A stretch of DNA of 64,000 nt, taken from contig JAJCXN010000041.1 of the NCBI GenBank assembly GCA_029263415.1, forward strand, positions 62,001-126,000, written 5' to 3'. The notes beneath the pieces were generated by a model, which saw nothing but the letters and a program-made list of their open reading frames with translations, did not search any database and was not told the origin of the DNA. Each line of letters begins with the position of its first letter. Position 1 is the stretch's first letter. Position numbers and translations under genes: made by a program. Positions 1 to 64,000 of the stretch are shown in pieces. Source of the stretch: Acidobacteriota bacterium (lineage in GTDB: Bacteria > Acidobacteriota > Thermoanaerobaculia > Multivoradales > Multivoraceae).

Positions 1-403
1 AGGAGTCCATCATCGCCGTGGCAAGACCCGTGACTAGGTTGGTTGCGCCTGGACCACTGGTCGCCATGACTACACCGACTTTGCCGGTGGCTCGAGCGAA
101 GCCGTCCGCCATGTGGGTGGCGCCTTGCTCGTGTCGGGTAAGGACGTGATGGATGGCGGGGTACTCGGTGAGGGCGTCGTAGGTGGGCAGGATTGCGCCA
201 CCGGGGTAGCCGAAGATCAGGTCGGCGCCTTCCTTGAGTAGACTTTCGCACAAGATCTGGGCGCCGTTCAGGGTTCTGGGCCCTGGGGTTCTGGGCCCTC
301 GGGTTCTGGGCACTTCGGTTCTGGGCACTGCGGTTCCGGGCACTGGGCCTGCCTCAGCGATCGGTGCCGGAGCTGCACGTTGGTTGGTGTCCGTGGGGGT
401 CAT
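1..403 (-). CDS. ilvB: Acetolactate synthase large subunit (N-terminal part, cut by window edge)
   Basis: This is the 5' part of the thiamine-diphosphate enzyme that condenses pyruvate into acetolactate, the first common step of Val/Leu/Ile synthesis. The minus strand reads [42 protein letters not shown] and [12 protein letters not shown], the usual N-terminal ThDP-binding motifs including the catalytic Glu in RHEQ. The chosen start is the ATG at 403, five bases after the ilvE stop, giving a roughly 46-residue extension before the conserved core. That extension is Pro/Thr/Arg-rich and partly made of five 15-bp repeats (273-347). The gene continues beyond position 1. The ilvE-ilvB order and spacing indicate one operon. 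The assignment to large-subunit AHAS is firm; the exact paralogue (ilvB, ilvG or ilvI) cannot be told. Confidence 0.93.
273..347 (-). repeat. Five tandem 15-bp repeats in the ilvB N-terminus
   Basis: Five consecutive units follow the pattern GTTCYGGGCMCTNSG on the plus strand: 273-287, 288-302, 303-317, 318-332 and 333-347. On the coding strand they give a pentapeptide series resembling V-P-R-T-E and G-P-R-T-P just before the conserved AHAS core. The unit length keeps the frame, so copy number could change without disrupting the enzyme. Confidence 0.9.
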
Positions 404-408
404 GGGCT

Positions 409-1344
409 TTAGTCGTGAGACGGCACGACGGTGCGCCAACTGTGGATGTCTTCAGTGCGCCCTTCCACCGTGTCGAAGAAAGCGGTTTGCAGCTGTTCAG
501 TGATTGGACCCCGACCACCATTGCCGACCGGAATGCGATCGACCGACCTCACCGGCGACACTTCCGCCGCGGTGCCGGTCATGAAGATCTCGTCGGCAAG
601 GTAGAGCATGTCTCGGGAGATGGTGGTCTCCTTGCACGGGATGCCGCGGTCCTGGGCGAGCTGCCAAACACTCCGACGGGTGATGCCGCCGAGGATCGAT
701 TGGGCCATCGGCGGTGTGAGCAGGGTGCTGTCTTTGACCAGGAAGAGATTCTCGCCAGCGCCCTCGCAGACGTTGCCACGGTCGTCCAGCATGATGCCTT
801 CGCCGAACCCGGCTGCGCGTGCCTCAACCGAGACGGTTTGGTTGGTGACGTATTGACCGCCGATCTTGGCTAAGGGCATTGAGGTCGAAGCGTTGAAGCG
901 GCGCCAAGAACTGACCATCGCGTCAATGCCCTGCTCGATTGCGTCTTGACCCAGATAGCGACCCCACTCGATGGCAAACAGGGTGAATGACACCGGCTTG
1001 TCGAGCGGATAGAGGCCCATTCCGCCAGCGCCTCTGAAGACCAACGGTCGGAGATAGCACGACTTGAGCTGGTTGCGAGACACCGCCTCAATGCAGAGCT
1101 CGTTCAAGCGCTCAACGGGGTATTCATCCATCTCCATGTACAGCATTTTGCAGGTGTCGAGCAGGCGTTGGTTGTGATCCTCCAGTCTGAAGATCGCCGG
1201 CCCCTCTGGGGTCTCGTAGGCACGAATGCCCTCGAATGCTGACGACCCGTAATGCAACGCGTGGGAGGTAACGTGAACTTGTGCGTCGTTCCATGCCAAC
1301 CACTCGCCGTCGAGGAAGATCCATTGGGAAGGTTTGATGGCCAT
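409..1344 (-). CDS. ilvE: Branched-chain amino acid aminotransferase
   Basis: This is a fold-type IV PLP aminotransferase that interconverts Leu, Ile and Val with their 2-oxo acids using glutamate/2-oxoglutarate in the cytoplasm. It is 311 residues long, close to the usual 300-310. Family marks are visible: [16 protein letters not shown] near residues 28-43, the PLP lysine at about residue 160 in [12 protein letters not shown], and CEGAGENLF about 30 residues later. Start ATG at 1344. It is followed after five bases by ilvB, so the two form an operon. The 190-nt leader upstream holds a hairpin and a Leu/Ile/Val-rich ORF, suggesting control by branched-chain amino acid supply. Confidence 0.95.
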
Positions 1345-1480
1345 TGCTGAGTCTCCGAAGAAGCGTTGTGTGGATGGTGCGAGCGAAGGCGAAGATGGGA
1401 TCGTGAGTTGAAGGGCTCACAATCGGTTGAGCAGGGTCTGCAGGTATCGCGTGAGGTCGCGCAATGTGCCTGAACGCACA

Positions 1481-1506
1481 AACCCCCAACCGATGGTTGG
1501 GGGTTT
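1481..1506 (-). terminator. Perfect hairpin in the ilv leader (putative attenuator)
   Basis: An 11-bp perfect stem (AACCCCCAACC with GGTTGGGGGTT, 4-nt loop) lies between the leader ORF stop (1545) and the ilvE start (1344). On the minus strand it is followed by TTTG rather than a long T run, so intrinsic termination is plausible but not certain. Its place after a Leu/Ile/Val-rich leader ORF is what suggests attenuation. I could not establish a convincing antiterminator by eye. Confidence 0.6.
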
Positions 1507-1544
1507 CGTAGAGCGCGTCCGTGACTGTTTAGGTCGTTGCAGCT

Positions 1545-1622
1545 TTACGTCACCCTCAAGCCAATAAGGACGAGGCCAATGAGGACGAGGCTAATAAGGA
1601 CCGAGCCCGGAAGAAGAAGCAC
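1545..1622 (-). CDS. Putative Leu/Ile/Val-rich leader peptide of the ilv operon
   Basis: A short ORF ends 39 nt before the leader hairpin and reads ...PGSVLISLVLIGLVLIGLRVT. If it starts at the GTG at 1622 it is 25 residues long, of which about 16 are Leu, Ile or Val, the classic composition of an attenuation leader. The frame stays open upstream to an ATG at 1739, so a longer 64-residue version is possible. Neither start has a good ribosome-binding site. The core is built of three 15-bp repeats (1561-1605), so a repeat coincidence is the main alternative. The codon composition is read directly; attenuation is inferred from ilvBN/ilvGMEDA-type leaders in other bacteria. Confidence 0.6.
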   Translation of the reverse strand: MLLLPGSVLISLVLIGLVLIGLRVT

Positions 1623-1935
1623 AGAGGAGACTTGCCCGCGGACGAGAGCAGTCGTAACGAGACCATTCTTTCGGGTAAAGACGGCCCGCTTGCCGGTGGA
1701 CGGCTGGGTGGCGGCGACTGAGTTGGCTTGGTACTGCATGAGAGCGGGGAGGCTACGACGCCCAGTAAAGCCTTGTCAAGTGGAGGGCTTAGAGCCCCCT
1801 GCGGAATTGCGAGTGGGGGTCCGTGGGGGAAACTCACAGGCTTTCTCGCCGCTCGACGCTTCCGTGTCTGCGATGTGCTCTATATAGTCCGTCGATTGCG
1901 CATACCTAGTTTCCACTGATGTACGGGCCTTTCTG
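1623..1935. other. Divergent intergenic region between ilv leader and SNF2 gene
   Basis: This region must carry the promoters of both divergent units. On the minus strand a TTGACA lies at 1774-1779, but no good -10 follows at the usual distance. On the plus strand a TATATA at 1881-1886 lies about 50 bases before the SNF2 start, with only weak -35 candidates. No promoter is called with confidence. Confidence 0.4.
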
Positions 1936-4896
1936 TTGACCGCGAATCCCTTTTCGAACCTTGAGTTTCATCGCAGCGGCGTCGGCTTGCTCCCTGATCC
2001 GCACGAGCCGGATCCAGGCCTTGCCGTGCATCTGGCGCAAGTCGCGGGTAGCCAGCGACCGTTGACGTTCTGTTCCTGCGCGGCAGGACGGCGTAGCCAC
2101 TGTCAGCATTTGGAGAAGTTGGCGGTCCAGTTGGAGGCCGTGGACGAGGCAATTTCGGGGCGGTGGAGCGATCTGTTTTCTGCGAGTCGTTGGTTCCACT
2201 TGGCGCAGCTGTTTCATGAGGCTGGTACCGTGCATCACCGGGACGTGGAAGTCCGGCAGGAGAACGCCGAGGGTGCGCTGCGCTTGGTGGGGGCCGATGG
2301 TGTTGAACTGTTGCGCTATGTCGAACGATCTCCAGCCACGGTGCGTTTGCTAGAGCGTCTTGGGCTGACACCTAAGGGGTCGGGTTTCTCCGATCGAGCC
2401 GGTTTGCTCGAACGACTAGGCACTTTTCTGCGAAGCCCCGAAGAGCAGCATCTCAACAAGGCAGGGATGCGCACCAATCGGCAAAGTTTCGAAGACAGCT
2501 TCTGGTGGCGACTGGGCTACCACGGGTTCCGCGAGTTCGACGACGAGGGGGCATGGCGTCCGGTCGTCGATCAACGCTCCGGGGCGTTCATCCTTGAGTT
2601 CTGTGAACCTGACGCGGCTGTTGATGGACCCGAACCCACGATGCAGATCATGGTGCCGCGAGCCACGGTGCAGGAGCTTCTGGAGGTGATTGGGCAATGG
2701 GGTCATGCGCTCAAGCCGCTGTTGTCGAGTGAGCTGTTCCACGCGGTGCCCAGTACGGCTATGGACGAGAACGAACGCCCCAAGGTCGACCTATTGATTG
2801 CCTACGGTGAGGACATGCTCGACGAGGAAGGGCCTCGCGACCGCTTTCGCTATGACGATGTTCTCTATCTTGAAGAACTGGGGGCGCTGGTCCAGATGGA
2901 TCGTGACCCGAACGCTTGGCGACGCGACGATCCAGAGCTGATTGAGTTTGCGCCGGCGAGAATCCGAACCGTCAAGACGCCCGAGTTGCCGCTCGAAGGC
3001 GAGGCTGCCTTGTTTCTAGAGGACCCGATGGCAGACCTCGGCATCTACACCGACTACGACTACATGGAGTTGATCCCGGACGCCGAAGGTGACGATGACC
3101 TGTCGATGGGGATCCGCTATCGCTTCGGCGAGGAGCAAGTCACTCTTGGCGAGCTGTTGCGCGCCAAGAAGGCTGGCAAGCCCTACTACGAGACTGCGAC
3201 CGGCTGGATCGACCTCAACTCCCCGGCGCTGCGCAGTTTGACCAGCTTGCTGCGTCGCAAGACGCTGTCGGATTCTTTGGACACGACGAATCCCTCGACC
3301 GGGGCGGAGCCAGCGCGCGAGAGCGACGACTTTCTGAGTCTGTCTTCGGCTGAGCTGCTGCGATTGCGCGCCTCGAGTGCCAAGCCGATTCGGGTGGAGG
3401 GTGTTGGCGATCGGGCCCAGTTTTTGGAACGCTTCTTAGAACTCAAGCCCAGCGGACCGTTGGTGATGCCCACCGGCCTCAAGAGTGAGCTGCGGAGCTA
3501 CCAGAAGGTTGGTCTCGAGTGGCTTCGGTTTCTCTATGAGAACCGCCTTGCCGGCCTCCTGTGCGACGACATGGGCCTAGGGAAGACGCACCAAGCGATG
3601 GCGTTGATGGTGCTGGTGCGCGAGCAATTCGGCATCACAGATCCTTTCTTGGTGGTCAGTCCGCGCACGGTGATCAGCCATTGGCGCAACAAGCTCCGCG
3701 ATCATGCTCCGAGTCTCACCGCAGTCCAGCACCATGGTCCGCAGCGCTCGTTGGAACGCGCCTTGGATGAAGGTGACGTCTTGCTCACCTCCTACGGTGT
3801 GTTGCGCAACGATGTGGCAAAGATGAAGCGCATTCCGTGGGGACTCATCGTCTTTGACGAGGTTCAACAGATCAAGAATCGCCACACGCAGGGCTACCAA
3901 GCTGCGACCGCAATCCCTGCTCGAATGAAGGTCGGCCTCACCGGCACGCCGATCGAGAACTCGTTGTCCGAGCTCAAGACACTGTTTGATTTGATTCTGC
4001 CCGGCTACCTCGGCAGTGAGGACGACTTTCGCGATCGGTACGGTGCAGGCTCTGAAGGAGAGATGGACTCTTGGCACCTCGACTCTTTACGCAGACTCAC
4101 TGGCCCGTTCGTATTGCGACGCGTGAAGACTGCGGTGCTCGACGAACTGCCCGACAAGATCGAGGACGTGCGCACCTGCTCGCTATCGCCTGACCAGCTT
4201 TCGCTCTACCGCAGCACCATCGCTACCAAAGGTGTTGCGTTGATGAACAAGCTGCGAGCGGAGAAGGACACGTTGCCCTACATTCACATCTTCGCTCTGC
4301 TGAACATGCTCAAGCAGATCTGCGATCACCCGGCGCTCGCGCTCAATCAGGTTGACCAGTGGCGGGAGTTCGAGTCGGGCAAGTGGGAGCTGTTCAAAGA
4401 GCTTCTGGGTGAAAGTCTCGATTCCGGTCAAAAGGTGGTGGTGTTCTCGCAGTACCTCGGCATGATCGACATCATGGGACGGCATCTGGACGAACTGGGT
4501 GTGCCGTTTGTGACGCTCACCGGTGCCAGTCGCAATCGCGGCGATATCGTCGATCGATTTAACGACGATGCTGATTGTAGGGTGTTCCTCGGTAGCCTTA
4601 AAGCCGGTGGCACCGGCATCGATCTGATTAGCGGATCAGTTGTCATCCACTACGATCGCTGGTGGAATGCGGCGCGCGAAGATCAGGCGACCGATCGATT
4701 GCACCGCATCGGTCAGAAGAAGGTGGTCCAGGTTTTCAAGCTGGTGACCGAGGACACTCTTGAAGAGCGTATTGCGTTGATCATCGATCGGAAGCGGCAG
4801 CTGATGACCTCGGTGGTCCAAGAGGACGATCCGAGCCTCAACAAGATCTTCACTCGAGAAGAGCTGATCGAGCTGCTTCAGGACCCGGAATGTTGA
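1936..4896 (+). CDS. SWIM zinc-finger SNF2-family DEAD/DEAH helicase
   Basis: This is a 986-residue ATP-dependent DNA translocase of the Swi2/Snf2 superfamily (SF2). Near residues 46-58 the pattern CxC...CxH (FCSCAAG..SHCQH) is a SWIM-type zinc site. The helicase core is C-terminal: motif I DDMGLGKT at about 544, motif II DEVQ at about 640, motif III LTGTPIENS at about 668, and motif VI RLHRIGQKK near 920. The start used is a TTG at 1936 without an obvious ribosome-binding site. No later start is suitable without losing the SWIM finger. Such SWIM-SNF2 proteins are widespread in bacteria with roles in DNA metabolism or transcription that are poorly defined. The flanking genes do not suggest a specific role. 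Confidence 0.9.
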   Translation: MTANPFSNLEFHRSGVGLLPDPHEPDPGLAVHLAQVAGSQRPLTFCSCAAGRRSHCQHLEKLAVQLEAVDEAISGRWSDLFSASRWFHLAQLFHEAGTVHHRDVEVRQENAEGALRLVGADGVELLRYVERSPATVRLLERLGLTPKGSGFSDRAGLLERLGTFLRSPEEQHLNKAGMRTNRQSFEDSFWWRLGYHGFREFDDEGAWRPVVDQRSGAFILEFCEPDAAVDGPEPTMQIMVPRATVQELLEVIGQWGHALKPLLSSELFHAVPSTAMDENERPKVDLLIAYGEDMLDEEGPRDRFRYDDVLYLEELGALVQMDRDPNAWRRDDPELIEFAPARIRTVKTPELPLEGEAALFLEDPMADLGIYTDYDYMELIPDAEGDDDLSMGIRYRFGEEQVTLGELLRAKKAGKPYYETATGWIDLNSPALRSLTSLLRRKTLSDSLDTTNPSTGAEPARESDDFLSLSSAELLRLRASSAKPIRVEGVGDRAQFLERFLELKPSGPLVMPTGLKSELRSYQKVGLEWLRFLYENRLAGLLCDDMGLGKTHQAMALMVLVREQFGITDPFLVVSPRTVISHWRNKLRDHAPSLTAVQHHGPQRSLERALDEGDVLLTSYGVLRNDVAKMKRIPWGLIVFDEVQQIKNRHTQGYQAATAIPARMKVGLTGTPIENSLSELKTLFDLILPGYLGSEDDFRDRYGAGSEGEMDSWHLDSLRRLTGPFVLRRVKTAVLDELPDKIEDVRTCSLSPDQLSLYRSTIATKGVALMNKLRAEKDTLPYIHIFALLNMLKQICDHPALALNQVDQWREFESGKWELFKELLGESLDSGQKVVVFSQYLGMIDIMGRHLDELGVPFVTLTGASRNRGDIVDRFNDDADCRVFLGSLKAGGTGIDLISGSVVIHYDRWWNAAREDQATDRLHRIGQKKVVQVFKLVTEDTLEERIALIIDRKRQLMTSVVQEDDPSLNKIFTREELIELLQDPEC

Positions 4897-5160
4897 AAGA
4901 TGCTCCGGCCGCGCCTGAGCTCGTTGGGTAGATGCGCCTTGCCGAGGCCGAAACTTCGTGCTCGATAAGTGGCGTGGTACCAAGCTTCGTCCCGGGAACA
5001 GCACTATCGTCGCCCTTTTGAGACAGCATCGTGTATCCAACAATTCACGGGTAGAGTGGGCTATCCAATACCGTGGTAGATGGACTCGAGACGGTTCAGC
5101 GTCCACCTCCTAGCCAGGTCACAACGGACACTCGGTCGGACACCTACCCACTGTTGATCG

Positions 5161-5412
5161 GTGCCGCAGCGCTCAGTACTGGACAGCGATCCGAGGCGCG
5201 CCATTTCTCTTGTAGGAACTCCAAAGACCTTGTCGCTTCCCGCTAGCATCGAAGCTAAGTACGAAGTTCTAGGCCGCCTTGGCGCGGGAGGAACGGGCGC
5301 TGTCTACAAGGTTCGCGGACGGTCTGGTCCTTGTGCCGAGAGGGGGGCCGCAAGCACGATTGCGGTGGTGAGCAGACTGGCTGCCGAAGGCAAGGTCACT
5401 AGCGCCATCTGA
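5161..5412 (+). pseudogene. Remnant of a Ser/Thr protein kinase gene (glycine-loop end only)
   Basis: Residues 28-52 of this 83-codon frame, ending in KYEVLGRLGAGGTGAVYKVR, match the N-terminal glycine-rich ATP loop of bacterial Hanks-type kinases (GxGGxGxVYKV). Everything that should follow is missing: no VAIK lysine, no HRD and no DFG. The similarity stops abruptly near 5316 and the remaining residues look random. I take it as a deletion remnant of a PknB-like kinase gene. It is interesting because FHA domains, readers of phosphothreonine, are encoded in the operon that follows. A chance match is unlikely given the length of the motif. Confidence 0.65.
5304..5408 (-). pseudogene. Signal-peptide stub of a lost secreted protein
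   Basis: A minus-strand ATG at 5408, with GGAG about eight bases upstream, opens a 34-codon frame. It encodes a textbook signal peptide (MALVTLPSAASL, then a hydrophobic stretch ending APLSAQ, with a likely cleavage after SAQ). Only eight residues follow before a stop. It looks like the surviving 5' end of an exported-protein gene truncated at about the same place (5316-5335) where the opposed kinase fragment ends. It could instead be a real tiny exported peptide. Confidence 0.45.
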
Positions 5413-5592
5413 ATTCTCCGGTCAGGTTCAGTGTGCGCGAAGTGTAGCTTGCGCCTGCACTCTGGGACGTTCTGCGCATTTGAGGGTTCTGAACTTTGGG
5501 TTTCGAGCGTCTGGGATGAGTAGGATGGGTACACAGAGCCGCGGCGGGATGGGATTTACTGTCTAGTCCGAAACCAGAGGAGATTGCTCGCA

Positions 5593-7377
5593 GTGTTACC
5601 CATTGACCACAAAGATCATGGTTTTAGACGTGCCGGCATCATTGCGGCTGTTGCGACGGCTTCCTTGCTGCTGGTGGCATTCACCGGCGGACGGCAAGAG
5701 CCTGAAGACGAAGCGCTGAGTGCTGAAAAGGAACACGAAGCTCTCTTTCTCGAGAATCGCTTTCCGTCGGCCGCTACTTGCGCAACTTGTCATCCGGCTC
5801 ATTACCGTGAGTGGTCGGTGTCGCCGCATTCATATGCGCAGATGAGCCCGGTGTTCAACGCGATGCACGGCACGGTTCTCAAGCTTACTAACGGCACCAA
5901 CGGCGATTTCTGTATTCGATGCCACACCCCGGTAGGGATGAACCTGGGTGAGCCAGAGTTCATTAGCAACATGGACCGTCATCCGACTTCTCGCGAGGGA
6001 GTGACATGCATTGTCTGTCACCGGGTCAATAAGGCGTATGGGAAACTTTCTGGCCGCCTTGCCATCGTTGAAGGAGATCTCTTTGAACCGGTTTTTGGCC
6101 CGTCCGGCAACGATGAACTTGAGCGGGTCATTGAAAGCAGCGACTTTCGTGTCAACACCGAGCGCGGTCGCGCGGGACGTGCGATTCACACCAAAGCCGA
6201 GGAGTTCTTCCAGATTCGCACCTCAGGTCTGTGCGCCACCTGCCACGATGTGAATTTGGTGAACGGCTTCAGGCTCGAAGAGGCGTTCAGCGAGTTCAAG
6301 ACCTCACCAGCAGCGGCCCAGGGTCAGTCCTGCCAGGATTGCCATATGGGGACTGAACCAGGAGTGGCCTCAGGGTACGCTGAGGGCCCAGCCGCGATCA
6401 TCGGTGGGACTCCAACGACTTCGCGAAAGCGAACCGATCACATGTTCATCGGTCCCGACTATTCGGTTGTGCACCCGGGGATTTTCCCGCACAACCCAGA
6501 AGCCGCTGAGTTGGCCACCATCCGCCAGTGGCTCGAGTTCGATCACGAAGCAGGCTGGGGTACTGATGAGTTCGAAGATGAGATTCCAGAGGACTTCCAG
6601 TTTCCTGAACAATGGAAAGCTGCGGACGATCGCTACGACGCGCGCGACATTGTCACCGCGAATGAAGCGTTGCTTGCCGAAGCCGATCTGGCTCGCCAGC
6701 AGCTGCTGCGGGCGGGCTACCAATTCGGCGAGTTTTCTGTTGACCGTGCTGACGAAAGTGGGCTCGCTTTTCAGATTGAGGTGCGGAACGCGACCGCTGG
6801 TCACGGCGTTCCGACGGGGTTTGACGCCGAGCGGCTAGTTTGGTTGCAGGTGAGCGTCGTGGATTCGAACGGCGAGGTCGTCTTCGAATCCGGCGATCTG
6901 GACCCAAATGGAGATGTTAGGGATAGTCATTCTCTCTACGTTCACAACGGCGAGCTACCGCGGGACAAGCAACTCTTTAGTCTGCAGTCCAAGTTCGTCA
7001 CTCGCATGGTCCGCGGTGGCGAGCGGGAGCAAGTTCTAGCGGTCAATGAGTCGCCCGATCCTCTTCCCTTCTTGAGGCCGTCGACGTCTTCCACCATACT
7101 GACCGGAAGGCCCCGCGGAGTCCGCAAGCACAAACAGAACATTGAGCCACTTGGTAGACGATGGGCCAAGTACAAGGTGCCTCGATCGCGGTTGTCGGGT
7201 TCTGGCCCCTATGAGGTGAGAGTTCGGTTGATGGCGGCGATGGTGCCCATCAATTTGGTAGACGCCATTAAGGGTGTTGGGTTTGACTACGGGATGAGTG
7301 CGCGCGAAATTGCAGAGGGCGTGGTCGCTGGCCATCTCGTTCTGTGGGAACAGTCGCATCCCATCGTGAGGCAGTAA
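5593..7377 (+). CDS. Pentahaem cytochrome c (cytochrome c554-like), exported
   Basis: This is the first gene of the electron-transfer operon, 594 residues from the GTG at 5593. An AGAGGAG sequence about ten bases upstream favours this GTG over a TTG nine bases earlier. An N-terminal hydrophobic segment (about residues 14-32) directs export. Five CxxCH haem-binding sites lie at about residues 63 (CATCH), 107 (CIRCH), 139 (CIVCH), 214 (CATCH) and 247 (CQDCH), spaced as in cytochrome c554-type folds. The C-terminal 300 residues have no haem sites; they contain ATAGHGVPTGFDAERLVWL and look like a beta-rich domain often seen after c554 modules. Periplasmic or surface electron transfer is inferred. 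Confidence 0.88.
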   Translation: MLPIDHKDHGFRRAGIIAAVATASLLLVAFTGGRQEPEDEALSAEKEHEALFLENRFPSAATCATCHPAHYREWSVSPHSYAQMSPVFNAMHGTVLKLTNGTNGDFCIRCHTPVGMNLGEPEFISNMDRHPTSREGVTCIVCHRVNKAYGKLSGRLAIVEGDLFEPVFGPSGNDELERVIESSDFRVNTERGRAGRAIHTKAEEFFQIRTSGLCATCHDVNLVNGFRLEEAFSEFKTSPAAAQGQSCQDCHMGTEPGVASGYAEGPAAIIGGTPTTSRKRTDHMFIGPDYSVVHPGIFPHNPEAAELATIRQWLEFDHEAGWGTDEFEDEIPEDFQFPEQWKAADDRYDARDIVTANEALLAEADLARQQLLRAGYQFGEFSVDRADESGLAFQIEVRNATAGHGVPTGFDAERLVWLQVSVVDSNGEVVFESGDLDPNGDVRDSHSLYVHNGELPRDKQLFSLQSKFVTRMVRGGEREQVLAVNESPDPLPFLRPSTSSTILTGRPRGVRKHKQNIEPLGRRWAKYKVPRSRLSGSGPYEVRVRLMAAMVPINLVDAIKGVGFDYGMSAREIAEGVVAGHLVLWEQSHPIVRQ

Positions 7378-7403
7378 CCGTGCGACGAACGAGCGGGACA
7401 GAA

Positions 7404-8972
7404 ATGAAGAACAATCAAAAGGCGGCGGGATACTTGGTCCTCGCGGCAGTTGTATGCCTTCTTCAGCCCAGTTCGGTGTGGGCTGGGGGATCTGAGCAAG
7501 GCAGTGGATCTGAGCAAGGCACTGGAAAGGTCGCAGAAGCTTCGGTAGAGCTGCTCGCTGGTTCGACCGCCGGCCGAGACGAAGACGACGCAGCTCCGGA
7601 CGATGAAAGCGCAGGCCCAGGGAAAGACGCGCATAGCAGTAAGGCGACGCATGGGAGTCGTCTCAGTGACGAGCGCATCCCCCTGCAATTGGAAGGCTTT
7701 CCTCAGCGGCCCAAGCCGCTACTGGAGCTGGGAGAACCATTTCTCGGAACGGGCACGCTGAAACCAGGATTTCAGCTGCCGACGGGAGCAGTGTGGCAGC
7801 CCTCGTTGCTGATGTTCGGCACGCTGCGCACGGCAGTGCAGACGATTGATCAAGGCCAAGGAGAGGTTTCTGAACTGGCTGCCCGGCTCGACCTCTTCTT
7901 CAATTTGCAGCTGTCGGGATCCGAGCGCCTCGTGGTCGGCGTACGCCCACTTCAGCAAGACGGCCGGTTCACTCGCAGCGTCTTCTCCTCGGATCGTGCG
8001 GGAGTGCCAACAGGCGCTGAGTCCGAAGCCAATTTGGATGTTACGAGCTTGTTCTTCGAAGGTGACTTTGGCGAGATCTTTCCGAATCTCTCCCGCGAAG
8101 ATCATCGCGCCACAGATCTCGGTTTCTCGATCGGCCGCCAACCGATGTTCTTTCAAGAAGGCATCTTGATCAATGACGAGATCGACGGTGTGGGGATCAC
8201 CCGCAACACACTCCAGCCTAAAGGTTCGTCCAACTTTCGGGCAACGTTGTTCCTGGCTTGGAATGAGGTTGGCCGCTCCGGCGCGACCAACAACCTCGTC
8301 GACGACGATGCGCAACTCATAGCCCTGCTCACATCAACTGATGTTCGCCGCTCGACGGTCGACGCCGACTTGGCTTATGTGGCCTCTGACAACGGAGATC
8401 TATTCAGTGGTGGCGTGAGCGCAGTTCAGCGGATTGGCAAAGCAAATACCGCCTTTCGAGTCTTGGGCTCCTCAGCGTCTGGAAACGGCGCGCAGTTTGG
8501 TACCAGCGGAGCCTTGCTGTTCTCGGAGATCTCGTGGACACCTCACCACACTCACGATTTGTTCTACATTAATACCTTTGCTGCTTTCGATCATTTCTCA
8601 TCCGCAGCGCGAGGGCCGACCACCGGGGGCCCGCTTGGACGTGCGGGGATCGGGTTTGCCGCTGTGGGCCTGGGCAGCTTCGGCGCGCCCTTGAGTAACG
8701 ACTCCAGAGATGTTGCTGGCGGCGCGGTGGGTTATCAGAAGTTCTTCGAGCACAACCGAAGCCAGATCGTCTTTGAATTGGCGTCTCGCATCGGAACGGA
8801 CGAGTTGATTGAGGACGCGGTTGCGCTGACTGCTCGCTATCAGATAGCAGTAGGTCGACGCGGGGTGGTTGTCGTCGACGGCTTCTTTGGCCATCGGGGT
8901 AGCAATCGCAAGCTAGGAACGACGAGCGAGGATCTGTTGGGTGCCAGACTCGAATTTCTGCTCAAGTTCTAG
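7404..8972 (+). CDS. Outer-membrane beta-barrel (porin-like) protein of the cytochrome operon
   Basis: The ATG at 7404 begins a clear signal peptide (basic MKNNQK, hydrophobic core, cleavage near SVWAG), giving 522 residues. After an acidic low-complexity linker the protein consists of alternating short beta-like segments and ends in LEFLLKF, the terminal aromatic typical of outer-membrane barrels. No Cys or haem motif is present. I do not recognise a named family. Placed between two multihaem cytochrome genes, it could act like the barrel of porin-cytochrome conduits (MtrB/PioB-type), but sequence similarity to those was not established. Confidence 0.7.
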   Translation: MKNNQKAAGYLVLAAVVCLLQPSSVWAGGSEQGSGSEQGTGKVAEASVELLAGSTAGRDEDDAAPDDESAGPGKDAHSSKATHGSRLSDERIPLQLEGFPQRPKPLLELGEPFLGTGTLKPGFQLPTGAVWQPSLLMFGTLRTAVQTIDQGQGEVSELAARLDLFFNLQLSGSERLVVGVRPLQQDGRFTRSVFSSDRAGVPTGAESEANLDVTSLFFEGDFGEIFPNLSREDHRATDLGFSIGRQPMFFQEGILINDEIDGVGITRNTLQPKGSSNFRATLFLAWNEVGRSGATNNLVDDDAQLIALLTSTDVRRSTVDADLAYVASDNGDLFSGGVSAVQRIGKANTAFRVLGSSASGNGAQFGTSGALLFSEISWTPHHTHDLFYINTFAAFDHFSSAARGPTTGGPLGRAGIGFAAVGLGSFGAPLSNDSRDVAGGAVGYQKFFEHNRSQIVFELASRIGTDELIEDAVALTARYQIAVGRRGVVVVDGFFGHRGSNRKLGTTSEDLLGARLEFLLKF

Positions 8973-8993
8973 GGTGCTTCGCGAGTGTCGCCA

Positions 8994-11153
8994 ATGCAGC
9001 ACAAGTCGCCGTTGAAAGCCTGCTTGCCCCAGCGGGCAATTGAGTTTGCCTGCGCCGTTGTGGTGATCGCGTTTGGACCGACACTTGTCGAGGGTCAGCG
9101 CGCGAACTTTTCCGCTTTTTCGCGCGAGTCACCCGAAAAGATTGTCGGTTCTACCGTCTGCGGTGAGTGCCACATAGAAGAGTTCGAGGTGTGGAAGGAC
9201 ACGCCTCATGCAACCCAGTTTCGAGGACTGCATCGGACAGAGCCTGCTAGAGCGGTGGCCGACAAAATGGATGTCCGGCTCATGAAGCGAGACAGCGTTT
9301 GCCTCTCATGCCACTACACTCCGACCGAAAGGGGGGGCCAGATCCGGGCACTTTCCGGAGTTTCATGCGAGTCCTGTCATGGCGCGGCGCGAGACTGGAT
9401 CGACATCCACAATGACTATGGTGACGGATTCGACCGAGACACCGAGCCGGCTGAACATCGCGACGACCGGGTCTCTCGCAGTCGGGCTGCCGGCATGCGT
9501 CGACCCACGGACTTGTTCGAGACGGTTTCGAGCTGCTTCGGGTGTCACACCGTGCCGAGCGAACAACTGGTCAACCAAGGCGGCCACAGCACCGGGAGTG
9601 TGGGGTTCGAGCTAGTTGAGTGGTCTCAAGGCCAGATTCGCCACAACTTTCTCGAATCGTCCTTGTCTGGCGACGGTTCCGGAAACCGAGAACGCTCCCT
9701 AGCTGAGAAGCGGCGGATGTATGTTGCCGGCCGTGCTCTTGATGTCGAATTCACTCTGCGCGGCCTAGCCGAAGCAGAGGTGGAGGGTACCTATGCGAAG
9801 GCGATGGGACGGCGAGTAAGGGTGACCTTGCTTGAACTCAGAAAGATCTTGCAACGAGTGCCGGTGCCGGAGTTGGAGGCCATCCAAGCGCTGGTGGCAG
9901 ATGTCAAGGCTGTGCCGAACAATCGCGAGGCGCTGTTGCAGGCTGCGGATCGTGTAGCGGTATCGACTCGACAGTTCTTGGATTCCTATAGCTCAGATCA
10001 ACTGGCGGACATAGATCCGTTGATCTTGGGCACGGCGACCACGGAGCCTGACCCGGAACCGACCGAAACTGAAGACACCGTGACCGCAGAGGCGCCGCTG
10101 AGCGGGTCTTCTGTAGAGCCCAAAGCAACCGGTGAGGTTGCGACGAGCGAGACGGTCACGACCTCGTCAGGCCCGGCAGCGGCAACCCGAGATCCTGGCC
10201 AGCCTGCGGTCGGCAGGTTCAAACGAAGAGTCCGGCCGCGGCCTGACCACTCAACCTTGGGTCCTGGCGCGTGCGGTGGTTGTCATGAGACTGCGAATCA
10301 ATGGCTAGCAACGGATCCGCACTATCGTTCCGCTGATCCGTTTCTTCAAGCCAATCCGGCCAACGTCAAGATCGCTCGCCTTTTTGGTCTCAAGACGGCT
10401 CAGATGGGCTTAGGGAATCAGATCTGCATGGATTGCCATGGGACTGTCATCACGGGCAACGAGGACTTCGATGTGATCGATGGTGTGAGCTGTGAGAGTT
10501 GCCACGGCGCGGCGAAGGACTTCCTGGAACCGCACAAGGAAGGTGAGAAGTCGTTGGGCACTAGCCGGCCGGGCTACGTTGATGCGCTTGGTCTGGGGAT
10601 GGTGAAACTGCAGGATCTAAACGTGCGCGCCACCCAATGTACTGGCTGTCACTACATAACGGAACCACGGCTCATCTCCTCAGGCCATTCGAGCGGTCGC
10701 GATTTTGACTACGCTGACGCAATGACGAAGATTCGCCACTGGGAACGCCAGCCAGCTAGTGGTGCCGAGATCAACAGATCCTTTTCAGCTGCATTGGCAA
10801 AGCGCGGTGGCGTTCCGGACGTGGTGTTGGCTCGACTTCCTGAAGCGGTTCCTCGGACAGGCGCTAGTGTCGCTGCGCGGCAAGACGGGTCTGAACGCAG
10901 CCCGCGGCTAGAGTCCTCGACCGGCGCAGCGTGGAACGCGCCACGACCACGACCCCGCTCCCTCACACCGTTGTCGGCAAGCACTTCAACGCAGGGAAGA
11001 CCTTTTCCTGCGGCGGCGATCGGACAGCTAGAGTTACCACCGTTTCCGGAAGTATCCGAAAACACCACTATTGAGGACCTCCTCTTGATCTTGAAGGGCC
11101 GGCTCGAACTGCTTCACTCTGCGCTTGAATCAAAAAAGGGGGCTAGACCCTGA
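8994..11153 (+). CDS. Octahaem cytochrome c built of two tetrahaem repeats
   Basis: This is an exported cytochrome of 719 residues from the ATG at 8994; a GTG at 8985 is an alternative. Haem sites are CGECH, CLSCH, CESCH and CFGCH near residues 56, 103, 125 and 181, and CGGCH, CMDCH, CESCH and CTGCH near 427, 478, 500 and 549. The spacings (47/22/56 and 51/22/49) and the repeated GVSCESCHGAA block show internal duplication of a cytochrome c554-like tetrahaem unit. A helical stretch and a Thr/Glu/Pro-rich linker join the halves, and a Pro/Arg-rich tail follows. The signal peptide ends near LVEGQRA. It is probably a periplasmic electron wire of the operon. Confidence 0.88.
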   Translation: MQHKSPLKACLPQRAIEFACAVVVIAFGPTLVEGQRANFSAFSRESPEKIVGSTVCGECHIEEFEVWKDTPHATQFRGLHRTEPARAVADKMDVRLMKRDSVCLSCHYTPTERGGQIRALSGVSCESCHGAARDWIDIHNDYGDGFDRDTEPAEHRDDRVSRSRAAGMRRPTDLFETVSSCFGCHTVPSEQLVNQGGHSTGSVGFELVEWSQGQIRHNFLESSLSGDGSGNRERSLAEKRRMYVAGRALDVEFTLRGLAEAEVEGTYAKAMGRRVRVTLLELRKILQRVPVPELEAIQALVADVKAVPNNREALLQAADRVAVSTRQFLDSYSSDQLADIDPLILGTATTEPDPEPTETEDTVTAEAPLSGSSVEPKATGEVATSETVTTSSGPAAATRDPGQPAVGRFKRRVRPRPDHSTLGPGACGGCHETANQWLATDPHYRSADPFLQANPANVKIARLFGLKTAQMGLGNQICMDCHGTVITGNEDFDVIDGVSCESCHGAAKDFLEPHKEGEKSLGTSRPGYVDALGLGMVKLQDLNVRATQCTGCHYITEPRLISSGHSSGRDFDYADAMTKIRHWERQPASGAEINRSFSAALAKRGGVPDVVLARLPEAVPRTGASVAARQDGSERSPRLESSTGAAWNAPRPRPRSLTPLSASTSTQGRPFPAAAIGQLELPPFPEVSENTTIEDLLLILKGRLELLHSALESKKGARP

Positions 11154-11194
11154 GCGATCTAACGGATATCGGTAGCGCCACCCATGGCAAAACC

Positions 11195-12835
11195 ATGCTT
11201 CGGCGTATGGAGCAATATCAGGACCGTTGGACCTCGTATGGTGCCACCACTGGGTTGATGACGATTTCCGACAAACTGTCGGTAGAGCAGCTCCGAGATT
11301 ACGAGCTGTTCGCAGAGTATGAGGATCGGTTTCTAGAAAAAATCAGCCCTGACGTCTCGGTTGCCTTCTGGCAGAAAGACGCCACTCTCTTTGAGCAAGG
11401 GTCTTATATTGATGTGGCTTTCTTCGTACTTGAGGGAAAGATCGACGTCTACGTCGAGGAGACGGAGCATGCGGCGACTGGGCCGGTGCCGATCGTTGCC
11501 GCGCCGGAGGACCAGGCCGACGACAATGGCCCCAGCACAGCGCCGGTGGCGATGGCGACCTCACTTGCGACCTCACTTCCGCCCTCACTTGCGACCACAC
11601 CTAGCGTCGGCAGCGCCAACTCGGTAACCCAACCCGGAGAGATTCGGTTCTTGTCGGCGCTCGACTTTGATCTACCGGCTGGGGTTGCTGCTCGGCTCGA
11701 ATCCGGTGAAGTTGTCGGCGAAATTGGAGCCATGAGTGGTTGGCCTCAGTCGGTCACAGCGCGAACAGTTACCGACTGCTTGCTGATTCAGATCCGAGTG
11801 CCTGCCTTGCGCTTGATGAAGCGTCGATCGGAAGGCCTGACGGCAAGGCTAGACGCCATGTATCGAGAGCGCTCTCTTGCCGCTCAGCTACGCAGTACTC
11901 AGCTCCTGCAAGACTGCCCGGATGAAGTATTCGAGATGTTGGAGCGGGGCGCGGAGTTGGTGTCGTGTCAACCCGACGAAGTTCTCGTGCGGGAAGGAGA
12001 GCGAACTGACTCCCTCTTTTTGGTGCGATCTGGCTTTGTCAAGTTGAGTCAATCGTTTGGCGAGGGCGAGATTGTCTGTACGTACATCTCGAAGGGTATG
12101 ACCTTCGGAGAGGTCGAACTGTTGCTGGACGGTATTGATGTGAGTGAGGTGACGGCCAGCTCGGTTGAGTATGCCGAGTTGGTTCGACTGCCCGGGAACA
12201 TCGTCGCCAGGGCGCTGGGTGATTTTCCAAAGCTCGAGGAGCGGCTGTGGAAGACGGCCACCTCACAGATCTCAGCGGCAGGCTTCTCGAAGCGCAATAT
12301 TGACCACTCCGAGTTCACTCAGGCGGCATTGGATACTGGCCTCGTTCAGGGCAACAGTATCTTGACGATTGACCTAGAGCGGTGCACCCGGTGCGACGAC
12401 TGCGTTCGTGCCTGCGCTGCGACGCATGGGGGGCGTCCGCGCTTCGTCAGAGAGGGGAGTAAGTACAAGAACTTTCAGATCGCGAAATCCTGCTACCACT
12501 GCCACGACCCTGTGTGTCTAGTGGGCTGCCCGACGGGGGCAATCCACCGGGCGGGCATTGGTGAATCGATCAAGATCGATGACCCAATTTGCATCGGCTG
12601 TGGCACGTGCGCTGGCAATTGCCCGTACGACGCGATCGTGATGCACGAAACTGAGGAAACGTGGCCGGCAGATATGGTGCCGGTTGGTTTGAGGGGCAAG
12701 CCGCGGCTGGTGGCCAGCAAGTGTGATCTGTGCGCTGACAGCCCAACTGGTCCGGCCTGCGTCAACGCGTGCCCACAAGGGTGCGCCGTTCGGGTCAGCA
12801 ATCTCGACGAATTTGAAGAGCTGCTGCGCCGCTAG
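11195..12835 (+). CDS. Cyclic nucleotide-binding domain / four-[4Fe-4S] ferredoxin fusion
   Basis: This 546-residue cytoplasmic-looking protein has no signal peptide. Residues 40-205 form one CRP-type cyclic nucleotide-binding domain interrupted by a low-complexity insert (Ala/Thr/Ser/Leu/Pro repeats). Residues 225-370 form a second CNBD. From residue 397 there are 16 cysteines in four clusters: CTRCDDCVRAC, CYHCHDPVCLVGC, CIGCGTCAGNC and CDLC-x8-CVNAC, the pattern of DmsB/HybA-type electron-transfer subunits. It probably feeds electrons to the membrane cytochrome b encoded next, with the CNBDs gating or localising it. The frame is open upstream to a CTG at 11150 overlapping the previous stop and preceded by AAAGGGGG, so the true start may be there. 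Confidence 0.88.
   Translation: MLRRMEQYQDRWTSYGATTGLMTISDKLSVEQLRDYELFAEYEDRFLEKISPDVSVAFWQKDATLFEQGSYIDVAFFVLEGKIDVYVEETEHAATGPVPIVAAPEDQADDNGPSTAPVAMATSLATSLPPSLATTPSVGSANSVTQPGEIRFLSALDFDLPAGVAARLESGEVVGEIGAMSGWPQSVTARTVTDCLLIQIRVPALRLMKRRSEGLTARLDAMYRERSLAAQLRSTQLLQDCPDEVFEMLERGAELVSCQPDEVLVREGERTDSLFLVRSGFVKLSQSFGEGEIVCTYISKGMTFGEVELLLDGIDVSEVTASSVEYAELVRLPGNIVARALGDFPKLEERLWKTATSQISAAGFSKRNIDHSEFTQAALDTGLVQGNSILTIDLERCTRCDDCVRACAATHGGRPRFVREGSKYKNFQIAKSCYHCHDPVCLVGCPTGAIHRAGIGESIKIDDPICIGCGTCAGNCPYDAIVMHETEETWPADMVPVGLRGKPRLVASKCDLCADSPTGPACVNACPQGCAVRVSNLDEFEELLRR
11560..11595 (+). repeat. 12-bp tandem repeats in the CNBD insert
   Basis: Three consecutive units close to GACCTCACTTGC encode the Thr-Ser-Leu-Ala-type low-complexity insert within the first cyclic nucleotide-binding domain. 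The unit length keeps the frame. Confidence 0.6.
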
Positions 12836-12849
12836 GAGGTCGTGTCGTC

Positions 12850-13689
12850 ATGACTCGCAACAAAAAGACGAAGAGACGGTCTCAAGGTGGGTTCTGGCGC
12901 AGGGCCTTTGTCGCTGGCTTGGTTGGCTGTTTCATGGCGCTGGTAGCGAAGGCGGTGCTATCTGAAATTGTGTCCCGCGCGACCTGGGTTACTGCTTACG
13001 GTATCGCCGCGGCGGTTTTCCTGCTCCTGGTGAGTCTGTATGGCGTGCGCAGACGACTGGCATGGTTGGCGGCGCGCATTCCGATTGGAAGCGTCCGCTC
13101 TTGGCTATATCTCCATCTCTACGGTGGCGTGCTGTTCATACTCCTGGTGTTCATGCATAGCGACTTCAGCGTGCCAACGGGGAAGGTGACTCTCTGGCTC
13201 TGGCTGTTGAGCATCTGGACGGTACTCAGCGGTTTCTTCGGTCTGGCTCTGCAGCAGTGGTTGCCCAGAGTTCTTGGTGCAGGGCTCGAAACTGAAGTGC
13301 TGTATGAGCGGATCCCGGAGTTGGTGGCAGAAATCCGAGAGAAGGCAGAGACGCTGGTCGAAGCGTCGAGCGATCCTGTTAAGGCGCTGTACTCTAGGCG
13401 CCTCGCCCCCGTTCTAGCGAGCCCGCATCGGCGGTTGATGTTCTTTCTTGACATCGGTGGCGGCGAATCCAATAGTCTGCGAGAGATCGAGTTTCTGAGG
13501 CAGAAGATGCCAGCTGAGGAGAAGCTTCGGCTGGACCAACTGGCGCGCTTGGTGGCGACCAAGCGAGAGATCGACGCGCAGTACACAGTCCAAGGACCCT
13601 TGCGATGGTGGTTGTTCACCCACGTTCCGTTGTCGATGGTGGTGTGGGCGTTGCTGATCCTCCACGTCTTCGCGGTGTTGTACTACTAG
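12850..13689 (+). CDS. Dihaem membrane cytochrome b-like protein
   Basis: A 279-residue integral membrane protein with about five hydrophobic segments (near 18-40, 48-65, 85-104, 113-135 and 255-277) and a cytoplasmic-looking helical loop at 150-245. Two helices each carry a pair of histidines separated by 13 residues: H89/H103 and H258/H272. Paired H-x13-H in two helices is the classic arrangement for two stacked b haems, as in bc1 cytochrome b and ferric reductases. No named family was recognised. The start ATG at 12850 follows AGGAGG by ten bases. It sits between a soluble FeS protein gene and an anchored decahaem cytochrome gene, so transmembrane electron transfer is the likely role. Confidence 0.78.
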   Translation: MTRNKKTKRRSQGGFWRRAFVAGLVGCFMALVAKAVLSEIVSRATWVTAYGIAAAVFLLLVSLYGVRRRLAWLAARIPIGSVRSWLYLHLYGGVLFILLVFMHSDFSVPTGKVTLWLWLLSIWTVLSGFFGLALQQWLPRVLGAGLETEVLYERIPELVAEIREKAETLVEASSDPVKALYSRRLAPVLASPHRRLMFFLDIGGGESNSLREIEFLRQKMPAEEKLRLDQLARLVATKREIDAQYTVQGPLRWWLFTHVPLSMVVWALLILHVFAVLYY

Positions 13690-13707
13690 TGCTGGATGAG
13701 AAGCTAG

Positions 13708-15303
13708 ATGGCTGATGAACAGAAGGTTGGAAGCAAAGGCACCTTTTCGAAGGCGCGGCTGTCGGTGTCGGCTAAGTACTTGGTGCCGGCTAGACGAACA
13801 CAGTTGTTGATGATCGGTGCGCTTGGGTTCTTGGGTCTGGTCGCTGTAGCCAGTTTCGACTTTCTCAGTTCAGAGCCGCGCTTGTTGTCCAATGGTCCGC
13901 TGTCATCGAACCACGCCAGCTACGACCAGAATTGTTCCGCGTGTCATGCTAGCCCGGGGAAAGTCACCGATGAGGCATGTTCATCGTGCCATGAGCAGTT
14001 TGGTGATCCAATCGGCGTCTTCTCGTTTGATTCTCATTATCTGTATCGCTCTGATGATTTTCAAAGGATCGTTCCTTCGGAGCATGAGACGCCCTGCTTT
14101 TCGTGTCACATCGAGCACGAGGGGAGAGCTGCAGAGATCACGCAAGTGGCCGATCGCCAGTGTCTCGACTGTCACGATTTCGGTGCCTTCGATGCCGACC
14201 ACCCAGAGTTCGACTTCGCAGCATCGCGTTCACCGGCTGAGGGTGGCCTCAAGTTTGCGCATACTCACCACGTGAAGGAACTGCTGTCCAAGCGTGGTTG
14301 GCAGGATGTCGAGAAGGCTTGCGCTAGCTGCCATGAGCCGGAACCGGATGGCGTGCAGTTTCAGTCTCTCGATTTCGACACTCATTGCGGTGAGTGTCAC
14401 CTTCCGGCAACGCTGCGGACCGATCCACTGCCGATCCGCTCTGCTCGAAGAGACGCCGTTACCGGCGTCGAGACGCTGTCTGAGATCCAGTCCGGTGGTG
14501 AGGCCGGAGCCCGCTGGTCGTACTTTCTCAATCCAGCTGAGTTTCGTGAAGCTGGCGGACGGCTAATCAAGTCGCCGCTCTATCATCGTGATCCCTGGGT
14601 GCTCCACAATCTGCGGAAACTACGGCGTCAGCTCTTCCCGTCCGCTGGGCTGGCCGATCTCTTGGTCGGAACCGCAGACGTACCTCCCGCGGAACTCGAG
14701 GCCCTCTACCACGAAGCAGTGGGCACTCTGCGCGGCTACGCGCTAGAGCTGCGTTCACGACCAGAGCGGGAGGTCCAAGACGATCTCAAACGGATTTCCA
14801 GCTTGTTGGATCAGCTCGAGAGGCGGCTCGCCGACCCCTACGCGCCCCTTGACGAGTCGAAGTTCGTGCTTGCGCTTGGTCCGCCGGCGACCTTGACTGA
14901 CGAGGTTCGGGCTGAGATCGAGAGCGTGGTTGAGACGTTGACCAAAGAATGTCAGGAATGCCATGAACTCGAGAACGCCACGATCGTAAGGGTTCAAGAG
15001 CTACAGAGCCTACATAGGGCCGAATTCAACCACCGCCCTCATACCTTGCAAAGGCGCTGTCTCGACTGTCATCAAGAAATCCCAATTCAGGAAGGCTTGC
15101 AAGGCGACGCCGCCGTCGATGCTGCGCTCGACAATGCCGGGATCCACAACGTTCCACAGATCGGCCTCTGTCAGGATTGCCACAATGCGAAGCAGGTAGC
15201 GAGCACCTGTGTGACTTGCCATCAGTTTCATCCCAGCAAGAACCAAGGATCAACTCACGCGTTGTACCCGGAAGAAGCGAACGAAGACGAGGAAGATCGG
15301 TGA
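13708..15303 (+). CDS. Membrane-anchored decahaem cytochrome c
   Basis: 531 residues with an uncleaved-looking N-terminal membrane anchor (about residues 31-50, after a basic start). Ten CxxCH sites are visible. Six lie in the N-terminal half, near residues 76, 91, 129, 151, 204 and 226. Four lie in the C-terminal part, near 414, 450, 487 and 500. They are separated by about 180 mostly helical residues without haem sites. Many extra histidines (for example THHVKE and HRPHT) could be distal ligands. It probably takes electrons from the cytochrome b encoded 18 bases upstream. Its acidic C-terminus overlaps the next gene (GTGA). Confidence 0.88.
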   Translation: MADEQKVGSKGTFSKARLSVSAKYLVPARRTQLLMIGALGFLGLVAVASFDFLSSEPRLLSNGPLSSNHASYDQNCSACHASPGKVTDEACSSCHEQFGDPIGVFSFDSHYLYRSDDFQRIVPSEHETPCFSCHIEHEGRAAEITQVADRQCLDCHDFGAFDADHPEFDFAASRSPAEGGLKFAHTHHVKELLSKRGWQDVEKACASCHEPEPDGVQFQSLDFDTHCGECHLPATLRTDPLPIRSARRDAVTGVETLSEIQSGGEAGARWSYFLNPAEFREAGGRLIKSPLYHRDPWVLHNLRKLRRQLFPSAGLADLLVGTADVPPAELEALYHEAVGTLRGYALELRSRPEREVQDDLKRISSLLDQLERRLADPYAPLDESKFVLALGPPATLTDEVRAEIESVVETLTKECQECHELENATIVRVQELQSLHRAEFNHRPHTLQRRCLDCHQEIPIQEGLQGDAAVDAALDNAGIHNVPQIGLCQDCHNAKQVASTCVTCHQFHPSKNQGSTHALYPEEANEDEEDR

Positions 15304-16256
15304 AGGCCAGACTGATTGTTAAGACGGGCGAATTCAAGGGCGCCACGTTTGAGGTAGCCGGTAGCGTGATCATTGGCCGAGCTGAGGACAACGAGGTGTA
15401 TCTGCCATCTGACCTCATCTCCTCCAAGCATGCTCGGATCATCCTGGATGAGTCTGCCAACGTGTTCTTTCTTGAGGACCTCGGAAGCCTCAACGGGACG
15501 GAGCTCGATGGGGTTCGGTTGGCGAGTCGTGAGCGACTCGACCGATTGCACGTTATCCGTCTTTCAGGAGCAGTTGACCTCATTTGGCAAGGAGCTGCAC
15601 TTGTTGCTGACCAGACTACGGACGGCGACGGAACGTCGCGGAAGGCAGTGGACCGTGTGACCTTGACCGAGAGGCTGCCGGCGATTCCACCGACACCTCT
15701 GGCGAGGGCTCAGAGCAAGCCTGAGCCCCCAGTCGAGGCGGTTGCCTCTCCTAGGCCCCGCTCTCATGGCCTGCCGCAATCTCCCGCCCAACAGGAGTCT
15801 GGATTGGACACGATATCGGAGGGAACTGCGATTGATCTAAAGGCGATCCTCAGAGGGCCTGACTTCGCCGGCTTCATGCAAGAGGCGAAACCCTTGCGGT
15901 CGGCTGGCGAGGTGGACGACGGTGTTGGGTCTGCTCAGCCGAAGGACGCTAGCGCGCCGATAGCGAGCCTTGCACTGTGCGTGGTCGAAGGGGCAACCAA
16001 GCGATGCTATGTGTTGGAGCAAGGAGAGAATTGGGTTGGCAACGACCCAGACGCAAGAGTGGCGCTATTCCACCACAGCGTGCGAACTGAGCATGCTGTC
16101 CTGAGCGTTGCTGGGGCTCGAGTAGTGCTTAGGGACCCGAACGGAACTGGTGAGACCACGGTTGATGGGCAGGCGTTCTCGGGCGAAATCGAGGTGGCTA
16201 TAGGATCCGTCATTAGGTTCGGAGAAGTAGCAGTTTCCATAGAACGCCCCGAGTGA
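15300..16256 (+). CDS. Double FHA-domain protein
   Basis: 318 residues from the GTG at 15300, which overlaps the stop of the decahaem gene (GTGA) and follows GAGGAAG. The N-terminal FHA domain (about residues 4-85) has all key residues: IIGR, SSKHA and SLNGT. The C-terminal one (about 225-315) is degenerate: the Arg of GR is Asn (VGND) and the Ser-x-x-His is RTEHA. The centre is a Pro/Ser-rich linker. FHA domains bind phosphothreonine peptides, so the protein may bridge a kinase signal to the redox enzymes of the operon. No signal peptide, so cytoplasmic. Confidence 0.88.
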   Translation: MKARLIVKTGEFKGATFEVAGSVIIGRAEDNEVYLPSDLISSKHARIILDESANVFFLEDLGSLNGTELDGVRLASRERLDRLHVIRLSGAVDLIWQGAALVADQTTDGDGTSRKAVDRVTLTERLPAIPPTPLARAQSKPEPPVEAVASPRPRSHGLPQSPAQQESGLDTISEGTAIDLKAILRGPDFAGFMQEAKPLRSAGEVDDGVGSAQPKDASAPIASLALCVVEGATKRCYVLEQGENWVGNDPDARVALFHHSVRTEHAVLSVAGARVVLRDPNGTGETTVDGQAFSGEIEVAIGSVIRFGEVAVSIERPE

Positions 16257-16263
16257 CTCCCCA

Positions 16264-18561
16264 TTGAGCGACGAGCAATCAGTAAGACAGAGCAATCTGC
16301 AAGCGAGCCCCGATCGGGTTCATGACCAACAACTGGATTTGCTGGTCGTGGGCGGTGGTCCCGGCGGGACGGCGACTGCATTTCGAGCGAAAGAGCTGGG
16401 ATTAGAGGTCCTCGTCATCGACTATGACGACCTGATGAAGCGAATCCGGGACTACTCAAAGGACAAGCTGATTCTGCCTGGCTTCGGAGGTGGCGATCGG
16501 CTTCGCTTTCCCAAGGGTGAGGAGCTGATCGCGAGCTTGAGTTTTGCAGCGATTGACAAGGACGACCTTCACCAGGGCTGGAAGAAGCTTTACGAGCAGC
16601 ACGGTGTTGAGGCTCAGACCGGCGTGGAGCTCACCGCAATCCAGCAAGATTTCGACGGTGTTCATCAAGTCCAGGCGTGGGACCACAAGAACAGATGCGG
16701 AGTCCGGTTTGCTGCGCGACACGTTGCGATCGCTATCGGTCGCGGTGTTCCTCGGCGATTCAATATTCCCGGCGACACCGCCGGAATTGCACTGCGCCTC
16801 AAGAATCCCGAGTCCTATGTTGGGCTTCCAGCCTGTGTGATCGGCGGCGGTACTTCCGCCGCGGAGGCAGTGGTTGCGCTGTCGGAAGTCAAAGCGGCAG
16901 CGAACGACGCCTCACCGGTGTACTGGTCATACCGCGGCGAACGGATGCCGCGAGTGTCAAAAGCGCTGGCAGATGTGTTCTTTGAAGCCTATGTGGGCAA
17001 TGGCAACATCCGGTACTACCCCAACAGCGAACCGACCGCGGTGATTACCGCCGAGGATCGCGCAGAGTACCTTTGCATTCGCACCGACCGTCGCTGGATT
17101 GAAGGGCGGCCGAACGAAACCACTCACCTGGAGTTTCCCAAAGGGTGCTGTCTTGCTTGCATTGGCGAAGACATGCCTGAGAGCTTGCTCGCGACTTTGG
17201 GCGCACCGCTTGTGGAGGGCGGCCCGAAGGGCAGAAAACGTGCCCTCGTGAATCGATTTCTCGAGACCCGCGTGCCGAACCTCTACTTGGTTGGAGACCT
17301 ATTGAGTCAGGCCTACTTCGAAGCGGAGAATTTCGATTGTGATCCTGCGGTCTTGAGCGAAGTAAAGCATCCGGGCAACATAAAGTCGGCCCTCCGAGAC
17401 GGCGTTCGCGTTGCGCAGATCGTGCGTCAGAGGATCGACGGCAAGATTGAGGTCTCGATCGAGATCGAAGATGGAGAAGAGCTAGGACCGCTCTCGGGAA
17501 TGGTTCCCTGGGTGGCTGCCGCGAGTGCGACAACACCCGAAGACCTGGAGCGCACCCCGGAACCGGCATCGTTGGTACATATCTTTGTCGGCGGCGAGAT
17601 CGAGGAGCACGCTCTCGTTGAATGGTCCGTCATGACCATCGGGCGAAGAGGCTGCGACATCAATTGTCCCGACGACACTCTGCTGTCAGACAAGGATGCT
17701 TCGGTGTCGGCGACTGCTAGTGGCTTTGTGCTCAGGGATGACGGCAGTTCCGCCGGTGTTTTCTTGGAATTGGCGGCAGCACGAAAGTTCGAGGTAGAGG
17801 CTGGCGACTTGGTCCGTTGTGGTCGTCAGTTCTTGCGAGTTGACAAAACGCACGGTCAAGGTATGGAGTTGGTTCACTTCGGAGACCGCGGCCGGGAGGT
17901 TGGCCGGTATCCGTTGGCGGAAGGCTCGATCGTGCTTGGCCGGAGGGGAGCGGATGTGATCCTTGACCGTTCGGATAGGACGCTGTCCCGGCGCCACCTT
18001 TCGTTCACTAGGACGGGCGACCGCCTTGAGGTGAAAGACCTCAAGAGCGCGAACGGGACGCTGCTTCGGGTTTGCGAGGGGATGTCCATTGGGCATGGCG
18101 ACCGTTTTCGCGTAGGTGAACAGACGTTTGGATTGAACTTGAAGGGTGACGCGGCGCAGGTATTTGCAGCACCGAGCCGAGCATCCGTTAGTCCGGCTGC
18201 TTCTGAGGAAGCTACCTTGAGTCCGTCCGAAGAGCGCGAGTCGCCACCAGCAGATTCCGGCGACCCTTCGATCGCGCCATCGGTGACCTTCTCTCCAAGC
18301 GGGAAATGCGTCGCTGTCAAGCCTGGCCAGACGATCTGCGAGGCAGCCGAGGCCGCAGGTGTTGCGATCAACGTTGAGTGCCGCGCGGGCATTTGCGGAA
18401 GCGATCCCATCCGGATCGTCTCCGGGCAGGAGTTCCTGGTCAGCGGGCCCGATCGTCAGGAGACTGAGACGCTTGAGGATCTTTGCAACCTGGAAGCGGG
18501 GCCTTGCCGCTTGGCCTGCCAGTTGAGGATTACGGGACCGGTCGAGGTCGAGATTCTCTAG
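16264..18561 (+). CDS. FAD/NAD(P) reductase fused to two FHA domains and a [2Fe-2S] ferredoxin-like domain
   Basis: 765 residues from the TTG at 16264 (MSDEQS...). Residues 24-410 resemble thioredoxin-reductase/YpdA-type flavoproteins: FAD motif VVGGGPGG near 28-35 and a nucleotide site VIGGGTSAAEA near 195-205. No CxxC active site was seen. Two FHA domains follow: the first (about 437-540) has LSDKDA in place of Ser-x-x-His, the second (about 540-630) keeps LGRR, LSRRH and SANGT. The C-terminal 90 residues resemble a plant-type ferredoxin with CRAGIC at 706-711, but the expected third ligand Cys is Asp714; a later RLAC supplies the last Cys. It is probably the NAD(P)H-linked electron entry point of the operon. 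Confidence 0.85.
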   Translation: MSDEQSVRQSNLQASPDRVHDQQLDLLVVGGGPGGTATAFRAKELGLEVLVIDYDDLMKRIRDYSKDKLILPGFGGGDRLRFPKGEELIASLSFAAIDKDDLHQGWKKLYEQHGVEAQTGVELTAIQQDFDGVHQVQAWDHKNRCGVRFAARHVAIAIGRGVPRRFNIPGDTAGIALRLKNPESYVGLPACVIGGGTSAAEAVVALSEVKAAANDASPVYWSYRGERMPRVSKALADVFFEAYVGNGNIRYYPNSEPTAVITAEDRAEYLCIRTDRRWIEGRPNETTHLEFPKGCCLACIGEDMPESLLATLGAPLVEGGPKGRKRALVNRFLETRVPNLYLVGDLLSQAYFEAENFDCDPAVLSEVKHPGNIKSALRDGVRVAQIVRQRIDGKIEVSIEIEDGEELGPLSGMVPWVAAASATTPEDLERTPEPASLVHIFVGGEIEEHALVEWSVMTIGRRGCDINCPDDTLLSDKDASVSATASGFVLRDDGSSAGVFLELAAARKFEVEAGDLVRCGRQFLRVDKTHGQGMELVHFGDRGREVGRYPLAEGSIVLGRRGADVILDRSDRTLSRRHLSFTRTGDRLEVKDLKSANGTLLRVCEGMSIGHGDRFRVGEQTFGLNLKGDAAQVFAAPSRASVSPAASEEATLSPSEERESPPADSGDPSIAPSVTFSPSGKCVAVKPGQTICEAAEAAGVAINVECRAGICGSDPIRIVSGQEFLVSGPDRQETETLEDLCNLEAGPCRLACQLRITGPVEVEIL

Positions 18562-18900
18562 CGCTCGAAACGTGGGCTAGGAGTTTGTGAAATCCCTCTG
18601 CCGCCTGGCTTTGCAATCCATGATACGTCTTAAGGCCGAGTTCGCTCGAGTAAGAAGGTATCCGAGCAAGGTTCGAGCACGGTCACCCGAGGCTTGAGTA
18701 CAGGCGTGCCTCGCGAGAGGGGCGGGTGTGCTGCCAAGCACGTCGGCCAAACCTCGCTAGAGCCGCAGATCCGAGGGTGAGCAGTTGCCCGGGTACCTGT
18801 TGGACAGAAACCTGGTGGATCGTGCCCCCAGCGAAGTTCCGGTCAGCGAGTCCCTGTCATGGTCGGGTGCAATTCAATACTAGCGATGAACCGGTGCTCC
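18562..18900. other. Intergenic stretch, nothing recognised
   Basis: This 339-base region lies between the end of the cytochrome operon and the convergent SDR gene. No convincing coding frame, hairpin terminator or RNA gene was seen. Confidence 0.5.
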
Positions 18901-19746
18901 CTAGGAACGGTCGTCGTCACCGTTGGTAAGCCAGGTGCCGGGAAGCGGGTGATCGCCGAATAGACTGTCTTGGAATCGCTGCATCCCGCCTAGCCAACGG
19001 TCCACATCAGTGGCCTTCCGTCGAGCGTACTCCGCGACTTGAGGGTGGGGCAGCACCCAGAACCGACGTTCCTTGAGGGCCTCGGTCACTACCTCGGCCA
19101 CGTCGGACGGTTGCAGGTCGCCGTCGCCGCTCGCCACTCGAGGGCCGCCAGTCATGCGATCCTTGCTCGGGCTGTTCTCTAGGATCTTGGTGCGCACCGC
19201 TTGTGGGCAAAGAACCGAGACACCGATGCCTTGTGGACCATGGGTGATCGCCAACCACTCGGCAAGTGCCACGGCCGCGTGTTTAGTGACGCTGTAGTGC
19301 AACGAGCCGATCTGGGAGAGCAAGCCCGCGGCTGACGCGGTGTTGAGCAAGTAACCGCTCCCGCGCTCAATCATTCCAGGTAGCACCGCGCGCGCTGCGT
19401 ACATGTGTGACAGAACGTGGACTTCCCACATGCGTTGCAGGTCCTGATTGGACGATTCGAGGCCGCCGACCGTGACGTAACCAGCGTTGGAGACGAACAT
19501 GTCTATGGGGCCGGCATCAACCTCGACCTTGGCCACTAAGTCTTGAATAGCGGCTTCATTGGCGACATCCACAGCATGAGCACTGCCGCGACCTCCCAGA
19601 CTATCGGCGACCGCTTGACTGGCAGCAAGGTCCAGATCGACGACAGCTACGTGCTTTGCACTGTCCGCAGCGAAGCGCTTTGCCAGGCCCTCACCGATAC
19701 CCGCTGCGCCGCCGGTGATGACGATGATCTTGTCTTTGACTTCCAT
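18901..19746 (-). CDS. Short-chain dehydrogenase/reductase (SDR)
   Basis: 281 residues, classical SDR architecture: TGGAAGIGEG cofactor loop near residue 11, NAG (SNAGYV) near 90, a Ser in the NTASAAG strand and the catalytic YSVTK (Tyr-x-x-x-Lys) near 150. An Asp (VDLD) after strand 2 argues for NAD(H) over NADP(H). It is an NAD-dependent oxidoreductase of unknown alcohol/ketone substrate. Start ATG at 19746; no strong ribosome-binding site. It lies downstream of the copper monooxygenase-like gene, but a terminator separates them. Confidence 0.9.
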   Translation of the reverse strand: MEVKDKIIVITGGAAGIGEGLAKRFAADSAKHVAVVDLDLAASQAVADSLGGRGSAHAVDVANEAAIQDLVAKVEVDAGPIDMFVSNAGYVTVGGLESSNQDLQRMWEVHVLSHMYAARAVLPGMIERGSGYLLNTASAAGLLSQIGSLHYSVTKHAAVALAEWLAITHGPQGIGVSVLCPQAVRTKILENSPSKDRMTGGPRVASGDGDLQPSDVAEVVTEALKERRFWVLPHPQVAEYARRKATDVDRWLGGMQRFQDSLFGDHPLPGTWLTNGDDDRS

Positions 19747-19851
19747 GGGGGAAAGGGTCCTCTTGCTGCGATGCGGGTTGTCTGTTGCGGGTTCTAGGCG
19801 GGTTCACTAGCGTGGATGGTAACCCAGGCTTGGAGCGACGCTGTTACTCAC

Positions 19852-19880
19852 AAAAAGAGGGGCTCCCGAAGGAGCCCCTC
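19852..19880 (-). terminator. Rho-independent terminator after the monooxygenase-like gene
   Basis: A perfect 10-bp stem GAGGGGCTCC / GGAGCCCCTC (19857-19866 with 19871-19880, loop CGAA) is followed on the minus strand by TTTTTG. It lies about 30 bases after the stop at 19910. Confidence 0.9.
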
Positions 19881-19909
19881 GTTTCGTCCGCTGGCGGCAG
19901 TCGAATCGG

Positions 19910-21694
19910 CTAGTTGTCGCCTGCCGAACTCTGCGCCGCAGCTGCGGCCTTGGCAACCATCGACTGGCCATTCAACCCGCGACCCTTGCCGCGGATCTTG
20001 TCCAAATCCTTGGCTTCTAGTTCGCGGTTGAAGTGTAGTTCGCCTGTCAGCTGGCCGTCCTCGGTGGTCTCGACCACGAAGGCGATCGGCATGCGAGCGC
20101 CGCCCGCATTGGCGATGATGCCGCCGTTTAGGATCCATTGGTTGCCAACCTGGACGGGGTTGCGAATGGTGTTGGTGAAGACCAGTTGGTCGTTCATCAT
20201 GTAGAACTCAGCGGTCTCTGAAGATTCGTCAGGCAGCACCAACCCCCACTTTCCGGCAAAGCCCATGCCGTCCATGGCGACCATGTAAGACGACTCTGCC
20301 GGATGGTTCGTCAGCAGCTTCTCGATCTGCTTGTTCACCCGTGGTCCTCTTGGTTTCATCCGCTCTGCGTCGATGAAATCGATGAAACCCACCAACATTT
20401 CATTGTTGGTGCCGTCACCCCAAGGAACCTCCATCGACGGATCGGGATTGGCAGGGTTCTCGGACGAGTTGTCCCAGTGTGCTTCGACATAGACGATCGA
20501 TCCTGCTGGGGCGAACATGGGTTCTTCGAGCCGATAGATGTTCTGCCAATCGTAATCGTAGGCGGGCACGTCCAGCAGCACCTCGCGCGATCCGTCCGGC
20601 CGCTGCATGGTGTATTTCATCGACTTGCCACGATTGTGCATGTGCGGCAGGAAGGACAGGATCTTGCTGTCGTTGGCAAAGATGTAAAGAGCGTCTTCTC
20701 TATGATCTGCGTCGCCCGCGGCGATCTTGAGCCCCATGTCCACGGCAAAAGCTGTAGTGATGACCTTTTCGATCTCGCCCTCGCCAAAGTAGACGCCCAG
20801 CTTCGAAGCATCAGTTCCGGCGTTGCCGCTTGGGTGATAGTGCATGTTGAACGAGAACAGCAAGTCTGGCTTGGTGGTGTGGCCGATACCGGTTTCAAAT
20901 TCCGTGGGCGGAGAGCCTGCCACCCAGACCCCGCCGATCCGGGGAGCTTCGACCATTCCGATCGGCCGACGCGCGGCTTCATTCAAGAAGATCGTACGGG
21001 CGGCTCCACTGCTGACGTTGTCCTCATCGTCTTCGTCACCAATACCGAACGGGCCGAGATAGGTGACGACGTGATGGAGTACGTCGGTGTTGCCTGGCAG
21101 TAGTTCGAGCGCTTGGATCCACTTGCCCTCGGGGATCTCAGCACCAAAGACCTGCGTGACGAACAGGTCAGGACCACCGTCGGGCACGTCGATCGCGGCG
21201 AGATCGATCACATAATCTGGTTCCCGACCCATCTTCCAGGAGCCTGCTGCCGGCAGTTCTGGCGCCTTCGGCACAGCACCAAGATCTCCGGGCTTTGCGC
21301 CTTGGTCAACCCACTTCGAAATCAGCGCGACGTCGCGGTCTGAGAGCGAGATGTCGTTGGCGAACTTGCCGTGCTCGGGGTTTGCGTCCCACGGCGGCAT
21401 GTCGCGCGATACCACCGCGCGCTGGATCGACTTCGCCCATGGACGTGTGGAGTTGTAGTCGAGTAGCGACATCGGTGCGACGTCGTTGGGACGGTGGCAG
21501 GTGATGCAGTTGCTGTTGAAGATCGCCGCAACGTGCTCGGAGTATGTGACTTGGGCAGGGAGGTCGACGGCTCCGTTGTTCTTTGCAGCGTTGACGTTTG
21601 CTGCAACGGCAGGGCTCGCCAATATGCTGCTTACGAGCACGCCGGTAGTGAGCAAGTAACTGGTCGACCGACCAATTAGCGATTGAACGAACAT
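19910..21694 (-). CDS. Exported copper type II monooxygenase-like protein with N-terminal haem c site
   Basis: 594 residues from the ATG at 21694, preceded by AGGAG; a longer in-frame version lacks support. A signal peptide ends near SPAVAA. A cytochrome c motif CITCH lies at about residue 63 with a distal Met candidate (VAPMSL). The rest resembles the copper type II ascorbate-dependent monooxygenase (PHM/DBH) fold: VLHHVVTYLGP (adjacent His pair), FNMHYHPSG (His-x-His) and LPHMHNRGKS. Such proteins in bacteria are often fused to or paired with c-type cytochromes. The substrate is unknown. Alternative: a cytochrome/copper protein without monooxygenase activity. Confidence 0.8.
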   Translation of the reverse strand: MFVQSLIGRSTSYLLTTGVLVSSILASPAVAANVNAAKNNGAVDLPAQVTYSEHVAAIFNSNCITCHRPNDVAPMSLLDYNSTRPWAKSIQRAVVSRDMPPWDANPEHGKFANDISLSDRDVALISKWVDQGAKPGDLGAVPKAPELPAAGSWKMGREPDYVIDLAAIDVPDGGPDLFVTQVFGAEIPEGKWIQALELLPGNTDVLHHVVTYLGPFGIGDEDDEDNVSSGAARTIFLNEAARRPIGMVEAPRIGGVWVAGSPPTEFETGIGHTTKPDLLFSFNMHYHPSGNAGTDASKLGVYFGEGEIEKVITTAFAVDMGLKIAAGDADHREDALYIFANDSKILSFLPHMHNRGKSMKYTMQRPDGSREVLLDVPAYDYDWQNIYRLEEPMFAPAGSIVYVEAHWDNSSENPANPDPSMEVPWGDGTNNEMLVGFIDFIDAERMKPRGPRVNKQIEKLLTNHPAESSYMVAMDGMGFAGKWGLVLPDESSETAEFYMMNDQLVFTNTIRNPVQVGNQWILNGGIIANAGGARMPIAFVVETTEDGQLTGELHFNRELEAKDLDKIRGKGRGLNGQSMVAKAAAAAQSSAGDN

Positions 21695-22030
21695 GTGAGG
21701 CTCCTTCGAGGGTTCGAAAGCGATGGATGCGAGTTTCAGGGAAGGCCGGAAACCGTGACGAGAGGTTGCGTCTTTTGGCACTACGCGCAGCGGTGCTGGC
21801 AGTTTCGAGCAGGCTGGAGTATATCGAGAGTTCGAGGCGCCCGCTTTGGGAGAATCAGCCGCGCCGTACGGTCGCGGCTGATTTCGGTCAAAGCCCGTCA
21901 CCACGCCTGCGCTTTGAGGCTAAGTGCCTGGCGCTGACCGACCAGTTCGTCCGTTCGTAGTGTCATCTCGGGCTCTAGCGATCAGGGTCCGGTGCAGTCC
22001 GGTGCCATCGCCCTCGCAATCTTGGCCGGC
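21695..22030. other. Intergenic region with a terminator-like hairpin
   Basis: 336 bases between two minus-strand genes. It should hold the promoter of the monooxygenase-like gene and the 3' region of the S9 peptidase gene. The hairpin at 21855-21881 is the only clear structure. Confidence 0.5.
21855..21881 (-). terminator. Possible terminator hairpin downstream of the S9 peptidase
   Basis: A perfect 9-bp stem TCAGCCGCG / CGCGGCTGA with a 9-base loop, about 150 bases after the peptidase stop. The minus-strand tail is ATTCTCCC, lacking a proper T run, so termination is uncertain. It could also be a protein-binding palindrome. Confidence 0.4.
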
Positions 22031-24175
22031 CTATTCTCCGTCTCCGTCTCCGTCTCCGTCTCCGTCTCCGTTTTTGTCCTCGGTGGCATCCACCCAGGGC
22101 AGGAACGGGGCGTAGTCGATCTCGTAGGCCGGGGGTTCCTTGCTACGACTCTTGCCGTCGGCCAAGTAGTGGTCAAACCAGCGCAGGGTCCTCAGCAGGT
22201 AGTCAAAGCGGGCGGCAGACTTACGGTTGCCGTGGCCCTCTCCTGGATAGAGCACGAGTCTTACCGGCGCTTGGTCAAGCACTTTAAGGTGACGGTGCAG
22301 TTCCAATGACTGACTGGGATGCACGCGAGGGTCATCTTCGCCGTGCAGGATCAAGGTGGGGGTGTGGTTGCGCTTCGCGTAGTAGATCGGCGAACTCTTA
22401 GCGAAGTACTCCCAGTCTTCCCACAACCATTTGCGGTGGTGCACGTCGTGCATCTCGCGCGGAATGTCGGTAGTGCCGACTTTGGAGATGTTGTCCGAGA
22501 TGCCGACGAAAGGGATCGCCGCTGCGAAGCGATCGGAGTAGTAGGTGGTGGCCCAGGCCGAGGCGTAGCCGCCGTAGGAACCGCCGGTGATGCCAACCCG
22601 ATCCTTGTCGACTAGTCCGATCTTGATCAGGTGGTCGACGCCATCGACGTAGTCGTCAAACTCAGGGCCCGCCGCATCTGCCTGCGAGAGCTTGGAGAAC
22701 TCAACGCCGCGACCGGTAGAACCGCGATAGTTGGGGTAGAAGACGGCGTATCCGCGTGCCGCAGCGAGTTGCCCTAGCTGCGAATAGCCGGTCAGCCAGC
22801 CGTTGCGATAGTGACTCTCGGGCCCGCCGTGCACGATCATCATGAGCGGGTAGCGCTGCTCCTTAGAGTAGTCGAGCGGGTAGATCAGCACCCCCTCAAT
22901 CTCGAGTCCATCGCGCGCTGCATAGCGGACCACTTCCTGTTTCGAGAGCCTGACATTGTCGAGCCACGGGTTGGAGTCGGTGTGACGGGTCAGCTTGCCA
23001 GCGTCGAAAGTGTGCAGTTCAGTGGGATGTTGCGGGCGTTGGCCGAGTAGGGCGAGCTTGCCCTCGCGGGCGTCGACTCGGGTGAAGACGCCTTCAGCCG
23101 CCGCGATCAGGGTCGAAGCGGAGCGGCCGTTGACGTTGATCTCACGGACTTCCGTTTCAGCACCGGTGTCGGCGATGAACACCAATGTGTCGGTGTTTTT
23201 CCAGGCGAAGTCGGCAACGTGGCCTTCAAAGTCTGGTGCGACGTCTTGCAACGCGTCGTCAGAGCCCGTAACCATCAGTCGGCCGGCGGCAGGGTCGTTG
23301 AGGTCTGCTGCAGAGATCATCGCAAGGGTTGAGCCGTTCGGGCTCGGCAGAACCTTGCCGAGTTTGCCAGGGTTGTTGATGGTTCTCTGGGTGGCGCCAT
23401 CGAGGCCAACGACCCGAGTCTTGATCCGGGCGTAGCTATCGTCGATCAGCGGAGTGGGAGTGACCGTGATGACGAGACCTGAACCGGTGGGCAAGAAGCG
23501 CACGCTTCGCACCGAGGAAGAGGTGCCCGCACCATCGATCTCAACCTCTTCGATCTCAGCGTCCGCGTTTCCAGAGTCACCCGCCAGCTTCGCGAGGTAT
23601 AGCCGCGTAAAGGGCCGGTCCTCTTCGTAGATGACCTGGTTGAAGCCTTTCTTCGCGGCCTTCTCAGCCGCTTCAGCTTTCTTCTGTGAAGCGGTGAAGG
23701 CCACGGAGTTCCCGTCGGGCGACCAGGAGTACGCACCGACGTTGGTCTCATGCTCTACCAGCTTGCGCGCCTCGCCGCCGCGAGTGGAGATCACATAGAG
23801 CGAGCGATGATCGTCGCCATCACGCTTGTCCAGAAAAGATATCTCGCCCGCTGGGGTCCAAGCGACCGAGCCGATGCTGACTTCACCGGTGATGAATGGC
23901 ACGGGCTCAGCGTCTTCACTGCTGAGGTCTAGAACGTGCAGCTCGGCCCAGCTCGACCCGCTGTCGTCTTCCATCGGTTTGCGCGGGATGGAGACGGTAT
24001 ATGCCACGTGTTTGGCATCTGGCGAGAGTACCGCCGAGGAGATCGATCGGGTGGTGGCGATCTGCCATGGTTGCATGGTGTCGTCGGGCTGCTGCGCGGC
24101 GGCGCCGGTCGCTAGTACCACGGTCATGGTGGAGGCGACGAGAGCGTTGCGAACGAGACCTGAAATGCGGTTCAT
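22031..24175 (-). CDS. S9-family prolyl oligopeptidase / acylaminoacyl peptidase, exported
   Basis: 714 residues from the ATG at 24175, which follows AAAGGAAA; a further in-frame ATG upstream is less likely. A signal peptide ends near ATGAAAQ. The N-terminal half is a WD/beta-propeller-like domain (repeated WSPDG-type strands). The C-terminal alpha/beta hydrolase has the nucleophile in GGSYGGYAS, the Asp in HGEDDPRVH and the His in PGEGHGN. It hydrolyses short peptides, probably in the periplasm. The last residues are a Gly-Asp repeat coded by six perfect hexamers, odd for this family and resembling acidic Ca-binding runs. Confidence 0.92.
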   Translation of the reverse strand: MNRISGLVRNALVASTMTVVLATGAAAQQPDDTMQPWQIATTRSISSAVLSPDAKHVAYTVSIPRKPMEDDSGSSWAELHVLDLSSEDAEPVPFITGEVSIGSVAWTPAGEISFLDKRDGDDHRSLYVISTRGGEARKLVEHETNVGAYSWSPDGNSVAFTASQKKAEAAEKAAKKGFNQVIYEEDRPFTRLYLAKLAGDSGNADAEIEEVEIDGAGTSSSVRSVRFLPTGSGLVITVTPTPLIDDSYARIKTRVVGLDGATQRTINNPGKLGKVLPSPNGSTLAMISAADLNDPAAGRLMVTGSDDALQDVAPDFEGHVADFAWKNTDTLVFIADTGAETEVREINVNGRSASTLIAAAEGVFTRVDAREGKLALLGQRPQHPTELHTFDAGKLTRHTDSNPWLDNVRLSKQEVVRYAARDGLEIEGVLIYPLDYSKEQRYPLMMIVHGGPESHYRNGWLTGYSQLGQLAAARGYAVFYPNYRGSTGRGVEFSKLSQADAAGPEFDDYVDGVDHLIKIGLVDKDRVGITGGSYGGYASAWATTYYSDRFAAAIPFVGISDNISKVGTTDIPREMHDVHHRKWLWEDWEYFAKSSPIYYAKRNHTPTLILHGEDDPRVHPSQSLELHRHLKVLDQAPVRLVLYPGEGHGNRKSAARFDYLLRTLRWFDHYLADGKSRSKEPPAYEIDYAPFLPWVDATEDKNGDGDGDGDGDGE
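22035..22070 (-). repeat. Six perfect hexamer repeats at the 3' end of the S9 peptidase gene
   Basis: TCTCCG is repeated six times on the plus strand. It is read as GGAGAC-type codons giving alternating Gly and Asp just before the stop codon at 22031. Copy number change keeps the frame. Confidence 0.95.
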
Positions 24176-24467
24176 CTTCGTTTCCTTTGTGGATGGAGAG
24201 AGTCGTTCATATGGCTCCAAGTTTAGTGCGTCTTTGCGATCTTGTTTCTCCCGAGATGGGGCGGATTCTGATCCTTTCCGTGCAACCCCCAGATTCGCAG
24301 AAGACTTCGAGTCAATGCTTCATTCCAGACTTCGGATCAGTTTCAACCTGCCACTGTTGCGGCTGGCTAGCTTCGGAGTAGGCTCTCAGGACGAGACGAA
24401 CCGATGACGAGACGAACTCCCTGTTGACCTCACCCTTTGGACCGATCCTTTGAAGCACTCTTCCTCT

Positions 24468-25859
24468 ATGAGAATCTTGATCGTGGCCTGCTCTGTCGGC
24501 GTATCCCTCGCTGCAGCAGCGCTCGCGCAGAGTCCCCTCCAAGCTTGCGCGACTTTCGATATTGATCAGATTGGGGCCGAGAGACTTGGCCAAACCAAGA
24601 GCGAGCTTGGTCAATGGCTGGAGCTGGGCGATGTACTCTTCGCTTGCGGCCCGACTCCGGATCTGCTCGCCGCCTCGGCACCGCGATTGAGGCTGTGGAG
24701 ATCGGTTGATCCGAGCGAGATTTTCTTGGTGCGCGCCGCGCATCCCGGAAACGCAGCCTGGCCCGAGGGCGTGGCCGTATTGGCTCGAAGCGGGCCTCAT
24801 GCGGTTGTACATGCAGCGACTGCAGAAGCCCAAGACAGGCTCGGCCAGGGACAGTGGCACGCTCATCTGAACGGCGACGATGGATGTCAGCGATCCATCG
24901 TTAGTCCATATAGCCGCTCCTTGGTCTTGGCGAGGCAGTCCGCGAATTCCCGCCGGCGCGGCACGACCACCTTCGGACTTGCGGCTGCCGCAGCGGCCGG
25001 AGCGGTTGATGCTCAACGCTGGTTTGCGGACGTTGAGACGCTGGCAAGCTGGAACCGCTATACCCACGGCAGCCAGATCGACGATGCCAGTGCCTGGCTA
25101 GAGGCTCAGTTCTCTGGACTTGGACTGCCCGTGACAACTCCAACGTTCAGCGTTTCTGGCACCATCGCAAACAATGTCATCGCCACCTGGACTGGCGTAA
25201 CACGCCCTAATGACTGGTACCTGGTGGGCGCCCACTACGACTCCACATCCCAGAATCCAGGCAGCAGTGCTCCAGGAGCTGAAGACAACGCCAGTGGATG
25301 TGCGGGGGTCTTGGAGCTGGCACGGGTGTTGGTCCCGCGGCAGCCTGAAGCGACGATCATCTTTGTCTGCTACTCGGGCGAGGAGCAAGGGCTCCACGGT
25401 AGCGAGGCACACGCTGGTGCGATCGTGACCGCGGGCGATGCAAGCAAGCTGCAGAACATTGTCACCATGGACATGATTGGCTACACCGGAGACGCGGACT
25501 TGGACGTCTTGCTCGAAACAGCGGCTGCCTTCAACTCCACCCTCGACGTCTTCGAAGATGCCGCTGCTGCGTTCACCAGTTTGCGCACGGTGCGGAGTCT
25601 GAATCCCTTTGGTTCCGATCACATGCCGTTTCTCAATCGGGGCTTGCCCGCGCTTTTGACCATTGAGAACGACTGGGATTCCTATCCTGGTTATCACTCC
25701 ACCACGGACCTCCCGGCCAACCTCTCGCAGGCGATGGGCGGAGGGATCCTGCAGATGAATGCGGCAGTGTTAGCGGAGCAGGCTGGAGCCGGGACAGCAT
25801 CGGGAGACCTGCTGTTCGCGGATGGATTTGAGGACGGCACCACCACTTCCTGGAACTAG
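24468..25859 (+). CDS. M28-family zinc metallopeptidase, secreted
   Basis: 463 residues from the ATG at 24468 (a TTG 18 bases earlier also opens the frame). A signal peptide (MRILIVACSVGVSL..ALAQ) is followed by about 150 poorly conserved residues. The M28 core has the ligands VGAHYDS, EDNASGCAGVLELAR, SGEEQGLHGSEAHA, DMIGY and a late His in GYHSTTD, as in aminopeptidases of the Aeromonas/Streptomyces type. The C-terminus ends LFADGFEDG...SW, similar to short DGFE-G-W tails seen on exported proteins of some bacteria; whether it is a sorting tag is unknown. The stop codon lies inside a tandem repeat. Confidence 0.9.
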   Translation: MRILIVACSVGVSLAAAALAQSPLQACATFDIDQIGAERLGQTKSELGQWLELGDVLFACGPTPDLLAASAPRLRLWRSVDPSEIFLVRAAHPGNAAWPEGVAVLARSGPHAVVHAATAEAQDRLGQGQWHAHLNGDDGCQRSIVSPYSRSLVLARQSANSRRRGTTTFGLAAAAAAGAVDAQRWFADVETLASWNRYTHGSQIDDASAWLEAQFSGLGLPVTTPTFSVSGTIANNVIATWTGVTRPNDWYLVGAHYDSTSQNPGSSAPGAEDNASGCAGVLELARVLVPRQPEATIIFVCYSGEEQGLHGSEAHAGAIVTAGDASKLQNIVTMDMIGYTGDADLDVLLETAAAFNSTLDVFEDAAAAFTSLRTVRSLNPFGSDHMPFLNRGLPALLTIENDWDSYPGYHSTTDLPANLSQAMGGGILQMNAAVLAEQAGAGTASGDLLFADGFEDGTTTSWN

Positions 25860-25925
25860 TCTTCCTGGAATTAGCCCGCCTGGAACTAGTCCGCCTGGAA
25901 CAGGTCCGCGCGGAACTAGTTGATG
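25851..25925 (+). repeat. 15-bp tandem repeats spanning the M28 stop codon
   Basis: Five imperfect units of TGGAACTAGTCCGCC start at 25851, 25866, 25881, 25896 and 25911. The first contains the terminal Trp-Asn-stop codons of the peptidase; three of the four later copies repeat an in-frame TAG. The array runs into the gap before the convergent PfkB gene. Confidence 0.85.
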
Positions 25926-25957
25926 TGGGGCTCGAACCGCCATTGATGATTTCTGAG

Positions 25958-26974
25958 CTAGGCCTGGGAGAGTTCGGCCACCCGCTGTTCGATGCCGTCT
26001 GACAGTTTGACGCCCATGTGGGTAATGCAGTCGGCGGCGAGAGCGGTGGCGATCTTGCCGCACACCTCGGGGGACAAATCGTTGATGAGGCCGTGGAGGA
26101 AGCCGGCCGCAAACGAGTCGCCGGCGCCCGTAGTGTCGACTACGGTGACCTTTTCGGCGGGTACATGAATGCGGGTATCACCAGCAACGATCAGCGCGCC
26201 TTTGGCGCCGTCGGTGACCACCGCAATGCGGATGGTTTCGGCCAGTTTGTGGGCAGCCCCTTCAACTCCCAGGCCGGTCATGATTTTGGCTTCTTCGGCG
26301 TTCGCAAAAACCACGTCGAGCCCGCGCTGAATGTGTTGGTTGATGCGTTCGCGAGACCGATCGACCGCGAAGGGGTCGGCGAGATCGATGGCGATCCGAC
26401 AGTTGGCTTCGCGTGCCGCAGCGATCGCTTGCTCTATCGCGTCGATCTGATTCGGCGTGTCCCAGATGTAAGCGGTGGTGAAGAAGATCTGGGAATTGCG
26501 GATGTCTTGATGCGGCACATGTTCGGGTGCGTAGTCGCGACAAGCCCCTAGATGGGTGTTCATGGTGCGCTCGCCGTCAGCGGAAACCAGGATCACTGAT
26601 GTGCCGGTGGCGCCCTGATCCAGCCGTGCACAACGGTCCATGACTCCGGCATCGACCAAGCCTTGAATGAACGCTTCTCCTTCAGCATCGAGACCAACGG
26701 CTGAGCTGTAGCAGGTGTTGCCGCCGAGCATCGAGACGGTTCGCAGCACATTGGCGCACGATCCGCCCGGCTGGCGCCACGGATCAAGATTGCCGACGTG
26801 CTCGAGGATCTTGCGTTGTTCCTCGGTATCAACCAACTTCATGGTGCCCTTGGTCAGCCCCATCTCGGTCAGTTTGGCGTCGTCGGGCAGATCGACATGA
26901 AGGTCGAGCAAAGCGTTCTCGATGCCAGTGACGCCGATAGGGCGGGCGCGGAGTTCGTCAGTGAAGAAGGGCAT
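25958..26974 (-). CDS. PfkB-family sugar/nucleoside kinase (adenosine kinase-like)
   Basis: 338 residues from the ATG at 26974. The earlier ATG at 27142 would add a non-conserved 56 residues. PfkB signatures are present: GGSCANVLRTVSMLGG near residue 70 and the ATP/anion-hole DTTGAGDSFAAGF near 285, with catalytic Asp in the GAGD. The overall layout is like adenosine kinase and ribokinase-family proteins annotated as adenosine kinase. It phosphorylates a sugar or nucleoside with ATP. The exact substrate cannot be told. Convergent with the M28 gene and 242 bases downstream of the acyl-CoA synthetase-like gene. Confidence 0.88.
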   Translation of the reverse strand: MPFFTDELRARPIGVTGIENALLDLHVDLPDDAKLTEMGLTKGTMKLVDTEEQRKILEHVGNLDPWRQPGGSCANVLRTVSMLGGNTCYSSAVGLDAEGEAFIQGLVDAGVMDRCARLDQGATGTSVILVSADGERTMNTHLGACRDYAPEHVPHQDIRNSQIFFTTAYIWDTPNQIDAIEQAIAAAREANCRIAIDLADPFAVDRSRERINQHIQRGLDVVFANAEEAKIMTGLGVEGAAHKLAETIRIAVVTDGAKGALIVAGDTRIHVPAEKVTVVDTTGAGDSFAAGFLHGLINDLSPEVCGKIATALAADCITHMGVKLSDGIEQRVAELSQA

Positions 26975-27216
26975 GGTGGTAAGAGTCTCGCTGGCGATGA
27001 AGAATGGTTGGTGGGACCGTTGGTCGACGATAGACAGGACGATTAGAACAGTGGGCGGGGCGGAGTCTAGCTGATGGCTGGCGAGCTCGTTTGAGCGTTG
27101 GGACGAAAGCAGGCGGACTCTCGCCAGCATGGCCATGGTCATTGTTTTGGGCCATCGTTTGGCCGCGCGAGGGTTCAGGCGATGGCTGGTCCAGCCTCGG
27201 TCGGTGGCCGGCCCTC

Positions 27217-28728
27217 TTACCCGTGCGCCGCTTTCACAGCGACGCGGTCGACGATCCCGGCTGCCGACTCGGGAAGTGCTTTCACGTTGACCACTGAATG
27301 CGGGCGTTTGAACCGAGCGATTCGTTCACCAACGAAAGCGGCTGCTGCGTCCAGTTCAATCTCAACACCATCCTCGACCTCGAGCACGGCTCGGATGCCC
27401 TCGCCCCATTTCTCATGTGGCACTCCGAACACACACGCCCGCTTAACACCGCTCATCTGCACCAGCACCGTCTCGACTTCTGCCGGGTAGACGTTCTCGC
27501 CGCCGGGCTTGATGAGTTCTTTCTCGGGCTTGCGCCCGGCGTAGTGTAGCCGGCCCTCCTCATCCAACTTGCCCAAGTCACCGGTGTGGTGCCAGCCGTT
27601 GCGGAAGGTGTAGTTGTTGACCTCGGGCTGGCCGTCGTAGCCGAGGAACACTAGCGGTCCACGGATTCCGATTTCGCCGACCTCTCCTTGCTCAACGCGC
27701 TCGCCTTGGTCGTCGAACAGAGCCAGCGAGCAGTGGTCGACCGGGTGGCCGGCACAGAATGGACCATCCTTGGTGTTCTGCAGCGTCACGAATCCGGTGG
27801 TCTCGCATTGGCCGAAGCCGCTGAGGAAGCTTGCCTGCGTCTCGCTGTGTAGCCGCGCCGCAGTGTCTGGCGCTTCCAGGCCCGACACCCAGCGCAGAGT
27901 CGGCAGACTCGAGCCCGCAGTCTTGGCTGCGTCCAGCACTTGGCCGAGGATCGGAGGAAACGTCGCGAAGTAGGTGAGATCATGTTCGTCGATGAACTGA
28001 ACGCTCGCGTCGGCATCGAATGAGGGCATCATCACGTTCTTTGCACCCACCGACAGAAAGGCAAACAAGTGCCCGATGCCTGCGATATGGAACAACGGCA
28101 GGTTAACTAAGTTACCGTCTTTCGCCGATAGCTGGAGCGCTGCTGATTCGAAGGCTGCAGAAATCAGTAGGTTGCGGTGTGAGAGTAGGGCGCCGCGCGG
28201 GATCACGTCGACCGCAGCAGTGGCGATGATGCAGAAGGGAGCGTCCGCGTCGATCGGTGGTGCCGGTCGCAAGCGCCGATGGAGCAGCTCTAGGAAGCCG
28301 CGGGCAGCGGGGCTCGATGCTTCGAGGTCTGAGTGCAGCTCCACCTTGAATTTGGTGTCGGGAGCAGCAGCCAGGGCGTTGGCTTCGTTGTCTGCGTCGT
28401 AGAAGATCGCTTCAATGTTGGAGCGGTTCAAGAACTGTTCGATCTCTCCTTGCTGCCAGCGCCAGTTGACCGGCACCGCCACGATTCCTTGGCGGGCGCA
28501 TGCGAGGAGCAACTGAATGAAACGGGCGGAGTTCTTGGCGACGATGCCAATACGGGCGCCCCGGCGGAGTCCCTCGCGAGCGAGGCCTGAACCGAGTTGG
28601 TCCACCGTACCGAGCAGTTCGCCGTAGCTGGTCTTAGCGCCGTCGTGGATGAGTGCCGTGCCGTTTGGCGTGCGCGCGGCGTTGGTGGCAAGGAGGTCGT
28701 AGAGGGTGAAGGAGTGGGGATAAGCCAT
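27217..28728 (-). CDS. AMP-binding (acyl-CoA synthetase-like) protein with decayed catalytic motifs
   Basis: 503 residues with the ANL-superfamily fold: GFGQCETTG (A5), YHTGDLGKLDEEG (HTGD, A7), GRKPEKELIKPGGENVYPAEVE (A8 hinge) and a C-terminal domain. Two catalytic elements are abnormal. The P-loop normally written TSGTTGxPKG reads IATAAVDVIPRGALLSH. The A10 motif, normally PxxxxGKIxR, reads PESAAGIVDR, so the adenylation lysine is Ile. The enzyme may have lost adenylation and act as a CoA-binding or regulatory pseudo-enzyme, or use other residues. Start ATG at 28728. The neighbours do not define a pathway. Confidence 0.82.
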   Translation of the reverse strand: MAYPHSFTLYDLLATNAARTPNGTALIHDGAKTSYGELLGTVDQLGSGLAREGLRRGARIGIVAKNSARFIQLLLACARQGIVAVPVNWRWQQGEIEQFLNRSNIEAIFYDADNEANALAAAPDTKFKVELHSDLEASSPAARGFLELLHRRLRPAPPIDADAPFCIIATAAVDVIPRGALLSHRNLLISAAFESAALQLSAKDGNLVNLPLFHIAGIGHLFAFLSVGAKNVMMPSFDADASVQFIDEHDLTYFATFPPILGQVLDAAKTAGSSLPTLRWVSGLEAPDTAARLHSETQASFLSGFGQCETTGFVTLQNTKDGPFCAGHPVDHCSLALFDDQGERVEQGEVGEIGIRGPLVFLGYDGQPEVNNYTFRNGWHHTGDLGKLDEEGRLHYAGRKPEKELIKPGGENVYPAEVETVLVQMSGVKRACVFGVPHEKWGEGIRAVLEVEDGVEIELDAAAAFVGERIARFKRPHSVVNVKALPESAAGIVDRVAVKAAHG

Positions 28729-28909
28729 GGCAGTAGTTTAGCTTCGGTCGCGCCTTGTGGTCTGCGAATGCGTTGGAGATCTCGAGGTCGGAACTCGAGC
28801 ACTCTCGCTCAGGTGGACTAGAGTTCAGTTCCATTTTGGCGACGGATGAGATCCACTGACGATGGCGACCGATTGAGTGCGACTGGACGCAACAGACAAG
28901 GCGAGGGTG

Positions 28910-30442
28910 ATGAGTGCGATGCTTTGGGGCGTCGCCCTCTTGTTGGGCGTGGTGGTCAGCGGCTGCGCCACGACCGGGCCTCGCTCGTCCGAGCACCGAG
29001 CGGTCGAGCACCGCTCATCTGCGCACCGGGCGTCCGGGGCCGAAAGCCACGAGAATCGGCCATTGCGCCCGCTGATATTTGTGCCAGGTATTCTGGGTTC
29101 GAAGCTGGCCCACGCGGTGTCAGGAGAGTCGGCCTGGGGTGGAGGGTTGGACGTCTTCTTCCCCCGCGACCGTGGCTACGAGTTGGTTCTACCGATCCCA
29201 TCTGCGGAGACGGGCCTTTGTCCAGCACCTGATCTTGGCTGTGATGGCCAACCACAGCTGGTTCCCACCAGGGTGGTAGAAACGGTGCCGCTCGGTCCTT
29301 ATCGACAGCAGGTGTACTCGCGGTTGGTGAGGGCTCTTGAACAGCGCGGTTACCAGCTGGGTGATCTGTCCGCGCCCGAGCCCGGCGACACTCTCTTCTT
29401 GTTCGACTACGACTATCGGCGCAGCAACCTCGACGCGATCCGGAAGCTACGCAGCGAGCTAGACCAGCTCCGGCGTAGTCGGGGAGCGGAAGAGTTGCCG
29501 TTCGATCTCTTGTGCCAGTCGAACGGTGGCTATGTCTGCCGCTACCTGGTGCGCTACGGAGCGGAGTTCGATCCGATGGCTGCCACTGACTCCGGAGCCG
29601 AGCTGGAGCCACATGGGCCACCTCGCGGCCTGTTGCCGCGACGGATGATCCTGGCTGGCACCGCCAACGCTGGTGCCCTCAGGATCTTGCGCGAACTCCG
29701 TGATGGTCGACGGTTCGTGCCTCGCATCGGGCGCCTAATGAGTCCTGAACTCTTGTTCTCGATGCGGCCATTGTTCGATGATCTTCCATGGCCCAAGGCT
29801 CGTGCGGACGCAGACTCTGAACTGGTGAGTGTCTTCATCGATCAAAATGGTGAGCCGATGGACGTCGACCTCTTCGATGCCGCAGACTGGGCAGAATACG
29901 ACCTGTCGATCTTGGCCGAATCCGCTGAGGGCAAGTTCTCGAAAACTGAGAGGGCTCACGCCGCACTGTTTGGCACGCGCGCTGATCGGCTCCACTATCT
30001 AGGTCAGCGATTGGCCGAAGCGCAGCGTTTGCAAGCGCGCTTGAGTTCTAGCGCAGATGCTGACCGCGCCTACGATGACAACCTTGATCTCGACCTCATG
30101 ATGATTCAAGGGCAGGCGACGGCGAGTCCGAGTCGCGCGGTGTTGTTGCGTCGCAACGATGGTTGGCAGACGGTGTTCGCGGGCGATCGCGAGGCGGATC
30201 GACTCAGCGATCGTGTTCAGGAGATGCTGGCCGAACCGGGTGATGGTCATGCTTCGCTCTTCAGCCAGCAGCAACTAGCTCCGATCGAGCGCAAGTGGCT
30301 GGTTGGACCAGATACCGTCTATGCTGAAGGAACACATTTCTCTTTGATTCTTGATCCCGTGGCACTCAAGGCCATCGGTGACTTCTTCACTGCCGATTTC
30401 TCGATCTACTGCGAAACCGACGAGGCGGAAAGGCATCCCTAA
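28910..30442 (+). CDS. LCAT-like alpha/beta-hydrolase lipoprotein
   Basis: 510 residues from the ATG at 28910, which follows GAGGGTG; an upstream GTG at 28877 gives a poorer start. The lipobox VVSGC near residue 19 predicts a lipid-anchored protein, followed by a short Ser/His/Arg repeat region. IFVPGILGSKL is typical of lecithin:cholesterol acyltransferase/phospholipase relatives. The nucleophile elbow is CQSNGG in place of GHSxGG, with a late His in EGTHFS. It probably acts on lipid or ester substrates at the envelope. The next gene starts one base after its stop, so the two are co-translated. Confidence 0.8.
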   Translation: MSAMLWGVALLLGVVVSGCATTGPRSSEHRAVEHRSSAHRASGAESHENRPLRPLIFVPGILGSKLAHAVSGESAWGGGLDVFFPRDRGYELVLPIPSAETGLCPAPDLGCDGQPQLVPTRVVETVPLGPYRQQVYSRLVRALEQRGYQLGDLSAPEPGDTLFLFDYDYRRSNLDAIRKLRSELDQLRRSRGAEELPFDLLCQSNGGYVCRYLVRYGAEFDPMAATDSGAELEPHGPPRGLLPRRMILAGTANAGALRILRELRDGRRFVPRIGRLMSPELLFSMRPLFDDLPWPKARADADSELVSVFIDQNGEPMDVDLFDAADWAEYDLSILAESAEGKFSKTERAHAALFGTRADRLHYLGQRLAEAQRLQARLSSSADADRAYDDNLDLDLMMIQGQATASPSRAVLLRRNDGWQTVFAGDREADRLSDRVQEMLAEPGDGHASLFSQQQLAPIERKWLVGPDTVYAEGTHFSLILDPVALKAIGDFFTADFSIYCETDEAERHP

Positions 30443-30443
30443 G

Positions 30444-31538
30444 ATGTCATCTCAAAGCACTGATGCTTGGGCTGCTCAGTTGGTAGATCGTGCGCGGGCG
30501 CGAACCGGCTTGAGCGACTTAGGGCATCCAAGCTACCTGCGTTTCCTCGAAGCATCGTTGGCTGACGTGCGCAAGAACGGGAACCTCACCCGATTTGGCC
30601 GGTTCGGGTACGCCCAGAACGTCATTCGTTGCACGGCAGTGCGGTTGCGAGTGGTGGAGGTCTTGAAACAGCATCCGGAGATTCTTGACATCCCTGCTTC
30701 GGAACCGATCTTCATCACTGGTCTCTACCGTTCGGGGACAACGCTTCTGCATCGGCTATTGGCGTCTTCCCCTGAACTGCAGGCTCCGCTGTTTTGGGAG
30801 TTGGTAGGTGTCGGCTCGGACGCCACGCCTGCCAAGAAGCTACGCCAGGCACGGTGGATCAGGCGCATTCATCGGTTCTTGTCACCAGGCTTTGAGGATG
30901 CGCACGAGATCTTGGCGGACGACACCGAAGAGTGCTTTCATCTGTTCGAACACTGTGCACCCACCACACCGTTCTGGGCAACTGCCGCGCAGGACCACGC
31001 CTGGTGGATGATCGATTCGGCCCAGCACGACGACATGGTTGCCGCTTATCAGTTCTTCAAGGAACAGCTGCAGGTCCTGGCATGGCGACATCCGAAGCGC
31101 GGGCGGTTGGTGCTCAAGTGGCCATTCCACTTGTGGAATCTCGCTGCCCTCGATCAGGTGTTTCCCGACGCCCGCGTGATGGTGTGTCGGCGCGATGCTG
31201 ATGCTGCTGGGTTCGAATCTACGGTTGCATCCATCTGCAGCTTGGCCTCGCATGGTCTGCGGCCGTTCACCGGACCGCTCGACAAGTCGAGACACGGTGA
31301 GTTTTGGTGGCGCTACTGCCTGGAGGGTATCGATCGGTTGGAACGAGAGCGCAACAGGTTCGGTGATCGACTGCGCACCGTTCGATTTGGCGAGCTGTGT
31401 GATGAGCCGGCTCGGATCGCTGGAGAGCTAGCGGCGTGGGCTGGCGTTGCAGCGCCGCCTCGCACGCAGGTTCAGGTGCTGGAGAAGAGGCGCCGCCAAC
31501 ATAGCTACTCGGCGGCCGACTTCGGGTTGCCGAAGTAG
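30444..31538 (+). CDS. Sulfotransferase-family protein
   Basis: 364 residues from the ATG at 30444, one base after the lipase stop, with GGAAAGG upstream. The 5'-phosphosulfate loop LYRSGTTLLHRLL lies near residue 95, and VLKWPFHLWNL and VMVCRRDADA match the 3'-phosphate-binding strand-helix of PAPS sulfotransferases. This family (Sulfotransfer_3 type) transfers sulfate from PAPS to hydroxyl groups of lipids, sugars or small metabolites. Its acceptor is unknown. Coupling to an LCAT-like lipoprotein gene suggests a lipid or envelope target. Confidence 0.85.
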   Translation: MSSQSTDAWAAQLVDRARARTGLSDLGHPSYLRFLEASLADVRKNGNLTRFGRFGYAQNVIRCTAVRLRVVEVLKQHPEILDIPASEPIFITGLYRSGTTLLHRLLASSPELQAPLFWELVGVGSDATPAKKLRQARWIRRIHRFLSPGFEDAHEILADDTEECFHLFEHCAPTTPFWATAAQDHAWWMIDSAQHDDMVAAYQFFKEQLQVLAWRHPKRGRLVLKWPFHLWNLAALDQVFPDARVMVCRRDADAAGFESTVASICSLASHGLRPFTGPLDKSRHGEFWWRYCLEGIDRLERERNRFGDRLRTVRFGELCDEPARIAGELAAWAGVAAPPRTQVQVLEKRRRQHSYSAADFGLPK

Positions 31539-31672
31539 CGCGAAAGCGAGGGCTGTCTTCCGTTGTCGCCTTCGCGTTTCCCTTTCGGGCGCTGCACCTT
31601 CGCCGCTCACGTTCGGCCGCTCCGTTCCCGCTGTTACGTTTCCTAGCGAACTCTGCCACTGATAAGGCCGAG

Positions 31673-34600
31673 CTAGGGATCGATCGACATCACTCGCCCG
31701 GACGAATAGGCCGCGAACTCAGGTGCATACATCGATTGCACGTTGGCGGGGCTAACTCTGAAGGTGCCGGAAGTCGTGGCTCTCAAGCGGTATCTCATCG
31801 TGTATTCACCCACCGGGAGACGCTCGAAGAAGAAGTTCATGCCACTGTCACGGACTTCCTCGTAGCGCCCGATCCCAGAGTCCCAGCGCCAACCTGAGCG
31901 CTGGGTGATGGGTTCGAATCCGGCAGCGCGCGGGTCGCGCAGGTGCACGTACTCGGCATTGTGCTTGCTACCGAGGGAGATCTGGACTTCTACTTGGTCG
32001 CCGATCGCAACACGGTCGCCGTCGTTGAGCGGGGTCAGGGTAAAGCCATCGTCGCCCGGACTTCTGAGGAAGTACTGCCGCTTGACTGAGAAGAAATCGG
32101 ACGACGCGCTTTGGGGTAGCTGCTCAGTCGAGAAGTGCCAGGTGGCAGAGGCGAACATCAGGCCAGGTGTGTCCTTCTCGACGATGATCGTCGCAGCCTT
32201 CTTTGCCTCAGCTGCGGTGTCGAGTGCGGCCGCTGCGAGAACCAGTTGATTCTTCTGGCCGGTGTATTCATCAGGTGCCCAGTCGAAGCGTGTGATGTTG
32301 CCGGCCAAGGTCACGTCTGCTGCTTCGGCAATTCCAAGCTGGCCTTCAGCGTCGAGGTAGTGGACGAGTGCATAGAGCACCTCGGCAGTGGCGCGGGTCG
32401 ACTTCCAGTGGTTCAGCTTCTTGTTCAACAAGAGCCATTGCACCAATCCATGGCGTCGGTCATCGGTGGGCTCAAGTTCCATCATTGCGCGCAAGGCCAG
32501 GGCGTGTCCCTCAATGGTGTCGTTGTACCAAAGCCACGAGCGCGCTTCCGGTGCCCAGTAGGTGCCGAGGTCGCGATCGGTTTTGGCGGTATCCATGACG
32601 CTGTCGAAGACCAACTTCGCGTCCGCCGCACGATCCGCGCGGTCGAGGCTCAACGCCAACAGCGCCTTCAGTCGAGGGGAGTGCGCGCGCCAGGCCCTGA
32701 AGGAATGGTCCAGCATTCTTGCTCGCTCTTCGGCGGTGAACGCGTTGCTACTCCAGTCATTGCCCCCGGTGGCCGACAGTGCTGCTGCCTGCGAGTAGTT
32801 CGACAGCACATAGCTGAGGTAGGTGGTGAACTGCGGGCAGCAGCCATCCCCGAGCAGAGTCTTAGCGATGGTCTGGTCGTAGTGGGTCTTGAGGAACTGC
32901 CAAGCTCGGCGGACCATCTGTTCGGTCTCAGGCGGCAGGTCAACTTGGAATTCGAGAGCCCGGGAAAAGCCGTCGATCAGGGTCAAGGTCACGTGCGCCG
33001 AGGAGCGGCCATCGGGGAACCAAGGAAAGCCACCGTCTGAGTTCTGTGACTGCTGGAGCTTGGCAAACGAGGTGCGCTGCTGTGCTCCGGCGATGGCCGA
33101 ATCGAGCACGTTGATCAGATCGGGATCGGCACCGCCCCTCTTGTTGCCTTGGCTCTGATTGAGCCAGGGCGATTCCTCGAGCAGCATGGTGTTGCTGGTG
33201 CGGTTGGCGTCCGCTTGATCGAAGCGTTCGAGCTGGGTCTCTCGTTCAGCCAACGAATCTGCCATTGCTTGCACGGCTGGGTACTTGGTGTAGAGCGAAG
33301 ACAGGATGCCGGTGGAGAGGAAACGGTTCAGCGTTTGCTCGGTGCACTGGTAGGGGTAATTGACGAGATAGGGCAGCGCATTGAGCACGCTGTAGAACAA
33401 TTGTGCGTCGAGGGTGACTACCAGTTGTTCGTTGATCCGGGTCGGATCGTCTGAGCGTTCGAGTTCTTCGAAGCGGAGCTTCTGTTTGTCTTTGCCCTGC
33501 AGCGCGGTGAACCGGGATTGCTGTAAATGAAAACGCGCCGGCAGAATCGGGATGGGCCGCAGTTCACCATCTGAGAGATCTCCGGCGGTGGCGGTCACCC
33601 TGAAGGCCACGGTGCCGACTCGCGCGGGAGTGGTGATGTCGAAGCCGAGGGTGGTGCCTTCGCCGGGAAGTACCCGGAAGACGCGTCGGGCATCTGCAGG
33701 ACTGAGTCCGAACTCAGACAGCAAGCTCTCTTCGGTTTCAGGATCAATGATGTCGAAGTGCAACTCGCCGTCGAGGGTTTCTTCGCCGGAGTTGTTGACC
33801 ACCGCTGAGAGACTGGCAGTGTCGCCCTCGCGCAGGAAGCGTGGGAGGTAGGGGCGCACCAGGAGATCCTTGACCGTCTTGGCTGTGAAGCGCTTCGAGC
33901 CGCCACGCAGGTCTTTGGTGACCGCGTGCAGCCAGATATTCCAGTCAGTCACCGAGTCGGGTACGGTGAATTCGAAGGAGACTGAGCCGTTGTTACCGGT
34001 GAGCAGGTGCGGGTGCCAGAACGCGGTCTCGGTGAAGTTGGTGCGAATCTCGGGCTCCGCACCGGTGACTCCCGGCGTGTTGCCTGCTAGTGCGGCCCAC
34101 GGGTCTTCTGCGGTTGGCATCTTCTCCAGTTCGGTTTGGGTGACTTGGGCTCCTTGTGAGAGTCTCCGTTCGTCCAGCATAGGGGATTCCGAGGTCACAG
34201 TAATCGCCGAGTTCAACTCCGGAACGACGGCCGCTTGCAAAGCCGGAGGTGAGGGCGAGGGCGCCGGCGCACCCCGCCGCATGCGATCGCGTCTGGATCG
34301 ACCGTACTGGAAGACGCTGGCGACTCCGAGGCCATAGGGCCTCCATACCTCGAACTGGTCGCCGGCAGGCATGGTCTGCTGCTGCGGAGTGAAGAGTCGA
34401 CCTGTGCGCCACAGCGTCTGGAACGATCCCAAACTGGAGGTCGTGTAGCCTCCGCCTGTGCGCCACTGATAGTGAGCTACCTCCGGTGGTTGATGCGGAC
34501 CGAACACGTCGAGCGAGCGGTCGTACATGTAGGCGAGCAGTTCTGCGGCGCCTTGCTCGAGTGCTACACCCACTCGCGGGGTGGCCTTGATGGTCCAGGT

Positions 34601-37600
34601 CTCTTGATCGCCGGGTCGCAAACGATCTCTGAAGCTGTGAAACGAGAGGTCAATCTTGCGATCGCTCCACGGGACTGTGACCTGCTCTTCCAGGCGCATG
34701 AGCTGGTGATCGCGCAGTGCAGTCACTACCGCAACGAAGCCACCCCGCAGATCTTGAGTCACCGGAATGTCAACGATGAGTGGGGTCTCCCGAGAGGTCA
34801 ACGTGCGAGATGAGAGACGTTGCCCGTCGCGGACGATCTCGAATCGGAGCTCCTGATCCTTGAGGCCTGAGTGCACAAGAAAGCGCGCTGCCTCACCTAC
34901 CTCGACGCTCCCACTTTCGCGTTCGAGCGCAGCCGGAAGATTGAGGATGGGGTCGATCACGGTGCTAGTGGCGGCCGAAGGAGCATCCGCGACCACTATG
35001 AACTCGTGCTGCGTGTTAAAGGCTGCGCCGAAGCTGTCCACGGTGGAGTAGAGCAAGCGATAGGCGCCCGGTTTGAGCTCTTGCTGCGGTTGCTCGAGGA
35101 CTGCGGCCGGATCTACGGCGGCAGCTCCGTCTTCCCCATGGTCAATCTCGCCGCTCGCCACGGTCGCACCCGCCTCCCACAGACGGAGGATCTGCTCTGG
35201 CCCATAGCCAGGGGCATGCCGTGGACGCAGATGATCGCCCACACTCAAAGCGGTACCCCTGGACCAGGTGCGTTCGAGCACCGGTTGGTCGGCGGGTAGC
35301 AAAGTGGTCTCGGGCTGGGCGAGCCGGACAATGGACCAGCGCCCGGTGCCGGGTTGAGCGGTTCCGTCGAGGTCGGATCTCTTGATAGTCCATTGGACGC
35401 CAGGATCGGCGTCGAGAGTGGAGGAGCGAATGAAACCAACCGGTGAATCAATCGACGCTTTGACCGTCACGAAGCCAAGATGAAAGCCGCGCTCGCCGGT
35501 GCGCGTTTCTCCGCCTTCGTCGGTGACGTCAGCGGTGAGCTGGTAGACGTAGGTGATTGCCTTGGCGTCGCCTTCAGGCTCCTCGACGGTTGGCTGGAAT
35601 GTGACCTTGAACTTGCCGTCGGCATCGATCGGGGCCACGCCTTGAGCAACTGTTTGTGGACCTCTGCCGCGCGCGTGGCGCCACCACCAGTAGGGGTAGA
35701 CCTCGCGTCGTGTGATGCGCCAGCTGGCGGAGCCATCGCTGACAGGCAATCCGAAGTAGTACCGAGCCTCACCGGTGAGCTGAGCTGGACGATTGAGCCG
35801 GAGTTGAGTCTCCGGTTCGTTGACCGTGACCTCGAAGGTGGGACGCTTGTACTCTTCGACGCGGATCGATGCAGAGGATTCGCGCGATTCGCGCCCCTCC
35901 ACGGTCGCGGTCACGGTCCAATAGCCAAGCAGCCGGTCGCTTGCGAGCCGAAACTCGCCCGAGACCGAGCCGAAGGCGTTGGTGATCTTCGTTTCGGTCG
36001 CGATCACCTGGTAGTTGGCGTCGCGCAGTTCGACCTTGATCGCAACATCCTCCAAGGTGGAGAACTCACCGAAGAGGTCCATGCCCTCGTAACCGACAGC
36101 TTTCCAATGCAGCGTTTGTCCCGGTCGGTAGACGCTGCGGTCGGTGTACAGCAGCGTAGCGGTGGTCGGCTCAATCGTGATGTCCGGGGCCGCTCGCCTG
36201 CCTCGAGGATCGAGCGCGCTGTGACCCTGGTGGTGAGCGACTGGGAGAATTTGACGATTGCGGGGAAATTTCCCTGGATCGCTCAACCTTGCAGTGCCGT
36301 CGAGCCCGGTCAAAAGTGAGCGAATCTTGCGGTTGCCTCGTTGACGATTGAGGACATACAGATCGACGACGGCTCCAGCCACCGGCTTTCCGGTGGTGCC
36401 GTTGCGCACTGTGTACTCGAGATCGTGCGAGGTCACTGGGTTGTCAGGCGTCGCCAAGGAGGACGGGATGTTCTCGGTGAGCAGTACGAGATCTGTGAGC
36501 AAGAACGGGAAGGTGGTTTGCCAGTCGTCTTCCGTGGGACGGGCATGGTTCGATGCGCTGATCAGATACAAGCCTGGATCCTGCAGTGGCGGCGAGACGT
36601 AGGTGCGATGCAGCGCAAAGTCAGGCGTTGGTGCGAGTTGCGACGACCACGCGTAGTCAGGGCCGCCCTTGCCGACGATCGCCTCTGCTGACTTGCGATC
36701 ACCGAAGTTGAGGTTGGAATCTCGTAGACGTTGATCAAGATCGACCCTCCACGCTCGGAAGTGCAGTTGATCAAGGTTGCGATGCTTGACTTCGAGTGAC
36801 CGACGCTCCGCCGCATCGGCCCGCATTCCTTCAACGTTGGCAAAGGGTGCTTCGATGCGCTCGACCATCGCCTCAGCGATCAGGCCGCCGACGCTGCTCG
36901 GGTGCTGGTCGCGTGCTGCGATCGCGGTGGCACGGGCCGCGCGCAGATCGTCGTTGGGATCGTCAGCTTCTTGCATCTGAGCCAGCGTCGCCATGGCCAT
37001 CGACCACCACGGCAGGTTGCGGTCGTAGCCTTGCACGCGTTCCTGCCAGGTTTCGTGAATGCGCTTCATTGCAGCGTCGGAGCTTCCGAGTGCCGAGCGC
37101 AACTGGGTGAAGCGTGCTCGGGCCGCTTCCATTGCCGCTTCTGCGCGACCTTCGTGGGCATGCCAGCGTTCAAGGTCAAACAGAACCGCGCTCGCGCGGA
37201 GAACCGGATGCTCGAGATCTATTGCGCCGTCCACTGGAGCCTCGGATCCGATGGTGGTCTCGGTGCCGAGCACGGTGGTGCGAAGCGCTGAACCGCTGGA
37301 GCTGAGTAGCACGTCGAGGTCCAACAAACCAACGTCGTTCGACTCTCTAGCTGACCAGTAGGACGAGTTCTGCAGCAGTGCAACCCACAAGTAACTGAGC
37401 CTGTCGCGCAGGGTGCCGCGGATGTGTTTAGGGAAGGTGTTGTTCTGAATGAAGCCACCCATCGGAACGGTCTGGGAACTCGCGTCACCAGTTCCCCAAC
37501 TTTCGCGTTCGCCCCAGACTGAATAGAAGGCCGCGTGAGCCTCTTCGAGAATCTGATCAAACGTCCAGTTCTCGATTGAGAGGGTGCTTCTCGATCCCAT

Positions 37601-38140
37601 GCGTTCGCGTTGCCGGATCTGCCAGCTCTGAGCGTCAAGATATTGGTGCAAGGATTCAGCGTAGAAGACCTCAAGAACAGCGCGCTCAGGGCCTGCGCTT
37701 GGCCAGGCGGCCGTCCGCAGTTCCTCGATGGCCGTATCGCGAGCTCCCATCGCGCTGCGTAGCTGGCTGGCAGTGATCAGCGCGATGGCTTGGTTGTGAT
37801 CGTCGTTCTGAGCGATCGCGAGGGCTAGCTGTTCGAGGGTGAGGTCCAGTGCCGTCTGGTGCTTTGCTTCGGTGATTGCCGCCTCAACGGATGTCCATTC
37901 GATCGGTCTTGCTTCCACAGGCTCGACTGGTCCTTTCTGAGCGACTTCTACTGGTTTGGTTGATTGCTCAACCGTTGGTGGCTGAGTGGTGATTGTCGGC
38001 GTTCTGTTGCCAGCGCAGCTACCTGTTGCAAGCAGACACACGACGGCCAGTGCGTAGCTGGTGAGGGCCTTGCCCCGATAGGTGTTCGTGGGCCGTCGAC
38101 GTCTTGCTGTTTGGCGACGTCTTGTTGCTTGAGTAGTCAT
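31673..38140 (-). CDS. Giant alpha-2-macroglobulin family lipoprotein with intact thioester motif
   Basis: 2155 residues from the ATG at 38140 (another ATG is 18 bases upstream). Signal with lipobox ATGSC near residue 46 predicts lipid anchoring. Residues 80-600 are helical and unlike standard domains. The MG2 domain begins near YTDRSVYRPGQTLHW; the A2M domain follows TAFWHPHLLTG, and the thioester site YQCTEQT (around 33340) is intact. Bacterial A2Ms trap proteases by bait cleavage and thioester attack. At about residues 1311-1357, close to where the bait region is expected, lies a stretch (VTSESPMLDERRLSQGAQ, then PTAEDPWAALAGNTPGV) resembling the plug region of Oar-like TonB receptors. The usual partner pbpC was not seen. 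Confidence 0.88.
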   Translation of the reverse strand: MTTQATRRRQTARRRRPTNTYRGKALTSYALAVVCLLATGSCAGNRTPTITTQPPTVEQSTKPVEVAQKGPVEPVEARPIEWTSVEAAITEAKHQTALDLTLEQLALAIAQNDDHNQAIALITASQLRSAMGARDTAIEELRTAAWPSAGPERAVLEVFYAESLHQYLDAQSWQIRQRERMGSRSTLSIENWTFDQILEEAHAAFYSVWGERESWGTGDASSQTVPMGGFIQNNTFPKHIRGTLRDRLSYLWVALLQNSSYWSARESNDVGLLDLDVLLSSSGSALRTTVLGTETTIGSEAPVDGAIDLEHPVLRASAVLFDLERWHAHEGRAEAAMEAARARFTQLRSALGSSDAAMKRIHETWQERVQGYDRNLPWWSMAMATLAQMQEADDPNDDLRAARATAIAARDQHPSSVGGLIAEAMVERIEAPFANVEGMRADAAERRSLEVKHRNLDQLHFRAWRVDLDQRLRDSNLNFGDRKSAEAIVGKGGPDYAWSSQLAPTPDFALHRTYVSPPLQDPGLYLISASNHARPTEDDWQTTFPFLLTDLVLLTENIPSSLATPDNPVTSHDLEYTVRNGTTGKPVAGAVVDLYVLNRQRGNRKIRSLLTGLDGTARLSDPGKFPRNRQILPVAHHQGHSALDPRGRRAAPDITIEPTTATLLYTDRSVYRPGQTLHWKAVGYEGMDLFGEFSTLEDVAIKVELRDANYQVIATETKITNAFGSVSGEFRLASDRLLGYWTVTATVEGRESRESSASIRVEEYKRPTFEVTVNEPETQLRLNRPAQLTGEARYYFGLPVSDGSASWRITRREVYPYWWWRHARGRGPQTVAQGVAPIDADGKFKVTFQPTVEEPEGDAKAITYVYQLTADVTDEGGETRTGERGFHLGFVTVKASIDSPVGFIRSSTLDADPGVQWTIKRSDLDGTAQPGTGRWSIVRLAQPETTLLPADQPVLERTWSRGTALSVGDHLRPRHAPGYGPEQILRLWEAGATVASGEIDHGEDGAAAVDPAAVLEQPQQELKPGAYRLLYSTVDSFGAAFNTQHEFIVVADAPSAATSTVIDPILNLPAALERESGSVEVGEAARFLVHSGLKDQELRFEIVRDGQRLSSRTLTSRETPLIVDIPVTQDLRGGFVAVVTALRDHQLMRLEEQVTVPWSDRKIDLSFHSFRDRLRPGDQETWTIKATPRVGVALEQGAAELLAYMYDRSLDVFGPHQPPEVAHYQWRTGGGYTTSSLGSFQTLWRTGRLFTPQQQTMPAGDQFEVWRPYGLGVASVFQYGRSRRDRMRRGAPAPSPSPPALQAAVVPELNSAITVTSESPMLDERRLSQGAQVTQTELEKMPTAEDPWAALAGNTPGVTGAEPEIRTNFTETAFWHPHLLTGNNGSVSFEFTVPDSVTDWNIWLHAVTKDLRGGSKRFTAKTVKDLLVRPYLPRFLREGDTASLSAVVNNSGEETLDGELHFDIIDPETEESLLSEFGLSPADARRVFRVLPGEGTTLGFDITTPARVGTVAFRVTATAGDLSDGELRPIPILPARFHLQQSRFTALQGKDKQKLRFEELERSDDPTRINEQLVVTLDAQLFYSVLNALPYLVNYPYQCTEQTLNRFLSTGILSSLYTKYPAVQAMADSLAERETQLERFDQADANRTSNTMLLEESPWLNQSQGNKRGGADPDLINVLDSAIAGAQQRTSFAKLQQSQNSDGGFPWFPDGRSSAHVTLTLIDGFSRALEFQVDLPPETEQMVRRAWQFLKTHYDQTIAKTLLGDGCCPQFTTYLSYVLSNYSQAAALSATGGNDWSSNAFTAEERARMLDHSFRAWRAHSPRLKALLALSLDRADRAADAKLVFDSVMDTAKTDRDLGTYWAPEARSWLWYNDTIEGHALALRAMMELEPTDDRRHGLVQWLLLNKKLNHWKSTRATAEVLYALVHYLDAEGQLGIAEAADVTLAGNITRFDWAPDEYTGQKNQLVLAAAALDTAAEAKKAATIIVEKDTPGLMFASATWHFSTEQLPQSASSDFFSVKRQYFLRSPGDDGFTLTPLNDGDRVAIGDQVEVQISLGSKHNAEYVHLRDPRAAGFEPITQRSGWRWDSGIGRYEEVRDSGMNFFFERLPVGEYTMRYRLRATTSGTFRVSPANVQSMYAPEFAAYSSGRVMSIDP

Positions 38141-38429
38141 AGAGAAGCGAACTCCCAACGATTGACCTTTGATTCCATTGCTTGATCGGAAGATTACTGC
38201 GTCCGACTGAGAATGCGCGGCAATCCAGCCCCTGTTGGCTAAGGGCTTCTGGCGCCGTTCTGGTCAGCGCTGAGATTGATTGTGGTGGCGCTGTTGACCT
38301 CAGGCGTGACCTCGCGCCGTCGGTCCCACGACATGGCCGCTTCATCCCGCCGCCCTCGAGACTAGCGGGTGAAAGGCACTTGCAGAGGTGCGCAAGTTCG
38401 AACCTGGCGGTCAAGGCAAGTGCGAGGCC

Positions 38430-39242
38430 CTACCCGCGAGTGTCCAGAGTTCCACACTTGTCGCATTCGCAGCCGGTAGCTGCAGGCCAGCCGCACTCGG
38501 CACAGTTGCGAAACTGCCCGGGCTTGAGCGCGTGGTTGACCGAGACCCGTTCGTCGAACACGTAGCATTCGCCTTTGAACTCTGATTCAGCCGGAGTGAT
38601 CTCTTCGAGGTAGCGGAGAATGCCGCCCTCGAGATGAAAGACCTGCTCGAATCCCTTGGCGAGAAGGTAGCTCGATGCCTTCTCGCAACGGATGCCGCCA
38701 GTGCAGAACATCGCGATCGAGGTGTCGGTTTGCGGATCCAGATGTTGATCCACGTAGCCAGCAAAATCGGTGAAGTTCTCGGTGTTGGGATCCTCTGCAC
38801 CGCTGAAGGTACCGATCGCCGTCTCGTAGTCGTTGCGGGTGTCGATTAGTCGAACACCCTCGCGCGCGATGACCTGGTTCCACTCCAGGGGCGAAACGTA
38901 GGTGCCGGTGGTGCGGCGTGGGTCTGCCGCAGGTTGGCGAAAGGTCACAAGTTCAGGTTTGACTCGCACTCGAAACCTGCGGAACGGCTGGGTCTCTGAC
39001 GTACTGAGCTTGCAGTTGTTAAGGCCGATCTGAGCGCGCTCACGCAGGTCGCACAGCACTTCGCGCAGCGGCTCGTGGGGCCCTGCGAGAGTGCCGTTGA
39101 TACCTTCGTCAGCGAGCAGAACCGTACCCCGCAGCTCAGTTCCTTCGCCGCGAGCGAGAAGCCAGTTTCTAAGGTCGACTGAATCCTCGAGATCGAAGAA
39201 CTCGTAGAACGCTGCGACGAGGACCCGTTGTTGGTTACTCAT
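38430..39242 (-). CDS. trhO: tRNA uridine(34) hydroxylase, rhodanese family
   Basis: 270 residues. The family (YceA/TrhO) makes 5-hydroxyuridine at the wobble position of tRNAs. The N-terminal ferredoxin-like domain contains LLADEGINGTLAG. The rhodanese domain holds the active Cys in MFCTGGIRCEKASSYL near residue 180, and conserved FHLEGGILRYLEE follows. The C-terminal CAECG...CECDKCG adds four cysteines of a possible zinc site, common in longer family members. The start ATG at 39242 opens MSNQQRV, and length fits. Upstream 39243-39382 is a divergent promoter region with the Coa1-like gene. Confidence 0.92.
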   Translation of the reverse strand: MSNQQRVLVAAFYEFFDLEDSVDLRNWLLARGEGTELRGTVLLADEGINGTLAGPHEPLREVLCDLRERAQIGLNNCKLSTSETQPFRRFRVRVKPELVTFRQPAADPRRTTGTYVSPLEWNQVIAREGVRLIDTRNDYETAIGTFSGAEDPNTENFTDFAGYVDQHLDPQTDTSIAMFCTGGIRCEKASSYLLAKGFEQVFHLEGGILRYLEEITPAESEFKGECYVFDERVSVNHALKPGQFRNCAECGWPAATGCECDKCGTLDTRG

Positions 39243-39382
39243 ATGCTGGATGGATCGAGTGAGCGGTGGTGATCGAGGTCGAGACTGAGGCCGAGACGGT
39301 AAGCGAACAAAGCCTACCGAGACTTCGGTACGATGTTGCCTCCGATCTAGTCGTTGAAACAGTTTTTGGGAGTGCGCGAAAG

Positions 39383-39853
39383 ATGTCTGAGAAGAAATGG
39401 CACCAAAACCCCTGGGCCTGGTGCGGCTGCGGATGCTGCTTGGGCATCGTTGTTATCCCGTTCTTGCTAGCGTCACTGGGCGTTGGCGGAGCGTTCTGGG
39501 CGCTGCGCAATGTTGGAGTGCAAGACGAGGCACTGCGCCTGGCGCAGAGCAACCCGGCGGTGGTGGAACAGCTCGGAGAGCCGCTAGAAATCGGTTGGCT
39601 GATGAGCGGCAATATCTCGTTCGAGAACGACTCAGGCACTGCCGACTACTCGATCCCGATCATAGGTCCAGATGGTCGAGGCAAGCTGTTCGTGGTTGCT
39701 GAGCGCGAGAATGGCGAATGGACGTTCGATGAGCTGTATGTGCTGATCGATGGCCAGCGCATCGACCTTGCGAGTGATGCGCCCCCGCAGCCGATAGACG
39801 CCGGAGCCGCGATCGGCGAGTCCGCCGCAAGTGCCACGGATGGCGGGGGCTAG
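39383..39853 (+). CDS. Coa1-like cytochrome oxidase assembly-family membrane protein
   Basis: 156 residues from the ATG at 39383, with GGGAG upstream. A cysteine-rich juxtamembrane segment (WCGCGCC) leads into one transmembrane helix (about residues 17-39). The exposed domain, with LAQSNPAVVEQLGEPLEIG and a beta-rich NGEWTFDELYVLIDG end, resembles the Coa1/Tim21-like domain. Eukaryotic Coa1 helps assemble cytochrome c oxidase, while bacterial homologues are uncharacterised. No oxidase gene is nearby. The low-complexity Ala/Ser/Gly tail is not conserved-looking. Confidence 0.7.
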   Translation: MSEKKWHQNPWAWCGCGCCLGIVVIPFLLASLGVGGAFWALRNVGVQDEALRLAQSNPAVVEQLGEPLEIGWLMSGNISFENDSGTADYSIPIIGPDGRGKLFVVAERENGEWTFDELYVLIDGQRIDLASDAPPQPIDAGAAIGESAASATDGGG

Positions 39854-39891
39854 TGCCTCGTGCCACGCACCTTCGTACGTGGCTCTAGCCG

Positions 39892-42800
39892 CTAGGGCTG
39901 CGGCGCGATCGAACCCAGGCCGGCCTCGTTGATTCTTAGGTTGATGCCTGCGGTACGGTTTTCAAGTTCGCCGAACCGATCCTGAAGCACTGATACCTCT
40001 GAGATGAGTTGCTCGGCAAGCTTGCGCTGGGCCTCGGTGGGAGCGTGATCGGTCTTGTGAATGCGCCGAGCTAGGTAGTTGAGTTGCGCCAATAGCTTGC
40101 GCTTCCAGCGCAACGAATCCTGGCGCGCCGAGGTGATTCGTAGGTCGACCAACTCATGCTCGATTGCTTCCATTTCAGTTTCGAGTTCGGCCAGGTCGAC
40201 AGACAGATCCGCCGGTTCGGCTTCTCCAGAGTCAGTTACTGGTTCTCTGCTTGCTGATTCAGTGTCATTGGTCGTCTCGATTGCCTCATCGATGCGTGCC
40301 CTCCATGAGCGTGTCTGACCTCTTAACGTCTCCAAGTCGTTGGTGAGTCGAGCGGCTTGGTCAATACTGGCGCGCAGACGTTCGAGCACCGACATCTGAC
40401 TCTTGATGTCTTGGAGAGTACCCGTCGAACCTGGGTCCTTCTCGATCACCAGCGTCTGTTCGTCGCTCCAGGTTGTGGTGACCTGCCTGCTGCTCTGCTC
40501 AGAGTTCTCCTCGTCTTCTGGAGTAGCCACTAGACGTACGGTGTAGGTCCCCGGCGATTGCAGAAGCGAGAACGGACCAGCGTCGATGCCGGGCTTGTTG
40601 TGCTCTGCGTCGCGCGGCGGCAGGACGCGCTTGGGACGGGTTGTGCTGTCGCCGCGTAGGTTCCACCAGATCCGATGCAGTCCGGGGTCACTAGGTTGGT
40701 CCTCCAGTGTGCGGACCACTTCGCCTTGTGCATCAACGATCTCGAGCTTGATTTCCGCGGGTGCTGGGCCTTCGTCACTCAGCACATAATGCAGCGGTAC
40801 ACCATATTCGGGGTTGTGGCCGTCGGCGGGGATGTCGGGCACCGACATGGTGGCTTCGACGTTCCGGAACCGGTATGCCGAACGTGGCGCAACTAGCTCG
40901 AGCTCGATGGTGCGCTCGGCCTGAGCTGCTGCGGCCAGATGGCGGATCGCGGAGAGATCGTCGAGGATGAAGAAGCCGCGGCCGTAGGTCGAGAGCACTA
41001 GATCGCCGAAGTGCTCTTGCACTTCGATCCAGGACACAGGTGCTGGTGGCAGACTGCCTTCACCGAGCCGCTGCCAGCTGCGCCCATCGTCCAACGAGAC
41101 CATCAGTTGGTTGTGCAGACCGAGGTAGAGAAGGCCGGGGACCTCAGGATCTTCCTTGATGCTGTGAGCGTAAGACAGGGTGTCTTGCTGGATATTGGCG
41201 CGCAGGGATCGCCAGGTACTTCCGTAGTTGTCAGTAGCGTAAATATGGGTGCCGGTGTCGCCCTCCTGGTGACCGTCCACCGCGACATAGGCTCGCGCTG
41301 GATCGTGTGAGGACGGATCGATCTGGCTGATGGTGCCGAGGGTGGGCGCATCGGGCAGGTTGATGCCGACGTCGGTCCAGGAGGTTCCGTTGTCGCGCGT
41401 GACGTGGAGTCTTCCGTCGTTGGTGCCCGCCCAAATCTGGCCGGGCTCGAGGCGTGACTCGGCGATTGCAAACACCACAGCTGCAATGGTTGGACCTGCG
41501 TCGTCGTAGGTCAGTCCTCCGGTGCGCAGAATCAGCTCCTCGTTGCCGGTGGAGAGGTCAGGAGAGATGGTTGACCAGCTGGTGCCGTCGTCGTCGGTGC
41601 GATGCACATACTGAGAACCGACGTAGACCACTTCTGGATCATGCGGCGAGACTTCGATCGGGAACGACCATTGAAAGCGATACTCGAGGTCGATACCCGG
41701 CCAGCTCTCGACCGCTAATGGTTTGACGCTGACGTCGCGGGCGTGGCCGGTCTTGGCATCGTAGCGTTCGAGAATGCCGTCGTAGCATCCGGTCCAGACG
41801 ATGTCTGGGGCGCCCGGTGTTGGCACCGCGAAACCGACCTCGCATCCGCCGACCGACTGCCAGGCGGACATAGGGATGCCTCCGCCGCTCAAGGTGTTAC
41901 TAGGCCCTTTCATCGACGGCCCATCTTGGCGATTGCCGTAGACGAAGTAGGGCACTTGATCGTCGACGTTGACGTGGTACACCTGTGCCACCGGCAGCTG
42001 CGGTCTGAACCAGTTCTTGCCGCGATCATGGGTGATCGAGACGCCGCCGTCGTGGCCGGTGATGCGGCGATCGGGGTTCAGTGGGTCAATCCAGATGTCG
42101 TGATGATCCCAGCCTGATTGCTGGGCCGTGATGGTCTTGCCACCGTCAATCGAGAAACTCTGCTGGACTGACATGAAGGTCAGTTCGTCAGCGTTGTCGG
42201 GCGCCGCCATCATGCGGGTGTAGTAGAGCGGTCGCTGATGCAAGGTGTTGTCGCGACTGACCAACGTCCAGTTGTCACCACGGTCGTCGCTACGCCACAA
42301 GACGCCCTGGTAGCCGGGACCGTCCCAGCCTTCGACCGGCGCGTAGTCGGAGTTCGAGCTGGTTTCGATCAGTGCATAGATGCGTTTGGGCTGGTCTGCC
42401 GAGATAGCCAGGCCGATCTTGCCCCATGGACCTTTAGGCGTGCCGTTCGCCTTCGCTGCGTGTTCGCTGTCGGTCTGCGGGCCGAGCTGGGTCCACGTGT
42501 CGCCGCCGTCCTTGGAGCGGTAGATGCCGCTGCCTGGTCCGCCCGAGTCACGACCCGACGTGCGCATTTGAAACTGCCAGGTGGCGGCGTAGAGAATGCG
42601 TGGGTTGTGTGGGTCCATGACCAGGTCGATGGCGCCGGTATTGGTGTCGACGAACAAGATCTGTTCCCAGTTCTCGCCGCCGTCGCGTGTGCGGTAGAGG
42701 CCGCGTTCCGGTTGTGGACCGTAGCTGTGGCCGAGAGCCGCCGCGTAGACCACGTTGTCGTTGCGCGGATGCACGACGATCCGCCCGATGCGTCCGCTCT

Positions 42801-43197
42801 CGCGCAGGCCCATGTGACGCCAAGTTTCTCCCGCGTCGGTAGATCGGTAGATGCCGTTGCCGATCGAGACGTTGCTACGGATGAAGGTCTCACCGGTGCC
42901 CGCCCAGATCACGTTGGCATCAGAGGGCGCGACCGCTAGCGAACCGATCGACGATACGTCGTGCTGGTCGAAGATCGGTTGCCAGCGAACTCCGTGATCG
43001 ACACTCTTCCAGATGCCGCCAGAAGCGGCACCGGCATAGTAGGTGGACGGATCGCCGGAGACACCGACCACAGCAGGCACGCGGTTGCCGACTGGCCCGA
43101 TGTGGCGGAACTCGAGTTCGTCAAAGAGACCAGCGTTGGCGGCAACAGGCACCGCGCTCGCAGCGAGGAGTAGTAGAAGGGGGAGTAGTTTGTTCAC
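39892..43197 (-). CDS. VPS10/sortilin-like Asp-box beta-propeller protein, exported
   Basis: 1101 residues with a signal peptide (MNKLLPLLLLLAAS..). Numerous Asp-box motifs (S-x-D-x-G-x-x-W, such as STDAGETW, SKDGGDTW and SDDRGDNW) form one or two BNR/sortilin-type propellers over residues 30-750. The last 300 residues contain an Ig-like segment and a helical region (SVLERLRASIDQAARL). Proteins of this layout are common in Acidobacteriota and Bacteroidota, often annotated as glycosyl hydrolase, but no catalytic activity is established. The start is a GTG at 43197; GGGGA is very close upstream. Confidence 0.85.
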   Translation of the reverse strand: MNKLLPLLLLLAASAVPVAANAGLFDELEFRHIGPVGNRVPAVVGVSGDPSTYYAGAASGGIWKSVDHGVRWQPIFDQHDVSSIGSLAVAPSDANVIWAGTGETFIRSNVSIGNGIYRSTDAGETWRHMGLRESGRIGRIVVHPRNDNVVYAAALGHSYGPQPERGLYRTRDGGENWEQILFVDTNTGAIDLVMDPHNPRILYAATWQFQMRTSGRDSGGPGSGIYRSKDGGDTWTQLGPQTDSEHAAKANGTPKGPWGKIGLAISADQPKRIYALIETSSNSDYAPVEGWDGPGYQGVLWRSDDRGDNWTLVSRDNTLHQRPLYYTRMMAAPDNADELTFMSVQQSFSIDGGKTITAQQSGWDHHDIWIDPLNPDRRITGHDGGVSITHDRGKNWFRPQLPVAQVYHVNVDDQVPYFVYGNRQDGPSMKGPSNTLSGGGIPMSAWQSVGGCEVGFAVPTPGAPDIVWTGCYDGILERYDAKTGHARDVSVKPLAVESWPGIDLEYRFQWSFPIEVSPHDPEVVYVGSQYVHRTDDDGTSWSTISPDLSTGNEELILRTGGLTYDDAGPTIAAVVFAIAESRLEPGQIWAGTNDGRLHVTRDNGTSWTDVGINLPDAPTLGTISQIDPSSHDPARAYVAVDGHQEGDTGTHIYATDNYGSTWRSLRANIQQDTLSYAHSIKEDPEVPGLLYLGLHNQLMVSLDDGRSWQRLGEGSLPPAPVSWIEVQEHFGDLVLSTYGRGFFILDDLSAIRHLAAAAQAERTIELELVAPRSAYRFRNVEATMSVPDIPADGHNPEYGVPLHYVLSDEGPAPAEIKLEIVDAQGEVVRTLEDQPSDPGLHRIWWNLRGDSTTRPKRVLPPRDAEHNKPGIDAGPFSLLQSPGTYTVRLVATPEDEENSEQSSRQVTTTWSDEQTLVIEKDPGSTGTLQDIKSQMSVLERLRASIDQAARLTNDLETLRGQTRSWRARIDEAIETTNDTESASREPVTDSGEAEPADLSVDLAELETEMEAIEHELVDLRITSARQDSLRWKRKLLAQLNYLARRIHKTDHAPTEAQRKLAEQLISEVSVLQDRFGELENRTAGINLRINEAGLGSIAPQP

Positions 43198-43289
43198 TCC
43201 CCAACTCTAGTTCAGCTGGGCTCGAACCTGGTCAGGTGGTTTACTGAAACCGTACCCCCTCGATTGGCCGAGGTCTGGTGGGCGAGGAG

Positions 43290-43571
43290 CTAGGCCAGTC
43301 CGACCAGTCCCAAACCGCCAAGGAACAATCCGCCGATCACCAGTATTGGCAATGCGACCACTACCAGCACCAACATCACCGGGACTGCAACAGCCAGTAC
43401 CGGCACCCCGACTGCAAGGAGGACCACACTGGCAACCAAGACTCCGACAATCTTGAGCGGTAGCCAGGCGATGCTGAATGCGGCCTTGAATACCGAGCCC
43501 ACGACCGTGATTACTGCGAACACACACAAAGCGAACAACAACATCATGACGAGGAAGAAAGCGGAGAACAT
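43290..43571 (-). CDS. Small hydrophobic membrane protein
   Basis: 93 residues, almost entirely Leu/Val/Ala/Gly/Ile, with about three transmembrane helices and no charged motif apart from one Lys (SVFKAAF and LKIVG). The ATG at 43571 is well placed after AAAAGGAACGTCTC, which supports real translation. The function is unknown. It is transcribed in the same direction as the VPS10-like gene, about 90 bases upstream of it. Confidence 0.7.
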   Translation of the reverse strand: MFSAFFLVMMLLFALCVFAVITVVGSVFKAAFSIAWLPLKIVGVLVASVVLLAVGVPVLAVAVPVMLVLVVVALPILVIGGLFLGGLGLVGLA

Positions 43572-43826
43572 GAGACGTTCCTTTTAGGGGAGGTAAGGGG
43601 GGATCTGAGTCAAATCGACCTTAGGAGTTCAGCTGCGGCATCGAGCGGCAGTTTGGTCGCTGTCGGGCACTACGGTCGGCCTAGCGGCCTTGTTTCAAAG
43701 GCTCAAGGAATGTCGCAGATTCGTTGGCCCGCCGACTGGTACAGTTTTTCTCCTCACTCCCCTCTGGGCACATCGACGCCGACCTGGCCCTGCGCCCCTT
43801 AAGAGCAATCACTTCTCGGAGTTCTA

Positions 43827-45686
43827 ATGGTCATTCAGCGTCCTAAAGCTTCCCTTGGTGCCTATCTTCAAGGCTTCAGTGTCTTGATCTTCGTTCTTTG
43901 CTTGGCTCTTGCATTCGCTGGCTGTACCCCCGAAGGCAACTTCGCCGGTGATGTGGGCAAGAGCGCTGCTCAATTCGTCGAAGAAGCAGAGTCTGAATTG
44001 GGTGCTGCGCTGGCCTACAACGCCCAGGTCGATTGGGTGCAGGCGACGTACATCAACGAAGATACCGACGCCCTCGCAGCAGCGGCCGCGGAGAAGACCG
44101 TTGGGCTTCAAGTTAGTTTGGCGAATCGTGCCGCGAACTATGACGCCTCACAGGCGGATGGTGTGGTGGCCCGCAAACTGGGTTTGCTCAAGTCGGCAAT
44201 CACCCTTCCGGCACCTTCAGATGAGGCCAAGCGCTCAGAGCTTACTCAGATCACCACGTCGCTCGCGAGCCGCTACGGCGCGGGCAGCTACTGCCCCGAC
44301 GGCGCTGATGATGAAGAGTGCTTGAGTCTGGGGGAACTTGAGGAAGTGATTGATAGCAGTCGCAACCCTGAGGCCCTAGAGAACGCTTGGGCCGGTTGGC
44401 GCACGGTTTCGGCGCCGATGCGCGACGACTTCGAACGCTATGTAGAACTTGCGAACGAGGGCGCACGCGAGCTTGGTTATACCGATCTTGGCGCGATGTG
44501 GCGATCCAAATACGACATGCCCGCGGATGACTTCGCAGCAGAACTCGACCGGTTGTGGGATCAGGTGCGGCCGCTGTATGAACAGCTGCACTGCCACGTG
44601 CGCGCTCGCCTGCAAGAACAATACGGATCAGACGTCGTCCCGGCGGGTGAGCCGATCCCAGCGCACTTGCTGGGCAACATGTGGTCGCAATCTTGGGGCA
44701 ACATCGAGTCACTGGTGGCACCGAAGTCTGCCGGTGGTGCTGGTTTCGACCTGACCGAGCGTCTGATCGAGGAAGGCTACGACCCGATCGAAATGGTCAA
44801 GACCGGCGAGCGCTTCTTTACCTCATTAGGACTTGAGCCGTTGCCCGAGACGTTTTGGACGCGTTCCCAATTCGTTAAGCCGCGCGATCGCGATGTGGTT
44901 TGCCACGCGAGCGCTTGGGCGGTCGACAACGACCATGACTTGCGCATCAAGATGTGCATCGACGTCAACGCTGAGGACTTTTCGACCATCCACCATGAGT
45001 TGGGGCACAACTTCTACCAGGCGGCCTATCGGGAAGAGGACTTGATGTTCCGCGACAGCGCTAACGATGGTTTTCATGAAGCGTTGGGCGACACCATCGC
45101 TTTGTCGATCACACCCAAGTATCTGAAGGACATCGGCCTGATCGACCAGGAGCCGCCTGCATCAGCGGACCTCAGCCTGCTGATGAGGATGGCGCTCGAC
45201 AAGATCGCCTTCCTTCCGTTTGGCTTGATGGTCGACCAGTACCGCTGGAAGATCTTCTCGGGCGACATCGCGCCGGATGCCTACAATGCCGGCTGGTGGG
45301 AATTGCGCGAGAAGTACCAAGGTGTGCAAGCACCGATCGGGCGTACTGAAGCGGATTTCGATGCTGGCGCTAAGTACCACGTAGCGGCCAATGTGTCGTA
45401 CACGCGGTACTTTCTCGCACACATCCTTCAGTTCCAGTTTCATCGATCGTTGTGCGAAGAGATCGGCTACGACGGGCCGCTCAATCGCTGCTCGATTTTT
45501 GGCAACCAGGAAGCGGGAGATCGCATCAACGCGATGATGGAGATGGGGTTGAGCCAACCATGGCAAGACGCCATCGAGTCGCTCACGGGTTCCCGCGAGA
45601 TGGACGCAACTGCGATTCTCGATTACTTTGAGCCGCTGTCGATATGGCTCGAGGAGCAGAACGCTGGTCGGCAGTGCGGCTGGTAG
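43827..45686 (+). CDS. M2-family peptidyl-dipeptidase (ACE-like) lipoprotein
   Basis: 619 residues from the ATG at 43827, with CGGAG upstream. Lipobox FAGC near residue 32 predicts a lipoprotein. The zinc motif HHELGHNFYQ and the third-ligand region DGFHEALGDTIALS match angiotensin-converting enzyme family M2. The overall length (about 600) equals one ACE domain. It removes C-terminal dipeptides from oligopeptides in the periplasm. Its 3' end overlaps the following esterase gene by 43 bases, indicating co-expression. Confidence 0.95.
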   Translation: MVIQRPKASLGAYLQGFSVLIFVLCLALAFAGCTPEGNFAGDVGKSAAQFVEEAESELGAALAYNAQVDWVQATYINEDTDALAAAAAEKTVGLQVSLANRAANYDASQADGVVARKLGLLKSAITLPAPSDEAKRSELTQITTSLASRYGAGSYCPDGADDEECLSLGELEEVIDSSRNPEALENAWAGWRTVSAPMRDDFERYVELANEGARELGYTDLGAMWRSKYDMPADDFAAELDRLWDQVRPLYEQLHCHVRARLQEQYGSDVVPAGEPIPAHLLGNMWSQSWGNIESLVAPKSAGGAGFDLTERLIEEGYDPIEMVKTGERFFTSLGLEPLPETFWTRSQFVKPRDRDVVCHASAWAVDNDHDLRIKMCIDVNAEDFSTIHHELGHNFYQAAYREEDLMFRDSANDGFHEALGDTIALSITPKYLKDIGLIDQEPPASADLSLLMRMALDKIAFLPFGLMVDQYRWKIFSGDIAPDAYNAGWWELREKYQGVQAPIGRTEADFDAGAKYHVAANVSYTRYFLAHILQFQFHRSLCEEIGYDGPLNRCSIFGNQEAGDRINAMMEMGLSQPWQDAIESLTGSREMDATAILDYFEPLSIWLEEQNAGRQCGW

Positions 45687-46615
45687 CTGGGTTCTCTGGG
45701 CTAATCACAGCACTGTTGGTACTGAGCGGGACCCCAGCGGTCCCTGCTGTGGCAGGCCCAAGCGAGGGGCATCCGCCGCAGGCGGCCTCAGCTGCCGAGT
45801 CGAGAGTGCCTGCTGAGTCGAGAGTGCCAGAGGCCGCGGCGGCTGATTCGATCGGCGCCCAGCAACTGGTCTTTGCGACCTCGCACTCGGCGGGCGCGTT
45901 GCCTGAGGTGCTGGAGCGACTCGGCTATCCAGTGGGCAAGCCCCCGCAGGCCAGCACAGTGGATCTCGAAGGCGAGTCGTTCGATGTCATTGTTCCGGAA
46001 GGCTACGCGGATCGAACCGCTAAGAGACCGTGGGGTTTGTTCATCTGGATCAGTCCGACCGACCAGGGCGGTATGCGACACCCTGAGATTCGTAAGTTGC
46101 TGGCCAAGCGACGCCTGATCTGGATCGGAGCGAACGATTCGGGCAACCAGCGCCCGTACTGGCAACGCATTCAGCTTGCTCTAGCCGCTGTGGCGAGTGC
46201 TTCACAGTTGTGGGAGATCGATGAAGAGCGTGTCTTTGTTGGCGGCTATTCCGGTGGTGGTCGGGTGTCGTCGATGGCAGCGTGGTTGTGGCCTGAGGTT
46301 TTTAGGGGAGCCGTGTTCTGGATGGGAGTCGACTTCTTCGAACCCGTGCTCGTGCCTGATCGTCCTGGGCGACAGTGGAACCCGCGATTCGCGCGTCCCT
46401 CAGCTGATCAACTCGACATGGTTCGCACACGCAGTCGGTTCGCCTTCGTGACGGGCGATCAAGACTTCAATCGGTCAGAGACTGAGGCGGTGTTTGCCGC
46501 CGCCAAAGGACTTGGTTTCAAGCGCCTGACTTACATTCAGATTCCGGATGCTGACCATTTCGCTGGGGTTAGACCAAAAGCTTTTGGGCGAGCCTTGTCT
46601 TCGATTGACCGCTAG
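45644..46615 (+). CDS. Exported alpha/beta-hydrolase (esterase / PHB depolymerase-like)
   Basis: 323 residues if started at the ATG at 45644 inside the M2 gene; a GTG at 45674 is an alternative. N-terminal hydrophobic signal followed by an Ala/Ser/Glu-rich linker with two 18-bp repeats (ESRVPAESRVPE). The catalytic domain has FVGGYSGGGRVSS (nucleophile Ser), an Asp in VTGDQDFN and a His in DADHFAG. It resembles feruloyl-esterase/PHB-depolymerase-type secreted esterases. The substrate is unknown. The overlap with the M2 peptidase gene suggests translational coupling. Confidence 0.78.
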   Translation: MARGAERWSAVRLVAGFSGLITALLVLSGTPAVPAVAGPSEGHPPQAASAAESRVPAESRVPEAAAADSIGAQQLVFATSHSAGALPEVLERLGYPVGKPPQASTVDLEGESFDVIVPEGYADRTAKRPWGLFIWISPTDQGGMRHPEIRKLLAKRRLIWIGANDSGNQRPYWQRIQLALAAVASASQLWEIDEERVFVGGYSGGGRVSSMAAWLWPEVFRGAVFWMGVDFFEPVLVPDRPGRQWNPRFARPSADQLDMVRTRSRFAFVTGDQDFNRSETEAVFAAAKGLGFKRLTYIQIPDADHFAGVRPKAFGRALSSIDR

Positions 46616-46744
46616 GTAGGTCGTCTCCGTTTTGGTGGTCTCTTCTGGGCCGTCTTGACCCCCGCTTCGGGAATTCACCAGTTGGTCGCATCGTACAGAA
46701 ACCAGCGAATCGACAATACCTGAATTTGTAGCTGGAGTGCCTCT

Positions 46745-47629
46745 ATGGGAGAGTGCCCGAAGTGTTCGGCGGAACTGCCCGATCCTGAACCCACCGAATG
46801 TGTGAGTTGTGGGGTGATTCTCGCGAAAGCGGTCTCGCCGGAGTTTGCCGAACAGCAAAGGCGCTACCGCAGCCTTAAGAGTCACAGTCGCGGCCACGAT
46901 GCAATCGATGGCGGTGCGATGATCAGTGTCAAGAACGCTCTGCTGGTCGGTACCGGTGTGGCGTTTGCGATCTACTTGTTCCCGTTCACCCGCTTTGTTC
47001 TCAGCTATCTCGCGATTCTGATCCATGAGTTAGGGCACACCGTTGTCGGTACGCTGTTCGGCTATCCCTCGTTCCCCTCTTTCGACTTCCTCTACGGCGG
47101 AGGGGTGACGCTCTACTTCGGTCGGAGTACGGCTCTATTGGTGTTGATCGCCTTGGCTTGGCTTGCGGTCCTTTGGTGGTTGCGCCACTGGCCGAAGTTG
47201 CTGGCCCTTGCGGGCGTTGCTGCCGCGATCTGGCTGGCCTCTGCCGTGACTGGGTTTCACGATTTCTTCTTGAATGCATCGGGGCATGGTGCCGAGTTGT
47301 TGTTCGCGGGTTGGTGCTACTTCAAGGTGCTCTCGGGCAATGTGAGGTCCGGCACTGAGCGTTGGCTCTATGCCATGTGCGCTTCGTTCTTGGTGTTGTC
47401 GGCCTGGATGTTCGCCATCCGCTTAGTCGAGAGCGAGGTCGCTCGTCGTCAGTACGGCCAGGCGAAGGGTGGCGGGCATTGGATGGATATGAGTCGGATC
47501 GCTCACTCCTTAGACATGGAGTTGGTGCCGATCGCTTTGCTCTATTGGCTGGCGGCAACTCTGTTGCCGGCGGCGATCTGTCTAGTGTGGATCAATCGCG
47601 CGGGCATCAGGCGATCTATGACCTCCTAG
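46745..47629 (+). CDS. M50-like membrane metalloprotease with zinc-ribbon start
   Basis: 294 residues from the ATG at 46745, with TGGAG upstream. The N-terminus holds CPKC...CVSCG, a small zinc-ribbon. Several transmembrane segments follow, with the metalloprotease motif ILIHELGHTVVG near residue 100 and a second conserved-looking ASGHGAELLFAG near 180. This fits a site-2-protease-like or M50-related intramembrane protein, though the LDG-type motif of true S2P was not identified. The last four bases overlap the convergent acyltransferase gene. Confidence 0.7.
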   Translation: MGECPKCSAELPDPEPTECVSCGVILAKAVSPEFAEQQRRYRSLKSHSRGHDAIDGGAMISVKNALLVGTGVAFAIYLFPFTRFVLSYLAILIHELGHTVVGTLFGYPSFPSFDFLYGGGVTLYFGRSTALLVLIALAWLAVLWWLRHWPKLLALAGVAAAIWLASAVTGFHDFFLNASGHGAELLFAGWCYFKVLSGNVRSGTERWLYAMCASFLVLSAWMFAIRLVESEVARRQYGQAKGGGHWMDMSRIAHSLDMELVPIALLYWLAATLLPAAICLVWINRAGIRRSMTS

Positions 47630-48696
47630 AGCTCCATGACGTCTTTGAGCACGGACAGTTCACCGATCAGCCGATCCATCCGTTGCCACTCTTGGTTAAA
47701 CCACTCAGTCCGTCCCGCTTCGGTCTCGGGAACATCCGCAGCGGGAACGCGCCAAAAGTGAATGCGGATCGTGCGGTGAAGAAGATTGCCTTCGACGATG
47801 TCGCCTACAGTAGCGCTGCCCTCGAAGCCAGCATGGCCACAAAACAAGATGTCGGCTGGTGTCTCGAGTGCAGCGTTTGCAGTGAGTAGAGCGTTGGTGC
47901 CCGACCGCAGGGGCGGCAATACGTGCAGGAGTGACTCTGCGAACGCTAGTTCGGTGAAGCGTTTGCGATGTCTCAAGCGCGCGATATTGGTGGCGCGTTT
48001 CTCTTCGCTGAAGCGTGTGCCTTCGGGATAGATGAGGACCCCGTCACTAGGGCCTAGGCGCTCGGCGAGTCCTGCGACGCCTCTAATCTGTGCCCTGGAT
48101 CCCGAGCCGCGCTGAACAAACATGTTGATCAGGCGCTGCCCCACGATGTCGATGCAGGGGTCGAACAGCAAGGGGCGCTTCAGCACGTAGCGCAAGATGA
48201 TGCCGTGAGGCTTTGAGATCTGAGCGAGGGCGAGGACCGTGTCGGCCAGGCTCGAATGGCGGAGCATCAAGATGACGGGCCCGGGCGTGACGGTTTCTTG
48301 CCCTGTGACGCTGTAGCGGAACCCGAATATTGCACGTCCTGCGCCGAGCAGGGTCGCGCCCCAAGCTTGCTGAACCCGGAAATTCCACCGTCGATAGGTG
48401 TCGATTGCCGGGCGGCGAACGAGATAGGCCAGCCATAGGAGAAACGCTGCGACGACGCCCACCATCTCGCAGAGTAGGAAGGTAGCTCCGAAGAGGAATA
48501 TTCTGGAGATGATGAATCTTGGGCGGCGCGGCCGGGCACGCACCAGATCGCGAGCGAGATCGATCAGGACCGTGATCGTGAGCCACACAGGCAGGCCGGC
48601 CCAAGCCACCGATGCCGACACCAAGTAGCAGGAAATGGAGAGGGCCCGCCGCAGGATCGTCGTGCCGCGCCCAGGCCTGAGCAAACGATCGATCAT
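47626..48696 (-). CDS. PlsC-type 1-acylglycerol-3-phosphate acyltransferase-like protein
   Basis: 356 residues from the ATG at 48696; a TTG at 48726 would add ten. Hydrophobic N-terminal segments (about residues 20-110) anchor it in the membrane. The acyltransferase motifs are LRHSSLADTV (His-x4-Asp) and YPEGTRFSEEKR (EGTR), the PlsC/LPLAT signature. It likely acylates a lysophospholipid or related glycerolipid. It stands alone, convergent with the M50-like gene. Family assignment is clear; substrate is not. Confidence 0.85.
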   Translation of the reverse strand: MIDRLLRPGRGTTILRRALSISCYLVSASVAWAGLPVWLTITVLIDLARDLVRARPRRPRFIISRIFLFGATFLLCEMVGVVAAFLLWLAYLVRRPAIDTYRRWNFRVQQAWGATLLGAGRAIFGFRYSVTGQETVTPGPVILMLRHSSLADTVLALAQISKPHGIILRYVLKRPLLFDPCIDIVGQRLINMFVQRGSGSRAQIRGVAGLAERLGPSDGVLIYPEGTRFSEEKRATNIARLRHRKRFTELAFAESLLHVLPPLRSGTNALLTANAALETPADILFCGHAGFEGSATVGDIVEGNLLHRTIRIHFWRVPAADVPETEAGRTEWFNQEWQRMDRLIGELSVLKDVMEL

Positions 48697-48781
48697 TGCG
48701 GCAGCGCCGGGCACATCCGACCGCAATCCAAATCCACGAACCTAGCCACTGACGGCTGGGCTCGCAAAACGTGCAGCCGCT

Positions 48782-51178
48782 CTAGAAATTGATCCCAACC
48801 TGAATGCCCGCTGATTGTGGCGGTGCCCAGACCTCGAGGGAACCGGTCACTCGAGCGAAGAGCCCACCAACTCGATATTCCTCGTCGCCAAGATTGCGGC
48901 CATAGAGGTTGACGAACCAGTTGCCACTCTTGGGCGCGTAGTTGATGTTCGCGTTGAACAGGCCGTAGGCGCTTTGGCCTAGGTTGCCAAACGGATCGAA
49001 GCTGATGTCGTCGGTGTAGGTGTATTGCCCTCGGACGCTCAGAGTGCCTGCGTCACCAACAGTGAACCTGTATTGCGCGGCAGCGTTCGCCGAGAAGTCA
49101 GGGGCGCGTTGCAGGCTATGGCCAGCGAGGTCGGTGGTTGGGACCATGGAGCCCGCGATGGCGAGAGTCGTTGGATCAAGAATTCCCTGAGCGTTGAGCG
49201 CGTCCTGCACTCGGGCAACCTCAAGCGGGTCTTGCGAGCTGAAGCTGTCGAACTCGTCATCCAGGACCGAGATCCCTAACTCAAGTTGGAACCGGGAGCT
49301 GGGCCTCGCGAACAGGTCGAGTTCTAAACCGTTGATCGTCGCTTCGGCGGCGTTCTCGACCGAGGAACGATCGGGGAAGAGCACTGCGATCTGAAGATCG
49401 TCGTAGTCGTAGTGAAACGCTGCTGCATTCAAGGTCACCTTGCCGTTGGCCAGGAGTGACTTAACGCCGATCTCGTACGAGGTCACCGTTTCTTCGTCAA
49501 ACGACGGTTGAACGCTGATGGAGTTGAAACCGCCACTCTTGAAGCCTGTGGTGATCGAACCGTAGAACATCAGATCGTCTTGCGGCCTGAACTCAACGCC
49601 GAGCTTGGGTGTAAGTCCATCCCAGTCGTTGGATTCGACGAAACGTGCGGGCGCTTGAGTGATGAAGTCGATGGTGTTCTGTGCGTGCTTCTTATCGTCC
49701 CGGGTGTAGCGCAGACCGCCGGTGAGGGTCCATTCGTCGTTGAGGTGCCAGTAGAGCTGGCCATAGCCAGCATACGAATCTGTCTCAAGCTCAGAGATGA
49801 AGAACAGCCCGCTGGATACGTTGCCAGGCAGTCTCAGGCCGAAGGGGCCAGCGAGAGCCGAGTAGTAGTCGATCCCACACAAGAAGGTGGGAGCGATGAA
49901 CCCCAGCGAGCAAAAGTCGGTGGGATTGAACAAGAACAAGCCGGGGTTGCTGGCGAAAAAGTGAAGCTCAAACAGGCCGAAATCAGTACGGTTATCGACG
50001 TTACTGGTGCCTTCTTCATGGAGGTAGTAGGCACCGGCTATCCAGTCGAAGTTGTCGCTACTGCCGTTGAGCTTGAATTCTTGCGAGTACCACTCGGAAT
50101 CGAAGATGCCTACGTTCTCGACGAAATCGAGCGGAGTGGCGTCGACGTCTGCGACCCGGCGTGAGTCGAACTGCCGAAACGAGGTGATCGATTGCAGTTC
50201 AATGCCCGAACCCAATACTGAGGTGAGGTCGATGGAGGCTCCACTCTCGTCGTACTGCGAAACCGGCTCGATGTTGGCCGAGATCTCATGCACGTCGGTT
50301 GGGACCTGTAGACCGTAGAACCGCAGCAGGGTGCCCAGGGTGCTGCTGCTCGAAATGTTCGGCCTGAGGCTGAAGTTGTTGTGACTGTCGTCGTCGGTGG
50401 TATCCGCGCGCACCAACAGTGAGGTCGAATCAGAAAGGTTGAACTGCAAAGAGCCACGCGCGCCGTAACCATCGACGTTGTCAACGTTGCGTCCGGTGAA
50501 GGTGTTGAACGTGGTGTCCTCGGAGTCAGCTTGAGAAGCGGAGAGGCGCGCGAACACGTTGTCCGACAGAGCACCAGAGACCGAGCCAGCAAACTTCTGC
50601 TCGGTTGCCGAGGCCGGACCGCCCAGCTCACCGTATTCTGAGCTGAGTCGTCCGCGGAACTGAGCACTTGGATTCTTTGTGACCACGTTGAGGGCGCCGC
50701 CGGTCGAGTTGCGACCCCACAAGGTGCCTTGCGGGCCGCGCAGAACCTCAATGCGTTCAACGTCGAGGAAGTGGTTCAAGAAGCCTTGTGGACGAGGGAT
50801 GTACACACCGTCGACGTAGTAGCCTACGGTGGACTCAGTCCCTAGACCGAAGGTATTCGAGCCAATGCCGCGAATGGTCAGAGCAACTTCACCGGTGCTC
50901 GAGCTTTGGCCCGAAACCACAAGGCCGTGCGCTTCGTCGGCGAGGTCCTGGATATCTGAAATCGCGCGATCCTCTAGTGCCTCAGCGCTCACCGTGATGA
51001 TCGAGATGGGCACCTCTTGCAGTGACTGTTCGACTCGTTGCGCGGTCACCGTGACCTGGTCTTCGACGACGTCGCCCAGAGCAGAATCCTGCGCGCTTAA
51101 GGGTGCAACAAGGAGCAGCATGAGGGGAAGAAGAGACCAGCGTGAACCGCTGGCAATGATGTTCTTTGGGTGAATCAC
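48782..51178 (-). CDS. TonB-dependent outer-membrane receptor
   Basis: 798 residues from the GTG at 51178, preceded by GGAG five bases away. A signal peptide ends near APLSAQ. TonB-box-like QVTVTAQR is followed by the plug (VPISIITVSAEALEDR, IEVLRGPQGTLWGRNSTGG) and a 22-strand barrel ending in a terminal Phe (GINF). It imports a large scarce substrate across the outer membrane with TonB energy. The layout resembles FecA/BtuB-like or SusC-independent receptors of the pesticin/FyuA type often used for non-iron substrates. The ligand is unknown and no transporter gene is adjacent. Confidence 0.93.
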   Translation of the reverse strand: MIHPKNIIASGSRWSLLPLMLLLVAPLSAQDSALGDVVEDQVTVTAQRVEQSLQEVPISIITVSAEALEDRAISDIQDLADEAHGLVVSGQSSSTGEVALTIRGIGSNTFGLGTESTVGYYVDGVYIPRPQGFLNHFLDVERIEVLRGPQGTLWGRNSTGGALNVVTKNPSAQFRGRLSSEYGELGGPASATEQKFAGSVSGALSDNVFARLSASQADSEDTTFNTFTGRNVDNVDGYGARGSLQFNLSDSTSLLVRADTTDDDSHNNFSLRPNISSSSTLGTLLRFYGLQVPTDVHEISANIEPVSQYDESGASIDLTSVLGSGIELQSITSFRQFDSRRVADVDATPLDFVENVGIFDSEWYSQEFKLNGSSDNFDWIAGAYYLHEEGTSNVDNRTDFGLFELHFFASNPGLFLFNPTDFCSLGFIAPTFLCGIDYYSALAGPFGLRLPGNVSSGLFFISELETDSYAGYGQLYWHLNDEWTLTGGLRYTRDDKKHAQNTIDFITQAPARFVESNDWDGLTPKLGVEFRPQDDLMFYGSITTGFKSGGFNSISVQPSFDEETVTSYEIGVKSLLANGKVTLNAAAFHYDYDDLQIAVLFPDRSSVENAAEATINGLELDLFARPSSRFQLELGISVLDDEFDSFSSQDPLEVARVQDALNAQGILDPTTLAIAGSMVPTTDLAGHSLQRAPDFSANAAAQYRFTVGDAGTLSVRGQYTYTDDISFDPFGNLGQSAYGLFNANINYAPKSGNWFVNLYGRNLGDEEYRVGGLFARVTGSLEVWAPPQSAGIQVGINF

Positions 51179-51405
51179 GAAAGCTCCATGTCTGTGGGGG
51201 ACAGACCAAGAATGTGTGAGATGAACCGAGTTGAGGCGTCGGCAGAGGACTTGGGCGAGAGAAGGTCCACTCTGAGGCTTGGCGAAGCCACCTACAGTAG
51301 ACCCGTCCGATCACTGCGAAGTTTCAGGTTTTCGCCGGATCTAAGCTGAACGGCCGTTGGAACTGCGACCGGTGACGGCTGAATTCTGAAGCGCGAGGCT
51401 CCGTC

Positions 51406-51984
51406 CTAGGCTTCGAAGGCGGAGCTAAGCTCCTCTAACGCACGTTTCTCCCGAGGGTTTATCGCACCGATGCCCAAGAAACCGCCGGCGGCGAAAGCGA
51501 CGTCGTGCGCGCGCTGCAAGACTTCTTGCTTGAGTTCTTCGACTTCGCTCTCATCCAGGGTGACGATCAGGCTGCCAACATAGTCACGCCAGGTGGCGAC
51601 CAGTTCCGGGCCAGGCTTCTTGCGTAGCCAGGCGGTCAGTAGTTTGGCGGAGCCCGAGCCTTCGGCGACGCCTGCTTCGGAGGCAGCCTTCAAGATGGCG
51701 TCACGTTCTTCATCTTCGAGCTCTTCATCTGCCCAAGCCACCGTGACCAGGGGAATGAGAGACAGGGCGACCAATGTGTCGGCATTAACCCCGTGCCCTA
51801 TCAACCGTTCCAGCAGGCTGGTGCTTTGGATGCCGGTGACCTCGCCCAATGCTTCCTGTTCTTGTTCCGCGGCCTTTTCGGCGCGGCTTGCTGCGATCAA
51901 GTCGCGGTTGCGTTGCTCAAAGAATGCGTCTTCGAGGGCTTGCCGACGATCGTCGAGGGAACTGCCCGGGCTGTGCTGACTCAT
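51406..51984 (-). CDS. TerB-like hypothetical protein
   Basis: 192 residues, soluble and acidic. The centre (LIPLVTVAWADEELEDEERDAIL) resembles the Asp/Glu-rich first helices of TerB-fold domains (tellurite-resistance-associated, metal-binding helical bundle). The C-terminal AAGGFLGIGAINPREKRAL also fits this group. The start ATG at 51984 follows GGAGGAG, a strong ribosome-binding site. Function unknown; assignment is by motif resemblance only. Confidence 0.6.
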   Translation of the reverse strand: MSQHSPGSSLDDRRQALEDAFFEQRNRDLIAASRAEKAAEQEQEALGEVTGIQSTSLLERLIGHGVNADTLVALSLIPLVTVAWADEELEDEERDAILKAASEAGVAEGSGSAKLLTAWLRKKPGPELVATWRDYVGSLIVTLDESEVEELKQEVLQRAHDVAFAAGGFLGIGAINPREKRALEELSSAFEA

Positions 51985-52135
51985 TGTGAACTCCTCCGGC
52001 CTTGCTGTGCCGAACTCTATGGCGGCGACTGTTGATTCTATATTTGGTGGCTTCTCGGCGGGGGGCCTATGCCCTCAAGAGCGCGAAGTGTAGCAGCGGA
52101 TCTGCCAACGGTTGAGGGACCGTAACGCCCGGTGT

Positions 52136-54814
52136 CTAGGCCGTTGCTCGGACCGCTCTCAGGCGCAGGAGCGGTCGATCGAGACCGAGTTCGATGGCGT
52201 TGGCCGAGGTCGCTCTGGTGTCGATGATGACGTCTGCGTTGACGTGCCACAAGTTATCTTCTTCCTCATCAAGCAGGGTGTGAAGCACGGTCCAATGGCC
52301 GTCACCGACCTGCTCAATCGAGGTCAGGTGGGCCTGGCGGGCGAGAGGACTCGAATCGATGCGCTTGTACTCGTCGTAGAACGGAGCCAGCTCGGCTTCG
52401 AAGCGATCCGCGGTCCAGTGGGACCTGCCAGTCTCTGCGTTGTCACTCTCTGCGCTGTCAGTCACTGCGTTGTCGGCCTCTGCGTCGCTCTCGCTCCACA
52501 CACAGAAGGCTGCTTCTTCCCAGTCCTTGCTCGCTAGTGCTCTGGTGAGCTGGTGCAGCTCGGCGCGCACCCGAGCACGAAAGGCCTTGGGGCTGCGCAA
52601 CAGTTCGTATTGTTCGACCGCCGCGTCGCCCGCCTCGGTCCCTGCCTTGCGCGCGCTGCCAGTTTCTGGATGCAACAGGTTCTCCCACTCCTCGAGCAAG
52701 CTGCTGTCAACGCGGGCGAGCATCGTGCGCAAGAAGCCGAGCAGATCCCAAACTTCGTCTGTCTTCGCTTCGTCAGGCACGGTTTGAGTGAGCACCTTAA
52801 ACAGTTGCGACAGGTAGCGCAGTAGGAGTCCTTCAGAACGCTGAATACCATAGCGACGCACGAACTCCTCGAACGAAAGGTACTCGGTGAATAGTTCCCT
52901 GCCGATCCCCTTGGGTTTGACCGTGTCGCCCTGCACCCAAGGTTGGTTCTTGCGGAATGCGTTGAAGCTGTCGTAGATGATGTCTTCGTTGGGCTTGGGC
53001 CAGGTGAGCTTTTCTAGTCGTTCCATGCGCTCGTCGTATTCGACGCCGTCCGCCTTCATTTGTGCGACCAGCACGTCTTTCATTTTGTCGAGCTGGCGCC
53101 TGAGAATCAGCATTGGATCTTCCAGGATCGCCTCGACGAACGACAAAAGATCGAGCACGTAGTCGTCCGATTCCCGGTCTAGTCGGCCGATCATGTCGAC
53201 TAAGTAGAGCGACAACGAATGATGCAGAGCGAAACCGATCTGAAGGCCTTCAGCCACCGAGACCCAATAACGACCACCGCGTTGGGTGTCTTCGACCATC
53301 TCGAGGATGCGGGACTTAGATAGCGACGTGACCAGCTGTGCGGCGTTGCTGATCAGCTCGCTTTTGCGCTCGGGGGTCTCATGCGAATGTTCGACCAGCT
53401 CGCGCAGCGTAGCGAAGTTGCGGGCGCTCGGATCGTTGACTTCAGCATCGCGCTGAATCGTCTGTAGGAGTAGGCCGTGGTCTAAGCGGAACCTCGACAC
53501 AAGAGTCTCAGTGGGCGAGTCGATGAGCTTGCGAAACACTGTCTCATCCCAGTGGACATAGCCGCGCTCAGGCGGAGTGCGCTTCTTGAGTTTCTTGCCT
53601 TTCTTGGGGTTGGCCGCGATCTTGAGGTGGATGCGGAGATTCTCGATCACATGTTCGGGTGCCTGGCAGACCACGTAACCACGGTCGTCGTAGCCCTTGC
53701 GGCCGGCGCGACCGGAGATTTGCCGGAAGTCGCGGACCTTGAGGATGCCGACTTTCTCGCCGTCGTACTTGCAGAGCTTGTTGAAGAGCACAGTCCGAAT
53801 CGGCACGTTGACCCCCACACCTAAGGTGTCGGTGCCGCAGATGACTTTGAGCAAGCCCCTCTGTGCAAGGCGTTCAACTAGCAAGCGGTACTTCGGCAAC
53901 AGACCAGCGTGGTGTACGGCGATGCCAAAACCTAAGAAGCGCTTGATCTCCTTGCCGTACGCTGTGTCGAAACGGAAGTCGCCAATCTCCGCCCAAATAG
54001 CTGCTTTGTCTTCTTTACTGGTGAGCTTGAGACTAGTGAGGTTGCCCGCGAGTTCGGCGCATTCGCGCTGCGTGAAGTTGACGATGTAGATGGGCGCACG
54101 ATCGGCGTCGTTGAGATCTTGAACCGTCTCGTGGATGGGGGTGTCGCGGTACTCGTATTGGAGCGGCACTGGGCGCTCGACTCCGGTGACGGTGGCGCAC
54201 TCTCGACCACTGCGCGCCTCGATTCGTTCCTTGAACCGTGCGGGGTTCCCTAGCGTCGCGCTCATCAATAGGAAGGTCGCGTTGGGCATGGTGATCAGCG
54301 GGATCTGCCACGCGACGCCCCGTTCGGGGTCTGAGTAGTAGTGGAATTCGTCCATCACCACATAGCCGATGTCGAGATCTTCCCCTTGGCGGAGCGAAAG
54401 GTTGCTCAAAACCTCGGCGGTGCAGCAGATCAACGGTGCGTCGGGGTTGATGCTGGCGTCGCCAGTGAGCATGCCGACATGCTCCGCGCCGAAGGTCTTG
54501 CATAGGTCGAAGAACTTCTCACTGGCAAGCGCCTTGATGGGTGAGGTGTAGAAGGAGCGTTTGCCTTCGACCAGCGCTTTGAAGTGGAGCCCGGCAGCGA
54601 CCAAGGACTTTCCGGAGCCCGTAGGTGTACTCAAGATGAGATGGCGGTTGGCGAAGAGCTCCAGTAGCGCCTCTTCTTGCGCGGGATAGAGGTTCAGTCC
54701 CTGCGTGATCGTCCACTCGAGAAAGCGATCGAGCGCCTGCTCCGTGGAGATGGGCTCGTGCGGGATCTGGAGTTGCTCGCCCGCAACGGGTTCTGCTACG
54801 TCGGTTTCGGACAT
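52136..54814 (-). CDS. Ski2-like DEAD/DEAH helicase with DUF3516-type C-terminus
   Basis: 892 residues from the ATG at 54814; the longer in-frame ORF to 55165 is not conserved-looking. Motif I STPTGSGKS lies near residue 55, motif II DEFHYYSDP near 150, motif III MSATLG, and motif VI QISGRAGRKG near 390. The C-terminal 450 residues match the helical region of helicases carrying DUF3516 (Mtr4/HelY-like). An Asp/Glu/Ala/Thr repeat near residues 775-790 is a low-complexity insert. Probably an RNA or DNA helicase in RNA processing or repair. Confidence 0.88.
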   Translation of the reverse strand: MSETDVAEPVAGEQLQIPHEPISTEQALDRFLEWTITQGLNLYPAQEEALLELFANRHLILSTPTGSGKSLVAAGLHFKALVEGKRSFYTSPIKALASEKFFDLCKTFGAEHVGMLTGDASINPDAPLICCTAEVLSNLSLRQGEDLDIGYVVMDEFHYYSDPERGVAWQIPLITMPNATFLLMSATLGNPARFKERIEARSGRECATVTGVERPVPLQYEYRDTPIHETVQDLNDADRAPIYIVNFTQRECAELAGNLTSLKLTSKEDKAAIWAEIGDFRFDTAYGKEIKRFLGFGIAVHHAGLLPKYRLLVERLAQRGLLKVICGTDTLGVGVNVPIRTVLFNKLCKYDGEKVGILKVRDFRQISGRAGRKGYDDRGYVVCQAPEHVIENLRIHLKIAANPKKGKKLKKRTPPERGYVHWDETVFRKLIDSPTETLVSRFRLDHGLLLQTIQRDAEVNDPSARNFATLRELVEHSHETPERKSELISNAAQLVTSLSKSRILEMVEDTQRGGRYWVSVAEGLQIGFALHHSLSLYLVDMIGRLDRESDDYVLDLLSFVEAILEDPMLILRRQLDKMKDVLVAQMKADGVEYDERMERLEKLTWPKPNEDIIYDSFNAFRKNQPWVQGDTVKPKGIGRELFTEYLSFEEFVRRYGIQRSEGLLLRYLSQLFKVLTQTVPDEAKTDEVWDLLGFLRTMLARVDSSLLEEWENLLHPETGSARKAGTEAGDAAVEQYELLRSPKAFRARVRAELHQLTRALASKDWEEAAFCVWSESDAEADNAVTDSAESDNAETGRSHWTADRFEAELAPFYDEYKRIDSSPLARQAHLTSIEQVGDGHWTVLHTLLDEEEDNLWHVNADVIIDTRATSANAIELGLDRPLLRLRAVRATA

Positions 54815-54993
54815 GGAGCCGAATCTACCTTGTTCTTGATTGAGCTGGTGGCTTCGGCCGTGGGCCTTGAGTCTTGACCCAGTTGATGGAGAAGTAGTCG
54901 AGCGATGAAATGTGTGCTCGTTTGTCTTCCACCTTGCGGTGCTGAGGGTCACGACTTGTGGCGCTACGGCTGTTCGCGAAACAGAAGTAGGGG

Positions 54994-55009
54994 TTTGACA
55001 CGCGTCAAA
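54994..55009. promoter_or_regulatory. Palindromic possible operator upstream of the helicase gene
   Basis: TTTGAC-ACGC-GTCAAA, a 6-bp inverted repeat with a 4-bp centre, about 180 bases before the helicase start. It resembles a dimeric regulator site and also includes TTGACG/TTGACA hexamers on both strands. No second copy was found near other genes, so its role is speculative. Confidence 0.3.
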
Positions 55010-55178
55010 GTGCGGCCTAGCCAGAAACTCCGCAAGTAGGGAGTGACGGCATTGGTTCGGATATTCGCCGGAGGCGACTGTCGCCGTAAGGCCTACGCTA
55101 ATGCCCCTTCGGGTGTCCAGGGTCTGACCCATTCGGGTGTTGAGGGTGAGTCGTTGGTGGCCCAAGAGCGCTCAAACG

Positions 55179-55213
55179 AAAAAGGACCGAGAGGCTCGAA
55201 AGCCACTCGGTCC
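55179..55213 (-). terminator. Rho-independent terminator of the DUF547 gene
   Basis: The stem GGACCGAG / CTCGGTCC (55184-55191 with 55206-55213), with an inner GGCT / AGCC pairing and a CGAA loop, is followed by TTTTT on the minus strand. It lies 130 bases past the stop at 55346. Confidence 0.85.
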
Positions 55214-55345
55214 GAGCGCACCCATGAGGGGGACACGAGATGCGCAGGTAGAAGGTAGCAGTGTGGAGGGGCTGGAGACAAGGCCAACACGCAACGAATC
55301 ACAGAAAATGTGCCTCTGTGGCCCCTGTTGCGACGTTGGCGACGG

Positions 55346-56158
55346 CTACTGGCTCTGGTTTAGCGACCAATCGTAGTTCTTGAAGGTAATTTTTGGTTCG
55401 CCATCCGCAGCTTTGATGAAATCGGCAATTGCTTGGGGGGCCCGCTCCGCGATGAAGTTGGCCAGAGTATCGGCGCGTGGTGCAGCGTCGGCAGCGGTGA
55501 AGTCATCGCCGTACCAGTTGAGGAGACGGGAGACTTCCAACGCGTTGCCGTTGAGACTGAGGTACTTCGGGTTGGCGAAGAACCTGCGAGTCCATTCCGC
55601 AAGCTGCTCTTCGAGATGATCTCCGTTGAAGGCCCAGTTGGGGAGCGGTGCACACGATTGCGACGCGCAGTTGACGGCAACATGCACGCGCGGGTCCTTG
55701 AAGAAGGGGCGCAGGATGTTGTGCTCGATGTTGTCTAGAGTTAGCTCTAAGCCGCCGACGAGGTGAGGCTCCGTGTCCCACACGCCGTCGATGTCCTTGA
55801 TCGATGAGACTGGCATGTTGTCGAGGATCGAGGTGATGGTGTACGCGTTGTAGGCGTTCATCAGCATTGCTTGCAAGTGTGAGGGGTCAAGGCTCGGCAG
55901 GTTGGCGTTGGCAACCGAATCCAAGTACGTGTCAAGTCGCGCCCGATTGGCTTCGAAGAAGTCGTAGTCAACGAGGCCTTCATCGACGCCTTCGCTCAAC
56001 AAGGCGCTGAACGCCGAATTGTCGAAAGATGCCGTGCCCGAGGCGATCGATTGCTCGACTTGTTCAGCGACTGGGCCAGTTGCCGGCTGACTCTTTGGCC
56101 CGCAGGCTGCTAGAAGGAGCAGGACGGTGAGGAGCGAGGGGAGGGCAAAGTGCTTCAT
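55346..56158 (-). CDS. DUF547-domain lipoprotein
   Basis: 270 residues, ATG at 56158. Lipobox LLAAC near residue 19 predicts a lipid anchor. The DUF547 domain is clear: LMNAYNAYTI near residue 95, then the RVHVAVNCASQSCAPL strand with two conserved cysteines and LLNWYGDDF. DUF547 belongs to the papain-like/transglutaminase-like fold, and the Cys may be catalytic, but activity is unproven. It ends at a strong terminator and follows an amidohydrolase gene in the same direction. Confidence 0.88.
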   Translation of the reverse strand: MKHFALPSLLTVLLLLAACGPKSQPATGPVAEQVEQSIASGTASFDNSAFSALLSEGVDEGLVDYDFFEANRARLDTYLDSVANANLPSLDPSHLQAMLMNAYNAYTITSILDNMPVSSIKDIDGVWDTEPHLVGGLELTLDNIEHNILRPFFKDPRVHVAVNCASQSCAPLPNWAFNGDHLEEQLAEWTRRFFANPKYLSLNGNALEVSRLLNWYGDDFTAADAAPRADTLANFIAERAPQAIADFIKAADGEPKITFKNYDWSLNQSQ

Positions 56159-56287
56159 GGTGGTAGTGGATCTCGTTGCAGGTTCAGAAGGGATGTGTCG
56201 TCTTCCCGTGAATACGGAACCCCACTCCGAACGGATCGCCTGGTCGTGAGAGAGGCCGTTCGTCCTTAAGCCCCAATTCCGCGAGTT

Positions 56288-57412
56288 CTAATCTTGAGGA
56301 AAGAGGGAAGCGTCGAGGCCGGGCACGATCTTGAGCGCGTTCTTGTAGTAGATCTTGCGTAGCACTTCGTCCGGCAAGTTGAGCCCGTACATCTTCCAGT
56401 GCGCGTGCCGCCGGCGGTAGTAGTCGAAGTACTCATCGGCGGTTTCGAGTACACGGAAATACACGTGGTACTCCTCTGGAGCCCAGGAGTCTTTGCCCAT
56501 CAACACACGATCTTGATACTTGATCAAGAAGGCCCGGCCGGTGACCGGTTGACGGCCAAGTTCGGCGATCACCGCACCGATCTCGGTGTACATGTTGGGG
56601 AGTTCGTCCATGAGCCGGCCGAGACGAGCGAGGTCGTTCCCCATCCAGCCCAGATGGGCGTTGATGAAGGTGGTTTTCGGATGCTTGCGGAACATGTTGT
56701 GTTGTTCCGTCATGGTCTGTTCGAACGAAGCAAAGCGCGAGGTGTCGTCGCGCTTGCGGTTCTCGAATTGCTTGAGCTCGAGCCACCGCTCGTTGTACTG
56801 ATCGTGCGGCAGCCAGAACGGTGACGGCTCGCCGACGTGAATGAGTACCGGGATACCGAGCTCGCCGGCCTTGTCCCAGATCGGTTCGATGCGAGGGTCG
56901 TCTGTTGCTACGCGACCGTTCTTGTCGGTGACGAACATTCCCAAGTTTTTGTAGATCTTCAAGCCCCGGGCACCGTTGGCGACGTCCTCTTCTAGCTGGG
57001 CTGCTTGACCTTCTGCCCAGCCTGGATCGTCGATCCCGGAGAAGCTGACATTGGCGAAGTTGACGAACCGTCCAGGGTGACGACCTACGGTACCGTTGTT
57101 GATATCAACGAAATTTGACCCGGAGCGACCCGACAAGTTGACGAAGGTGGTCATGTTGAGACCGTCCATGTCTTTCACGATCTGGTCGATCGTGGCCGGA
57201 TTGGCGCCACGCAGGTGGGCATGCACATCGACGAATGGGAACTTGGCCCTGGTCACTGGTTGCCCCGGCACCTTGAGGGTGGAAACCGGTTGGTAGTCCT
57301 CGAATGACATTTCCTGGCCTTGCCCGGGTGCGCTCGAAAGAACAGCGCTCAAGAGTAGGGCCGGCACGATAGCTCTAGAGAGGCTGCGCTTGGAACGGTT
57401 GAGAGGCGTCAT
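56288..57412 (-). CDS. Amidohydrolase_2-family exported hydrolase/decarboxylase
   Basis: 374 residues from the ATG at 57412, which follows GGAGAAG. A signal peptide ends near SAPGQGQ. The TIM-barrel metal residues are visible: FVDVHAHLRG (His-x-His) near residue 62, LIHVGEPSP near 190, INAHLGWMG near 250 and LMGKDSW (Asp) near 305. This matches the ACMSD/amidohydrolase_2 group, which hydrolyse or decarboxylate small aromatic or carboxylic substrates. Being exported is uncommon but frequent in Acidobacteriota. The substrate is unknown. Confidence 0.88.
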   Translation of the reverse strand: MTPLNRSKRSLSRAIVPALLLSAVLSSAPGQGQEMSFEDYQPVSTLKVPGQPVTRAKFPFVDVHAHLRGANPATIDQIVKDMDGLNMTTFVNLSGRSGSNFVDINNGTVGRHPGRFVNFANVSFSGIDDPGWAEGQAAQLEEDVANGARGLKIYKNLGMFVTDKNGRVATDDPRIEPIWDKAGELGIPVLIHVGEPSPFWLPHDQYNERWLELKQFENRKRDDTSRFASFEQTMTEQHNMFRKHPKTTFINAHLGWMGNDLARLGRLMDELPNMYTEIGAVIAELGRQPVTGRAFLIKYQDRVLMGKDSWAPEEYHVYFRVLETADEYFDYYRRRHAHWKMYGLNLPDEVLRKIYYKNALKIVPGLDASLFPQD

Positions 57413-57554
57413 ATCTTCTCCGAAAGAGTGCTTTGGTGGCCTAAGGTTCTGATTTGAACTCTTGGCCGGTGAGGCTTTGTCCGGTGGAGCTTAGCCTGTT
57501 GTGAATTGCGATGCGGGGTCTCATTCGGGCTCAAAGAAGGGTAGGTTAGCGACT

Positions 57555-58862
57555 GTGAACGAGTCTTCTTCATCCGACGATCCCTGGCGCAAGCACCGAG
57601 GCCCTGGTAGCCCTCGCGGTCGCGATCGGGGACCCAGCGTTGCTAAGGGGCCCAGACCGCAATCTCGCGGCAACCAGCGCGGTGGTCAGTTGGCGCATGG
57701 CGAGCTGCCGCTGGTTGCAACCTGCGCACTCGGCCTCGAGGAGTTTGTTGAGCAGGAGCTGCGGCTTCTGGGAGTCACCAGAATCCAGCGCGAGCGGGGT
57801 GCGGTTCGATTCATAGGCGACTGGCCGATGTGTTGGCGCGCGAACCTCTGGTTGCGGACTGCCAACAGGGTCTTGGTCGAGCTTGGCAGTTGGATCGCCA
57901 ATGACAACGACACGCTCTACTGGGGCTGCTTTGAACTGCTCGATCGCAAGGGGCCACGAGCGGTTGCCGGCATGAGCGCACGTGAGCTGTTCGATCCTCA
58001 CAAGACTTTTGCCATTCGCGCCTCGTCGTCGCGATCGATCTTGAGTGATACCCGTTGGATTGGGCAGAAGATCAAAGACGCCATCGTTGATGCGCAGCGC
58101 AATGTGTTTGGCCGTCGCTCCTCGGTCGATCGAGAGCAGCCGGACCGTGCCTTCCGCGTGTTGTTGCAGCGCGATCGCGCCACCTTGCTGTTGGACACCT
58201 CGCGCGAGCCGCTCGACCGTCGCGGTTATCGGATGTCGATGGTCGATGCACCTGTGCGCGAGCAGCTAGCTGCGGCTTGCATTCTGGCCAGTGGTTGGAA
58301 TGGCGAAGGACCGGTGCTCGACCCCATGTGTGGCTCGGGAACGCTGTTGGCCGAAGCGGGGCTCTGGGCGCTCGGCTGGGCGCCAGGCCGGCTGCGGTCG
58401 GAATGGGCGTTCGCCAATCTGCCTGGCTTCGACTCTGCTGCCTTCGCACGCATGAAGAAGCACAGTGGACCACGAGCTGCACAATCTGCCTCGAACCAAC
58501 CCAAGCGGATCTTCGGCGGCGACGAACTGCCGGAGGCGATTAGGGCGACGTCGGCAAATCTCGAGCGTGCTGGCATTGGGCACATGGCTGACTTGGTACG
58601 CCAGGATGCCTTCGATTGGCAACCGCCCGCCGAGAAGGGTCTGCTGGTGATCAATCCGCCCTATGGGGAGCGACTGGTACAGCAGCCCGATCTGTGGCCC
58701 CGGATAGGTGACCTGATGAAGCAGCGATTCGCTGGTTGGACGGCGGTCCTGCTGGCGGGGGATCTCGCCTTCGCCAAGACCGTTGGGCTCAAGCCCCGAC
58801 GACGGATCGCGGTGACCCATGGACAGCTCGATGCGCGCATCGTGGTTTTTGATTTGTACTAA
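57555..58862 (+). CDS. THUMP-domain RNA guanine-N2 methyltransferase (RlmL-type)
   Basis: 435 residues from the GTG at 57555; an earlier frame opening at 57501 is less likely. A basic Arg/Gly/Pro-rich tail precedes the conserved part (ELPLVATCALGLEEFVEQEL), typical of RlmL/Trm14-like enzymes. A THUMP-like region follows, then the Rossmann methyltransferase with DPMCGSGTLLAEAG and the catalytic INPPYGERL. These enzymes methylate the N2 of guanosine, usually G2445 of 23S rRNA. Only the N-terminal half of the fused E. coli RlmKL is represented. Confidence 0.9.
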   Translation: MNESSSSDDPWRKHRGPGSPRGRDRGPSVAKGPRPQSRGNQRGGQLAHGELPLVATCALGLEEFVEQELRLLGVTRIQRERGAVRFIGDWPMCWRANLWLRTANRVLVELGSWIANDNDTLYWGCFELLDRKGPRAVAGMSARELFDPHKTFAIRASSSRSILSDTRWIGQKIKDAIVDAQRNVFGRRSSVDREQPDRAFRVLLQRDRATLLLDTSREPLDRRGYRMSMVDAPVREQLAAACILASGWNGEGPVLDPMCGSGTLLAEAGLWALGWAPGRLRSEWAFANLPGFDSAAFARMKKHSGPRAAQSASNQPKRIFGGDELPEAIRATSANLERAGIGHMADLVRQDAFDWQPPAEKGLLVINPPYGERLVQQPDLWPRIGDLMKQRFAGWTAVLLAGDLAFAKTVGLKPRRRIAVTHGQLDARIVVFDLY

Positions 58863-59020
58863 AGAGTTAGGTCGGGTGCATCGCCTTGGTCGGCGTCGCC
58901 TTGCCTGAGACTGCTAGTTCCGGCGCGAACATCGCAAGATCTTTTTTAGTTTGGTCCATAGCCCGGCCTTAACCTTCGCCCTCTGCTGCCGTAGTCTCTT
59001 GGAGCAGTCCGCTCCACCTA

Positions 59021-59087
59021 GTTTCCGGAGCACGCTTTGTTTCCGGGGCACCCTATTGTCGTGCCTCGATAACTATTGTCGTGCCTC
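59021..59087 (+). repeat. Two pairs of short direct repeats upstream of the amidohydrolase trio
   Basis: CTATTGTCGTGCCTC occurs exactly at 59053-59067 and 59073-59087, a 20-bp period or two helical turns, 30-64 bases before the first start codon. Just before it, GTTTCCGGAGCACG (59021) is nearly repeated as GTTTCCGGGGCACC (59039), an 18-bp period. They could be tandem operator sites in the 5' region or simple duplications. Confidence 0.6.
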
Positions 59088-59116
59088 CGACAATTCTTCC
59101 ATCAAAAGGAACTTCT

Positions 59117-60754
59117 ATGCATCGACCTTCCCTTCTGGCGAAGCGGATCTTGCTGGCGACAGCGATCCTCTGCGCCGCACTAGCAGGCCCCGCAACGGCC
59201 GAGTTCGATCTCCCATATGTGATCAAGGCCAAGAGCATTGTGATTGCTCCTGGCGAGGTCATCGAAGGCGCCTCGCTGGTTGTCGTTGACGGCGTGATTC
59301 AGGACGTCGGGGTGTCCGTGGACATCCCCAAGGGCGCCAAGATCCTCGAGTTCGAGAACTTGACCATCTACCCGGGACTGATCGAGAGCTACAGCGGTCG
59401 GTCGTTCGAGGAAAAGGCATCCGATGACGACGACGAGGATGCGCTCGATCTCGGCCACGAGAACGATCTGGTGCAACCCGAGCGGGATGCGACCACTGCG
59501 ACGTTTTCCGAAGACGACGCCAAGAAACTGCGCAACGCGGGTTTCACACTGGCTGTTGGTGTCCCGAACAAGGGCATCTTCCGGGGCGGCGCGATCGTGC
59601 AGATGCTCGGCAACGGCACACTCAAAGACAACTTGATGCAGGTCGGCGTGGTCCAGGCGGCTGGACTCAACCAGTCAACCAGTGGGGGCTATCCAACATC
59701 GTTGATGGGCTCGATGGCCTTGTTTCGCCAAGTGGTGGCGGATGCACGCTGGCACCAAGACGCCGAAGCCAAGTACGCCCGCGATTCCGCGCAGCGCAAG
59801 CCCGAGGCCAATGTCTCGTTGGCTGCCTTGGATGGGGTTGTCTCGAAAGCGCAGCCTCTGCTGTTTGAGACGGGCGATGTGACCGGGGCCTTGAGAGTTC
59901 TTGCTCTACTTGAGCAAACGGATCTTGATGGTCTTCTTCTTGGAAGTGGTTCTGAGTATCAGCGTCTTGATGAGGTCGTCGCAGGTGGTCGGGCCATCGT
60001 GTTGCCGGTCGATTTCCCCGATGCACCCACGATCAAGGGCGTCGATGACGCTACCATCGCTGATGGTCTCAAGCCGTCGCTTGGAGAGCTCCGCCATTGG
60101 AAGGCTGCAGCGGACAATCCGGCAAAGCTGGTCGGTGCGGGCGCTACGGTGGCCTTCACGTCGCACGAGCTGTCATCACCGGGCGACATCTTCCCGAATC
60201 TCGCCAAGGCGATCGAGCGCGGTCTTACGCAAGAGCAGGCGTTGGCCGGCCTGACCACGGTGCCCGCCAAGCTATACGGCTTGGACAAGATCGCTGGCAC
60301 CATTGCCAAGGGCAAGATGGCGAACTTCTTGTTGGCAGAAGGCGATCTGTTCGTCGAGAAACCGAAGATTCAAGAGATCTGGGTCGCCGGATCTCGCTAC
60401 GAACTCGAAGAGATCAAACCGCCGGAGGTTGATCCGGTCGGCAAGTGGACCATCAAGGTCAGCGCCGACGGGCAGACCATTGAAGGAGTTGTGCGGATCC
60501 GAGGCACAATCGAATCGCTCAGCGGTTCGCTCGAGGTCATGGGAATGACCCTGCCGATCTCAGACGTCACGGTGTCCGGCAAGACGGCGATCCTGACCGT
60601 CGATACCGCTGCGGTCGGAATGCCGGGCGAGATGACGCTGCGGATGAACATCGACAGTGATTCAGCAACCGGCAGTGGTGACGGCCCAATGGGGGCCTTC
60701 TCTTTCACCGCAAAACGCAGTAGCTCAAATCCAGATAGAGGAGCCGACCGATGA
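59117..60754 (+). CDS. Amidohydrolase-like protein lacking the metal site (first of trio)
   Basis: 545 residues from the ATG at 59117, with AAAGGAACTTCT upstream. A signal peptide ends near GPATAE. The composite-domain start and amidohydrolase frame are visible, but the His-x-His normally after PGLID is replaced (YPGLIESYSGRS). The other His/Asp ligands are also not recognisable, so it is probably catalytically inactive. The C-terminal GTIAKGKMANFLLAEGDLF matches the family's end, followed by a 100-residue beta-rich extension. The last four bases overlap the next start (ATGA). Confidence 0.8.
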   Translation: MHRPSLLAKRILLATAILCAALAGPATAEFDLPYVIKAKSIVIAPGEVIEGASLVVVDGVIQDVGVSVDIPKGAKILEFENLTIYPGLIESYSGRSFEEKASDDDDEDALDLGHENDLVQPERDATTATFSEDDAKKLRNAGFTLAVGVPNKGIFRGGAIVQMLGNGTLKDNLMQVGVVQAAGLNQSTSGGYPTSLMGSMALFRQVVADARWHQDAEAKYARDSAQRKPEANVSLAALDGVVSKAQPLLFETGDVTGALRVLALLEQTDLDGLLLGSGSEYQRLDEVVAGGRAIVLPVDFPDAPTIKGVDDATIADGLKPSLGELRHWKAAADNPAKLVGAGATVAFTSHELSSPGDIFPNLAKAIERGLTQEQALAGLTTVPAKLYGLDKIAGTIAKGKMANFLLAEGDLFVEKPKIQEIWVAGSRYELEEIKPPEVDPVGKWTIKVSADGQTIEGVVRIRGTIESLSGSLEVMGMTLPISDVTVSGKTAILTVDTAAVGMPGEMTLRMNIDSDSATGSGDGPMGAFSFTAKRSSSNPDRGADR

Positions 60755-62277
60755 AGTGCTCAACCCCAATGATTCTCGGAGCAACCGTGCTTCTGAGTGC
60801 GCTCGCTGTCAGCGCGTCGTTCGCGCAGCCTGATCCGCAGGCGTTCCGCTCGGGGACTCCTGAGCAACCTGCAGTTGTCTTAGTACAGAACGCGACCGTT
60901 TGGACCTCGGGGCCACAAGGCATTCTCGAAGGTGCAGACCTCTTGGTGCGCAACGGCAAGATCGACCGCGTTGACAAAGGGCTCAGGGCTCCGCGCAATG
61001 CCGTCGTCATTGATGGCACCGGCAAACACGTGACACCCGGCCTGATTGATGCGCACTCGCACACCGCCGCTGATGGTGGTTTGAACGAAGGCAGCAACAT
61101 CATCACTGCGGAAGTGACCATCGAAGATGTGGTCAACCACGAAGAAGCCAATATCTACCGGGAACTTGCTGGCGGATTGACCGCAGCCAATGTCCTGCAT
61201 GGTTCGGCCAACTCGATCGGCGGGCGTAACGCAGTCATCAAGTATCGCTGGGGCTTATCGTCGGCAGGCATGTTCTTCGGCGCCAAGCCTGGGATCAAGT
61301 TCGCATTGGGCGAGAACCCGAAGCAGAGCAACTGGGGTAGCGCGAACCGCTACCCAAACACGCGTTCAGGTGTTGCGAACTCGATTCGCAGTTCGTTTGA
61401 AGAGGCGCTCGACTATCGCGCTGCACAAAAGGAGTATGCCGAGAAGAGTAAGGCCCGCGCGGACTTGATTCCGCCGAAGCCGAATCACCAACTCGACGTC
61501 ATTCTCGAGATCTTGGATGGCAAGCGGTTGGTTCATTCGCACTCCTATCGGGCCGATGAGATCCTGATGCTGTTGCGTCTGTGCGAGGAATACGGCGTCA
61601 AGATCGCCTCTTTGCAGCACGTGCTCGAGGGCTACAAGGTGGCCGATGAGATTGCTGCTCACGGAGCTGGTGCTTCCACCTTCTCCGACTGGTGGGCGTA
61701 CAAGTACGAGGTGCGCGACGCCATCCCCTACAACGGCGCCATCATGCATGACCGAGGTGTGGTCGTTTCCTTCAATTCGGATGATGCTGAACTTGCGCGT
61801 CGGATGAACTTGGAGGCAGCCAAAGCAGTGCGTTACGGCGGCGTGGACCCGGCGGAGGCGTTCAAGTTCGTAACGCTCAACCCCGCGATTCAACTGCAGG
61901 TGGATGACCGCATTGGTTCACTCGAGAAGGGAAAGGACGCGGACTTTGTGGTTTGGTCGGGCTCTCCGATGTCAACAGCGTCAGTTGCAGAGCAAACTTG
62001 GGTCGATGGCCGCAAGTACTTTGATCGCGAAGCTGACCTTGCGATGCGCGAGCGCGTTGCAGCCGAGCGCCAAAGCCTGATCGACGAGATCTTGGCCGAG
62101 GCGGCTAGCGAAGAAGCCGCCGAAGAGGACGGCGAGACCGGGGGTGACACCCCAGACACGCCCGATACACCAGACACTTTAGACACGCCAGACGCGGACC
62201 CTGACTCCGGTGGGCAGGCCACGTTGAGAGATTGGTACGACTTCTTTGTAGCAGTCGCGAAAGGACAGGCACGATGA
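60751..62277 (+). CDS. Amidohydrolase with intact metal site (second of trio), exported
   Basis: 508 residues, ATG at 60751 overlapping the previous stop, with GAGGAG upstream. A signal peptide ends near ASFAQ. Metal ligands are intact: TPGLIDAHSHTAADGG, LVHSHSYRADE, SLQHVLEG and SFNSDDAELARR. It matches imidazolonepropionase-like/prolidase-type metal amidohydrolases. The C-terminal tail is acidic and includes a DTP repeat coded by 9-bp units. It is the likely catalytic member; the substrate may be a small peptide or cyclic amide. Confidence 0.9.
   Translation: MKCSTPMILGATVLLSALAVSASFAQPDPQAFRSGTPEQPAVVLVQNATVWTSGPQGILEGADLLVRNGKIDRVDKGLRAPRNAVVIDGTGKHVTPGLIDAHSHTAADGGLNEGSNIITAEVTIEDVVNHEEANIYRELAGGLTAANVLHGSANSIGGRNAVIKYRWGLSSAGMFFGAKPGIKFALGENPKQSNWGSANRYPNTRSGVANSIRSSFEEALDYRAAQKEYAEKSKARADLIPPKPNHQLDVILEILDGKRLVHSHSYRADEILMLLRLCEEYGVKIASLQHVLEGYKVADEIAAHGAGASTFSDWWAYKYEVRDAIPYNGAIMHDRGVVVSFNSDDAELARRMNLEAAKAVRYGGVDPAEAFKFVTLNPAIQLQVDDRIGSLEKGKDADFVVWSGSPMSTASVAEQTWVDGRKYFDREADLAMRERVAAERQSLIDEILAEAASEEAAEEDGETGGDTPDTPDTPDTLDTPDADPDSGGQATLRDWYDFFVAVAKGQAR
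62152..62196 (+). repeat. 9-bp tandem repeats in the amidohydrolase C-terminus
   Basis: About five imperfect units of GACACSCCM encode a run of Asp-Thr-Pro near the end of the second amidohydrolase. Unit length keeps the frame. Confidence 0.8.
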
Positions 62278-63572
62278 GCTTCATTGGATCCATCTCGAAG
62301 ACGGGATACCGGGCGGCCGCGGCTGCTCTAGTGGCCTCGGTTGTCATTGCCTCAGCTGTTGGTGCACAAGGCCTAGGCTCAGGAACTACGGTGTTCCGAG
62401 GTGCCGATCTCCACACTGTGGACAACGGTGTGATTAGCGGTGGGATTATGGTGGTTCGCGACGGCAAGATCGCGGCGATTGGCGACAGCTCAACAGCTGT
62501 TCCTGCAGGCGCGACCGTGGTTGACGTTGCGGGACAACGGATCTACCCGGGATTCATCCACTCGTACTCCAACCTCGGCATGAGCGACATCGACAGCGTG
62601 CGTGGCAGCGTCGACATTGGAGAGATTGGCGACAACAACGCCGATATTCAAGCTGAGGTTGCGGTCAGTGCCGACAGCATCCGTCTGTTGCCAGCCATGG
62701 GGGGCGGAGTGCTGTATGCGCACATCGTGCCCGAGGGCGGCATCTTCTCCGGCACCTCAGCTGTGATCCGGCTCGAAGGCTGGAACTGGGAAGACATGAC
62801 GGTCACGGCGCCAACGGCGTTACATCTAAGTTTTCCAAATGATGGCGATGCAGGTGACGACGAAGAAGCTCCCGAGTCGAAGGCAATGAAGGCGCTGAAC
62901 GAAGCGTTCGATCAAGCTGCAGATTATGGAGCTGCCCGCGAAGCGGGACTGAGGCTCGATGCCGACCGCAAACTGCAACGTGTGCTCGACGTCATCAACG
63001 GCGACTTGCGGCTGATTGTGCACGCGGACAACGTGTCCCAGATGGAAGCCGCTATCAAGTGGACGGATGAGAAGGAAATCAACGACTGGATCCTGCTCGG
63101 AACCACAGATGCGGCCTACCTTGCCGAAGAGCTTGCGGCGAAAAAGATACCGGTACTGATGGAAACGGTGCTCGGGATTCCTGGTCGTGACTTCGAGTCG
63201 TACGATTCGAATTTCTCTGCTCCTGGCAAGCTTGCTGCAGCAGGCGTACAGTTTGCCTTGACCGGCCAGGCTGACACTGCGTTCGCCCGTAACGTTCCCT
63301 TCATCGCTGGTATGGCGGTCGCTCACGGTCTTGATCCTGAGGCAGCCATACGAAGCATCTCGTTAGCGCCTGCCGAGATCCTCGGCGTCGCCGATCAGCT
63401 GGGATCACTCAGTGTTGGCAAGGAAGCAAGTTTCTTCATTGCCAATGGTGATCCGCTCGAGATCGTGACCGCGATTGATCAGGTTTGGATGCGTGGGCTC
63501 AAGGTTGATTTCGAGCGCGATCAACAGCGCCAACTGTGGAAGAAGTATCGCGACCGTCCGACGTCGCCCTAA
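62274..63572 (+). CDS. Amidohydrolase-like protein lacking the metal site (third of trio)
   Basis: 432 residues from the ATG at 62274, overlapping the previous stop (ATGA), with AAAGGA upstream. A signal peptide ends near ASAVGAQ. Like the first member of the trio it has lost the His-x-His (YPGFIHSYSNLG) although the fold-end VADQLGSLSVGKEASFFIANGD is kept. It is probably a non-catalytic partner or paralogue of the middle gene. Translational coupling across all three suggests a complex. Confidence 0.82.
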   Translation: MSFIGSISKTGYRAAAAALVASVVIASAVGAQGLGSGTTVFRGADLHTVDNGVISGGIMVVRDGKIAAIGDSSTAVPAGATVVDVAGQRIYPGFIHSYSNLGMSDIDSVRGSVDIGEIGDNNADIQAEVAVSADSIRLLPAMGGGVLYAHIVPEGGIFSGTSAVIRLEGWNWEDMTVTAPTALHLSFPNDGDAGDDEEAPESKAMKALNEAFDQAADYGAAREAGLRLDADRKLQRVLDVINGDLRLIVHADNVSQMEAAIKWTDEKEINDWILLGTTDAAYLAEELAAKKIPVLMETVLGIPGRDFESYDSNFSAPGKLAAAGVQFALTGQADTAFARNVPFIAGMAVAHGLDPEAAIRSISLAPAEILGVADQLGSLSVGKEASFFIANGDPLEIVTAIDQVWMRGLKVDFERDQQRQLWKKYRDRPTSP

Positions 63573-63603
63573 GGGGTTAAGGCCTTCGAAGGCTGAGCCT
63601 CAC

Positions 63604-63679
63604 CAGAGGTGTAATCCCTCTAGGGGGCTCAGTCGTTAGGAGATGCTCGCTGCAGACCCCCGCGTGAGCATGGCGGGGC
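63604..63679 (+). terminator. Stem-loop cluster after the amidohydrolase trio
   Basis: Two candidate hairpins are visible: AGAGG / CCTCT nested in GAGCC...GGCTC near 63595-63630, and CCCCGC / GGCGGGG near 63658-63679. Neither has a clear T run, so termination is possible but unproven. They also lie at the 3' end of the convergent agmatinase gene. Confidence 0.35.
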
Positions 63680-63695
63680 TTCTTCGGCAAAGCAA

Positions 63696-64000
63696 CTAAG
63701 AGACCGTCGCCGCGTCCGCTTGAAAGATCTCGGCTAAGAACCGGTAGATCAGTTTTGCGGCAAGGAATGCCGACGGCTCGTGGCCGGGCATGAGCTCGAC
63801 CACATCAAAACCGACCACTCGCCGGCGTGCGGCCACTGCAGCAAGCAACCGATTGACCGCGGTCCAATCAAGGCCGCCGGGCTCGGGAGTTCCGGTTGCC
63901 GGCACATAGGCCGGGTCGAAGCCGTCGACGTCGATGGTGACGTAGACCTCGTTGCTCAGAAGGTTTACGGCGTCTTCGACCCAAGTGAATTCCCGGTCGG
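63696..64000 (-). CDS. speB: Agmatinase/arginase-family ureohydrolase, C-terminal part (cut by window edge)
   Basis: The minus strand reads EVYVTIDVDGFDPAYVPATGTPEPGG and ends FDVVELMPGHEPSAFLAAKLIYRFL before the stop at 63696. This contains the second metal motif (S/D-IDxDxxDP) and the conserved GTPEPGG of the arginase/agmatinase family. These binuclear manganese enzymes release urea from arginine, agmatine or related guanidino compounds. Start and N-terminal metal motif lie outside the window. Agmatinase is the likely identity from the C-terminal style, but formiminoglutamase-type relatives cannot be excluded. Confidence 0.85.
   Translation of the reverse strand, partial: DREFTWVEDAVNLLSNEVYVTIDVDGFDPAYVPATGTPEPGGLDWTAVNRLLAAVAARRRVVGFDVVELMPGHEPSAFLAAKLIYRFLAEIFQADAATVS

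Follow-up and report, generated by a model that had tools for sequence, protein, structure and literature searches.

A gene cassette in which multihaem cytochromes flank a CNBD/4Fe-4S protein and a membrane cytochrome b recurs across many phyla, its input, control, and outer modules being exchangeable between loci, and we somewhat favor the reading that it encodes a chain dedicated to electron export and supplied by NAD(P)H instead of quinol. In the window, the 64,000-nucleotide stretch of Acidobacteriota DNA that we analyzed, the cassette is a one-strand run of eight adjacent ORFs at positions 5593–18561 of the plus strand, with intergenic gaps, from gene 1 to gene 8, of 26, 12, 41, 14, 18, −4, and 7 bases (Table 1). 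ORFs, gaps, and domain searches bear out an earlier note on this DNA, which had described an eight-gene plus-strand operon with these contents; the 23 CxxCH sites that it claimed agree with our count of 5 + 8 + 10 in genes 1, 3, and 6, the cytochromes that have a hydrophobic segment at the N terminus, and Pfam finds the four claimed FHA domains, two each in genes 7 and 8. A 24th CxxCH (gene 4, residue 433) was left out of the haem sites because it forms part of a 4Fe-4S motif and the gene 4 protein has no such segment. The start codons of genes 1, 3, and 7 (GTG) and of gene 8 (TTG) are guesses.

Table 1. Genes and domains of the cassette, in window positions.
Feature	Positions	Strand	Description
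Gene 1	5593..7377	+	Pentahaem c-type cytochrome, 5 CxxCH, Cytochrome_C554 domain, N-terminal hydrophobic segment
Gene 2	7404..8972	+	Predicted beta-barrel, AlgE/MOMP/OprD-like, 18 predicted transmembrane-length strands
Gene 3	8985..11153	+	Octahaem cytochrome built from two tetrahaem halves that resemble c554
Gene 4	11195..12835	+	Four [4Fe-4S] motifs (16 Cys) preceded by two cNMP-binding folds; no signal segment
Gene 4, second cNMP-binding stretch	11960..12211	+	Residues 256–339, best Pfam stretch
Gene 4, 4Fe-4S region	12356..12784	+	Residues 388–530
Gene 5	12850..13689	+	Membrane cytochrome b, five helices, H89/H103 and H258/H272
Gene 6	13708..15303	+	Decahaem cytochrome, single N-terminal hydrophobic segment
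Gene 7	15300..16256	+	Double-FHA protein
Gene 8	16264..18561	+	NAD(P)H-type flavoprotein (Pyr_redox) in fusion with a pair of FHA domains and a single [2Fe-2S] ferredoxin domain
Gene 8, Pyr_redox_2 domain	16336..17304	+	Residues 25–347
Gene 8, second FHA domain	17932..18117	+	Residues 557–618
Gene 8, Fer2 domain	18289..18531	+	Residues 676–756

Among near relatives with enough flanking DNA to be eligible (n = 25), the core order of tetra/octahaem cytochrome, CNBD/4Fe-4S protein, cytochrome b, and decahaem cytochrome was kept in 25 of 25 loci, and the complete eight-gene order on one strand in 13. Carriers of the full order were, by record title, Acidobacteriota, KSB1, Rhodothermota, Bacteroidota, Gemmatimonadota, and one Deltaproteobacteria; this recurrence in other phyla indicates more than chance, and the synteny check proposed in the note thus came out in favor of a conserved order. 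In one locus an octahaem-like gene (28% identity) is parted from the CNBD gene by two others, and in many distant loci a single tetrahaem form replaces octahaem gene 3. Across 147 genomes (the window's own included), strong matches to the cytochrome b (E ≤ 1e-50) occurred in 23 and to gene 8 (E ≤ 1e-30) in 23, with both in 22; gene 1 was found at an identity of at least 73% in 23 genomes (one partial, 82%), 22 of them also with the cytochrome b. A literature search for a published family describing the same locus found none among the matches listed for open-licence PMC papers.

The membrane step would fall to gene 5, whose two H-x13-H pairs lie on the third and fifth hydrophobic helices. All four histidines (89, 103, 258, and 272) were invariant in 40 of 40 alignment rows, in agreement with the dihaem-type cytochrome b claimed earlier, and two b haems are predicted from this pattern. 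Loops inferred to be cytosolic carried 3.2 and 5.2 Lys plus Arg residues per sequence vs 0.7 and 0.6 for those outside, with the soluble part (143–248) inside; this positive-inside distribution would put one haem-ligand pair at each membrane face. The spacing of ~13 on TM3/TM5 matches the ferric reductase/NOX pattern. By sequence, gene 5 had no match to that family (PF01794) at E ≤ 0.1 and an hhalign probability of ≤1% (12 members), and a PF01794 search of its own genome found one other gene (C41:246926–247300) and not gene 5. No Pfam family scored above its cut-off: the Ni_hydr_CYTB/cytochrome b561-type family (PF01292) reached 12.8 bits against 30.1, over the last 29 residues only, and profile comparison with it gave 2%, a weak value from an alignment that included mis-framed ORFs. 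The gene 5 model had no PDB match in Foldseek at E ≤ 0.001, and VIA structural comparison placed STEAP1/4 and SpNOX at Z 8.0, 7.9, and 7.4, values common for unrelated helical bundles. Gene 5 may represent a new family of two-haem cytochrome b, and it may include a quinone site.

On the cytosolic side, the 16 ligand cysteines of gene 4 were present in 83 of 83 rows; the protein scores with DmsB, HydN, DsrO, and NrfC (NCBIfam), none of the best 25 of its 67 matched NCBIfam families reaching its cut-off. The Fer2 domain of gene 8 (PF00111) scored 28.5, over a cut-off of 21. Its ligands depart from the four-Cys set C-x4/5-C-x2-C-xn-C of plant/ISC-type [2Fe-2S] ferredoxins, the third position being Asp714 in 32 of 32 readable rows, and Cys741 (29 of 29 readable rows) could substitute as ligand. 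Gene 8 was rejected as the bacillithiol disulfide reductase YpdA (50.9 bits vs a model cut-off of 339.9) and as TrxR: in the window and five relatives, the sole CxxC in residues 1–400 is a C-x-A-C near residue 296, which we take to be outside the usual TrxR place for a redox-active CxxC.

Single-ORF fusions join neighboring steps and thus support the wiring beyond operon order. The CNBD/4Fe-4S protein and the cytochrome b form one ORF in six loci, four of which, from KSB1, showed no flavoprotein within the fetched DNA. Pyr_redox_3, CNBD, and 4Fe-4S domains are fused in two loci by Pfam, and BLAST gave the same fusion in 12 loci; one further locus fuses Fer2 and FNR-type FAD/NAD domains to CNBD and 4Fe-4S, and another fuses 2xFHA to them. 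The flavoprotein fused to CNBD/4Fe-4S therefore comes in two different types (Pyr_redox and FNR), the FNR type occurring in 15 of 27 distant loci (as a separate gene in 14, fused in one) vs 0 of 53 near loci. In L043/L081, from one genome (77% complete), the decahaem gene is followed by neither an FHA nor a flavoprotein gene, although the contig continues.

Because fusions join neighboring steps and different flavoprotein types fill the same slot, a single path from NAD(P)H through FAD/FeS and cytochrome b to the c-type cytochromes, as the note had proposed, is supported, also by the His pairs; the outward direction that it assigned is tentative, because flavoproteins from these families are able to work in both directions. 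From anatomy, conserved order, gene fusions, swaps, and residue patterns, we infer cofactor loading, the order of electron steps, outward direction, gating, and the final acceptor. In gene 8, hydride from NAD(P)H would reduce FAD, and the [2Fe-2S] cluster would pass single electrons to the four [4Fe-4S] clusters of cytosolic gene 4; these would reduce the cytosolic-side haem of gene 5, whose periplasmic-side haem would feed two cytochromes, the decahaem of gene 6, anchored in the membrane, and the octahaem of gene 3. Every part is reversible in principle, so that the cytochromes might instead oxidize a periplasmic or extracellular donor, with electrons passing via the cytochrome b, aided by membrane potential, to make NAD(P)H. 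The best Pfam/NCBIfam relatives of gene 3 (CxxCH at 59, 106, 128, 184 and 430, 481, 503, 552) are c554/CycA, and in ammonia oxidizers tetrahaem c554 takes electrons from a periplasmic oxidase. We nevertheless consider reverse flow unlikely, as uphill transfer to NAD(P)+ with no pump needs a strong donor and no recurring oxidase gene was recognized in the cassette across 80 loci, in which genes were labeled only when similar to the reference set, so that one could be missed.

Gene 1 has a conserved C-terminal domain with H-x-x-P-T-G; it was matched in 30 loci, in 21 of them at 61–78% identity. Genes 1, 3, and 6 scored 31.5, 20.1, and 14.9 bits against the MtrA/DmsE-family periplasmic decahaem model (TIGR03508; cut-off 192.2), which was rejected. 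Gene 2 matched no Pfam or NCBIfam family at E ≤ 0.1. Its predicted structure (residues 1–92 at low confidence) is the barrel that the note had claimed, with MOMP, AlgE, and OprD-type porins (OprD/OccK) as best PDB matches; electron passage across the outer membrane is more tentative, since an 18-strand porin model is narrow for a multihaem wire and differs from the large MtrB-type barrel, of 26 strands.

The pentahaem protein and the barrel form a single ORF in two Acidobacteriota relatives, and in KSB1, Zixibacteria, Chlorobi, and Ignavibacteria records the pair is swapped for an HbpS-like/Big/10-haem set, whose 10-haem protein has LVIVD repeats in the one scanned. Two loci (L077 and L084) lack pentahaem and barrel, and the pair stands alone elsewhere in their genomes (L160 and L159, respectively), on contigs other than that of the core. 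In two Verrucomicrobia loci the pentahaem is 64% and 62% identical and the CNBD only 30%. The outer pair behaves as if able to move apart from the core, and the outer module is not obligatory, because it is missing at L077 and L084 and one genome has no strong pentahaem match (best E 4.6e-13). In the export chain that we favor, the pair would be an exchangeable outer-membrane outlet or terminal reductase. An improbable alternative makes the same inner-membrane chain serve a soluble periplasmic substrate, such as an N- or S-oxide, with the penta- or octahaem protein as the enzyme and the porin only as substrate entry: the barrel is similar to porins that admit substrates, no other part is as well conserved among near loci as the pentahaem protein, and MsrPQ-type systems are periplasmic reductases fed by an inner-membrane chain, but the pentahaem–barrel fusion and replacement by a 10-haem set would suit surface exposure better.

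In cAMP/cGMP-responsive CNBDs, the phosphate-binding cassette has a conserved Glu and Arg. In the first CNBD of gene 4, E176 was present in 81 of 81 readable rows, and position 185 was Gln in 52 (the window among them), Arg in 26, and Val or Ile in 3. Gln replaced the Arg in all 51 readable near loci, the distant branch mostly retaining it; the window's second CNBD has Glu308 and no Arg at the corresponding place. The fetched DNA held a nucleotidyl cyclase in 9 of 24 Arg-type loci (one below the Pfam cut-off) vs 1 of 51 Gln-type loci, and no cyclase match was found in the window. The second-messenger control that had been proposed is thus not supported for the window's clade, where cyclic-nucleotide control is unlikely because Gln replaces the phosphate-binding Arg of the first CNBD and the folds would be remnants or docking modules; the distant branch, with its Arg and its cyclases, fits such control.

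Phosphothreonine control, the other input in that proposal, is plausible from its residues and neighbors. Phosphothreonine-binding FHA domains have the signature G-R, S-x-x-H, N-G, and the first FHA domain of gene 7 is canonical (G 40/40, R 29/40, S 38/40, H 39/40, N 37/40), as is the second of gene 8 (G559, R560, S575, R576, and N597 in 33/33 rows; H in 25/33, Gln in 8). The other two are degenerate in the window, with Asp for His at 478 in gene 8 and G-N for G-R in gene 7. Ser/Thr kinases would set phosphothreonine marks through which the cytosolic end is assembled or gated. Of 32 near loci, 14 have a kinase gene downstream, and this, with cyclase matches in 10 of 27 distant loci, would also suit a complex in which the cytochromes sense the outside and the CNBD/FHA modules relay their state to kinases, with no catabolic chain. 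Such a sensor is very improbable: sensing would call for far less than 23 c-type haems plus an NAD(P)H flavoprotein, and the electron path is the conserved core whereas the signaling parts are variable.

More tentatively than for the export chain itself, the cassette could represent a widespread, previously undescribed way for bacteria with two membranes to export electrons without involving the quinone pool. Its conserved core would be the tetra/octahaem c554, the CNBD/4x[4Fe-4S] protein, the new cytochrome b family, and the decahaem. Three positions around it would be exchangeable: the NAD(P)H flavoprotein (Pyr_redox or FNR), an outer-membrane outlet (pentahaem–porin or HbpS/Big/10-haem), and a control input, which would be cyclic nucleotide with a neighboring cyclase in Planctomycetes and some others and phosphothreonine with FHA and neighboring kinases in the window's clade.

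NOX, SpNOX, STEAP, and MsrQ–MsrP with its flavin reductase carry electrons from cytosolic NAD(P)H and FAD to the far side over b haems on His pairs ~13 apart (TM3/TM5). The cassette shares the NAD(P)H and FAD input and the His spacing but has a separate flavoprotein gene, four intervening [4Fe-4S] clusters, multihaem c acceptors, and no PF01794 or profile similarity. Like MtrCAB, Pcc, Ext, Mto, and Pio, it sets multihaem cytochromes, fed by an inner-membrane cytochrome, beside a barrel gene; unlike them, it has a porin-size model, a pentahaem c554-type partner, and NAD(P)H flavoprotein input, where those conduits use a quinol oxidase such as CymA, CbcL, or ImcH. Cyc2 is a one-haem cytochrome fused to a porin; the Acidobacteriota fusions likewise join a cytochrome to a porin-size barrel, but with five haems in a large domain, and the window has separate genes. 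The Gram-positive flavin-based export system Ndh2-EetAB-PplA, likened here by description, also devotes an NADH dehydrogenase branch to export, whereas the cassette has a two-membrane envelope and multihaem cytochromes. Hmc/Tmc/Qrc/Nrf-type complexes combine a 4x[4Fe-4S] protein, a membrane subunit, and multihaem c; gene 4 differs in its missing signal segment, its cNMP-binding folds, and its pairing with an NAD(P)H flavoprotein.

If the export reading is true, many bacteria not regarded as metal respirers own a regulated route for NAD(P)H electrons past the inner membrane that bypasses the quinone pool, and the cassette would supply markers with which to find such export in metagenomes. It would also open a new cytochrome b family to study and show, as a natural experiment, how control inputs are swapped on a fixed electron chain. 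Carriers include, by record title, marine Acidobacteriota, Planctomycetes, Verrucomicrobia, a Marinobacter strain, and Sulfidibacter corallicola, and two carriers with records not titled as metagenome bins make the reading testable.

The eight consecutive plus-strand genes described in the earlier note are present as claimed, separated by 26, 12, 41, 14, 18, −4, and 7 bases, in a genome of 6.89 Mb (60 contigs, 99.2% complete). Their domain content and the features around them are listed in the table. Neither gene 2 nor gene 5 had a match in PHROGs. When the PDB was searched by sequence, gene 3 aligned with cytochrome c554 across residues 55–160 only, plus two weaker matches, and the weak matches of gene 8 were to thioredoxin reductase, ferredoxin, and FHA proteins.

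Features of the window and of related loci (L-numbers), with the basis of each assignment
Feature	Position	Strand	Content	Basis
Long helicase-like protein, upstream of cassette	window 1936–4896	+	presumably SNF2/SWIM in appearance	motifs
Kinase-like stretch directly 5′ of the operon	window 5158–5412	+	84-residue open frame; KYEVLGRLGAGGTGAVYKVR at 5257–5316, which resembles the broken-off beginning of a Hanks-type Ser/Thr kinase	motif
Eight-gene cassette	window 5593–18561	+		
Gene 1, pentahaem cytochrome		+	Cytochrome_C554, 5 CxxCH	Pfam, motif count
Gene 2, beta-barrel		+	no Pfam family found	Pfam
Gene 3, octahaem cytochrome		+	Cytochrome_C554 in two stretches, 8 CxxCH	Pfam, motif count
Gene 4, CNBD protein		+	cNMP_binding, Fer4	Pfam
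Gene 5, membrane cytochrome b		+	no Pfam family above cut-off	Pfam
Gene 6, decahaem cytochrome		+	Cytochrome_C7, 10 CxxCH	Pfam, motif count
Gene 7, double-FHA protein		+	two FHA stretches	Pfam
Gene 8, flavoprotein		+	Pyr_redox_2, two FHA stretches, Fer2	Pfam
Ferredoxin domain of gene 8	window 18289–18531	+	[2Fe-2S] type	
664-residue ORF	window 19910–21904	−	one CxxCH (CITCH) in N-terminal part	
DUF5777 beta-barrel gene, 3′ of decahaem gene	L111:16003–17247		DUF5777	Pfam
NDH-2-like NADH dehydrogenase, adjoining CNBD/4Fe-4S cluster on the opposite strand	L125:2600–4240	−	Pyr_redox_2, NDH2_C, C-terminal cNMP_binding	Pfam names
Cyclase protein adjoining core (Acidobacteriota)	L125:4888–6555	+	FHA-GAF-nucleotidyl cyclase	
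Cyclase protein adjoining core (Acidobacteriota)	L133:7653–9275	+	FHA-GAF-nucleotidyl cyclase	
Single ORF (Nitrospirales)	L140:1522–4098	+	two FHA domains + CNBD/4Fe-4S protein	
Type C cluster	L062:8928–12479		one ORF with 46 CxxCH	
Type C cluster	L073:12213–16411		one ORF with 53 CxxCH	

Among 147 genomes, the window's own included, 54 contained a gene 5 match (E ≤ 1e-50 in 23). Gene 8 (E ≤ 1e-30) was found in 23, of which 22 were common with the strong gene 5 genomes, and gene 1 at ≥73% identity (one partial, 82%) was also found in 23, 22 of them common with gene 5. Scanning a single genome from each species with alignment A1 of the CNBD protein as the query yielded loci L074–L153, the best 80 of at least 531 confirmed relatives; these share genomes with L034–L053, and the counts rest on L074–L153 only. 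The CNBD protein was ≥44% identical to the window's in 53 of the 80 loci (the near set) and 30–37% identical in 27 (the distant set). Near-set records were titled Acidobacteriota, Zixibacteria, Ignavibacteriota, Rhodothermota, Gemmatimonadota, Nitrospirota, Myxococcota, Bacteroidota, Calditrichota, and Chlorobiota, with nine lacking a phylum label, KSB1 among these; distant-set titles were Pseudomonadota, Planctomycetota, Acidobacteriota, Verrucomicrobiota, Myxococcota, Nitrospirota, and Nitrospinota. L078, titled Deltaproteobacteria, was not counted as another phylum.

Conserved synteny, the check that the earlier note had proposed, was borne out: 25 near loci had at least 6.5 kb of DNA flanking the CNBD gene on each side, and 13 of them showed the complete eight-gene order on a single strand. 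The four-gene core (tetra/octahaem cytochrome, CNBD protein, cytochrome b, decahaem cytochrome) was in order in 25/25, five of which have a CNBD–cytochrome b fusion; gene calls were the longest non-overlapping ORFs, and ORF-level searches added the octahaem gene in L091 and L122 and cytochrome b in L104. The octahaem-like gene of L092 sits two genes further up from the CNBD gene. Many distant loci carry a single tetrahaem protein, of which the octahaem protein is a doubled version. In a tree of the CNBD/Fe-S part (84 rows, quick method, two short near rows left out), the window and the near set formed one starred group of 52 rows. Tree-wise, we counted four changes of outer module and three of flavoprotein, including L125, which was wrongly labelled PYR3, with 35/84 rows lacking an outer-module label and 27/84 a flavoprotein label, many because of contig ends.

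The strongest evidence for how the parts connect is natural gene fusion. The CNBD/4Fe-4S protein is followed by cytochrome b in one ORF in L111, L113, L117, and L118 (KSB1), L112 (Caldithrix; the ORF runs into the contig end), and L119 (Nitrospirota), and the pentahaem protein is followed by the barrel in one ORF in L108 and L109 (Acidobacteriota, one titled Vicinamibacterales). Twelve relatives from the window's class, two of them from its order, have a single ORF in which CNBDs and 4Fe-4S clusters are combined with a FAD domain of the Pyr_redox_3 type (type B: L054–L061, L063, L064, L068, and L071; domain content by Pfam for L068 and L061 and by BLAST for the remaining ten), and in 11/12 a decahaem match lies beside cytochrome b. 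A single ORF in L142 (Nitrospinae) joins Fer2, FAD_binding_6, NAD_binding_1, CNBD, and 4Fe-4S. Thus, two types of NAD(P)H flavoprotein are each joined to the same iron-sulfur protein. FNR-type flavoproteins with Fer2 were present in 15/27 distant loci (separately encoded in 14, four of these examined by Pfam, and fused in one) and 0/53 near loci. Other arrangements of these domains occur in L125 and L140 (see the table). As a separate observation, the ferredoxin domain of gene 8 has Asp at its third Cys ligand in 32/32 readable rows; nearby Cys741 is present in 29/29 rows, and the five FNR-type proteins compared keep the usual ligand cysteine.

The structure model of cytochrome b was confident (pLDDT 93.8), and four histidines were invariant in 40/40 rows: the third hydrophobic helix carries H89 and H103, and the fifth carries H258 and H272. 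Lys/Arg counts placed the N-terminus, the TM2–3 loop, and the soluble part (143–248) in the cytosol, and the TM1–2 loop, the TM3–4 loop, and the C-terminus outside. This topology would position one haem-ligand His pair at each membrane face. NADPH oxidases and ferric reductases show this same pattern, but we found no sequence relation. Sequence comparison gave no support for placing gene 5 in the NADPH oxidase/ferric reductase group or in PF01292. By structure, Foldseek gave no PDB match at E ≤ 0.001, and the matches listed in a second comparison included STEAP and SpNOX at Z 7–8, values that unrelated helical bundles also reach.

The outer part of the cassette is exchangeable. Among the 53 near loci, some with genes hidden by contig ends, we found 21 pentahaem and 23 barrel matches, as well as 8 HbpS-like, 11 Big, and 12 10-haem matches; the 10-haem protein of L080 contains LVIVD repeats. 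L159 and L160 have the pentahaem–barrel pair without the core, which in these two genomes lies on another contig without the pair, and L156 has a more distant version of the pair, at 36% and 28% identity, with no core on its contig; the L155 contig has 4158 bases, too few to judge whether its pair is isolated. In Verrucomicrobia, the pentahaem proteins of L151 and L153 are 64% and 62% identical to the window's, whereas the adjoining CNBD protein is only 30% identical. Judging by the isolated pairs and this contrast in identity, the two genes tend to remain a pair where they are separated from the core and seem to move independently of it.

In the model of the gene 2 barrel (pLDDT 79, with good confidence after residue 92), we counted 18 transmembrane-length strands on the strand list, and MOMP, AlgE, and OprD/OccK porins lead the 50 PDB structure matches shown (E from 1e-11 to 2e-7). 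A predicted barrel of 18 strands speaks against an MtrB-like sheath around a multihaem wire, and this model together with the missing DmsE-type match led us to reject Mtr-type conduit membership. In the KSB1 loci with the CNBD–cytochrome b fusion (L111, L113, L117, and L118), a DUF5777 barrel gene (assigned by Pfam for L111 and by BLAST for the other three) lies 3′ of the decahaem gene and, in 3/4, also 3′ of a Ser/Thr kinase gene.

The earlier note had proposed second-messenger control; for cyclic nucleotides in the window we rejected this, because the phosphate-binding Arg of the first CNBD is Gln there. The same position is Gln in 51/51 readable near loci; in the distant set it is Arg in 24/27 and Val or Ile in 3/27. 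Class III nucleotidyl cyclases were matched in the fetched DNA of 9/24 Arg loci compared to 1/51 Gln loci, a contrast confounded with descent, as the Gln/Arg split follows the division into near and distant sets; its Fisher value therefore carries little weight. Cyclase matches came from 11 loci in all; the domain exceeded the Pfam cut-off in 10 (L106, L125, L133, L134, L137, L141, L144, L145, L148, and L149) and fell below it in L138. FHA or FHA-flavoprotein genes were found in 39/51 Gln loci compared to 3/24 Arg loci. Because Gln loci and Arg loci each form a branch of the tree, the cyclase and FHA differences amount to one contrast, not many. Two FHA domains, the first in gene 7 and the second in gene 8, have canonical phosphothreonine-binding residues. 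Among the 32 near loci with ≥1.5 kb of DNA beyond the cassette, 14 had a Ser/Thr kinase gene that started no more than 3 kb downstream, on the cassette's strand in nine cases and on the opposite strand in five. These kinases were identified by their BLAST similarity to a single KSB1 kinase, and Pfam was run on three. The expectation was ~2.5% per locus, taken from the density in the window's own genome (57 genes, 59 matches, 6.9 Mb), applied to all genomes, and treating related loci as independent. In L035 and L036, the downstream kinase is a response-regulator/kinase fusion. We infer that control changed from cyclic nucleotide to phosphothreonine. With the queries used, the window itself gave no kinase or cyclase match, only the kinase-like remnant upstream. 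Kinases flank the cassette in relatives.

We lean towards reading the cassette as an NAD(P)H-fed system that exports electrons past the inner membrane to c-type cytochromes and an exchangeable outer-membrane partner; in this reading, direction, acceptor, and gating are inferred. Points against export are that the chemistry is reversible, the barrel is narrow, and some loci lack parts. The KSB1 CNBD–cytochrome b fusion loci have no flavoprotein in the fetched DNA, L043/L081 (one genome) is without FHA or flavoprotein genes, and genome G028 is without a strong pentahaem match. Among the matches listed from the open-licence PMC literature, we found no description of this locus, although its absence from print is unproven. 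The components are of known kinds; new compared to known electron-export systems are the cytochrome b family, the exchangeable control inputs, and the apparently quinone-free wiring. Separately, in type C clusters (L062, L066, L070, and L073), a related cytochrome b adjoins 20-haem proteins and very large multihaem cytochromes, and some of these clusters include FAD-4Fe-4S or FNR-type flavoproteins.
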